Shown: positions 1 to 34,551 of the stretch, piece by piece | How the letters are laid out: the number at the start of each line of letters is the position of its first letter | Numbering within the stretch: the first letter of the stretch is position 1 | Origin: Iodidimonas nitroreducens | GTDB taxonomy: Bacteria; Pseudomonadota; Alphaproteobacteria; Sphingomonadales; Rhodothalassiaceae | Assembly (NCBI GenBank): GCA_000710935.1 | Contig: BAYV01000020.1 | Location: 1 to 34,551 of the forward strand | Length of the DNA: 34,551 nt | Direction: 5' to 3' | Notes under the pieces: model-generated | Databases searched by the model: none | Told to the model about the DNA's origin: nothing | What the model saw: only the letters and a program-made list of their open reading frames with translations | Program-made: the position numbers and the translations under genes

Positions 1-858
1 GGCGGCGCCGAGCGCGAGGCCTGCGGCCGAGCCAACCACGGCGCCGGCGCCGAGTTGCGGCGCGCCGGAGACGAGACCCGCCGCGATGCCGGGGCCGAAG
101 ATCCCGAGCATGAAGATCGCAAGCGCGCCGAGCACGGTCGAAAGCGCCTGCTCGATGGTGATGTCGCCGCCGGCGAAGGAAGCAGCAAAGGCGCCGAACA
201 GGGTCGAACCGATGCCGACGATGACGGCGAGCACCATCAGTTTGATGCCGGCGGCAATCACGTTGCCGAGCACGCGTTCGGCAAGGAATGCGGTCTTGTT
301 CCACAGCGCGAAAGGCACAAGCACGAAGCCCGCAAGCGTCGTCAGCTTGAATTCGAGGATGGTGATGAAGAGCTGGATCGCGAGAATGAAGAAGGCCAGG
401 AGCACGATGAGCCAGGCGACCATCAGCACGGCGATCTGCACGAAGTTTTCGAAGAAGGCGATCGGGCCGATGAGGTCGCTGACTTCCGCCAGGAGCGGCT
501 GCGCCGCGTCAAAGCCCGTCGCCGCGACAAAGCCGGGACGCATCAAATCGGCGGCGCTGATCGGAGCGCCGGTGGCGCGCAAGCCAAGACCAGCGAAGGA
601 ATCGAAGATGACATTCGCGAGAAAGGCGAAATTGTTCAGGATGAAGGCGAAGGCGCCGACATAAAGCACCTTGCGGATCAGCGCCGGGATGACCGCCTTG
701 TCGTCGGCCAAGGCCCAGAAAAGCCCGGCAAGCGTGATGTCGATCCCGATCAGGATGGTCGTGAGGAAGGCGACGTCCGGCGTCAGCAAGCCGAAGCCGG
801 AATCGATATAGCTGACGAACGTATCCGTGAACTGATCGATGACGTTGAGGTCGTCCAT
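1..858 (-). CDS. trbL: TrbL, conjugal transfer inner-membrane protein (partial, C terminus off window)
   Basis: TrbL is the VirB6-like polytopic inner-membrane component of P-type conjugative type IV secretion systems and helps form the channel for DNA transfer. The frame starts at an ATG at 858 (MDDLNVIDQF) and stays open for 286 codons to the window edge, so the C-terminal part is missing. The product is very hydrophobic, with several membrane segments (for example around residues 30-45, 60-75 and 135-165) and an Ala/Gly-rich stretch near the edge, as in the family. It follows trbJ by 16 bases on the same strand and is the last visible gene of the traG-copG-trbBCDEJL operon; trbF, trbG and trbI would be expected beyond base 1. 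No trbK-like gene lies between trbJ and trbL. Confidence 0.92.
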   Translation of the reverse strand, partial: MDDLNVIDQFTDTFVSYIDSGFGLLTPDVAFLTTILIGIDITLAGLFWALADDKAVIPALIRKVLYVGAFAFILNNFAFLANVIFDSFAGLGLRATGAPISAADLMRPGFVAATGFDAAQPLLAEVSDLIGPIAFFENFVQIAVLMVAWLIVLLAFFILAIQLFITILEFKLTTLAGFVLVPFALWNKTAFLAERVLGNVIAAGIKLMVLAVIVGIGSTLFGAFAASFAGGDITIEQALSTVLGALAIFMLGIFGPGIAAGLVSGAPQLGAGAVVGSAAGLALGAA

Positions 859-874
859 CGCCTGTGCCCTTTGG

Positions 875-1600
875 TTAGCGCCGCGTATAGGCGTCGCCGT
901 CGCCCATGAAGCGTGCGAAGCGGGCGCGGGCTTGCTCATGGGCGGCGAGGCTCCGCGCACGCTCCAGCGCGTCGGCCCGGGCCGAAGCGGCAAGAAGCGT
1001 CTGAAGCTGCATGGTCTGCTTGGCGGCAAGCGCCGTGAGCTGATTGCCCGCCTGCGCTACCTGAAGATTGCCGACGGCGCCCTGGCTTTCGGCGATCAGG
1101 CCGTCGAGCGTCACCGTGTCGGCGCGGACCTGCCCGACCACTTCCGCCTGAACCTCCAGACTGTGCTTGAAGCCTTCGCGCGCCAGCGACCAGGATTCTC
1201 GCGCATCGGCGATGATCTGCGGGGTCGAGACGGCGGCGGCATATTGTTCGGGGAAGAGCCGGCGATATTCGCTGTCGATAATCGAGACCTGATAGGCGAT
1301 GCCGCGAGCGATGATGATGAGATTGTCGAGACGGGCAAGCGAGGCCTGAAGATTGGGCGCGACGGAATTCGGCAGGCGCGTGAGGTTCTGCGCCTGATGG
1401 GCCAGCATCTGTGCCTCGTTGGCGAGTTGCTGAACCTGATTGTTGATCTGCTGGAGCGTGCGCGCCGCAGTCAGGATGTTTTCGGCATGGTTGGCCGGGT
1501 CGTAGACGATATCGCCGAGGCCGAAGATGGCGTGGGCGTTCTGGACCGGACCCAGGGTCAGGGCGATAGCGGCGACGGCCGCCAGGAGCTTACGTTTCAT
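875..1600 (-). CDS. trbJ: TrbJ, P-type conjugative transfer protein
   Basis: TrbJ is a periplasmic VirB5-like component of the trb mating apparatus, thought to act in pilus assembly or mating-pair contact. The 241-residue product begins MKRKLLAAVAAIALTLG and has a clear Sec signal peptide ending near AHA (residues 22-24), followed by IFGLGDIVYDPANHAEN, a typical TrbJ N-terminal segment. The rest is Gln/Ala-rich and predicted helical or coiled-coil, notably residues 45-80 and 180-230. The start overlaps the trbE 3' end by 11 bases, which implies translational coupling. Length and gene order fit the family; I see no truncation. Confidence 0.93.
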   Translation of the reverse strand: MKRKLLAAVAAIALTLGPVQNAHAIFGLGDIVYDPANHAENILTAARTLQQINNQVQQLANEAQMLAHQAQNLTRLPNSVAPNLQASLARLDNLIIIARGIAYQVSIIDSEYRRLFPEQYAAAVSTPQIIADARESWSLAREGFKHSLEVQAEVVGQVRADTVTLDGLIAESQGAVGNLQVAQAGNQLTALAAKQTMQLQTLLAASARADALERARSLAAHEQARARFARFMGDGDAYTRR

Positions 1601-4055
1601 GAGATTCCTCCGTGTCAGAATGGTTTAGCGGTTGGGTTTGGGTCGCGATGAGGTCGGCCGCCCAATCGAGGCCGTTGGCACGCAGCCAGGAGTCCGCGAA
1701 CTCCTCCTCGCCATGGGCGGCGATGAGTTCGTCCATCAGGGCATGGTCCTGCTTGGCCGAGGCGGCGGTGAAGGCGAGCGCGACGGTGCCGAGGCCGAGT
1801 TCGAACAGCCGATTGCCGAGGCGGGACTGGAAGTAGTAGTCGCGCTTTGGCACGGCTCGGGCGATGATCTCGATCTGCCGGTCGTTGAGGCCGAAAGCCT
1901 CGTAGACCGCTTTGGCCTGGGGCTCGATCGCCCGGTCATTGGGCAGAAAAATGCGGCTCGGGCAGCTCTCGATGATCGCCGGCGCGATGGAGCTGCCGGC
2001 GATGTCCGACAGGCCTTGTGTCGCGAACACGACCGAGACGTTCTGCTTGCGGAGCGTCTTCAGCCATTCGCGGATGCGCGCGGCGAAGGCCGGGTTGTCG
2101 AGGAAGAGCCAGGCCTCGTCGAGAATGAGCAGCGATGGGCGGCCGTCAAACTGCGCATCGAGGCGGTGGAAGAGATAGGTGAGCACGGGCAGAACCGCGC
2201 CCGCCTCGTGCATCAGCTCCTCCATCTCAAAGCATTGGACGGCGCCGAGCGTCAGGCGGTCATCATCGGCGTCGAGAAGCCGGCCATAGGGTCCTTCGAG
2301 CGTATAGGGCTGGAGCGCCTGTCGAAGCTCGGTACGCTGCAACAGCGTCGCCAGCCCCGTCAGCGTGCGTTCCGGTTGAGGCGCGGCGGCGAGATTCGAA
2401 AGCGCCGACCATGCCGCATCCTTGACTTCCGGCGTCACCACAACGCCTTCGTGTGCAAGAAGCCCGAGCACCCATTCGTGCGCGAAGGACCGCTCGCCGG
2501 TGAGATCAATTTTGGCGAACGGCTGGAAGGCGAGCGCGTGCTTGACGCCGTCGTTGGCCGCCCCGAGGTCGAACCAGGCGCCGCCCATGCCGAGGACGGC
2601 GGCGCGCGCCGAGCCGCCCTTGTCGAAAATGGTGATCCGCGCGTCCTTATAGCGGCGAAACTGAAGTGCAATCAGGGCCAGCAGGACCGATTTGCCGGCG
2701 CCGGTCGGGCCGACGACAAGCGTGTGGCCGACATCGCCAAAATGCGTGACCAGCCGGAACGGCGTCGTGCCGTTGGTCCGGACCGTAATGAGCGGCGGGC
2801 CGCCCAAGTGTTCGTTGCGCGCCGGTCCTGCCCAGGTTGCCGACAGCGGCATCATATGGGCGAGGTTCAGCGTGTTGACCGGCGCGGCGCGCACATTGGC
2901 GTAGACATGGCCGGGCAAGGATGAGAGCCAGGCTTCGACCGCGTTGGCGCTCTCCTCGATCGTCGCGAAGCCGCGCCCGTCGATCACGCGCTGCGCGGCG
3001 CGCACCTTCTCGCGAATCGCAACCGCATCTTCGTCCCAGACGACAAAGGTCGTCGTGACATAGCCGTAGGAGACCAGATCGGCGCCAAGCTCCTGAAGCG
3101 CCGCGTCGGCGTCGGCCGCCTTATTGTCCGCGTCCGTATCGACCAGCGCCGACTGCTCGTTGGTCATCACCTCCTTGATGATGGCGGAGATCGACTTGCG
3201 CTTGGCGAACCACTGCCGGCGATAGCGCTTGACCGCCTTCTCGGCCGCCGCCTTGTCGAGGGGGATGAACCGCGTCATCCAGCGGTACTCGAAGCCAAGA
3301 CCATTCAAGGCGTCGAGCAGCCCCGGCGTCGTCGAACCCGGAAAGCCGAGCACGGTCAGCACGCGAAGATGTGCCTCGCCAAGCATCGGCGTGAGGCCGC
3401 CGGTGAGCGATGTGTCAACCAGGACCGCATCGAGATAGGCCGGCGTCTCGGGAATAGTCACGGATAGGCGCCGGTTCGAGATGCAATTGTGCAGATAGGT
3501 CAGTGTCTGTTCGTCCGACAGCGGCGCCACTTCGGGCATGAGCTGTTCGAAAAGGTCGAGCGCCCGATCGGTCTTCTGGACGAAGGCGTCGAGATGGTCG
3601 CGATAGTCGAGGCCGCGGTGCTCGCCTTCGCTTTCGATCAAAAGCTGCTCGGCGCGGCCGATATTTTCGGCCGGCGGTAGATAGGCGAAGGTCAGGACAT
3701 AGCCGCTCTCGAACAGCGCTCCGGACTCTTCGAATGCCGCGCGGCGCTCTTCGTCGACAAGGCGCGATACGGGGTCCGGAAAATTCGAATGCGGATAGTC
3801 CCGCGCGGGATGGCGCTCGGCTTCGAAGAAGAGCGCCCAGCCGGAGCCAAAGCGGCGCAGCACATTGTTGATCCGCGCGCACACGGCGACGAGCTCGGCT
3901 TCGGTGGCGCTTTCGAGATCGGGACCGCGAAACCGCGCCGAACGCTGGAACCCGCCGTCCTTGTTGAGGATGACGCCGGGCGCCACAAGGCAGGCCCAGG
4001 GGAGATAGTCGGCCAGCAGCGCCGGCCGGGCGCGGTATTCCGCCAGATTCAACAT
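1590..4055 (-). CDS. trbE: TrbE, VirB4-type conjugation ATPase
   Basis: TrbE is the VirB4-family ATPase that powers pilus biogenesis and substrate transfer at the inner membrane of trb systems. The 821-residue protein has a Walker A motif GPTGAGKS at about 449-456 and a Walker B LLILDEAW at about 642-649, preceded by the usual CagE/TrbE/VirB N-terminal domain. I chose the ATG at 4055 (MLNLAEYRAR); the frame stays open 40 codons further upstream, but that extension is Arg/Pro-rich, overlaps trbD and does not look like a TrbE N terminus. The gene overlaps trbD by 7 bases at its start and trbJ by 11 at its end. Full length, no defects seen. Confidence 0.96.
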   Translation of the reverse strand: MLNLAEYRARPALLADYLPWACLVAPGVILNKDGGFQRSARFRGPDLESATEAELVAVCARINNVLRRFGSGWALFFEAERHPARDYPHSNFPDPVSRLVDEERRAAFEESGALFESGYVLTFAYLPPAENIGRAEQLLIESEGEHRGLDYRDHLDAFVQKTDRALDLFEQLMPEVAPLSDEQTLTYLHNCISNRRLSVTIPETPAYLDAVLVDTSLTGGLTPMLGEAHLRVLTVLGFPGSTTPGLLDALNGLGFEYRWMTRFIPLDKAAAEKAVKRYRRQWFAKRKSISAIIKEVMTNEQSALVDTDADNKAADADAALQELGADLVSYGYVTTTFVVWDEDAVAIREKVRAAQRVIDGRGFATIEESANAVEAWLSSLPGHVYANVRAAPVNTLNLAHMMPLSATWAGPARNEHLGGPPLITVRTNGTTPFRLVTHFGDVGHTLVVGPTGAGKSVLLALIALQFRRYKDARITIFDKGGSARAAVLGMGGAWFDLGAANDGVKHALAFQPFAKIDLTGERSFAHEWVLGLLAHEGVVVTPEVKDAAWSALSNLAAAPQPERTLTGLATLLQRTELRQALQPYTLEGPYGRLLDADDDRLTLGAVQCFEMEELMHEAGAVLPVLTYLFHRLDAQFDGRPSLLILDEAWLFLDNPAFAARIREWLKTLRKQNVSVVFATQGLSDIAGSSIAPAIIESCPSRIFLPNDRAIEPQAKAVYEAFGLNDRQIEIIARAVPKRDYYFQSRLGNRLFELGLGTVALAFTAASAKQDHALMDELIAAHGEEEFADSWLRANGLDWAADLIATQTQPLNHSDTEESHET

Positions 4056-4306
4056 GAGAGGTGACCCTTGTGGCGGGTATGGCGGATGAGGACCTGCATG
4101 AAGGCGGGGTCCTTGCGCGCGGCGTAGACGGCGGCCGCATGGCCGACGATCCAGACGGCAAGTCCCGCGAGCCAAAGCTGGAGGCCAAGCCCGAGCGCCG
4201 CGGCGAGCGTGCCGTTGACGATCGCAACATTGCGCGGCGCGCCGCCCATCAGGATCGGCTCGGTGAGCGCGCGGTGAAGCGGAATCTCGAAGCCTTCGAT
4301 GCTCAT
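4049..4306 (-). CDS. trbD: TrbD, small conjugal transfer membrane protein
   Basis: TrbD is the VirB3-like small inner-membrane protein that associates with the TrbE ATPase. The 85-residue product begins MSIEGFEIPLHRALTEPIL, a typical VirB3/TrbD N terminus (a short polar segment with 'LTxPxLxxGAPR'). Two hydrophobic helices follow at about residues 28-43 and 45-62. I set the start at 4306 because it gives an ATGA overlap with trbC and this conserved N terminus; the longer open frame up to 4567 only reads trbC in another frame. The stop overlaps the trbE start by 7 bases. Confidence 0.92.
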   Translation of the reverse strand: MSIEGFEIPLHRALTEPILMGGAPRNVAIVNGTLAAALGLGLQLWLAGLAVWIVGHAAAVYAARKDPAFMQVLIRHTRHKGHLSC

Positions 4307-4653
4307 GAAATCAGCGCTCCGCCGCCGAAGGAGAAGAAGGACAGGAAGAAGCTCGTCGCCGCGAAGGCGATGGAAAGCCCGAAAACGATCTGGATCAGCC
4401 GGCGGAAGCCGCCGCTCGATTCGCCGAAGGCAAGCGACAGGCCGGTGATGACGATGACGATGACGGCGATGATACGCGCGACCGGGCCTTCGATGGATTG
4501 AAGGATCTGGGTGAGCGGCGCCTCCCACGGCATGCCCGAACCGGCGGCGTGGGCCGCATCCGACCAAATGAGCGCCAGCCCCATAACAAGGCCGGCGAAG
4601 AGAGCCTGCCGGTACGGGAAACGGTCCAAAACATGAGGCGAAAATGGATTCAT
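4303..4653 (-). CDS. trbC: TrbC, conjugal pilin
   Basis: TrbC is the VirB2-like prepilin that is processed and assembled into the conjugative pilus. From the ATG at 4653 (MNPFSPHVLDRF) the product has 116 residues. A long signal sequence with a hydrophobic core at about residues 18-32 ends near HAAGSGMPWE, and two transmembrane helices (about 55-72 and 85-105) flank a short basic loop, the standard VirB2/TrbC plan. The frame extends 26 codons further upstream, into the end of trbB, but the chosen start leaves a 16-base gap after trbB. The stop overlaps trbD as ATGA. Confidence 0.9.
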   Translation of the reverse strand: MNPFSPHVLDRFPYRQALFAGLVMGLALIWSDAAHAAGSGMPWEAPLTQILQSIEGPVARIIAVIVIVITGLSLAFGESSGGFRRLIQIVFGLSIAFAATSFFLSFFSFGGGALIS

Positions 4654-4669
4654 ATGACGGTCTCCCTGG

Positions 4670-5650
4670 TCAGGCGGTTGGAACGAGGTGAACGGGCGTG
4701 AGCGGTGAAAGGCGGTAATCACCATCGGCATTGAGGCCTTCGAGCGCGGCGACCGTCTCGACGCGCCGGCCCGACCCGCGCCCTGTCAGGAAGACGACGA
4801 TGTCGATCGCCTCGGCGATCAGCCGGCGTGGCACGGTGACGACGGCTTCCTGAATGAGCTGTTCGAGCCGAAAGAGCCCGGCATGGGCCGAGTTGGCGTG
4901 AAGCGTCGTGATCCCGCCGGGATGGCCCGTATTCCAGGCCTTCAGCATGTCGAGGGCTTCGGCCCCGCGCACTTCGCCGACGATGATCCGGTCGGGGCGC
5001 AGGCGCATCGTCGAGCGCACGAGATCGGCGAGCGAGGCGACGCCGGGTCTTGTCCTGAGACTGACGCTGTCTTCCGCCGCGCAATGGAGCTCGCGCGTGT
5101 CCTCGATCAGGATCACCCGATCGCCGCCAGTCGCGACCTCGGCGAGGAGCGCGTTGACGAGCGTCGTCTTGCCCGAGCTCGTCCCGCCGACAACGACGAT
5201 GTTCCTGCGCGCCTCGACAGCTTCTCGCAGCGCCTTCGCCTGCAGCGGCGTCATGATCCGCGCTTCCACATAATCGGCGAGGCGATAGAGCACGCGGGCG
5301 GGCTTGCGGATGGCGAAGCACGGCGCCGGCACCACCGGCGGCAGGAGCCCTTCGAAGCGCTCGCCGCTCTCGGGCAGTTCGGCCGAGACGACCGGGCGTT
5401 CGCGATGGCATTCCTGGCCAATATGGCTCGCCACCAGCCGGATAATCCGCTCGGCCTCGGCGGCGCCGATCCGTGTCCCCGCGTCGATGCGCCCGTCGCC
5501 ATGGCGATCGATCCACAGCCGGCCGTCGGGATTGACCATCACTTCGATGACGGCGGGGTCGGCCAGCGCCGCCGCAATCGCCGGTCCCATGGCGGTGCGC
5601 AGCATGGTGCGCTGGCGATCGACCGTACTGGCATGAAAGCGGTCAGCCAT
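4670..5650 (-). CDS. trbB: TrbB, VirB11-type secretion ATPase
   Basis: TrbB is the hexameric VirB11/PulE-family ATPase that switches the secretion channel between pilus assembly and DNA transfer. The 326-residue protein carries Walker A GGTSSGKTT at about 155-163, an Asp box around LIEDTRELHC (181-190), Walker B RIIVGEVRG at about 221-229 and the His box TGHPGGITTLHANS at about 241-254, all intact. Its start overlaps the end of the upstream copG-like gene by 8 bases, and trbC follows after 16 bases. Full length for the family. Confidence 0.96.
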   Translation of the reverse strand: MADRFHASTVDRQRTMLRTAMGPAIAAALADPAVIEVMVNPDGRLWIDRHGDGRIDAGTRIGAAEAERIIRLVASHIGQECHRERPVVSAELPESGERFEGLLPPVVPAPCFAIRKPARVLYRLADYVEARIMTPLQAKALREAVEARRNIVVVGGTSSGKTTLVNALLAEVATGGDRVILIEDTRELHCAAEDSVSLRTRPGVASLADLVRSTMRLRPDRIIVGEVRGAEALDMLKAWNTGHPGGITTLHANSAHAGLFRLEQLIQEAVVTVPRRLIAEAIDIVVFLTGRGSGRRVETVAALEGLNADGDYRLSPLTPVHLVPTA

Positions 5651-6158
5651 GGTCTGCGCCTCCGTTTGGCTTGTTTTCGTCCGGAGAAGCGGCCTCTCTG
5701 ATGGCCCGCAGGGCGTCGACCTCCTCCTGTGTAAAGAAGTCGTTCTCTTCCGCGCTCACCTCATCGAGCACGTCGCGGATCATGTTCTTGCCGCCGGCGA
5801 GGCGTCGCGCGAGCTGACCGATGAAATAGTCGAACCGCTCCTTGCCGAGCGCGCGGGCGGCGTCCTGGTCGGCGTTCGGCAATGGCGGCGTGACGGTGAG
5901 AAAGAAGCGAATAAAGAGCGCCAGCGTTTCGGTCGTGACCGAGAGATTGCGCTCCAGACGATCATATTGCCGGGTCATCCGGTCGAGCCGCCGGATGAGC
6001 GCGCCGTCGCGTTGGTCGTCGAACTCTTTCGAGAAGAAACCGAGAAGCGCCGCCTCGACCACGGCTGCCTTGGTGACGCCCGGCCGCTTTGCGGCAATTT
6101 CAACCTTGTCGAAAAGCTCGTCTGAGACATGAACGTTGAGGCGGGGTTTCATGGACAC
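5643..6158 (-). CDS. CopG/ribbon-helix-helix family protein of the trb operon
   Basis: This 171-residue protein begins MSMKPRLNVHVSDELFDKVE, a ribbon-helix-helix DNA-binding segment of about 50 residues; a second ATG at 6152 gives MKPRLNVH and could be the real start. The remaining 120 residues are helical, with a short hydrophobic stretch (ALFIRFFLTVTPPLP) and an acidic, Glu-rich C terminus. Such CopG proteins sit between traG and trbB in many alphaproteobacterial conjugative elements and are annotated as CopG-family regulators. By position it could autoregulate the transfer operon or assist the coupling protein, but that is inference. It lies 7 bases after traG and overlaps trbB by 8 bases. 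Confidence 0.85.
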   Translation of the reverse strand: MSMKPRLNVHVSDELFDKVEIAAKRPGVTKAAVVEAALLGFFSKEFDDQRDGALIRRLDRMTRQYDRLERNLSVTTETLALFIRFFLTVTPPLPNADQDAARALGKERFDYFIGQLARRLAGGKNMIRDVLDEVSAEENDFFTQEEVDALRAIREAASPDENKPNGGADHG

Positions 6159-6165
6159 GCTCCCT

Positions 6166-8193
6166 CTAAAAGCTCGGGATCAGGTCGTCGTCGGCCTGGT
6201 CCATGGCGTGGGCGCGCTGGACCACGGCCGCATTACGCGCGAGCTGTTCCATCCGCCTGGCGTCGTTGGGGTCGAACTCGTCGTCGAGAAGCCCGGCATC
6301 TGGCGCATGTTCGGGTTCCGCCTTGACCGGCGATTCCTCCGGAAGCGCGGGATGGCGCTTGAGCCCTCCGTCGTCTTCATCGCCGTTGGAAACCAACTCC
6401 GACCACGGCTTGACGAGATCGGCGTGGGGCGCGCGCACCTGTCCCGACCAGTCGTCGGCGCGGGATGGCGGACGGTCCGCAAAGGGACCGTCCGCCGCGA
6501 GCGCGGGCGGGGGGCACACCCGGCCCGTGAAGTTGGCGTCCTCGAAATAGCGAAGCTTCTTCGCGCGGATCGGCGGCTGGCCGGAAACCATGACGATCTC
6601 TTCGTCGGCGGGAAGCTGCATCACCTCGCCGGGCGTCAGCAGCGGCCGCGCCGTCTCCTGCCGGGAAACCATGACATGAGCGAGCCATGGCGCGAGGCGA
6701 TGGCCGGCATAGTTGCGCATGGCGCGCAGCTCCGTCGCCGTGCCCAGAGAATCCGAGATGCGTTTCGCTGTCCGTTCGTCGTTCGAGGCGAAGGCGATGC
6801 GCACATGGCAGTTGTCGAGGATCGAGTTGTTCTCGCCATAGGCCTTCGAAATCTGATTGAGGCTTTGCGCGATCAGAAAGCTTCTGACGCCATAGCCGGC
6901 CATGAAGGCGAGCGCGCTCTCGAAGAAGTCGAGCCGACCGAACGCCGGGAACTCGTCGAGCATCATCAGGAGCGGGTGACGCCGGCGCTTGCCGGCCTGC
7001 CCTTCCAGGCGCTCTGTGAGCCGGCGGCCGATCTGATTGAGGACGAGGCGAACGAGCGGTTTGGTGCGCGAAATATCCGAAGGCGGAATGACGAGGTAAA
7101 GCGAGACCGGCCGCTCGGCGTCCACCAAATCGGCGATACGCCATTCGCAGGCGCTCGTCGTTTCCGCCACGGTCGGGTCGCGGTAGAGTCCGAGAAACGA
7201 CATGGCGGTCGAGAGCACGCCCGAGCGCTCATTCTCCGACTTGTTCAAGAGCTCGCGCGCGGCCTGCGCGACCACGGGATGAACCTGCGGCGCCTCGTCC
7301 GTTCCGAGATGATTGGTGCTCATCATCACGCGGAGCGTGCGTTCGAAGGAGCGCGACGGATCGGAAAGGAAGGCGGCGACGCGGGCGAGCGTTTTTTCCT
7401 TCTCGGCATAGAGCACATGCAGGATCACGCCGACAAGGAGCGCGTGGCTCGTCTTCTCCCAATGGTTCCGCCGTTCGAGCGCACCCTCGGGATCGACCAG
7501 GATATCGGCGATGTTTTGAACGTCGCGGACCTCGAACCGGCCTTTGCGCACTTCGAGAAGCGGGTTGTATTTGGCGCTCGCGGAATCGGTCGGATTGAAC
7601 AGGAGGCAGTGCGAGAATCGCGAGCGCCAGCCCGAGGTGAGCTGCCAGTTCTCTCCCTTGATGTCGTGAATAACGGCGGAATGCGGCCAGGAAAGCAGCG
7701 TCGGGATGACAAGGCCGACGCCCTTGCCCGAGCGGGTCGGCGCGAAGCACATGACATGCTCCGGCCCGTCATGGCGCAGATAGCGATCCTTCAGCCTGCC
7801 GAGGAACACGCCTTGCGCCTCGAACAGACCGGATTTGCAAACTTCACCCTTGGTCGCCCAGCGCGACGAGCCGTAGGTCGTGACCAGCCGGGCCTGCCGC
7901 GCCCGCCACAGCGATCCGGCGATCGCGACGACAACGCCGAGCATACCGCCGCCCGCCGCCATCGCGCCGGCGCGGTTGAAGACCCCCGGCGCATAAGCTT
8001 CGTAGGCGTACCACCATTCGAACAGCCGCCACGGGACGTAAACGGGATAACCGCCGACATGGAACCAGGCCGGACCGAGCCGCGCCTGATAGCCGAACTC
8101 GGCCGCCGTCCACTGTGTCGCGCCCCACACCGCGCCAATGACGATCGCGAAGACGAGGAAGATTTGGCCTATGAGGAGTCTGGTCGGGGTCAT
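6166..8193 (-). CDS. traG: TraG/VirD4 family type IV coupling protein
   Basis: TraG is the inner-membrane ATPase that brings the relaxase-DNA complex to the mating channel. From the ATG at 8193 (MTPTRLLIGQIFLVF) the product is 675 residues. There are two N-terminal membrane helices (about 5-25 and 75-95), Walker A APTRSGKGVG at about 151-160 and Walker B MMLDEFPAFG at about 410-419. A 16-codon upstream extension is open but lacks a better start context, and the hydrophobic N terminus favours 8193. It is the first gene of the traG-copG-trb operon. The C-terminal 60 residues are acidic, ending DQADDDLIPSF. Full length. Confidence 0.95.
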   Translation of the reverse strand: MTPTRLLIGQIFLVFAIVIGAVWGATQWTAAEFGYQARLGPAWFHVGGYPVYVPWRLFEWWYAYEAYAPGVFNRAGAMAAGGGMLGVVVAIAGSLWRARQARLVTTYGSSRWATKGEVCKSGLFEAQGVFLGRLKDRYLRHDGPEHVMCFAPTRSGKGVGLVIPTLLSWPHSAVIHDIKGENWQLTSGWRSRFSHCLLFNPTDSASAKYNPLLEVRKGRFEVRDVQNIADILVDPEGALERRNHWEKTSHALLVGVILHVLYAEKEKTLARVAAFLSDPSRSFERTLRVMMSTNHLGTDEAPQVHPVVAQAARELLNKSENERSGVLSTAMSFLGLYRDPTVAETTSACEWRIADLVDAERPVSLYLVIPPSDISRTKPLVRLVLNQIGRRLTERLEGQAGKRRRHPLLMMLDEFPAFGRLDFFESALAFMAGYGVRSFLIAQSLNQISKAYGENNSILDNCHVRIAFASNDERTAKRISDSLGTATELRAMRNYAGHRLAPWLAHVMVSRQETARPLLTPGEVMQLPADEEIVMVSGQPPIRAKKLRYFEDANFTGRVCPPPALAADGPFADRPPSRADDWSGQVRAPHADLVKPWSELVSNGDEDDGGLKRHPALPEESPVKAEPEHAPDAGLLDDEFDPNDARRMEQLARNAAVVQRAHAMDQADDDLIPSF

Positions 8194-8408
8194 CAATCTC
8201 TTGCCGGTATTGGAGCCGAAGGCTCGGGTAAATTCCGGCAAAGGATCGTGACGAAATCACATGTGAATCAAGGCAATCACTTCCAGTGTCATCCAAAAAC
8301 GGAGGATAGAGGAAACTATAGCCAAAAGCGGAGAAGACTAGCCAAGAACATCAGACCTTATTTTTGCAACCGGAAGCCGCTATGATTCTGGATAGTGTTG
8401 GACGGATT

Positions 8409-8438
8409 CTCTTGCGCACCGCGGTTAATGCGCAAGAG
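8409..8438. promoter_or_regulatory. Perfect 9-bp inverted repeat upstream of the exported protein gene
   Basis: CTCTTGCGC (8409-8417) and GCGCAAGAG (8430-8438) form a perfect inverted repeat with a 12-base loop. It lies 44 bases before the start of the plus-strand gene at 8482 and about 216 bases upstream of traG on the other strand. It could be an operator between the two divergent genes or an RNA hairpin in the leader; there is no T-run to suggest a terminator. The binding partner is unknown. The rest of 8194-8481 is relatively AT-rich and presumably holds the traG promoter, which I could not place with confidence. Confidence 0.4.
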
Positions 8439-8481
8439 TCGTCATTCGCCGGGGTTTAGGGGGCTGAGAAGGAGATGTTCG

Positions 8482-9495
8482 ATGCGATCACATCGCCAAT
8501 CACGCCGCGCCTGCCGTATTGCTGTCGGTGCAGCCTCTATTCTCGCCGTAGGGCTCGTCGGTCCGGCCCTGGCCGCCGACTTTGAAGTTCGGACGTTCGG
8601 CGGCGGACCCGGCTGGTTTGTCTATGACGAGCCGGTCGATGTGGCGCTCCGCTTCCTCCACCCGGCCGGGCCCAAATGCCACGAAGTCACGGAGATGATC
8701 CTGCTTTTCGAAACGGCCGATCAATTGCGCGACGATGCGCTGATCGAAGAAGCCGCACTTACGGGCATGAACCACTATGCCGCGCTTTGCCGCTCCCTCG
8801 GCGTCAATCCTTCCAACCAGCTCAAGATCTCAGGGGTTGTCGTCGGTGCCGGCGAGGCCAACGCCCAGGGTTTCGTTATGGGCGACGCCCGCGTACTTGA
8901 CGCCATGGTCGGTTCGTCCACTGGCAAGTACCAGCTTCGTGTTAGCCGAAACGCCGTCGCCGGTGGCACAGCGGCGGCCACCCCTAATACGGCGCATAAG
9001 CCAGCCGACGATCAAGCTGCTCAGATTGCTGAAATTCGCACAAACTATGATGCGGCGCTTAAAGAGAGCGAGGCGAAAGCCGGCGACCCGGGACTGATTG
9101 GCCGCTTGACGGGCGGCAAGCGCGCGGCGCTAACGGGCGTGTGGTCCGTCAGCCAAACCGAGTGCGCCAAGGAACGCGTGATCTTGTTCGAGAATAGCGG
9201 AACCGGCACGGTCGAATGGTGGCGGGCGTCCGACGATAAAGTCGGTCTCCTGCCGTGGCGCACCGGCCGGTGGGAATTGCGCGATGGCACGGTCATCATG
9301 AGTTTCAACCATCGTGTCGAATATGACGACTTCCTTGGTCGGCTCCGCGACAGCGCGATCGACGAGACCGTGCAGTTCGAACTCAAGAGCGTCAGTGGAT
9401 CGGAGCTCCGGCTCGCGGCGACCGGCGGCGGGATTTCATCCGAGGCGTTGTTCCTCGGTGGGGCGGAGAAACTGTTTGTGCGGTGTGGCGTGTAG
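8482..9495 (+). CDS. Unrecognised exported protein between traG and the mer genes
   Basis: I do not recognise this 337-residue protein. The ATG at 8482 is preceded by a good Shine-Dalgarno sequence (GAAGGAG, about 7 bases upstream) and gives MRSHRQSRRACRIAVGAAS, a signal peptide with a basic N region and likely cleavage after ALAA. An earlier in-frame ATG at 8395 adds 29 residues without a ribosome site. The mature part starts DFEVRTFGGGPGWFVYDEP, has an Ala-rich linker near residues 165-190, a basic loop GRLTGGKRAALTG, and a C-terminal domain that looks beta-rich (GVWSVSQTEC to LFVRCGV) with Cys residues that could pair. It runs opposite to all neighbours and converges on merA. It is probably element-borne; function unknown. 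Confidence 0.75.
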   Translation: MRSHRQSRRACRIAVGAASILAVGLVGPALAADFEVRTFGGGPGWFVYDEPVDVALRFLHPAGPKCHEVTEMILLFETADQLRDDALIEEAALTGMNHYAALCRSLGVNPSNQLKISGVVVGAGEANAQGFVMGDARVLDAMVGSSTGKYQLRVSRNAVAGGTAAATPNTAHKPADDQAAQIAEIRTNYDAALKESEAKAGDPGLIGRLTGGKRAALTGVWSVSQTECAKERVILFENSGTGTVEWWRASDDKVGLLPWRTGRWELRDGTVIMSFNHRVEYDDFLGRLRDSAIDETVQFELKSVSGSELRLAATGGGISSEALFLGGAEKLFVRCGV

Positions 9496-9548
9496 TACCC
9501 ACAATTCCCCGATTCTACCGCCGCCGGCAAAGCACGTCGCAAAGTATC

Positions 9549-10979
9549 TCACCCTGCGCAGCAAGAGAGCTTCGCGATATCTTTTTCAAACGTCTGCGCT
9601 GCAAGCTTGAGACCCTCGACTGTCGTGAGATAGGGAAAAATCGTATCGCCGAGCGCTTTCGTCGTCATGCCATGTTTGATGGCAAGCGCCAGGGTCTGGA
9701 TGCTGTCGGCCCCTTCGGGGGCCAGAATCTGGCCGCCGAGAAGCCGATCGGTCTTCGCGTCGGCGACCAGCTTGATGAGGCCGCGCGTGTCGCGGGCGGC
9801 GAGCGCGCGCGGCACCTGGTTGAGGGGCACAAGGGACGTCTTCGTCTCGAAGCCTTGAGCCTTTGCCTGTGCCTCGGTGAGGCCGACGCTCGCCACTTGC
9901 GGATCGGTGAATACCACGGCGGGCATAACGCTGTTGTCATAGACGAGGCTGTCGCCATTCAAGGCGTTGAGCGCCGCGATTTTCGCCCCATAGGCGGCCA
10001 TATAGACGAACTCGTCGCGGCCGGTGACGTCGCCCGCGGCATAGGTTCCACGCTTTGTCGTCCGCATCCGATCATCAACCGCGATTCCTCCGCCCACCGC
10101 TTGGCGGATCCCGGCCGCCTCAAGGCCGAGCCCCTCCACATTGGGCGCGCGCCCCGTTGCCACCAACACGCGCTCGGCCTTCAGTTCTGTCAATACGCCG
10201 CCCTCCTTCACGCATAACGTGACGCCTTCTTCGTCCTGACGGCAGAACTCATAGGCGACACCGCAATTGACGGCGACACCCTCTTCGCGGAAGACGTTCA
10301 TCAGCGCATCGCTGACTTCCGGCTCCACCTGCGGCAGCAGGCGGGAGCGGCAGACGATGGTGACTTGCGTGCCGGCGCGCGCCAGCATCTGCCCGAGCTC
10401 GCAACCGATGAAGCCGCCGCCCACGATAATGAGGCTCCTCGGCAACTCCTCAAGATCGAGCGCCGACGTGCTCGTCAGATAATCGACCTTGTCGATGCCC
10501 GGAATGGGCGCCACCGAAGGCCGCGCGCCGGTAGTGATGATAATTTTGCCCGCGCGAATGGCGTCGCCATTGACGGTGACGCCGCCGTCCTCCAACCGCG
10601 CCGCGCCTTCCAGATAGGCGATGCCGTTATAGCTTGGCAGGAGGTCAACATACTTCTTCTGCCTGAGCGCTCCGACGAGATCGTCCTTGGCTTGGACAAG
10701 TGCGTGCCAATCCGTGATGCGGGCCTCGCCGGTAAGGCCGGGAAATCGGCCGGCCACTTTCGCCCCATGCAGGGCTTCGGCCGCGCGGATCATGGTCTTC
10801 GATGGCACGCAGCCAATGTTCACGCACGTGCCGCCAATCATGCCGTGGCCGATGAGCGCGACGCGCGCGCTTTGCACGGCTGCTGTGATTGCGGCGGAGA
10901 AACCCGCCGACCCTGCGCCGATGACGGCGAGATCGTAGCTTTCATTGTTCTTTCCGCCAAGCGTGCAGCAATCGGACAT
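9549..10979 (-). CDS. merA: Mercuric reductase MerA
   Basis: MerA is the cytosolic FAD- and NADPH-dependent flavoenzyme that reduces Hg(II) to volatile Hg(0). The 476-residue protein has the FAD motif GAGSAG (about 21-26), the redox pair in GGTCVNIGCVPSK (Cys52 and Cys57), the NADPH motif GGGFIG (about 187-192), the AAGD FAD segment and the C-terminal vicinal cysteines SCCAG (473-474) that pass Hg to the active site. It lacks the N-terminal HMA (NmerA) domain found in longer MerA proteins; only MSDCCTLGGK remains before the catalytic core. It is the last gene of merT-merP-merA, 19 bases after merP. All catalytic residues are present. Confidence 0.97.
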   Translation of the reverse strand: MSDCCTLGGKNNESYDLAVIGAGSAGFSAAITAAVQSARVALIGHGMIGGTCVNIGCVPSKTMIRAAEALHGAKVAGRFPGLTGEARITDWHALVQAKDDLVGALRQKKYVDLLPSYNGIAYLEGAARLEDGGVTVNGDAIRAGKIIITTGARPSVAPIPGIDKVDYLTSTSALDLEELPRSLIIVGGGFIGCELGQMLARAGTQVTIVCRSRLLPQVEPEVSDALMNVFREEGVAVNCGVAYEFCRQDEEGVTLCVKEGGVLTELKAERVLVATGRAPNVEGLGLEAAGIRQAVGGGIAVDDRMRTTKRGTYAAGDVTGRDEFVYMAAYGAKIAALNALNGDSLVYDNSVMPAVVFTDPQVASVGLTEAQAKAQGFETKTSLVPLNQVPRALAARDTRGLIKLVADAKTDRLLGGQILAPEGADSIQTLALAIKHGMTTKALGDTIFPYLTTVEGLKLAAQTFEKDIAKLSCCAG

Positions 10980-10998
10980 GTCTCTTATCTCAATCGGT

Positions 10999-11328
10999 TT
11001 AGCTCTGCGCCGCCGGGTAACCGGCGTTCGTCGAGGCCGCCGCGATCGCGTCGGCGTTCGTCACCGACGGATCGAACACAACAGTCGCTGTCTTGGCATC
11101 AAAGTCGACAGTGACGGACTTCACCCCGGCGACGCCTTCTATGGCCTTTTTCACTGTCACGGGACACAGAGCGCATGTCATGTTTTCAACGCTGAATATT
11201 ACCGTCTGAACGGCGGCGACTTGAGCCGGAGCGGCCTGCGCAGCAAACGGCGAAGTCGCCGGCGCCGACAGAAGGCCAGCGACGCCCAAGGCTAGCGCGC
11301 CTGACGCGATAAGCACGAGTCGTTTCAT
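10999..11328 (-). CDS. merP: Periplasmic mercury-binding protein MerP
   Basis: MerP binds Hg(II) in the periplasm and hands it to MerT. The 109-residue precursor has a long Sec signal (MKRLVLIASGALALGVAG, Ala-rich to about residue 36) and one heavy-metal-associated domain with MTCALCPVTVKKAI; Cys52 and Cys55 are the metal ligands. The spacing CxxC with Ala-Leu between the cysteines is typical of MerP. It lies between merT (28 bases upstream) and merA (19 bases downstream), in the usual mer order. Confidence 0.95.
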   Translation of the reverse strand: MKRLVLIASGALALGVAGLLSAPATSPFAAQAAPAQVAAVQTVIFSVENMTCALCPVTVKKAIEGVAGVKSVTVDFDAKTATVVFDPSVTNADAIAAASTNAGYPAAQS

Positions 11329-11356
11329 CTCATGTTTCTCCTTTGCGGTTACGTGA

Positions 11357-11755
11357 TCAGTAGAACAGCGGCGCCCACCAATTAATTGTCAGAGCAAGGA
11401 CGACCAAGATCGTGGCTAGCCACAGCGCCGACTTTGTGATGAGCGACGATTGCGGCTTCGCGCAGTAGGAGTCCTCTGCGCAGGCCGGTTTGGGTTTGAA
11501 ATAAATCTGCCAAAAGCCAGCGCCAATGAAGATGAGCGCCACGGCGGCGAAATAGGGCTTGTAAGGTTCAAGCGCCGTAAGGTTGCCAATCCAAGCGCCG
11601 GAAACGCCGAGAGTTAGCAAGAGAAGCGGCGCGATGCAGCAGGTCGAGGCCAGAATCGCCCCGATCACGCCGCCCGCCGCGAACCATCCTTGCTGACGGT
11701 CCGCGGCCTTTTTTGGCTCCTCAAGCGCCTGTGTTTTGAAATCACTATTGCTCAC
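11357..11755 (-). CDS. merT: Mercuric ion transporter MerT
   Basis: MerT moves Hg(II) from MerP across the inner membrane to MerA. I place the start at the GTG at 11755 (VSNSDFKTQ), giving 132 residues; the ATG at 11788 would fall inside the -10 element of the mer promoter and so cannot be on the transcript. Three membrane helices are visible (about 24-44, 67-86 and 108-128). The vicinal pair STCC at Cys39-Cys40 sits in helix 1, and Cys92 and Cys98 lie in the cytoplasmic loop, as in characterised MerT. It is the first gene of merTPA, divergent from merR. Confidence 0.94.
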   Translation of the reverse strand: MSNSDFKTQALEEPKKAADRQQGWFAAGGVIGAILASTCCIAPLLLLTLGVSGAWIGNLTALEPYKPYFAAVALIFIGAGFWQIYFKPKPACAEDSYCAKPQSSLITKSALWLATILVVLALTINWWAPLFY

Positions 11756-11786
11756 GTGACTCGACTCTCGATTTTTCGACAACAGC

Positions 11787-11817
11787 AAGATAAGGTCTGT
11801 ACTAACTACAGACTCAA
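11787..11817 (-). promoter_or_regulatory. mer operator-promoter with 19-bp spacer
   Basis: Read on the minus strand, TTGAGT (11812-11817) and TATCTT (11787-11792) are separated by exactly 19 bp, and the spacer region holds the dyad GTCTGTACTAACTACAGAC (11795-11813, 7-bp arms). Over-long 19-bp spacers with a central dyad are the hallmark of MerR-activated promoters, where metal-bound MerR untwists the DNA to realign -35 and -10. It drives merTPA leftwards; merR starts 16 bases to its right on the other strand, so MerR probably also represses its own gene. Confidence 0.9.
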
Positions 11818-11832
11818 GAGGTTTCTGAATCG

Positions 11833-12246
11833 ATGCGCAATCACATTTCCGGGAAAGGATTGCAGCGGGCGGAATTGGCGCGCCTGACCGGCTGCAATCT
11901 CGAAACCATCCGCTATTACGAGAAGATCGGCATGATGCCGGACCCCAGGCGCACAGGAACGGGCTACCGTATCTACGATGATGCGCACGTCTCGCGTTTG
12001 CGTTTCATCCTCCGCGCCCGCGAACTCGGCTTTTCGCTCGATGAGGTGCGCGGCTTGCTCGGACTCGTCGACGGCGGCACACAAACCTGCGCCGAAGTCA
12101 AGGAACGCACCGAGCGGCATTTGGCCGACGTGCGTGCCAAGATCGCCGATCTCAAACGCATCGAAAAAGTGCTGGCAAAGACCGCGGCGCAGTGCTCCGG
12201 CGACGATGTTCCGGAATGCCCGGTTCTGGATGCGCTGGCCTCATGA
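11833..12246 (+). CDS. merR: Mercury-responsive regulator MerR
   Basis: MerR represses merTPA without Hg(II) and activates it when Hg(II) is bound. The 137-residue protein has an N-terminal winged HTH (about 11-45, with CNLETIRYYEKIGMMP), a dimerisation helix (about 85-115) and the three mercury ligands Cys86, Cys121 and Cys129. The spacing (35 then 8) is nearly the same as in Tn501/Tn21 MerR (Cys82, 117, 126). The ATG at 11833 starts just beyond the shared operator. It converges on the relaxase gene, with 50 bases between the two stops. Confidence 0.95.
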   Translation: MRNHISGKGLQRAELARLTGCNLETIRYYEKIGMMPDPRRTGTGYRIYDDAHVSRLRFILRARELGFSLDEVRGLLGLVDGGTQTCAEVKERTERHLADVRAKIADLKRIEKVLAKTAAQCSGDDVPECPVLDALAS

Positions 12247-12296
12247 TCATTACCTCGGTGATCAAATCGCGGCCTCCAAAAAACGAAATCTATTGG

Positions 12297-14291
12297 CTAT
12301 GACACGGACGGCCCATTGCGCTGCCGACCAATGGTCCAGGAAATGCTGTCGCCGCGCATTAGGCCGCTTACCATCTTGCCGCGCTGACGTTCGAGGATTG
12401 GTCGCCATGGAACAAGCGTGAACTCTTTTGATTTTTCGATGACGGCGAACTTGCCGCTCGCAAGCCGGACCGGCTGGCGATAGACGCCGTCGATCCGATC
12501 CCCGTCCTGTGATTCCACGAAGGCCAACCCCGTCTCCTTGGCGAGCTTCTCGCCGGCAGCCGCCAGTTCCCGCCGGCGCAAGAACCGAAGCAAGTTTCGT
12601 TGGTAGCGAACTCGTTGGCCATTACTCTCCGCCAGCCCTTGCTCTATCAGATGCTCTTGACGCCGGCGCAGAGCTTGGGCGACTTCGGCTCCGAACCGCT
12701 CGCCGCGCAGCGCGCTCGGCTCCTTGGCGAGAAGCTGCCGGTCGAGCCAGGTCGCCCCGTCGGCGCCAACTTGAGCCTCAAGGGACAGAAACGACAGGGT
12801 CGTGATGCGGCTGGGATATCGTGCTTGCTTCTTGGCGAGCGCCTCAACCCGGCCTTCGAAGTTCTCGGGGATTTCCCATGACCCGTCCGGGAAGCGCCGA
12901 ACGACGTTCGCGCGCCGCAGCGCTTCGAGCCGACGGACATGAGCCTGAACGAAATCATCCGACGCACGCGGATCGACTGTGTGATGGGCGTCCGTCGTGT
13001 AGAGGCCGTCGTTCCTCCGGGCGATTTCGGCGATGGTTCGGTCGGACGGCTTCATTCCGGTTGCCGCCGGGCCAACCTCGACGACGGCGCCGAGCGGCAA
13101 ATCTTCCATCTCCTGTCGCGGATCGAGCGCGACGTAATGAACCCGCCCGTCGGCGGCGTCGATCATGACGTAGTGGCCGTCGTTTAGCTCGTCGTGGCGT
13201 CCGCGGTCGATGATCCGGCCGGTCACGGTCGGCGCGCGCGGGTCGGCAGGGTCGTAGATCGAGAACTCCGAAGCGCCAGCGTCGAGCCCCGCCTGCCGCA
13301 ATCCCCGGTGCAGAGTCTTGATGATGTCGCCGCGTTCGCCCGAGCGCCGGAGGGTCTCCTCCAGATTCGGCGAGAGCCGCCATCGGCCCGGCCCCGTCTC
13401 TTCAGCGAGGCCGCGCCACGCGAGCACGCGCAACCGGCCGACCTTCATGGCATGACGGAACCTTTCGTCGGCATGCTGCGGATTGGCGCGCGCATCGACA
13501 ATCCCGTCCACGGCGTCGCGGACCAGCGCGCGGTCGAGATCGGTGAAGCGGTCCTGCTCGACCTGGCGTGCCAGCTTTTGACCGAGCTCCCGAACGGTCT
13601 GCGGCCCGAGTTCCAGCGTCAGCAGTTCGCTCGCCCGCCGCCGCATGCCGTTGGCGATGTAGTCGCGGGCGATGACAAGGTCCTTGCCGAGCTCGTCCTT
13701 GCCCCGCAGCACTATATGGGTGTGCGGATGCTCGGTGTTGAAGTGATCGACGGCCACCCAGTCGAGCCGCGTGCCTAGATCTTTCTCCATCGCGCCCATC
13801 AGGTCGCGGACGAAGGGTTTGAGGTTAGCGAGTTCGGTCGCGTCCTCCGGTGAGACGATGAAACGGAACTGATGCCGGTCGCCGTCGCTGCGGTCGAGGA
13901 ACGCCTTGCCGTCCGCCTCGTCATGCGCCGCGTCGTAAAGCCGGCCAGGCTCGTGCTCCTTGGAGACTCCGTCGCGTTGGATATAGCGAAGGTGCGCGCG
14001 GGCGGCATCAATACCGCCGCTTCTGAGTTTGACGATCCGCGTCTTGATGACGACGCGCCGGTAGGACGGTCCGAAGCGGTGTCCGGCGCGACGATGTCGG
14101 AGCGCATCATTGCCACGTCCGATCCGATAGCCCGAATAGCGCCGTGATGCGGCCCCGGTTCCGAAACCGGACTTGCCTGCCTTCGAGACCTGGCGGAGCA
14201 CGCGGTTAAGATAGCCCTTGGTGCGCGCGCCGCCCAGGCTGCGAATGCGCCCGAGCTTCGGCTTGAAAATGTCGTCGATATCATCGGCCAT
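12297..14291 (-). CDS. VirD2/DUF3363-type conjugative relaxase
   Basis: This 664-residue protein is the relaxase that would nick oriT and pilot the strand through the mating channel. It has the MOB-type histidine triad region DHFNTEHPHTHIVLRG (His188, His190 and His192), which binds the metal, and a likely nucleophile Tyr103 in HLRYIQRDG; the C-terminal half is the DUF3363 region usual for this relaxase class in alphaproteobacterial elements. The N terminus is Arg/Gly-rich and basic (residues 1-80), as expected for DNA binding. It starts at 14291 after a 239-bp noncoding gap that may contain oriT. The gene is complete, so the mercury cassette next to its 3' end did not disrupt it. Confidence 0.92.
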   Translation of the reverse strand: MADDIDDIFKPKLGRIRSLGGARTKGYLNRVLRQVSKAGKSGFGTGAASRRYSGYRIGRGNDALRHRRAGHRFGPSYRRVVIKTRIVKLRSGGIDAARAHLRYIQRDGVSKEHEPGRLYDAAHDEADGKAFLDRSDGDRHQFRFIVSPEDATELANLKPFVRDLMGAMEKDLGTRLDWVAVDHFNTEHPHTHIVLRGKDELGKDLVIARDYIANGMRRRASELLTLELGPQTVRELGQKLARQVEQDRFTDLDRALVRDAVDGIVDARANPQHADERFRHAMKVGRLRVLAWRGLAEETGPGRWRLSPNLEETLRRSGERGDIIKTLHRGLRQAGLDAGASEFSIYDPADPRAPTVTGRIIDRGRHDELNDGHYVMIDAADGRVHYVALDPRQEMEDLPLGAVVEVGPAATGMKPSDRTIAEIARRNDGLYTTDAHHTVDPRASDDFVQAHVRRLEALRRANVVRRFPDGSWEIPENFEGRVEALAKKQARYPSRITTLSFLSLEAQVGADGATWLDRQLLAKEPSALRGERFGAEVAQALRRRQEHLIEQGLAESNGQRVRYQRNLLRFLRRRELAAAGEKLAKETGLAFVESQDGDRIDGVYRQPVRLASGKFAVIEKSKEFTLVPWRPILERQRGKMVSGLMRGDSISWTIGRQRNGPSVS

Positions 14292-14530
14292 GGTCGGTCA
14301 TAAACATGGGGCGCGAAAGCAGGCATCAAACAACCACTTGATCCTTGCACCATCTATTCGCCAGTCATATCAAAGCCTTGAGCTCAATCATCTGCACACG
14401 GCGAAATCGCCGCGAGCAACCAAATCGGATGTACAGACAATGGGTTATGCGGGCTTTGCCCCATCACCTTTTATCTTGCCCTCCGCTGCCTCAGACGCCT
14501 CTCACGCTCCAATTCCTTTATGATGCTGGA
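14292..14530. other. Noncoding gap between traF and relaxase; candidate oriT
   Basis: No gene is visible here. At 14472-14479 the plus strand reads TATCTTG followed by C, fitting the RP4/Ti-type nic consensus YATCYTG|Y, and the flanks (ATCACC before, CCC after) also resemble the RP4 nick region. Just upstream is an imperfect inverted repeat, ATGGG...CCCAT around 14440-14464, containing the small hairpin GGGC-TTT-GCCC. A perfect palindrome TTGAGCTCAA lies at 14378-14387. Position upstream of the relaxase is typical for oriT. All of this is pattern matching; the nick site is not proven. Confidence 0.4.
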
Positions 14531-15046
14531 TCAGCTTTGCTCGCATTTCCGCCAAGGGAGCCGCAGCCTCGTCGCCCGGCCGTTGATGAGGCGCCGATCC
14601 ACCGGCCCGAAATAGCGCCCGTCGAAGGACTGCGGATGGTCTTGCAGCAGGAAGACCGTCTGCTCGGTGAGGATGTGACAACCCTGCCAATCGGGCAGCG
14701 GCCTGCCCAAACCGTCCGCACTTTCAGCAACGGTAACCGTGTTTCCATTGATTGAAATCACGCGTCCATCGCGGCAGATTTCGTCGCCATCGACGCCGGC
14801 GACCCGCTTGACGAGCGGCACATCGGCGGGCAGGTAGCCGCGCTCTTCGACCAGTCTACGAACACGCTCGGGCACGTGAACGAGGACGTAATCACCGCGT
14901 CTGATTGGCAGATGGTCGAGCCAATATAAGCCGATGGGCGCGCTCGCCGACGCGTTGTAGATCAGCTTCTTCGGCAGGCCGACGGTAGACGCGACGGCCA
15001 AGGCGAGCACCGGAATGGCGGCGCAAACCAGCGGCCCGCGCTTCAC
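14531..15046 (-). CDS. traF: TraF, conjugal S26-family peptidase
   Basis: TraF is the membrane-anchored, LepB-like serine protease that matures (and in RP4 cyclises) the TrbC pilin. I start it at the GTG at 15046 (VKRGPLVCAAIPVL), which overlaps the DUF2840 stop as GTGA; the open frame continues upstream but only reads the DUF2840 gene out of frame. The 171-residue product has one N-terminal membrane helix (about 5-23), the catalytic serine region NASASAPIGLYW (Ser35 in the SxP context) and a lysine in PLVKRVAGVDGD (Lys80), forming the Ser/Lys dyad. The C terminus has the usual YFGPVDRRLINGRA segment. Confidence 0.92.
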   Translation of the reverse strand: MKRGPLVCAAIPVLALAVASTVGLPKKLIYNASASAPIGLYWLDHLPIRRGDYVLVHVPERVRRLVEERGYLPADVPLVKRVAGVDGDEICRDGRVISINGNTVTVAESADGLGRPLPDWQGCHILTEQTVFLLQDHPQSFDGRYFGPVDRRLINGRATRLRLPWRKCEQS

Positions 15047-15510
15047 GCCGACACCTTTCGCGACGCCAGATATGCCGTGTGCTGGTCTCGTGAATAAGCG
15101 CGGACCGGCTGCCCTGCGGCAATGCGATTGTGGACATGGCGATAGTAGGCGGGCGACACGTCGGCCGGATCGAAGCCGTCCGCTTCGAGCACGTCGATCT
15201 GCAACAGCGCGCGCTTGACCTTCGTGTTTCCGGTGACGAGCAGGAGAACTTCGCCGCCAGGGCATACGCCCGGTATGCGGCTCAAAAGCAGCGACGGCTC
15301 CGCTGCGCGAACGATGGTGAAGCGCCATTCCTGCGTGCCGTATTCGTTGGCGCGCCAGCGTATATAGCCGAAGACCTGGCCCGGTTTGAAAAGCGCAAGC
15401 GACCGCCTGCGGTCCAAGTCCTGCTGCACGTCGGGCGCCCCGAACCTCAGCCAATGGTTCAAATGCTCCGGATAGAAGACGATCTCGACGCGTGTGAAAT
15501 GCTCAGACAT
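15043..15510 (-). CDS. DUF2840 family protein
   Basis: This 155-residue cytoplasmic-looking protein belongs to the DUF2840 family, which is found almost only next to traF in alphaproteobacterial conjugative elements. Recognisable parts are HFTRVEIVFYPEHLNHWLRFG near the N terminus, the central GYIRWRANEYGTQEWRFTIV and the C-terminal half with DVLEADGFDPADVSPAYYRH. It overlaps the HTH gene upstream by 8 bases and traF downstream by 4 (GTGA). No enzymatic motif is visible and its role is unknown; the strict linkage suggests a part in transfer or element maintenance. Confidence 0.88.
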   Translation of the reverse strand: MSEHFTRVEIVFYPEHLNHWLRFGAPDVQQDLDRRRSLALFKPGQVFGYIRWRANEYGTQEWRFTIVRAAEPSLLLSRIPGVCPGGEVLLLVTGNTKVKRALLQIDVLEADGFDPADVSPAYYRHVHNRIAAGQPVRAYSRDQHTAYLASRKVSA

Positions 15511-15721
15511 CGGAAGTCGAATCCTTCTTCCGCATGTCCGACCAGGCGGTCAGTTCTTCAATGTGATAGCGAACATGGCGACCATGCTTGCGGTATTGCG
15601 GACCGCCGCCGTAGACGCGCATCTTCTCCAGCGTATTGGGCTTGAGCTTCAGAAAGCGCGCCGCTTCCCTCGTCGTCAGGAACGGTCCGTCAGCGACCGT
15701 TTGTGCATCGTGCTCGGTCAT
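15503..15721 (-). CDS. Small excisionase/AlpA-like HTH protein
   Basis: This 72-residue protein is a MerR/excisionase-type helix-turn-helix protein: FLTTREAARFLKLKPNTLEKMR forms the HTH and RKHGRHVRYHIEELTAW the wing, as in the HTH_17 family. Such small proteins act as excisionases or AlpA-like activators in mobile elements, but in this gene position they may instead regulate the traF-relaxase genes; which applies here is not decidable from sequence. It heads the HTH-DUF2840-traF cluster and overlaps the DUF2840 gene by 8 bases. Confidence 0.85.
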   Translation of the reverse strand: MTEHDAQTVADGPFLTTREAARFLKLKPNTLEKMRVYGGGPQYRKHGRHVRYHIEELTAWSDMRKKDSTSDV

Positions 15722-15833
15722 GCTTCCTCCGGCGTCAGCGAAATTGCTCTATGCCGGTCAAGGATGAGCGAGCATGAAATCGGGCGGCAGTATCGTTGGC
15801 GGCGAAGCGCGAGAACGATACCCCTCGCGTGGA

Positions 15834-16656
15834 TCAGGCGAGCAGGGTTCGGTAGCCGCCGTTCATCATCCGTTGCCCGCGTTTGACGCTACGAATGACG
15901 CGGTTCTTCATGGTCTGATCGGGGCTGGTCCAGTCGTCCTTGACAGCTTTCTCGCCGTAGAGAAACACCGCAATCTGACGATACGAATAGCCCTCCGTTC
16001 GAAGATCGAGCGCCGCCAAGGCATCCCGGTGACGCATCGCCTCGACCGTCCAACCGCCACGCGAACCGCCAAGACACCGACCCCGATAAAGGTCCGCGAG
16101 CCGCCTGATTAGGCGCTGTCGGCTTTCGACATCGGGAAACTGATCGACCACGAGTTCGAGCGCGAAGGGGTCGATGCGGATGTCTTCGCCTATGCATCGC
16201 ACTTGGACGATGCGCCGTTGATCTCGGAGAAGGAGATGCTGCTCGCCGTCCACGCTCTTCAAAAGCGTTTTTCGGCACCGGACCTCATTCAAGGATACGA
16301 TGGCGCCGAGGCCGGGCTCTCGGCCATTGCGTACATAGGCTGACACCACCCTTTGATAATCCTCGGCCCGCCAAAACACCTCCGCTTCGAGGCCATTTTG
16401 ATCAGGATCGGCGAAAGGTGCAAAGGCCCCAGGCTTCGGCCCGCACGAAGCGGCGCCGCGCCCGGAGCAAAGTGGTGTCATTCCGTAAACGGACGGGTAT
16501 TGGCTGGCCTGATTTCGATAGGCGCCAATCGCGGTGATAGTCGCGATTACGCCGCAAATACTCCCAGGCAACTCGCGACCGGGTCAGCAGCTGTACATAG
16601 TCGTAGTCACCTAGGCGCAGACCACAGGATATCAAGGAGTTGTGATAGTCCGCCAT
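15834..16656 (-). pseudogene. DUF2285 family gene (DUF6499 N terminus) split by a one-base frameshift
   Basis: The N-terminal part is read from the ATG at 16656 (MADYHNSLISCG, then YDYVQLLTRSRVAWEYLRRN) up to RAEAWGLCTF. The C-terminal part continues in another frame from ADPDQNGLEAEVFW to the stop at 15834 and carries the DUF2285 domain (DALAALDLRTEGYSYRQIAVFLYGE, an HTH-like segment, then a basic tail). The switch is at the AAA run at 16414-16416 (TTT on the coding strand): removing one base restores WGLCTF-ADPDQ, a join that looks natural for the family. So this is a 1-base insertion, a sequencing error or, less likely, a slippage site. DUF2285 proteins are putative DNA-binding regulators of ICE transfer and excision. 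Its 271-bp upstream region is AT-rich and likely holds its promoter. Confidence 0.82.
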
Positions 16657-16898
16657 CGTCCTTTCCATTCACACGGCACGATGGCGGTCGACGCACCCAG
16701 CGTCGCAGACTCAAACAAGCTCCTCTTTCTTTGCGCTTACGCCCGTCACCAAGCGCCCAAGACGCCGCACCATCGACCCGCAATACAGACTCGTCTCATC
16801 GCTCAACTATGGCGCGCGAAAATCAACGAACGGTTAAGAATTATGAACATTTTGCAAGAAATTACATACAATGTACATAATCCGGTGAAAGCGAATAA

Positions 16899-16922
16899 CC
16901 CCCGCGCCGGATGGCGCGGGGG
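16899..16922 (-). terminator. Strong hairpin after the DUF736 gene
   Basis: CCCCCGCGCC (16899-16908), loop GGAT, then GGCGCGGGGG (16913-16922) form a perfect 10-bp stem 17 bases downstream of the DUF736 stop. On the minus strand it is followed by a weak T-rich stretch (TTATTCGCTTT), so it is a plausible intrinsic terminator. A near-copy in inverted orientation lies at 17860-17887. Between this hairpin and 16669 the DNA is AT-rich, contains TACATACAATGTACATA and probably carries the promoter of the DUF2285 gene. Confidence 0.65.
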
Positions 16923-16939
16923 CCGAGTGTCACCGCGAT

Positions 16940-17269
16940 TTAGCTGCGCGGGTTCCAGAGGATCGCCATGATGGCCGGATCATCCTGCCCGGCGGCGCGC
17001 CCGAGATTGGCGTAGATTTTCGCCGGGCCGAATTCGGGAGCGGAGAAGGTCAGCGACACGTATGGGTTGCCGCTGTTCTTGCCGACCCGGTTCCAACCGC
17101 CGCCGATCTCCACGCGGTCCTCGGTGTAGACCCGGAAGTCCGGCTGGGCGTCCGTTTCCTTCCGCGCGTTGGGCAGAATGCGGATGCGCTTCTTGAGGCT
17201 CATCGTCGCGAGCGTGCCTTCGTATCCACCGGTCTCGTTCTTCGTCACATATCCAAGTGCCTGTGCCAT
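16940..17269 (-). CDS. DUF736 family protein
   Basis: This 109-residue protein begins MAQALGYVTKNETGGYEGTL and continues with beta-strand-rich sequence (RIRILPNARK, PDFRVYTEDRVEIGGGWNR, NPYVSLTFSAPEFGPAKIYANLG), which is the typical DUF736 pattern. The family is frequent on rhizobial plasmids and ICEs, often near replication, partition or transfer genes, and is thought to be a small single-domain accessory protein; no catalytic motif is visible. I chose the ATG at 17269; the upstream extension to 17515 is a low-complexity reading of a long inverted repeat. It stands alone, with a 705-bp noncoding stretch upstream and a strong terminator hairpin downstream. Confidence 0.9.
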   Translation of the reverse strand: MAQALGYVTKNETGGYEGTLATMSLKKRIRILPNARKETDAQPDFRVYTEDRVEIGGGWNRVGKNSGNPYVSLTFSAPEFGPAKIYANLGRAAGQDDPAIMAILWNPRS

Positions 17270-17341
17270 CTTTCTGTCTCCTATTGGCTGTCGCGGGGCG
17301 CCCATCGCCCTGCTGACGCGGGACCGCCCATGGCGGGCGGG

Positions 17342-17458
17342 GGCCGCATGAACCGCGAGGCCGAAGCGGAGCGGAGGACCGGCGGGACGCACTTTTTTGT
17401 CTCGCGAGGAAGGCCGAAGGCCGGGGAAAAAAGTGCGGAACGCCGGTTTCATGCGGCC
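17342..17458. repeat. Extended imperfect inverted repeat (117 bp)
   Basis: Three nested arm pairs are visible: GGCCGCATGAACCG (17342-17355) with CGGTTTCATGCGGCC (17444-17458, one extra T); CCGGCG (17379-17384) with CGCCGG (17441-17446), which partly overlaps the outer arm; and GCACTTTTTT (17389-17398) with AAAAAAGTGC (17427-17436). The inner pair is perfect. The T6/A6 run beside a stem could act as a terminator in both directions, and the whole could form a cruciform or a long leader-RNA hairpin upstream of DUF736. Its role is unknown. Confidence 0.6.
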
Positions 17459-17859
17459 GCCGTTCGCCATAGGTCCATTGAGCAAAAGCAGGCGAACGGG
17501 TGTCACGCCAGCCATCGATCAGGAGATGTGGTGGTGCAGGCCGCGCGGATGTTCGTGACGCAAGATGACCGGTGGATACGAAGGCACGCGCTCGACGGTA
17601 TGGGTGCATCAGCGCAGCCGCATCCATGCCTGACCATAGAGGAGAAGAAACGAGCGTCTGACGAGATGATCGGTCCACAGAGGAAGCGCGGAATCGGAAG
17701 GCCCGAACCCGTCGGCGAGCGCCAGCGTAGCGCCTCAGCACCGATGACCTTTGCTCCCGAAGCTGGCCGCGCGAACAGAACCGCCGCATCCGAAGCGCTG
17801 CGGGACCCGGACCTTCCCGGCTGGCGATCCGCCTGTCCGCGCCTAGCAACGCACGACAC

Positions 17860-17887
17860 GGCCCCGGCGCCATCCGGCGCGGGGGCC
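17860..17887 (-). terminator. Hairpin downstream of parB
   Basis: GGCCCCGGCGCC (17860-17871), loop ATCC, GGCGCGGGGGCC (17876-17887) form a 12-bp stem with a single G-G mismatch, 88 bases after the parB stop. It shares about 19 bases with the reverse complement of the hairpin at 16899-16922. No T-run follows, so intrinsic termination would be inefficient; an RNA-stabilising or protein-binding role is possible. Confidence 0.45.
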
Positions 17888-17974
17888 ATTTCGTTGGCCA
17901 AGATTGAGCGGCGGCAGGCGCTCGCGGCCCTCCTATCTGGACAAGAGGGCCGCTCCCGCCTGCCACCGCCGGTT

Positions 17975-19684
17975 TCAGGAAACGAACGATTTGATGCGGG
18001 CCGTGTTGTCAGTGAGCCGCCCGCCGCCCGCTTTCGTGTAGGCCTTGAAGGGAAACTCCATATAGCGCGGCAACCATCCTTCGGCTTTCTTCCGCCCGTC
18101 CCCGGTGATGAAGTCGCGGACGATCTTCTTTTGAACCTTGGTCGTGGCGCTGACATTGGCGTCGGCGACCGCCTTGCCACCGATATGGCGAAGCATGGCG
18201 TTGACGGCGGCCTTATTGCGAAGAAGATCGAAGAAGGCGTCGTCCGCCTGCCAATAGTCGCGCATGTCCACCTTGAGATGGGTTCCGAGTGCCTCGACGA
18301 CGGCGGTTCCGGACTCCAAGGTTTCGGCCATGACGATGGCGAACACCCGCATCACCTCGTCGTCGGAGAGTTTCAAGAGCGCGGCGAATACCTCGACCAC
18401 CCGATAGTCGTCGCCGTTCGAGCGCACGACGGAATGGCCGTGGGCGGGCAATCCGAGAAGCTTGAGAACGGCCTTGCGTTCTTCGGCCAGCGCCGTCTCG
18501 GCCTTCGATTTCGCGACGCTCTCGGCGGTTTCCTCCTTGCGCGTCGCCTGCGGGTCGGGCTTGGTCTGCCACAGCGCCGAGCCGCCGATGGCATGAGCGA
18601 CCATGAGCCGGAGGGCGTCGCCCGGATGGCTCAACAAGGCATGGCGCACGGCGGCATGTCGGTGCAGCTCAAGATAGTTTTGCGCCGGATTGGTGAGCTC
18701 GGGGCGGTCGGCGGTAGCGGTGTTCTTATCGTCTTCGCCCACTGCTTTCCGCAGGCGGCGCTGATGCTCCTTCGCGGTGACAAAGCCCTCGTGAATGGCG
18801 ACTTCTCCGTTTTCGCGCACCTCGATATAGACCCGCCCGCTTTCACCCTTGGGCGTCGCCACATGGTCCCATTTGTGGAACCGCTCGCCCACGTCGAGCA
18901 CGGCAACTTCGGCCCATCCCTTGGCGAGAAGCGCGTCGCGCTTGGCGGCGACGGCTTCGTTCTGCAAGCGCCAGAACTGCTCAAGGTCGCCGAAATACCC
19001 CGTCTCGCCGAACAGGTCCGTCACGATCCGGCCCTTATAGGCGTCGAACGGGAACAGCGCCGCCCCGGTCGAAATCTCGCCGCCGAACAGCCATTGCTTC
19101 AACTGCCAGCCGCGCGGCGCGTGTTGCTCCGGGTCCTGAAAGAGCTTGAGCCAGTCTGCCTGCTGCGCCTTGCTCGCCAAGGTCAGTTGGCGGATAGTCT
19201 GGGCGTCGATCTCCTCGTTGCGGTAGGCCTCTCGGATGTCCGGGAGTAACTCGCCGAGGGCAAGCGCGCGCTTCACCATGATCTCGGTTACGCCGAAGGT
19301 GGCGGCGATGTCCTCAACCGTTCGGCCCTCTTTCACCAGCCGGGCGAAGGTCTCCCAGCGCGCCACTTCGTCCGGGTCAAGCCGGGCGATGTTTTCGATC
19401 AGCGACGCTTCCAGCGCCGCCGCGTCGTCGCCTTCAGCCATGACGGCGCAGGGAACGGGATCGATCTCGCCGCCTTCCTTCGCGATGGCCTTGAGCGAGA
19501 AGAAGCGCCGCCGCCCGGCGACGATCTCGTAACCCTTGCCGTTCTTGCGAACGAGCAAGGGCTGCTGCACGCCGCGCGCCCGGATCGAGGGCAGGATGTC
19601 GGACACGTCCGGCGCTTTGCGCGCATGGCGCATGTTGAGCGCCGAGACTTTCAGTTGGTCGAGGGGGATATGTTGAAGTTCCAT
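17975..19684 (-). CDS. ParB/RepB/Spo0J-family protein of an integrative element
   Basis: This 569-residue protein starts MELQHIPLDQLKVSALNMR and has the ParB/Srx N-terminal domain, with GYEIVAGRRRFFSLKAIA (about 51-68) as the nucleotide-binding segment and IENIARLDPDEVARWETF following, then a KorB/ParB HTH (TVEDIAATFGVTEIMVKRALALGELLP, about 120-150). The long C-terminal region, about 400 residues with charged helices, is typical of the large ParB-like proteins of alphaproteobacterial ICEs. These may stabilise the element, act as transcriptional regulators or, in some relatives, as nucleases. The ribosome site AGGAGAAG lies 7 bases before the ATG. It follows the PP-loop gene after 67 bases containing two hairpins. 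Confidence 0.9.
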   Translation of the reverse strand: MELQHIPLDQLKVSALNMRHARKAPDVSDILPSIRARGVQQPLLVRKNGKGYEIVAGRRRFFSLKAIAKEGGEIDPVPCAVMAEGDDAAALEASLIENIARLDPDEVARWETFARLVKEGRTVEDIAATFGVTEIMVKRALALGELLPDIREAYRNEEIDAQTIRQLTLASKAQQADWLKLFQDPEQHAPRGWQLKQWLFGGEISTGAALFPFDAYKGRIVTDLFGETGYFGDLEQFWRLQNEAVAAKRDALLAKGWAEVAVLDVGERFHKWDHVATPKGESGRVYIEVRENGEVAIHEGFVTAKEHQRRLRKAVGEDDKNTATADRPELTNPAQNYLELHRHAAVRHALLSHPGDALRLMVAHAIGGSALWQTKPDPQATRKEETAESVAKSKAETALAEERKAVLKLLGLPAHGHSVVRSNGDDYRVVEVFAALLKLSDDEVMRVFAIVMAETLESGTAVVEALGTHLKVDMRDYWQADDAFFDLLRNKAAVNAMLRHIGGKAVADANVSATTKVQKKIVRDFITGDGRKKAEGWLPRYMEFPFKAYTKAGGGRLTDNTARIKSFVS

Positions 19685-19705
19685 TGGGTCTTCTCCTTTG
19701 CTGAG

Positions 19706-19746
19706 GCTCCGGTTACCCGGAGCGATGAAGCGCCCGGATCGGGCGC
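19706..19746 (-). terminator. Two tandem hairpins between the PP-loop gene and parB
   Basis: GCTCCGG-TTAC-CCGGAGC (19706-19723) and GCGCCCG-GAT-CGGGCGC (19730-19746) are two perfect 7-bp stems packed into the 67-base gap. On the minus strand the second comes first, just after the PP-loop stop at 19752, and the first ends 20 bases before the parB start. They could attenuate read-through from the ardC operon into parB or mark RNA-processing ends. No T-run follows either stem. Confidence 0.5.
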
Positions 19747-19751
19747 GAAAG

Positions 19752-20624
19752 TCAGTCCGTGCAGACGCAATCCTCGCGCTCCCAATCGATCTCGGGTGCG
19801 GCAGGGTCGGTTAAATCGAGCACGCCTTGCCGCTCGACCTGATCGAACAGGCGTGCATAGGGTTCGCGGTCGACGCGAAAGACGCGCATGTCCGGGCAAT
19901 GGCCCTTGGCGCTCGTTTTGCCGGGCTTGGCTTCCTGCGCGATCCACCAGTCCGCGAGGTCGGGCCGGTCGCGCATGATCGCCTCGATCTTCCAGCGGGC
20001 TTTGAGGAAGCAGAGGTCGCAATTGCCCTCGTGAGAGCGAAGCGCGAGGTCGAAGGGCTGCTCCGCCCACCAATCGAGCACGTCCGCTTCGGTCACGCGC
20101 GCGTCGGCCAAAGGTAGCTGGACGGTCGCGCCTGTACGCTTGCGCACGCCGCAGGCGCGCTGGCGATAGACGCGCTTCGGCTCATCCGCGCGCAGGCCCA
20201 AGACGCTCGACCAGCTTTTCCAGCCGAGCCAATGGCGGGCGTAGGAGTCGATGCGGTCGCGTTTCAGGAAGGACGTGCAGAACCGCATGCGCGGGTTGGG
20301 CACGAAGCCCTTGCGGTCGATCAGCGCTTCGAAGGGCTCGCCGTTCCGGGACGCGCTGTTGTGCGAGACGATCCGTGTGCGGTGCGGTTCGTTCCAATCA
20401 TATTCGACCCAAGTGATGTGAACGCCCCAGCGCGCGCCACATTCGGCCACGAAGTCGAGCGTCTCGGTGCGCTCCTTGCCGGTGTTGGCGAAGACGACGC
20501 GCACGTCGTCCGTCAGCGCGCCGCCATGGGCGTCGAGGATGTGCTTGAGCATGTAGCCGGACGTGCGCCCGCCCGAAAACGAGATCACGGCGGGACCGGC
20601 GATGCGGTAGGGATCGCGGGTCAT
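19752..20624 (-). CDS. PP-loop ATPase of the PAPS reductase-like family
   Basis: From the ATG at 20624 (MTRDPYRIAGPAVISFSGG) the product is 290 residues. SFSGGRTSGYML (about 15-26) is the PP-loop of the adenine-nucleotide alpha-hydrolase superfamily, followed by VVFANTGKERTETLDFV, as in PAPS reductase-like proteins. Cysteines are numerous: Cys116 (RFCTSFLKRDRI), Cys158, the pair CDLC (202-205), Cys243 and CVC near the end (286 and 288), which suggests a metal or iron-sulfur site. The family includes IbrA- and DndC-like members, and sulfate assimilation is unlikely in this setting. The start overlaps the upstream 77-codon gene as ATGA; ardC, this pair and parB share direction. Confidence 0.85.
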   Translation of the reverse strand: MTRDPYRIAGPAVISFSGGRTSGYMLKHILDAHGGALTDDVRVVFANTGKERTETLDFVAECGARWGVHITWVEYDWNEPHRTRIVSHNSASRNGEPFEALIDRKGFVPNPRMRFCTSFLKRDRIDSYARHWLGWKSWSSVLGLRADEPKRVYRQRACGVRKRTGATVQLPLADARVTEADVLDWWAEQPFDLALRSHEGNCDLCFLKARWKIEAIMRDRPDLADWWIAQEAKPGKTSAKGHCPDMRVFRVDREPYARLFDQVERQGVLDLTDPAAPEIDWEREDCVCTD

Positions 20625-20854
20625 GGCTTGCCCCTCCGCATTTCGTCGATCCAATCGATCTGACGGCGGCCTTCCACGTCGAACAGGCCAAGATCGCACG
20701 GCTTTTGCTGCGTGTTCGAGTTGTGCTTCGGGGTCATCGGTTGGCGGGCGCGCCATTCCAGCCGGTCACGAAGCGTGATCGGCTTGACGCCCGGCGCGAT
20801 GATCTGCTCGCCTTCTGGCGTCGTCTCGGTGGGGAATTCGGGATTGCCAGTCAT
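20621..20854 (-). CDS. Small protein coupled to ardC and the PP-loop gene
   Basis: This 77-residue protein (MTGNPEFPTETTPEGEQII) overlaps ardC by 4 bases (ATGA) and the PP-loop gene by another ATGA, so the three are almost certainly translated together. Visible features are ITLRDRLEWRARQPMTPKH and the C-terminal PCDLGLFDVEGRRQIDWIDEM. I recall similar small proteins in the same position in other alphaproteobacterial elements but know no assigned function. There are no membrane segments and one cysteine. The double overlap and good frame use make it a real gene. Confidence 0.75.
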   Translation of the reverse strand: MTGNPEFPTETTPEGEQIIAPGVKPITLRDRLEWRARQPMTPKHNSNTQQKPCDLGLFDVEGRRQIDWIDEMRRGKP

Positions 20855-21828
20855 TCCGCCGCCTCCGCCTTTACGGGCTCGGCGTCGCGAAAGGCGAGGA
20901 TGAAATCGGCGGCTTTGGAGGCTTGGCTCGCCGCGCGGAAGATCGCGCGATTTTCTTCTCTCAGGGCTTCAAGCCATGAGCCGATATAGTCCGTGTGCCG
21001 AACGGTGGGTGCGATGCTGAGCGAAGCGCAGACAAAGGCGCTCGCCATCTCCGCGACCAGTTCCTCGCGGGCATAGGGTTTCGATCCGAAGGAATGGGGC
21101 AGGTCGCGGGCGAGTCTCGTCTCGTGGCCGGTCCAGTGGCCAAGTTCGTGAAAACAGGTGCGGTAGTAGTTCACCTGCTCGAAGAAGGCGGGTTGTGGCG
21201 GTACACGGATGAAGTCTTGGCTCGGCACATAGAAAGCCTTCGTTCCGCCAATGCGGAAGTCCGCGCCCGTCGCTGCGATGAGGCGTTCGGCGTGCGGAAT
21301 GATCTCGGCTTCTGGCAACGGGGCCGCACCTGCGTAAGCGTCTTCCGGCAGGCCTTCGCATTGCTCCACGTTGAACAGGGTGAAGCGTTTGAGGAACGGC
21401 ACGCGCCCCGGCTCGTCGCCGTCCTGCTCGGCCCGCTCGCGCTCGGCCTTGGGAATGAAGGTATCGGCGTGGCACGCGGTGACGCCGCGCTCGCCCTTCA
21501 TGACGTGGCCGCCCATTTCCTGGGCTTGGGCGTAGGTCAGCCATGTTTGCGTCGCGAAGCCCGCACGCACGATGTGATGCCACAAAATCAGGATGTTGAC
21601 GCCCGAATAGGTGCGGCCCGTGAGCGCGTTCTTGGGCAGGCCAAGCCCCGCCTTCGCGCCCGGCGCACCCCAAGGCTGCACCCAAGGCGCGCGGCCCGCC
21701 TCAAGCTCGGCGATGATGCGGGCGGTCACCTCGTCATAGAGCGAAGGCTTGGCCGCACGGCCCGCCTGCTCGCTATTCTGTCTCCCGCGCTTTCCGCGTG
21801 TCGCTGTGTCCGTGGTTTCTGGCGTCAT
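20851..21828 (-). CDS. ardC: ArdC-like antirestriction protein (DUF1738, zincin-like)
   Basis: ArdC-type proteins protect incoming conjugative DNA from host restriction and combine an ssDNA-binding N-terminal domain with a zincin-like C-terminal metallopeptidase domain. The 325-residue product shows both: residues 30-150 contain APWVQPWG, the NALTGRTYSGVNILIL segment and the GERGVTACH region, and HELGHWTGH (about 227-235) is the zinc site, with a third ligand likely in EELVAEMASAF (about 255-265). The N terminus is basic. It starts the ardC-77aa-PP-loop operon, downstream of a hairpin-rich noncoding region. Early expression on entry into a recipient would fit the family, but no single-strand promoter is proven here. 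Confidence 0.92.
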   Translation of the reverse strand: MTPETTDTATRGKRGRQNSEQAGRAAKPSLYDEVTARIIAELEAGRAPWVQPWGAPGAKAGLGLPKNALTGRTYSGVNILILWHHIVRAGFATQTWLTYAQAQEMGGHVMKGERGVTACHADTFIPKAERERAEQDGDEPGRVPFLKRFTLFNVEQCEGLPEDAYAGAAPLPEAEIIPHAERLIAATGADFRIGGTKAFYVPSQDFIRVPPQPAFFEQVNYYRTCFHELGHWTGHETRLARDLPHSFGSKPYAREELVAEMASAFVCASLSIAPTVRHTDYIGSWLEALREENRAIFRAASQASKAADFILAFRDAEPVKAEAAE

Positions 21829-22335
21829 CGTTGCCGCTCCCTCTGGTCCTCCGCGCGCGCCTTTCCCCGGAAGGGGGGCGGGCGGTAAGCGACCGGGAGC
21901 CCCGCCGGGTCAGGCGGGACGCAACTGTCTTGGTAGGACGAGAAAACCGACGTGGACGGACATAAAGCCAAGGCGGTTGCGGGCCGCCCCGGCGGGGCTA
22001 CAAGGGAGTGTCCGGCCGCCCCCCGCACCGGGAAAGGCCACAAAGAAGTCGCCGCCCGAAAGGGCGGCGTCCGTATGCCGGACCAAAGGTCCGGCCCCGC
22101 GCGAGGGATCGTGACCCGAATGGGCGGAGACCGCGCGAAGCGCGGGCTCCGTGGAGCTTAGGCCGCGCCAGCGGCCTTAGCGGAATAGAGCCCGGCGCCC
22201 GGCCGCAAGGCCGGGCGGGCGCAAACGCCAACGCTACGGCCGTGCGTCCAGCACCCAGAAGGGTCGCCGCTTGGGCCGGCGAACAGCCCGGCGTAAGTTC
22301 GCTCGCGCAAGGGCTCGATCATTGCGCCTTCCTCG
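21829..22335. other. Hairpin-rich noncoding region, possible structured RNA
   Basis: These 507 bases have no credible gene. They contain at least eight short GC-rich hairpins: 21865-21876 (loop GGAA), 21901-21918, 21986-21998 (loop GGC), 22051-22068 (7 bp, loop GAAA), 22077-22095 (8 bp, loop AAA), 22131-22145 (6 bp, loop GAA), 22161-22176 (6 bp, loop GCCA) and 22197-22216 (8 bp, loop GCAA). Several loops are purine-rich or GNRA when read on the plus strand, pointing to a rightward transcript, divergent from ardC. A longer-range pairing of CGGTTGCGGG (21974-21983) with CCCGCACCG (22023-22031) is possible. The ardC promoter must lie near the left end. Known RNA families were not recognised. Confidence 0.5.
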
Positions 22336-22689
22336 TCAAACCGAGCGCGGACCAAAAAGAATGATAGCCGCGCCAAAGAGACAGATCGAAGCGCCTATGA
22401 CGTCCCAACGATCCGGGCGCTGAGCTTCCACCAGCCAAAGCCAAGCCAGTGAGGACGCGATGTAAATTCCCCCATAGGCGGCATACGCCCGACCGGCGAA
22501 ATCGCTGTCGATCCGGGTCAGAAGAAAAGCGAACAGCGCCAGACTTGCCATGCCCGGCGCTAGCCAGAGCGGAGATTTTCCGAGCCGCAACCACGCCCAA
22601 AAGCTGAAACAACCAGCGATCTCGGCTACGGCAGCGCCGACATAGATGGCCAGGGCGGCTATGGGCGCGAAAGGGGTGGCTATGCTCAC
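22336..22689 (-). CDS. YnfA family (UPF0060) small membrane protein
   Basis: This 117-residue protein has four membrane helices (about 8-28, 35-57, 64-85 and 93-113) and the family segments [41 protein letters not shown] and [20 protein letters not shown]. YnfA proteins resemble small multidrug transporters. Its start overlaps the stop of the MerR-family regulator as ATGA, so the two are co-translated, which places it in the metal-resistance block; a role in metal or cation export is inference from this context. It is the last gene of the leftward unit; no clear terminator follows. Confidence 0.9.
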
Positions 22690-23123
22690 GGCTTGGCCTC
22701 CGTCGGCCGATGGTCATCGGCCATACAGTGAGCATGGTTGCTCAGGACCTCGATGACGCGGCAATCGGAGATTCTGCCCCCGCGGCATTGGTCAATCATG
22801 CGCATGAGTTCGGTCTTCAGCGACCCCAGACGCGCGATCCGACGCTCGACCTCGTCAAGCTGCCGACGGGCGATCGCGTCGGCCGCGACGCAAGGCTGGT
22901 TCGGATCGTCGGACAGGCTCAAGAGATCTCGGATCGCGTCCAAGGCGAAGCCGAGTTCACGGGCATGGCGGATGAACATTAGACGGTCAATATCCGCCTG
23001 GGCGTAGAGCCGACGGTTGCCCTCGGAGCGTGGGGCCACGGGCAAGAGGCCAATCTGTTCATAGTATCGGATGGTCTGCACTTTGCAGGAGGCCGCACGC
23101 GCCACATGGCCGATCGTGTACAT
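22686..23123 (-). CDS. MerR-family metal sensor of the czc block (PbrR/CadR/ZntR type)
   Basis: This 145-residue regulator has the MerR winged HTH ([28 protein letters not shown]), a dimerisation helix (about 83-112) and many potential ligands: Cys13, Cys78, Cys113, Cys121 and the C-terminal HAHC with Cys133. Cys78 with Cys113 and Cys121 resembles CadR/ZntR, and Cys13, Cys78 and Cys133 fall one residue from the PbrR triad (14, 79, 134), so Pb, Cd and Zn are all possible inducers. It sits divergent to the czc operon and just beside a 19-bp-spacer promoter with a central dyad, its likely target, and overlaps ynfA by ATGA. Confidence 0.9.
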
Positions 23124-23156
23124 GGTCTTCTTCGGTCCCCTAATCGAAATTTGGGC

Positions 23157-23187
23157 TTGCTTCTACAGCTACTGTAGATGTTATATG
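23157..23187 (+). promoter_or_regulatory. MerR-type promoter of the czc operon
   Basis: TTGCTT (23157-23162) and TATATG (23182-23187) are separated by exactly 19 bp, and the spacer begins with the dyad CTACAGCTACTGTAG (23163-23177). This geometry matches the promoters of CadR, PbrR and ZntR. It points right, towards the exported peptide and czcCBA, and its left edge is 34 bases from the regulator start at 23123 on the other strand. The transcript would start near 23195 and leave a leader of about 95 bases. Confidence 0.85.
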
Positions 23188-23289
23188 TTATGCATGCGGG
23201 GCGCAACGATGGTTTCCCATTTGGGACCGATGGTTGCCGAAGGATGGACTTTGAGGATTGTTAACCACATACGGTTAGTATCGCGCAGG

Positions 23290-23598
23290 ATGAAGAAGGT
23301 CTTGTTACTGCTTGGGATGGTTGTCTTTGTCGCGATTCAACTCGCCGACATCGCGATCCTTGACGCCGCGCCGGTTGACAGCCTCGAATTCCATACGCAG
23401 TCAGATCACGACCAGGACAAGCAAGCCTTTGACGGCTGCGAAATCCATTGTGGTTGCCACAGCCTGCACCATATGACGGCCGCCGTACTCGCCGGTGGAA
23501 ACATCTATGCAGCGCCGACCGATCAAGAATTCCCGCGTGACAACGCCGGGAAGAATTCCGCCGGCCAAGGTCCGCCGGTCCCCCCTCCCAACGCCTGA
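23290..23598 (+). CDS. Small exported Cys/His-rich protein at the head of the czc operon
   Basis: From the ATG at 23290 (MKKVLLLLGMVVFVAIQLA) the product is 102 residues with a signal sequence or membrane anchor to about residue 27. The mature part contains FHTQSDHDQDKQAFDG and then CEIHCGCHSLHH, a dense cluster of three Cys and four His suited to metal binding. Position and design recall CzcI-like proteins at the start of czc operons, thought to tune metal response, but identity is not assured. In-frame ATGs at 23209, 23227 and 23242 would extend it; I prefer 23290 because it gives a proper export signal. czcC follows after 83 bases. Confidence 0.7.
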   Translation: MKKVLLLLGMVVFVAIQLADIAILDAAPVDSLEFHTQSDHDQDKQAFDGCEIHCGCHSLHHMTAAVLAGGNIYAAPTDQEFPRDNAGKNSAGQGPPVPPPNA

Positions 23599-23681
23599 AC
23601 TCTCTATGCCCTGAGTCTGTGCGCGAACACGGCATCGTTGTGGCGCGTGCACCCTGGTAACCGAGACAGAGAGTTCAATGA

Positions 23682-24944
23682 ATGAAATGCCAAAAACTGG
23701 CGCTTTTCGGCGCTGTCATCGCGAGCCTTTGGCTTGCTGAGCCCGGCTTAGCGCAGGAGAGCGCTGCACCGGACATAGCGCTCAGGGAATTTGCCCTCAG
23801 CGTCCTGAGTGATCATCCGGCCCTGCGTCAAGCCCAGGCCGAATTGGATGCCGCGCGCGCCCAGGCACGCGGCCAAGCGCAACCGCTCTACAATCCCGAG
23901 ATTGAGTTTGAATACGAGGAAGCGCTCGACAATTCAAAGTCGGTCGGCCTATCGCAGACGCTCGATCTCAGCGGCAAACGGCGCGCGCGCGCCAACGTCG
24001 CCACGGCCGAGGTGGTCGCCGCGGAAGCGCGGTTCGCAATCACGCGCAAAACGATCCTCGCTAATCTCCTTATTGCGTTATCGGACTATCAGGTGCGCCG
24101 AGACGCAGTTCGCATAGCCGAGCAACGTGTCAGGCTGGACGAAGAGTTCCTTGCGCTTACCGAACGGCGTAATCGCGCGGGCGACCTGCCGCAATCGGAC
24201 CTGCTGACGGCCCGATTGACTCTGGCTGAAGCACGAGCTGCGGCGAGCACGGCAAGCATCGAGTTCTCGCAAGCGGAGGAACGCCTGATCGCCGTCGTTG
24301 GCGGCGTGATGCCTCCACCGCCGCCGCTTATCGGTTCACCTCCGCAAAAGCGCCCCTCAATCGATGTAGTGAATGTCGAGGCGCTGCCGGAACTTCAATC
24401 GGCGCAGGCTGATACAGAAGCAGCGCGGTCTTTCGTCGGCGTGGCGAAGCGGAATCGCATACCTGACCCGACCTTAGGCGTCAAAGTTGGTGAAGAGCGA
24501 AGCGCACTCGATCCATTTGGGCAAAGAGAGTCCTCGACACTATTCGGGGTACGGCTGTCCATTCCCCTGCCCATTCGCAACACGTACAGTGCCGAAGTCG
24601 ACGCCGCCAGGGCTGGTTCGATCGCGAGAGAGCAAAGCTACCGTGACTTGAGACGCAGGGTCGAAGCACGGCTTGCCGCAAGCCTTCGGCGCTACGAAAC
24701 GGCGCTCAGCGCTTGGCAAGCCTGGACCGCCCAAGGGGCTGCGCCGCTCGAAGAGCAACGCGCGCTCCTGCAGCGGTTGTGGGAAGCCGGCGAAATCGAC
24801 GCCGTCGATTACATCATTCAACTCAATCAAACCTTCGCAACGGAGAGCGCCGGTGTTGAGCTCAAGGGCCGTCTCTGGACCACATGGTTCGACTGGCTGG
24901 AAGCTTCCGCCGCGATCAGCGAATGGGTGGAGAATATCCAATGA
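23682..24944 (+). CDS. czcC: CzcC-like outer-membrane channel of a metal RND pump
   Basis: This 420-residue protein is a TolC-family outer-membrane factor of the CzcC type. It starts with a signal peptide (MKCQKLALFGAVIASLWLAE, cleavage near GLAQ) and shows the repeated OEP plan: FALSVLSDHPALRQAQAELDAARAQARG, the YNPEIEFEYEEALDNS strand, a long helix pair, then a second copy from about residue 235 (ELQSAQADTEAARSFVGVAKRNRIPDPTLGVKVGEE). The tail ends WFDWLEASAAISEWVENIQ. It overlaps czcB by 4 bases (ATGA). Full length for the family. Confidence 0.93.
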   Translation: MKCQKLALFGAVIASLWLAEPGLAQESAAPDIALREFALSVLSDHPALRQAQAELDAARAQARGQAQPLYNPEIEFEYEEALDNSKSVGLSQTLDLSGKRRARANVATAEVVAAEARFAITRKTILANLLIALSDYQVRRDAVRIAEQRVRLDEEFLALTERRNRAGDLPQSDLLTARLTLAEARAAASTASIEFSQAEERLIAVVGGVMPPPPPLIGSPPQKRPSIDVVNVEALPELQSAQADTEAARSFVGVAKRNRIPDPTLGVKVGEERSALDPFGQRESSTLFGVRLSIPLPIRNTYSAEVDAARAGSIAREQSYRDLRRRVEARLAASLRRYETALSAWQAWTAQGAAPLEEQRALLQRLWEAGEIDAVDYIIQLNQTFATESAGVELKGRLWTTWFDWLEASAAISEWVENIQ

Positions 24945-26116
24945 CCAGGAAAAATAAATTGTTCTTAGGTGGTGCAGCCGTCGTGGTGGCTTTCGTCGGC
25001 GCTGCTTTCGCGCTGATCAATCAGTCGCCGAATGCAAAGATTGAAGTCGCTGCTCCAGCGTCGCAAGAGACGGAGCACGGCGAGGAGCATGAAGAAGGCG
25101 GTGTCGTCGAAATGACCGCCGCCGATCGCAAGGCAAAGGGCGTCACCACGGCGCCCGTGGACTTGCGAGTCCTCACCGACGAAGCCGTTGTACCGGGTGA
25201 GGTAACGCTCGATCTATACCGATCAGCGCAGATTGCACCGAGAATATCCGCTCAAATTGTCGCCCGGCAGGCAAGGCTTGGGGACCATGTGAAGGCCGGA
25301 CAAGCGCTTGTCACCTTATCCAGCGTCGAGATGGCGGATGCGCAAGGAAACCTGATCGTTGCCACGCGCGAATGGAGCCGCGTGCGCGAGCTGGGACGTG
25401 AGGTCGTTTCCGAGCGGCGTTATGTGGAAGCGCAGGTGGCTGCTGAGCAGGCACGCGCCAAGCTCTTAGCTTTCGGCATGACACCGGAGCAGATAGAGGG
25501 ACTGGTCAAAAACGGTGACGCTTCTAAAGCGACTGGGATATTCGATCTTTTGGCTCCGCAGGACGGTACGGTCGTCAAGGACGATTTCGTTGTTGGCGAA
25601 GTCGTGGATGCGGGGCGCGTGCTGTTTCAGATCACGGATGAAAGCCGGGTGTGGGTGCAAGCCCAGCTTACGCCCGATCAGGTTGCTCATGCCGAGGTCG
25701 GCTCGTCTGTCCGTATTCTGATTGACAAGGACCACGCGGTCGGCGGCCGGATCGTTCAGGTCCACCACACGCTTGACGAGACGACACGCACCTTGCCGAT
25801 CCGTGTCGAGGTCGACAATGCGGGCGACGAGCTACATCCCGGCCAATATGTCAGCGTTGCGGTTGGAGTCGGTGATGGCAAACAAGCGCTCGCCGTACCG
25901 GAGGCGGCCGTCACGCTCATGGACGGAAATCCGACCGTCTTCAAAGTCGAAGGCGACGAACTTCACCCGACGGCGATTAAGACCGGCGTGACGCGCGGCG
26001 GCTGGGTTGAGGTCGCGGCCGGTCTGAGCACGGACGATGAAATCGCGACGACTGAGGTCTTTCTCCTCAAGTCGCTCATCCAGAAATCCCAGATGGGCGA
26101 AGGCCACGGGCACTAA
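24941..26116 (+). CDS. czcB: CzcB-like periplasmic adaptor of a metal RND pump
   Basis: From the ATG at 24941 (MTRKNKLFLGGAAVVV), overlapping the czcC stop as ATGA, the product is 391 residues. It has an N-terminal membrane anchor (about 6-24), a charged linker with HGEEHEEGG that could bind metal, a biotinyl/lipoyl half-motif (QIVARQARLGDHVKAGQALVTLS), a short helical hairpin, the beta-barrel region (VWVQAQLTPDQVAHAEVG) and a membrane-proximal domain ending with GEGHGH. CzcB proteins link the RND pump to the outer-membrane channel and may deliver periplasmic metal. A longer frame from 24884 lies inside czcC and is not needed. Confidence 0.93.
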   Translation: MTRKNKLFLGGAAVVVAFVGAAFALINQSPNAKIEVAAPASQETEHGEEHEEGGVVEMTAADRKAKGVTTAPVDLRVLTDEAVVPGEVTLDLYRSAQIAPRISAQIVARQARLGDHVKAGQALVTLSSVEMADAQGNLIVATREWSRVRELGREVVSERRYVEAQVAAEQARAKLLAFGMTPEQIEGLVKNGDASKATGIFDLLAPQDGTVVKDDFVVGEVVDAGRVLFQITDESRVWVQAQLTPDQVAHAEVGSSVRILIDKDHAVGGRIVQVHHTLDETTRTLPIRVEVDNAGDELHPGQYVSVAVGVGDGKQALAVPEAAVTLMDGNPTVFKVEGDELHPTAIKTGVTRGGWVEVAAGLSTDDEIATTEVFLLKSLIQKSQMGEGHGH

Positions 26117-26127
26117 GGAGATAGATC

Positions 26128-29100
26128 ATGTTGAACAAGCTCGTTGAACTTTCGCTTCAATACAAATTTCTTGTGATCATTGTCTTTCTGGTGATCGGCT
26201 TTCTCGGCTGGCGGGCGGTGACGACGGTTCCCATCGACGCCTTTCCGGATGTGACCCCGGTCCAGGTGAATATCTACACGGAGTCGCCCGGCCTCGCCGC
26301 AGAAGATGTCGAGCAACTTCTCACATTCCCCGTGGAATCGGCCATGGCCGGCCTGCCCGATGTCGACCAGATCCGCTCCGTCAGCCTGTTCGGCCTGTCT
26401 TATGTCTCGGTCTATTTTGAAGACGATGTGGACATTTACTTTGCGCGCCGCCTGGTTATGGAACGCTTGGCGGAAGTCCGCGACCGCATTCCCGAGGGCT
26501 ACGGCACGCCGGAAATGGGACCGAATTCCTCCGGACTCGGACAAGTCTTCTGGTACACGCTGGAGCGCGCCGACGAACAACTCGCGGGCGATATCACCGA
26601 CATGGACTTGCGCACACTGCAGGACTGGTCGATCCGTCTCATCTTGCGGACCGCGCCGGGGGTCGATGACGTGATGTCCTGGGGTGGCCAGGAACGCCAG
26701 TATCAGGTGCAGATCGACCCCCTGAAGCTCATTAAATACAAGCTCGGCTACCGCGATGTGATGGAGGCGATCGAGGCCAACAACCGTCAGGTCGGGGGGC
26801 AATATATCGATCAGGGACCAGAGCAGTTTTTGGTCCGGGGCCTCGGTCTCGTCGATGGTGAGCGCGATATCGGCACCATTATCCTCAAGGTCGAGGACGG
26901 CACGCCGGTCTATTTGCGGGACGTGGCGACGGTCGTACAGGCGCCATCGCTGCGCTTCGGCGCGGTGACGCGCGACGGCAAGGAGGTAGTCCTCGGCATG
27001 GCCTTATCGCGCATGGGCGAGAACGCCAAGAACGTGGTCGATGCTGTCAAGGAGAAGCTTTCCGTGGCCGAACAGGCCTTGCCTGACGGCGTCACGCTGA
27101 AGCCGATCTATGACCGCACAGAATTGGTGGAAAAGGCCGTCTCAACGGCGGAACGGGCTCTTATCGAAGGCTCGATCCTGGTCGCCATTGTGCTCTTCCT
27201 ATTCCTTGGCGAACTCCGCTCGGCGTTTGTGGTCATCGCCGCGTTGCCCCTCGCCATGCTGATCGCCTTTATCTTCATGGAGCAGGCAGGCCTGTCGTCA
27301 AATTTGATGTCGCTGGCGGGGCTCGCCATCGGTATCGGCATGATGGTCGACGGCGCCGTGGTCATGGTCGAGAATTCCTTCCGCATTATGGCGGAGCGCC
27401 GCTCGCACGGCGAGGAGGTCAACCGAACGGCAGCCGTGCTGGCGGCGGCGCGCGAAGTCGCCAATCCGATAGCATTCGCAATCCTCATCATCATCGTCGT
27501 GTTCCTACCGCTTTTCAGCCTTGAAGGCCTCGAAGGCAAGATGTTCAAGCCGATGGCCTTCAACATCAGCTTCGCTATGGCGGGATCACTGCTCCTGACG
27601 CTGACGATTATACCGGTTCTGGCGGCGCTCATCCTTAAGCCCAAGGAAGAGCGCGATACCATGCTCGTGCGCTGGATCAAGCGCGGCTATCTGCCCCTGC
27701 TCGCCTGGTCGCTTGCAAACAAGCGAAAGGTCGTGATGGCCGCCGGTGCCTTGCTCCTGTTCAGCCTCGCGCTTTTTCCCTTTCTTGGGAAAGAGTTCAT
27801 GCCGCAGTTGCAGGAAGGCTCAATCATGTGGCGGGTAACGTCGATTCCGTCCACCTCGCTCGACCAGTCGATCAAGGTCTCGAACGACATCTCGGCGGCA
27901 TTGTCGGAGTTCCCGGAAGTTGACACCACACTCGCCATGATCGGCCGGGCCGAAAAGGGCGAGACTGCCGACGTCAACTACATGGAGATCTACACCGCCT
28001 TGAAACCCGAGGGAGAATGGAAGTCGGGCCGCTCGATTGAGGAACTGGCGGACGCCATGCGTGAAAAACTGGAAGAGGTCGTCCCCACCGCCGTCATCGC
28101 TTTCACCCAGCCGATCCAGATGCGGGTGGAAGAACTGATCTCAGGGGTGCGCGCCACCTTGGCGGCGAAGCTCTACGGCGAAGACCTGGCCGAACTCGAC
28201 AGCCTGAGCCAAGAGATCAAGAACGCGATCGCCTCGGTCCCCGGTGTGGCCGATCTATCGCTCGAAGCTAATCTCGGCAAGCCGCAAGTGCGGATTCAGG
28301 TAGACCGGGACCAGCTTGCCCGTTATGGCCTCAACGCTGATGATGTTCTGACTATCGTCCGCACCGGAATCGGCAACGAGCCAGTTTCGACACTTATCGA
28401 CGGCGTCAAACGATTCGACATCACGGCCCGGCTTCAGGACTCCTCGAAAACCTCCATCGAGGCGATCAAGGCGATCCCACTGCGTACGGCCGATGGGGCG
28501 ATTATTCCGTTGAGCCGTGTCGCGGACGTGTCAGTGGCGGAAGGCTATTCCTTCGTTCGGCGCGAGCAATTGCAGCGTTATGCGGTAATCCAGATGGATG
28601 TCCGCGGACGCGACATTGACGGCTTTGTTCAGGATGCAAACCGGGCGATTAAGCAAAATGTGGAATTGCCGCCCGGCTATTGGATTGAATGGGGCGGTGC
28701 TTTCGAGAACCAGCAGCGCGCGCTCACGCGCCTTTCGATCATCGTACCGCTGACGATCTTTTTCATCTTCGTCCTTCTGTACACCGCGTTCAACTCGATC
28801 CGCCACGCAACGCTGATCATCGCCAATGTGCCATTCGCCACTATCGGCGGACTGATTTCGCTCGCCATCACCGGGCAATATCTGTCTGTGCCGTCGGCGA
28901 TCGGCTTCATTGCGGTCTTCGGTGTCGCCATGCTCAACGGCATCGTCCTCGTCGAATTCATCAATGGATTGCGCGAAAAGGGACTGAGCGTTGGGGAAGC
29001 CGTACGACGGGGAACGGAACTCAGACTCCGCCCGGTGCTGATGACGGCAAGCGTGGCAATCCTCGGCCTGATCCCCATGCTGCTGTCGTCAGGTGTCGGT

Positions 29101-29259
29101 GCCGAAACCCAGCGGCCGCTTGCCACCGTCGTCGTCGGCGGGCTGATCACTTCGACGCTGCTGACCCTTGTCCTTCTCCCCGTCATCTATGAGTGGATGG
29201 AGACGCGCGTGGCACGACCCGTGGAAACCGCCCGACAGCTCGAATCGCAGGAGGTCTAA
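26128..29259 (+). CDS. czcA: CzcA-like heavy-metal RND efflux pump
   Basis: CzcA is the proton-driven inner-membrane pump of the tripartite complex. The 1043-residue protein is full length, with membrane helix 1 at about 13-30, two large periplasmic loops and the second helix bundle from about 340. Helix 4 reads GIGMMVDGAVVMVEN: Asp408 and Glu415 match the numbering of Cupriavidus CzcA exactly, but the position of Asp402 is Gly. That departs from the DFG-type signature of Zn/Co/Cd pumps and from the AIG/DAA form of Cu/Ag pumps, so the substrate is uncertain although the neighbours suggest divalent metals. AAGGAG ahead of the ATG is a strong ribosome site. It sits between czcB and the PII-like gene. 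Confidence 0.95.
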   Translation: MLNKLVELSLQYKFLVIIVFLVIGFLGWRAVTTVPIDAFPDVTPVQVNIYTESPGLAAEDVEQLLTFPVESAMAGLPDVDQIRSVSLFGLSYVSVYFEDDVDIYFARRLVMERLAEVRDRIPEGYGTPEMGPNSSGLGQVFWYTLERADEQLAGDITDMDLRTLQDWSIRLILRTAPGVDDVMSWGGQERQYQVQIDPLKLIKYKLGYRDVMEAIEANNRQVGGQYIDQGPEQFLVRGLGLVDGERDIGTIILKVEDGTPVYLRDVATVVQAPSLRFGAVTRDGKEVVLGMALSRMGENAKNVVDAVKEKLSVAEQALPDGVTLKPIYDRTELVEKAVSTAERALIEGSILVAIVLFLFLGELRSAFVVIAALPLAMLIAFIFMEQAGLSSNLMSLAGLAIGIGMMVDGAVVMVENSFRIMAERRSHGEEVNRTAAVLAAAREVANPIAFAILIIIVVFLPLFSLEGLEGKMFKPMAFNISFAMAGSLLLTLTIIPVLAALILKPKEERDTMLVRWIKRGYLPLLAWSLANKRKVVMAAGALLLFSLALFPFLGKEFMPQLQEGSIMWRVTSIPSTSLDQSIKVSNDISAALSEFPEVDTTLAMIGRAEKGETADVNYMEIYTALKPEGEWKSGRSIEELADAMREKLEEVVPTAVIAFTQPIQMRVEELISGVRATLAAKLYGEDLAELDSLSQEIKNAIASVPGVADLSLEANLGKPQVRIQVDRDQLARYGLNADDVLTIVRTGIGNEPVSTLIDGVKRFDITARLQDSSKTSIEAIKAIPLRTADGAIIPLSRVADVSVAEGYSFVRREQLQRYAVIQMDVRGRDIDGFVQDANRAIKQNVELPPGYWIEWGGAFENQQRALTRLSIIVPLTIFFIFVLLYTAFNSIRHATLIIANVPFATIGGLISLAITGQYLSVPSAIGFIAVFGVAMLNGIVLVEFINGLREKGLSVGEAVRRGTELRLRPVLMTASVAILGLIPMLLSSGVGAETQRPLATVVVGGLITSTLLTLVLLPVIYEWMETRVARPVETARQLESQEV

Positions 29260-29260
29260 T

Positions 29261-29587
29261 ATGAAAGAAGTTAAAGCGTTTATTCACCGCAACCGGATCG
29301 CTGACGTTGTCCATGCCCTTAAGACAGCAGGGTTCCGGAACATTTCCGTGATCGACGTTAAGGGTATGCTGAAAGCCCTCGATTCTCAGGAACAGCAATA
29401 TTCCATTGAGATTGGCGAAAAAGTCATCACAGAGGTGAAGCTGGAACTCGTCTGCGAGGCGGACAAGGTCGACCAGGCCTTGGCGTTGATTCGCGACAAT
29501 GGGCGCACCGGACAACCCAATGCCGGCTGGGTTTATGTCAGCGAAATCGAAAGCGCATATCCGATCGACGACGGAAACGCGTCCTGA
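29261..29587 (+). CDS. PII-like (GlnB-fold) protein of metal-efflux operons
   Basis: This 108-residue protein begins MKEVKAFIHRNRIADVVHAL, the first strand and helix of the PII fold, and continues with FRNISVIDVKGMLKAL, a T-loop-like stretch (DSQEQQYSIEIGEKVITE), then VKLELVCEADKVDQALALI and GWVYVSEIESAYPI. It matches the 'PII-NG' type known beside CzcA-family pumps rather than the nitrogen-control GlnB/GlnK, and lacks a typical uridylylated Tyr in the T-loop. It may bind a nucleotide or metal and modulate the pump or the ATPase. AGGAGG precedes the ATG, which lies one base after the czcA stop, and its stop overlaps the ATPase start (TGATG). Confidence 0.85.
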   Translation: MKEVKAFIHRNRIADVVHALKTAGFRNISVIDVKGMLKALDSQEQQYSIEIGEKVITEVKLELVCEADKVDQALALIRDNGRTGQPNAGWVYVSEIESAYPIDDGNAS

Positions 29588-31791
29588 TGGCGCCCGCATC
29601 TGAAGCGTCCGGCCTGACCTTCAAGGTGCGAGGGCTCGATTGCGCCGAGGAAGTGGCGGTGCTCCGGCGCGAGCTTGGCCCGCTTGTCGGCGGTGCGGAC
29701 AACCTCGCCTTCGACGTCTTGAACGGCCGCATGACGGTGCTCGCCGAAGCGCCGCCGGCCTCCGCCGATGAGATCCGGGAAGCCGTCCGCCGGACGGGCA
29801 TGACCGCGGTCGAATGGCGCGCCGGCGCGAAAAGCGCGGGTGACGAGAGCGACAGGCGCCGACGCCAACACATCTGGTTCACAAGTCTCAGTGGCCTATT
29901 TGTCGTTGCAGGCTTTGTCATCCACATTTGGCTCGCGGGCGGCTTCACCGAAGCCATTCGGCTTCTCGCCGGTCACGACGGAGAAGCCGTGCCTCTGCCC
30001 GAGATGGCGGCCTATGCGCTCGCCATCGGCTTCGGCATTCGCTTCGTCATCGTCAAGGCCTGGTACGCGGCGCTCGGCCTGCGGCCCGACATGAACCTTT
30101 TGATGACGGTCGCCATCGCCGGCGCCATCGTCATCGGCGAATGGTTCGAGGCAGCGACGGTCGCCTTCCTGTTCTCCCTCTCGCTCACCCTCGAAAGCTG
30201 GAGCGTCGGCCGAGCGCGCCGTGCCATTGCCGCTCTTGTCGATCTTTCTCCGCCCATGGTGCGTCTCCTGCGCGCAGACGGATCGGAAGCGGACGTGCCT
30301 GTGGCCGAGGTCAATCCAGGCGACCGCTTCATCGTTCCGGCTGGTGAGCGCATCGGGCTGGACGGGCGGGTCGCTGCCGGCGAAAGCGCTGTCAATCAAG
30401 CGCCCGTCACCGGCGAGAGCGTGCCGGTTGAAAAGGCGGAGGGCGCGGAGGTTTACGCCGGCACCATCAACGGCGACGGAACGCTCACGGTGGAGGCCAC
30501 CAAGGCGGCCGGGGACACGATGCTGGCGCGCATCATCCGCATGGTCGAGGAAGCCCATGCGCGGCGCGCTCCTTCGGAACAATGGGTGGAGCGCTTTGCT
30601 CGTGTCTATACGCCCGCGGTCATGGCTCTCGCGTTGCTTGTATTCCTGGCGCCGCCGCTGGCGCTCGGCGGAGCGTGGGACGACTGGTTCTATCGCGCCC
30701 TAGTCCTGCTCGTGATCGCCTGCCCGTGTGCCCTGGTGATCTCGACGCCCGTCTCCATCGTCGCGTCACTGGCGTCGTCGGCGCGGGCCGGGGTGCTGGT
30801 CAAGGGCGGCGCCTATATCGAGCTTCCAGCGCGCCTGAAGGCGATCGCCATGGACAAGACCGGAACGATCACGCGGGCCGAGCCCGTCGTGGCTGAGGTC
30901 ATCCCGCTCGGAAACCACACCGAGGCCGAGCTCGTTGCGCGCGCCGCCGCGCTTGAGGCGCGCTCCACGCATCCTCTTGCGCGGGCAATTCTGGAATATG
31001 CGGATCAACGGGGAATCACACCTGCGCCGGCGGGCGACGTGCGGGTTCTCAAGGGAAAGGGGCTGGCCGGAACCTTCGACGGCGAACGGTTCTGGCTCGG
31101 TTCCCACCGCTACGTCGTCGAGCGCGGTCAGGATACGCCCGAGACCGCAAGACAGGCGGAAGCGCTGGAAGCGGGCGGCAAGACCGTCATCGCCGTCGGC
31201 AACCCGCGTCATGTCTGCGGTCTCATCGCGGTCGCGGATACGGTCCGGCCGGAGGCGCGGGAAATCATGCAACAACTGCACGCCACCGGCATTGGGCATG
31301 TGGTCATGCTGACCGGCGACAACCGCGTCACGGCCAATGCCATCGCCCGCGATCTCGGCATCGACGAGGTACACGCCGAGCTATTGCCGGACGACAAGGT
31401 CAAGAAAATCGAGGAGCTTGTCGCGCGCTATGGTACGGTCGCCATGGTCGGCGACGGTGTCAACGACGCGCCGGCGCTGGCGCGTGCCAACCTCGGCATC
31501 GCCATGGGCGCGATCGGCTCGGACGCAGCGATCGAGACCGCCGATATCGCGCTCATGACCGATGACATCTCGAAACTGCCTTGGCTCGTCCGTCACTCCA
31601 AACGGACGCTCGCGATCATTCGCCAGAACATCGTCTTCTCACTCGGGGTCAAAGCGGTTTTCATGGGGCTCACCTTTGCCGGCTTCGCGACTTTGTGGGG
31701 CGCGATCGCCGCCGATATAGGCGCTTCCTTGTTGGTGATCGCCAATGCGCTGCGGCTATTGCGCCTGCGTGAAAGTCCGGAGAATTCATGA
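29587..31791 (+). CDS. Zn/Cd/Pb-type P1B ATPase (ZntA/CadA family)
   Basis: This 734-residue P-type ATPase exports divalent soft metals from cytosol to periplasm. It has an N-terminal HMA-like domain in which GLDCAEEVAVL (about 16-26) replaces the usual CxxC with Cys plus acidic residues, the DCxxE variant seen in Zn-linked pumps. Membrane helices follow, then TGES in the actuator domain, the CPC motif (379-381), the phosphorylation site DKTGT (Asp423), GDGVNDAPAL (about 622-631) and a final helix with DIGASLLVIANALRLLRL, characteristic of the P1B-2 (Zn/Cd/Pb) class. It follows the PII-like gene with a one-base overlap. All catalytic residues are intact. Confidence 0.95.
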   Translation: MAPASEASGLTFKVRGLDCAEEVAVLRRELGPLVGGADNLAFDVLNGRMTVLAEAPPASADEIREAVRRTGMTAVEWRAGAKSAGDESDRRRRQHIWFTSLSGLFVVAGFVIHIWLAGGFTEAIRLLAGHDGEAVPLPEMAAYALAIGFGIRFVIVKAWYAALGLRPDMNLLMTVAIAGAIVIGEWFEAATVAFLFSLSLTLESWSVGRARRAIAALVDLSPPMVRLLRADGSEADVPVAEVNPGDRFIVPAGERIGLDGRVAAGESAVNQAPVTGESVPVEKAEGAEVYAGTINGDGTLTVEATKAAGDTMLARIIRMVEEAHARRAPSEQWVERFARVYTPAVMALALLVFLAPPLALGGAWDDWFYRALVLLVIACPCALVISTPVSIVASLASSARAGVLVKGGAYIELPARLKAIAMDKTGTITRAEPVVAEVIPLGNHTEAELVARAAALEARSTHPLARAILEYADQRGITPAPAGDVRVLKGKGLAGTFDGERFWLGSHRYVVERGQDTPETARQAEALEAGGKTVIAVGNPRHVCGLIAVADTVRPEAREIMQQLHATGIGHVVMLTGDNRVTANAIARDLGIDEVHAELLPDDKVKKIEELVARYGTVAMVGDGVNDAPALARANLGIAMGAIGSDAAIETADIALMTDDISKLPWLVRHSKRTLAIIRQNIVFSLGVKAVFMGLTFAGFATLWGAIAADIGASLLVIANALRLLRLRESPENS

Positions 31792-31792
31792 A

Positions 31793-32350
31793 ATGAACCG
31801 CTCAACGGATTCGTCCAGTTCGAAATCATTCGGTTTACTTTTGAACCCGGAACACTGCGTCGTTGTTCTCATCGACTACCTCGCCAATTTTTCCGCTGGC
31901 CTGCCGGCCGAAGAAGCGCAGCGTTTTACCGAAGTGGTTGGTCTGCTTTTGAAAACAGCAGAAGAGCTTAAAATTCCGACAATCGTCACCGCACGATCAA
32001 ATCGTGCGCGGAATGATAAACTGATAAACGCATCAGACAGCCATGGCTCGGGGGAAGATGCGATTTGGCGCGAAACAATAAATCCGTGGGCGAATGACTC
32101 TTTTCGGGACCATATTCGATCTTGTCAACGCAACCGCTTAATCCTTTGCGGCATGTGGTCAGATGATTCAGTCACCTTCGCCGCACTCAGCGCTTTGGAG
32201 GAAGGTTTCGACGTATACCTTGTAGTGGACGCGACGAGAGGGACTTCATTGGATATCCATAACACCGCAATGGCGCGGATGACGCAGATGGGAACTATTC
32301 CGATCAGCACACGTCAATTGATTTTGGAGTGGAAGGGAAGCGTCGAATAG
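31793..32350 (+). CDS. Isochorismatase-fold protein lacking the catalytic cysteine
   Basis: From the ATG at 31793 (MNRSTDSSSSKSFG), preceded by GGAG and one base after the ATPase stop, the product is 185 residues. VVVLIDYLANFSAG with Asp28 matches the first catalytic residue of cysteine hydrolases of the isochorismatase/YcaC family, and the Rossmann-like core ILCGMWSDDSVTFAALSALEEGFDVYLVVDA is clear. Where the nucleophilic Cys normally stands (…DVCV…) the protein has Ser126. Unless the serine works, it is not a standard hydrolase. The DNA is noticeably less GC-rich than the metal genes around it, suggesting separate origin. Its link to metal resistance is only positional. Confidence 0.8.
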   Translation: MNRSTDSSSSKSFGLLLNPEHCVVVLIDYLANFSAGLPAEEAQRFTEVVGLLLKTAEELKIPTIVTARSNRARNDKLINASDSHGSGEDAIWRETINPWANDSFRDHIRSCQRNRLILCGMWSDDSVTFAALSALEEGFDVYLVVDATRGTSLDIHNTAMARMTQMGTIPISTRQLILEWKGSVE

Positions 32351-32610
32351 TGATTGCAGATACCACTGACGGCGGAAGGAAGGCGGCCGAATGGGCGCCG
32401 ATCAAGTCACGCTATCGTGTCCAGTCGGCCTCGACCTACCACGCCCGTGCGTGTGGCCCTCAAAGTTGCATCCCCCGGACACCACTTTTCCAAGAGCCGC
32501 ATGGTCGATCCAAGCGGAGCAAAGACGGGCCAGCCGATGGTTGCTTGGGATGGATAACGTTGGGAAGCCCCGTATTGGGACTTATGCATCGTGCAGGCAT
32601 GATCCTGCAG

Positions 32611-32802
32611 ATGGAAAACAGCAAATTCACTCCAAATCCTAATGAGACGACTGCGCAAGAACGGAAACTTGCACATCCGATATCGCGCGAAATCGAGAAC
32701 AGACTCCAAAGTATTGTGAAAGCACTTGCGCGCCAGGCGGCAAGACAGCACTACGCAGAAGCTTGTCTGAGGGCGAAAAAGGATTCAGAATCGAATCATT
32801 GA
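32611..32802 (+). CDS. Small charged protein upstream of the recombinase
   Basis: The ATG at 32611 gives 63 residues (MENSKFTPNPNETTAQER), mostly helical and rich in charged residues: REIENRLQSIVKALARQAARQHYAEACLRAKKD. The open frame extends back to 32329, but that part is irregular and has no ribosome site. I recall short proteins with an 'ALARQAAR' helix directly upstream of serine recombinases in alphaproteobacteria; no function is assigned, and a recombination directionality factor is one possibility by position. It ends 17 bases before the recombinase. The 260 bases before it (32351-32610) show nothing recognisable. Confidence 0.55.
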   Translation: MENSKFTPNPNETTAQERKLAHPISREIENRLQSIVKALARQAARQHYAEACLRAKKDSESNH

Positions 32803-32819
32803 ATCCGAGGACATGCCGC

Positions 32820-34551
32820 ATGCCGACCGCAGCCCTTTACGCTCGTTACTCCTCCGACAACCAGCGTGACGCCTCGATAGAGGACCAACTGAGAATCTGT
32901 CGCGAGCGCGCGGAGCGCGAAAGGTGGCGCATCGTCGACAGCTACAGCGATCGTTCGATTTCAGGCGCGAGCCTGATCCGGCCAGGTATCCAGGCGCTTC
33001 TGCAGGACGCGCAGGCCCGGCGCTTCGATATTGTGCTCGCCGAATCGCTCGACCGCATCTCCCGCGATCAGGAGGATATCGCCGGCGTCTACAAACGCCT
33101 CACCTTCGCCGGGGTGCGCATGGTGACGCTCTCCGAAGGCGACATCAGTGAGCTCCATATCGGCCTCAAGGGCACGATGGGGGCGCTGTATCTCAAGGAC
33201 CTCGCCGACAAGACGCGCAGAGGCTTGCGCGGCCGGGTCGAAGACGGCAAGTCGGGAGGCGGGAATTCTTACGGCTATCGCGTCGTGCGCCGGACCGGCC
33301 CCGACGGTGAGCCGGAACGCGGCGAGCGTGAGATCGATCCGGCGGAAGCTGCGATAGTGCGCCGCATCTTCGCCGACTATGCAGCCGGCAAGTCGCCGCG
33401 CCAAATCGCCCATGAGCTGAATGCCGAAGGCATTTCCGGTCCCCGCGGCAAGGGATGGGGACCGAGCACGCTATTCGGCAATGTGAAGCGCGCCAACGGC
33501 GTGCTCAACAACGAGCTTTACATAGGCAGGCTCGTCTGGAACCGCCAGCGCTTTCTCAAGGATCCGGATACGGGCAAGCGTGTCGCGCGCCCAAACCCTA
33601 AAGAGGAGTGGATCATCCAGGAGGTCCCGGAGTTGCGCATCATCTACGATGAACTTTGGGCCAAGGTGAAGGCGCGCCAAACCGCGATCCGCGAGCGCTA
33701 TGTCAAGAATGGAGGCAACGGCCTTACCGCAACGCGCCGCACGCGCTACCTCTTCTCCGGCCTCATCAAATGCGCCGAGTGCGGGGGCGGCTATTCCATT
33801 GTCTATCGAGGTCAGTTCGGCTGCTCGACGGTGAAGAACAAGGGGACGTGCTCGAACCATACCCGGATCACGCGTGAGGAGCTGGAGACCCGCGTCCTCA
33901 ACGCCCTGCGCAATCATCTGATGAAGCCGGAACGCTTCCACGCGTTCTGTGAAGAGTATACCCGTGAGATCAACCGCCTGCGGATGGAAGCGTCTACAGG
34001 AATCGCCGCCAAAGGGGCGGAACTGAAGAAGGTTGAAGGGGGAATCCGCAAGATCATCGACGCGATCAAGGAAGGCTATCGTACGCCAGGTATGAAGGAA
34101 GAGCTGTTTGAACTTGAAGATCGTAAGGCGCGTCTGACGGAGGAACTCGCCCAGGCGGAAGAGCCGCCAACGCTACTGCACCCCAACATGGCGCATGAGT
34201 ACCGCAAGCGCATCGATGGTCTGTTTACGGCACTCGAAGACGAGCGTACTCGGCTTGAAGCCAGCGACGATATCCGGGCGCTGGTCGGCCGCATTATCGT
34301 TTCGGCCGGCGAGGATGGTAAAGCGGACCTATGGCTGGAGGGGGACCTTGCCGGCATTCTGACGCTGGCGGCCGGCAAAAAAACACCCGCCCATCCGGAG
34401 GACGAGCGGGTGCTGACATCGGTGGTTGCGGGGACATACAGCCGTCGATATCGGCAAAACGAAAAAAGCGGCCCGGATGGGGCCGCTATTTCCGCAGCAC
34501 CTGGGGTGCTGACATCGATGGTTGCGGGGGTAGGATTTGAACCTACGACCT
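32820..34551 (+). CDS. Large serine recombinase (integrase), frame open to window end
   Basis: This is the likely integrase of the element. From the ATG at 32820, with GAGG 9 bases upstream, the frame stays open for 577 codons and runs off the window. The resolvase domain starts ALYARYSSDNQRDASIEDQL, with Ser11 as catalytic residue; ESLDRISRDQEDIAGVYKRL and GALYLKDLADKTRRGLRGRV follow. Next come the recombinase domain (about 150-290), a zinc ribbon starting CAEC (318-321) with GCSTVKNKGTCSN, and a coiled-coil (about 370-470). The last codons read antisense through two tRNA-end repeats (VLTSVVAG, then VLTSMVAGVGFEPTT) and into tRNA-fMet. The real stop must lie in flanking DNA beyond the window. 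Confidence 0.9.
   Translation, partial: MPTAALYARYSSDNQRDASIEDQLRICRERAERERWRIVDSYSDRSISGASLIRPGIQALLQDAQARRFDIVLAESLDRISRDQEDIAGVYKRLTFAGVRMVTLSEGDISELHIGLKGTMGALYLKDLADKTRRGLRGRVEDGKSGGGNSYGYRVVRRTGPDGEPERGEREIDPAEAAIVRRIFADYAAGKSPRQIAHELNAEGISGPRGKGWGPSTLFGNVKRANGVLNNELYIGRLVWNRQRFLKDPDTGKRVARPNPKEEWIIQEVPELRIIYDELWAKVKARQTAIRERYVKNGGNGLTATRRTRYLFSGLIKCAECGGGYSIVYRGQFGCSTVKNKGTCSNHTRITREELETRVLNALRNHLMKPERFHAFCEEYTREINRLRMEASTGIAAKGAELKKVEGGIRKIIDAIKEGYRTPGMKEELFELEDRKARLTEELAQAEEPPTLLHPNMAHEYRKRIDGLFTALEDERTRLEASDDIRALVGRIIVSAGEDGKADLWLEGDLAGILTLAAGKKTPAHPEDERVLTSVVAGTYSRRYRQNEKSGPDGAAISAAPGVLTSMVAGVGFEPTT
34377..34412 (-). terminator. Terminator-like hairpin inside the recombinase 3' end
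   Basis: Read on the minus strand, CACCCGC (34406-34412) and GCGGGTG (34384-34390) form a 7-bp stem with a 15-base loop, followed directly by seven Ts (34377-34383). It looks like an intrinsic terminator for a transcript coming from tRNA-fMet, yet lies within the recombinase frame on the other strand (the AAAAAAA run encodes the Lys-Lys before TPAHPED). It partly overlaps the first tRNA-end repeat. Confidence 0.6.
34408..34433. repeat. Direct repeat copy 1: inner tRNA-end/attachment-site scar
   Basis: This 26-base unit, GGGTGCTGACATCGG followed by TGGTTGCGGGG, differs by one base (G at 34422) from the copy at 34504-34529, 96 bases away. Its last 11 bases are the antisense of the tRNA-fMet 3' end (CCCCGCAACCA). 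It has no tRNA body behind it, so it looks like a leftover attachment-site end inside the element. Confidence 0.7.
34462..34487 (-). terminator. Intrinsic terminator of tRNA-fMet
   Basis: On the minus strand AGCGGCCC (34480-34487), a 5-base loop and GGGCCGCT (34467-34474) form an 8-bp stem, followed by a T-run complementary to the A-run at 34462-34467. It lies 31 bases beyond the tRNA 3' end, the usual place for a tRNA terminator. It sits inside the recombinase frame on the opposite strand, between the two direct repeats. Confidence 0.75.
34504..34529. repeat. Direct repeat copy 2: probable attachment site at the tRNA-fMet 3' end
   Basis: This copy spans the junction between the tRNA 3' end (from 34519) and the sequence just downstream of it. 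It matches copy 1 at 34408-34433 in 25 of 26 positions. A perfect inverted repeat CAGCACC-TGG-GGTGCTG (34495-34511) abuts it and could be a recombinase-binding arm. It is the best candidate for the right attachment site; the crossover point inside it is unknown. Confidence 0.65.
34519..34551 (-). tRNA. Initiator tRNA-fMet, 3' part only
   Basis: The minus strand reads AGGTCGTAGGTTCAAATCC followed by TACCCCCGCAACCA, which is the variable loop, T-arm (GTAGG-TTCAAAT-CCTAC) and acceptor end with encoded CCA of an alphaproteobacterial initiator tRNA. The T-stem pairs perfectly. The anticodon and D arms lie beyond the window, so the identity rests on the 3' third. The gene is probably intact because the integration event kept or restored its 3' end. 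Confidence 0.85.

Follow-up and report, generated by a model that had tools for sequence, protein, structure and literature searches.

The window analysed here, a stretch of 34,551 nucleotides, is one entire contig (G000:C89) of the 108-contig, 3.08 Mb draft genome of Iodidimonas nitroreducens. At its right end a large serine recombinase frame meets a tRNA gene on the opposite strand, and the question is where the protein ends and whether that end depends on the integration state of the element encoding it. The original prediction held that the frame enters tRNA-fMet antisense without a stop in the window, that host DNA supplies the C terminus when the element is integrated, and that, once the element is excised, its opposite end provides the closure of the frame.

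The recombinase frame and the tRNA-fMet gene

32820 to 34551, plus strand: large serine recombinase frame, open at the contig end (Pfam Resolvase, Recombinase, Zn_ribbon_recom)
34380 to 34503, plus strand: tail-coding spacer between the folded domains and the crossover; disordered according to AlphaFold2, with signs of protein-level selection on family spacers
34408 to 34433, plus strand: repeat copy 1, an attP-like site of arm and core TGGTTGCGGGG, then arm ACATACAGCCGTCGATATCGGCA (arms compared by eye)
34504 to 34529, plus strand: repeat copy 2, the attR P half-site and crossover core (TGCTGACATCGATGGTTGC-GGGG), codons VLTSMVAG; 18/22 inverted-repeat matches with the attL arm
34519 to 34551, minus strand: tRNA-fMet 3' end, 33 nt; the remaining part lies in contig C2:34-77

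The frame begins with an ATG at 32820 and meets no stop up to the end of the window. It qualifies as a large serine recombinase, a class with a known catalytic serine motif, by three Pfam domains (Resolvase N-terminal, E 2.7e-25; Recombinase, E 4.9e-23; zinc ribbon, E 5.8e-12) and by a C-terminal coiled coil, modelled as long helices at residues 370-417 and 425-445. The first 33 nt of contig C2 are those of window 34519-34551, and C2:1-77, which lies downstream of the 5S and 23S rRNA genes, is a minus-strand tRNA-Met(CAT). Read across this overlap, the frame gains three further codons (FRL) and then stops at a TGA in the antisense anticodon loop of tRNA-fMet. The integrated recombinase is 580 aa long and ends ...VLTSMVAG-VGFEPTTFRL; its C-terminal reading is VAGVGFEPTTFRL, also given as ...VLTSMVAGVGFEPTTFRL, with the stop directly after. 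The expected antisense run into the tRNA and the host-supplied C terminus are both borne out by this extension, in which the 33-nt join of window and C2 is inferred from a draft genome.

A stop or frameshift before 34519 would have undone this reading. The IMG/VR contig L117, compared with window 31745-34551, differs only at 34531 and 34545, both within the tRNA core, so an error before 34519 is unlikely. L117 is a separate metagenome contig, and the independence of its sample from the genome is not established.

At L117:2819-12635, where the recombinase DNA is that of the window, a tyrosine-integrase prophage (Pfam Phage_integrase, GpA terminase, D5_N) separates the recombinase from the rest of the tRNA. 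There the recombinase is followed by ~45 nt of tRNA 3' half and, since this remnant holds the same stop, the frame is not opened by the prophage and still ends GAGFEPATFRL. Another element can thus share the tRNA and leave the frame intact. A partial tRNA likewise lies behind the recombinase in L008 and L012. The ~45-nt partial tRNAs of L008, L012 and L117 had suggested that a stop in the tRNA core keeps the protein identical in all states. This holds with a neighbouring element, as in L117; it was rejected for the attP of the serine element, which has a core of ~11 nt and gives a different tail.

In the AlphaFold2 model, residues 525-576 have a pLDDT below 50 (mean pLDDT 69.2, pTM 0.46). The C-terminal end is thus predicted to be disordered, in keeping with an accessible tail, in a model of middling overall quality.

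Attachment sites and the excised form

The two 26-nt repeats, 34408-34433 and 34504-34529, are identical at 25/26 positions and lie 96 nt, or 32 codons, apart in frame. The view that they are tRNA-derived survives in part: their last 11 nt (TGGTTGCGGGG) match the tRNA, whereas the other 15 nt form an attachment-site arm. Judged by this division, the repeats are attachment-site arms more than tRNA copies. Tandem in-frame units of 51, 54, 60, 66, 84 or 96 nt occur at window 34408-34529 and in L008, L037, L047, L065 and L086, each combining a further half-site with an arm that resembles attP and, in many cases, a terminator in antisense orientation. Whether they arose as tiny captured att cassettes or by tandem duplication is unexplained.

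Of the seven genomic occurrences of the 11-nt core, two fall within the window, a third opens C2 and four are elsewhere. At C75:13168-13178, on the minus strand, it continues directly into GCATGCAACCATCGATATCAGCA, and this attL arm is an inverted repeat of the window arm TGCTGACATCGATGGTTGC at 18/22 positions. By eye, the palindrome centres on a GG common to the tRNA, so the locus satisfies a criterion for large serine recombinases, namely attP arms in inverted repeat whose central dinucleotide also occurs in attB. Candidate attL sites L388, L391 and L392 were rejected for lack of an inverted-repeat arm by eye.

When the frame is joined over the crossover, the excised form reads ...VLTSMVAG-ACNHRYQQGLFQAAA and then stops, giving a protein of 585 aa whose full reading is ...VLTSMVAGACNHRYQQGLFQAAA. 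The last 10 residues of the integrated form are exchanged for the last 15 of the excised form, and a stop is present in both states. The attL on C75 therefore confirms that the other element end closes the excised frame. The further idea that integration state may alter protein length fares less well, 580 against 585 aa being hardly any change. The swap of C-terminal tails is established at the level of sequence, as far as a draft genome allows.

On its host side, attL is bordered by a hairpin, behind which comes CCACGGAAGCAATACGGAAGCA. The sister species G002 has an empty site in which tRNA-fMet is followed by its own hairpin and then by the attL-side flank, with 82% identity over 60 nt; such a match came from one of the four relatives searched. 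The flank motif is not unique, because CACGGAAGCAATACGGAA stands behind both the tRNA-fMet and the tRNA-Lys terminators of G002 (L401:80-150, L402:1500-1580), where it resembles a repeated sequence. Integration and excision by the recombinase are inferred activities; the products seen are attR, attL and the empty site in a relative.

The element between these ends carries conjugation genes:

1 to 5650, minus strand: trbL (1-1029), trbE-like gene (1590-4175) and trbB-like ATPase gene (4670-5650)
12297 to 14291, minus strand: relaxase (DUF3363, weak MobA/VirD2-like match)

C75 carries trbG (CagX) and trbI, which fit onto the trbB, trbE and trbL genes of the window, and the trb operon is taken to continue from one contig into the other. 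The orientation of trb genes on both contigs is that needed for the cores to be direct repeats; the join itself rests on gene order only and is inferred. With it, the features of an integrative and conjugative element (ICE) are complete: recombinase, type IV secretion genes, relaxase and two direct-repeat ends. The cargo at 23682-31791 resembles metal-efflux genes, with OEP, HlyD_D23 and ACR_tran matches and an E1-E2 ATPase that matches HMA weakly.

Recurrence and constraint among relatives

Relatives were drawn from the order of the window (60 genomes, then 396), from genome contigs (best 80 of 575 matches), from IMG/VR (best 80 of 142, best 80 of 169 and best 80 of 139) and from three phage records. 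The 378 loci gave 358 with a match and 280 distinct by exact identity only, of which 265 are closed frames, 14 run off a contig end and 1 is broken; these rows are not phylogenetically independent. Among the matches listed, an antisense tRNA T-loop motif stands at the frame end in 203 of the 265 closed homologue frames and is absent from 62, so that the recurrence of GVGFEPTT-type tails in other recombinases, proposed at the outset, proves to be wide. Chance matches to the motif are possible, so the 203 may include a few ends that are no tRNA. The tRNA is read in more than a chance manner, because 193 of the 203, again among the matches listed, use one common frame (another frame in 10). Tails of these 193 are of the GFEP..F[RG]L type behind VAG (91), the G[FL]EPPT.GL type (90) or other types (12). 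Copies of the core lie in one phase in 243/255 cases, and repeated cores are spaced by multiples of three in 25/26, L060 being the exception. The single tRNA frame could also reflect common descent together with a fixed half-site frame.

Plasmid records agree, with tRNA tails in 12 of the 16 fetched (304 had a match); in L419 and L421 the annotated gene end is the stop in tRNA sequence. At 46 family sites the attP arms show a mean of 11.7/22 inverted-repeat matches, against 5.8 when shuffled, and 23 of the 46 reach at least 13. Near-identical bodies occur in both states (L047/L048, 98.2%; L089/L077, 96.6%). Some attP-type loci have mismatched P and P' arms (e.g. L043, L047 and L083) and may be tandem or hybrid sites rather than excised circles. 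The arrangement does not extend to every one of these relatives, since phage Mae-JY29 (L226, ending -QRRRA) and L210-L214 end without a core. Judging by these frames, the overlap of the recombinase 3' end with attP and a tRNA tail is a design of the family.

More distant serine recombinases (L017, L018 and L019; 24-30% identity) read into tRNAs in another frame (..DSNL), with tRNA-Arg in L018 and tRNA-Thr in L019, and the habit may be older than the family around the window recombinase. In a Komagataeibacter plasmid (L427:2537-2984), an annotated tRNA(fMet)-specific endonuclease VapC and its antitoxin lie directly behind the recombinase; toxin-antitoxin genes also precede it in L426, L427 and L431.

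Two more features lie within the tail-coding region, both facing the tRNA/rRNA transcript:

34382 to 34414, minus strand: intrinsic-terminator-like hairpin 1, inside the recombinase frame (-26.6 kcal/mol, z -2.97)
34467 to 34487, minus strand: intrinsic-terminator-like hairpin 2 (-33.5 kcal/mol, z -6.04)

Such antisense hairpins occur in 83 of 184 family spacers among the matches listed, against an average of 11 in shuffles. Spacer lengths were measured from a variable tblastn match end, which makes the count of 38 different lengths inexact. The native tRNA hairpin is left at attL. The spacer DNA thus has three uses: it codes for the protein tail, it can terminate the tRNA transcript of the opposite strand, and it adjoins an attP half.

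Among 169 codon differences between spacers, 106 are synonymous, where 22% would be expected without constraint (p 1.5e-29; 29 disjoint relative pairs); in the preceding domain the figure is 1048/1471. Pairs had equal spacer length, 70-98.5% domain identity and a spacer difference below 35%, and the 15 nt nearest the core were excluded. By this measure the spacer is under protein-level selection. The P' arms point the same way to differing degrees. Synonymous differences number 11/13 in the NLPELRCAV type (19% expected), where TAA and TGA stops are also exchanged, and 43/89 in the -LAA type (16% expected), or 27/42 against 20% without the outlier L089. In the RHSL type they number 49/155 (13% expected), a modest excess. 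Pairs within each P' arm group are not independent. Since the P' arm sits at the far end when the element is integrated, its codon constraint suggests that it is translated while the element is free. Translation of the spacer and of both tails is supported by these selection signatures.

Among the 62 tails without tRNA sequence, 48 contain the core and count as attP-type. An Ala-Ala end is found in 15 of the 48, compared with 85 of 1420 nearby frames of at least 600 nt (6%; p 7e-8); it is absent from the other two frames (0/96) and is encoded by 11 different codon pairs. The 14 tails without a VA core were left out of this count, L251, which ends AA, among them. The p value is post hoc, as the Ala-Ala idea arose from part of those tails. 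Grouping similar tails leaves 11 of 42 groups with Ala-Ala ends (p 2.7e-5); among 65 tails there are 20 by count and 21 by reading, the search pattern having lost L381 (-SVAA). Far-end arms make a fairer test, and 5 of 14 end in Ala-Ala, the -QAAA of the window element included (p 0.001), yet these sites were chosen from 21 pattern matches after their context had been viewed, and L415 sits behind a recombinase-like frame. The seven dropped were L398, L403, L404, L408 and L409 (inside other long frames), L412 (a duplicate of L353) and L413 (a stop immediately after VAG). Three plasmid tails have a core but lack tRNA sequence, and L418 alone among them ends in Ala-Ala. Two phage records end GVIAA (Mae-JY30) and GRFVA (RR1-A), and the provirus relatives L189 and L190 end EGFEPPTQGL.

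Roughly two in three attP-type tails have an end other than Ala-Ala (e.g. -HSLHIAV, -ELRCAV, -LKVKI), so that a degron, if general, must have other forms. Ala-Val, Ala-Ile, Lys-Ile and the like also occur as excised-type endings, and it is possible but not certain that these act as signals. The signals that ClpX recognizes fall into classes. In the window element the excised tail ends -QAAA and the integrated tail -TFRL; the former fits an ssrA-like tag, in the absence of any degradation assay. That the excised tail is a degron is an inference with moderate statistical support, and degradation itself is inferred. A change of protein stability between the two states is plausible and without experiment.

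Tail exchange, alternative readings and known systems

The best explanation as a whole, which the evidence makes probable and leaves well short of secure, is that the window is most of a ~47.7 kb ICE (34.5 kb here, 13.2 kb on C75) in the 3' end of tRNA-fMet behind an rRNA operon, that its attP overlaps the recombinase 3' end, and that integration replaces a degron-like tail by a tRNA-coded one. Ends, frames, empty site and recurrence are read from sequence; translation is argued from selection; the degron is inferred. The crossover would fall at the central GG, at the end of the codons GTT GCG GGG (Val-Ala-Gly), with the P arm encoding the residues ahead of it and the P' arm the tail behind. 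Integration would exchange the P' arm for the tRNA, so that the tail ACNHRYQQGLFQAAA becomes VGFEPTTFRL with a TGA from the anticodon loop, and excision would restore the first tail, with a predicted circular-form junction of ...GTTGCGGGGGCATGCAACC... With the native terminator left at the far end, the spacer hairpins could take over termination of the tRNA/rRNA transcript. The excised tail, which has an Ala-Ala end in this element and in roughly one relative in three, would act as a ClpXP-type degron and make the recombinase of the free element short-lived, and integration would remove it. The wider claim, that a large family of alphaproteobacterial serine recombinases senses its own integration state in this way, short-lived when free and given a stable end by a backwards-read initiator-tRNA gene when integrated, is tentative, with doubt somewhat outweighing belief.

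The alternative that survives best, although unlikely, is that attP lies at the gene end for compactness and that a disordered, functionless tail is swapped without consequence. The predicted disorder, the wide differences in tail length and sequence, and the two thirds of attP-type tails without Ala-Ala all suit such a neutral overlap, which is at odds with protein-level selection on the spacer, synonymous differences in the P' arm above expectation and an Ala-Ala enrichment restricted to the frame. Distinctly improbable is a positive role for the tails, for example in contacts with a directionality factor or the synaptic complex, the attP form favouring integration and the tRNA form excision. 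The direction of serine integrases is set by protein-protein contacts, and a basic motif such as RYRHSL, with Ile or Val as the last residue, is common to one group of attP-type tails, but the tails are diverse (42 groups among 65) and this role would not predict Ala-Ala ends. That the true protein ends earlier, with GVGFEPTT as backwards-tRNA junk of the kind by which antisense tRNA frames create spurious database proteins, or that a window stopping at a contig end hides an assembly error, can hardly be entertained when no stop lies upstream, L117 is identical as far as the core, 193/203 relatives share the frame, spacer codons appear selected and the complete plasmid records concur.

If replacement of a degron-like tail is correct, the loss of a tag at integration, a trick of phage repressors, would apply to recombinases too, and not in phages alone but also in conjugative elements. 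Antisense tRNA tails, easily taken for annotation junk, would be selected protein ends in many recombinases, and the opposite strand of a host tRNA gene would double as the last piece of a mobile-element enzyme. The exchange would offer a simple handle on serine integrases that avoid or favour re-integration, and expressing such a recombinase would require a choice between two C-termini. No description of a recombinase tail swap was found in the open-licence literature, a scope that excludes most subscription journals.

The catalytic domain is related to those of classical large serine integrases, the N-terminal domains of TP901-1 and TnpX having been matched. Classical members have palindromic attP arms around a central dinucleotide; as a rule, their attP is separate from the coding frame and their attB is something other than a tRNA end. 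The window element shares the related catalytic domain and palindromic arms and differs in having attP in frame and attB at a tRNA end.

Integration-dependent immunity of mycobacteriophage BPs and its relatives was reportedly described by Broussard et al. in 2013. In that system, as far as the accessible parts of the sources state, the free form carries a C-terminal -LAA or similar ssrA-like tag that integration removes (PMC4557955, PMC9262239). According to the same partial sources, both systems have attP in the 3' end of a gene, attB overlapping a tRNA gene and a C-terminus altered by integration. The gene there is a repressor, which becomes shorter upon integration, and the recombinase is of the tyrosine family. 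In the ICE described here it is the serine recombinase whose own gene is altered, and the antisense strand of the tRNA provides its new tail. Degradation is reported, in the portions available, for the BPs system and only inferred here. The window element meets the definition in that attP lies inside a gene and integration changes its C-terminus, and fails it in that the gene is a serine recombinase and no immunity repressor, with no tyrosine integrase found by Pfam. The tail swap works like integration-dependent immunity but is no member of it, because the gene does not encode a repressor and a tyrosine-family recombinase is not involved.

Another comparable system is phiPam-6, or vB_PamS_Pami6, of Paracoccus aminophilus, described in the excerpts consulted as an inducible serine-recombinase phage that integrates at tRNA-Met (PMC3925955, PMC6536676) and as the sole serine-recombinase Paracoccus phage with a predicted integration site (PMC6536676). 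Its 17-bp direct repeat is given there as CCCTCCTCCGCTACCAT; the reverse complement, ATGGTAGCGGAGGAGGG, encodes the MVAEEG core of a sister clade in the survey. The available parts of these papers contain nothing on the recombinase tail (PMC3925955, PMC6536676). IntG of the tripartite rhizobial ICEs was considered as a namesake and ruled out, being a tyrosine recombinase according to the part of the source available (PMC5882170). Tyrosine-integrase elements at tRNA genes, such as the L117 neighbour and, as far as that partial source goes, ICESym (PMC5882170), resemble the window element in restoring the tRNA 3' end from an element copy. They differ in recombinase family and in their longer tRNA copy (~45 nt in L117, 17 bp in ICESym), against a core of 11-12 nt here.
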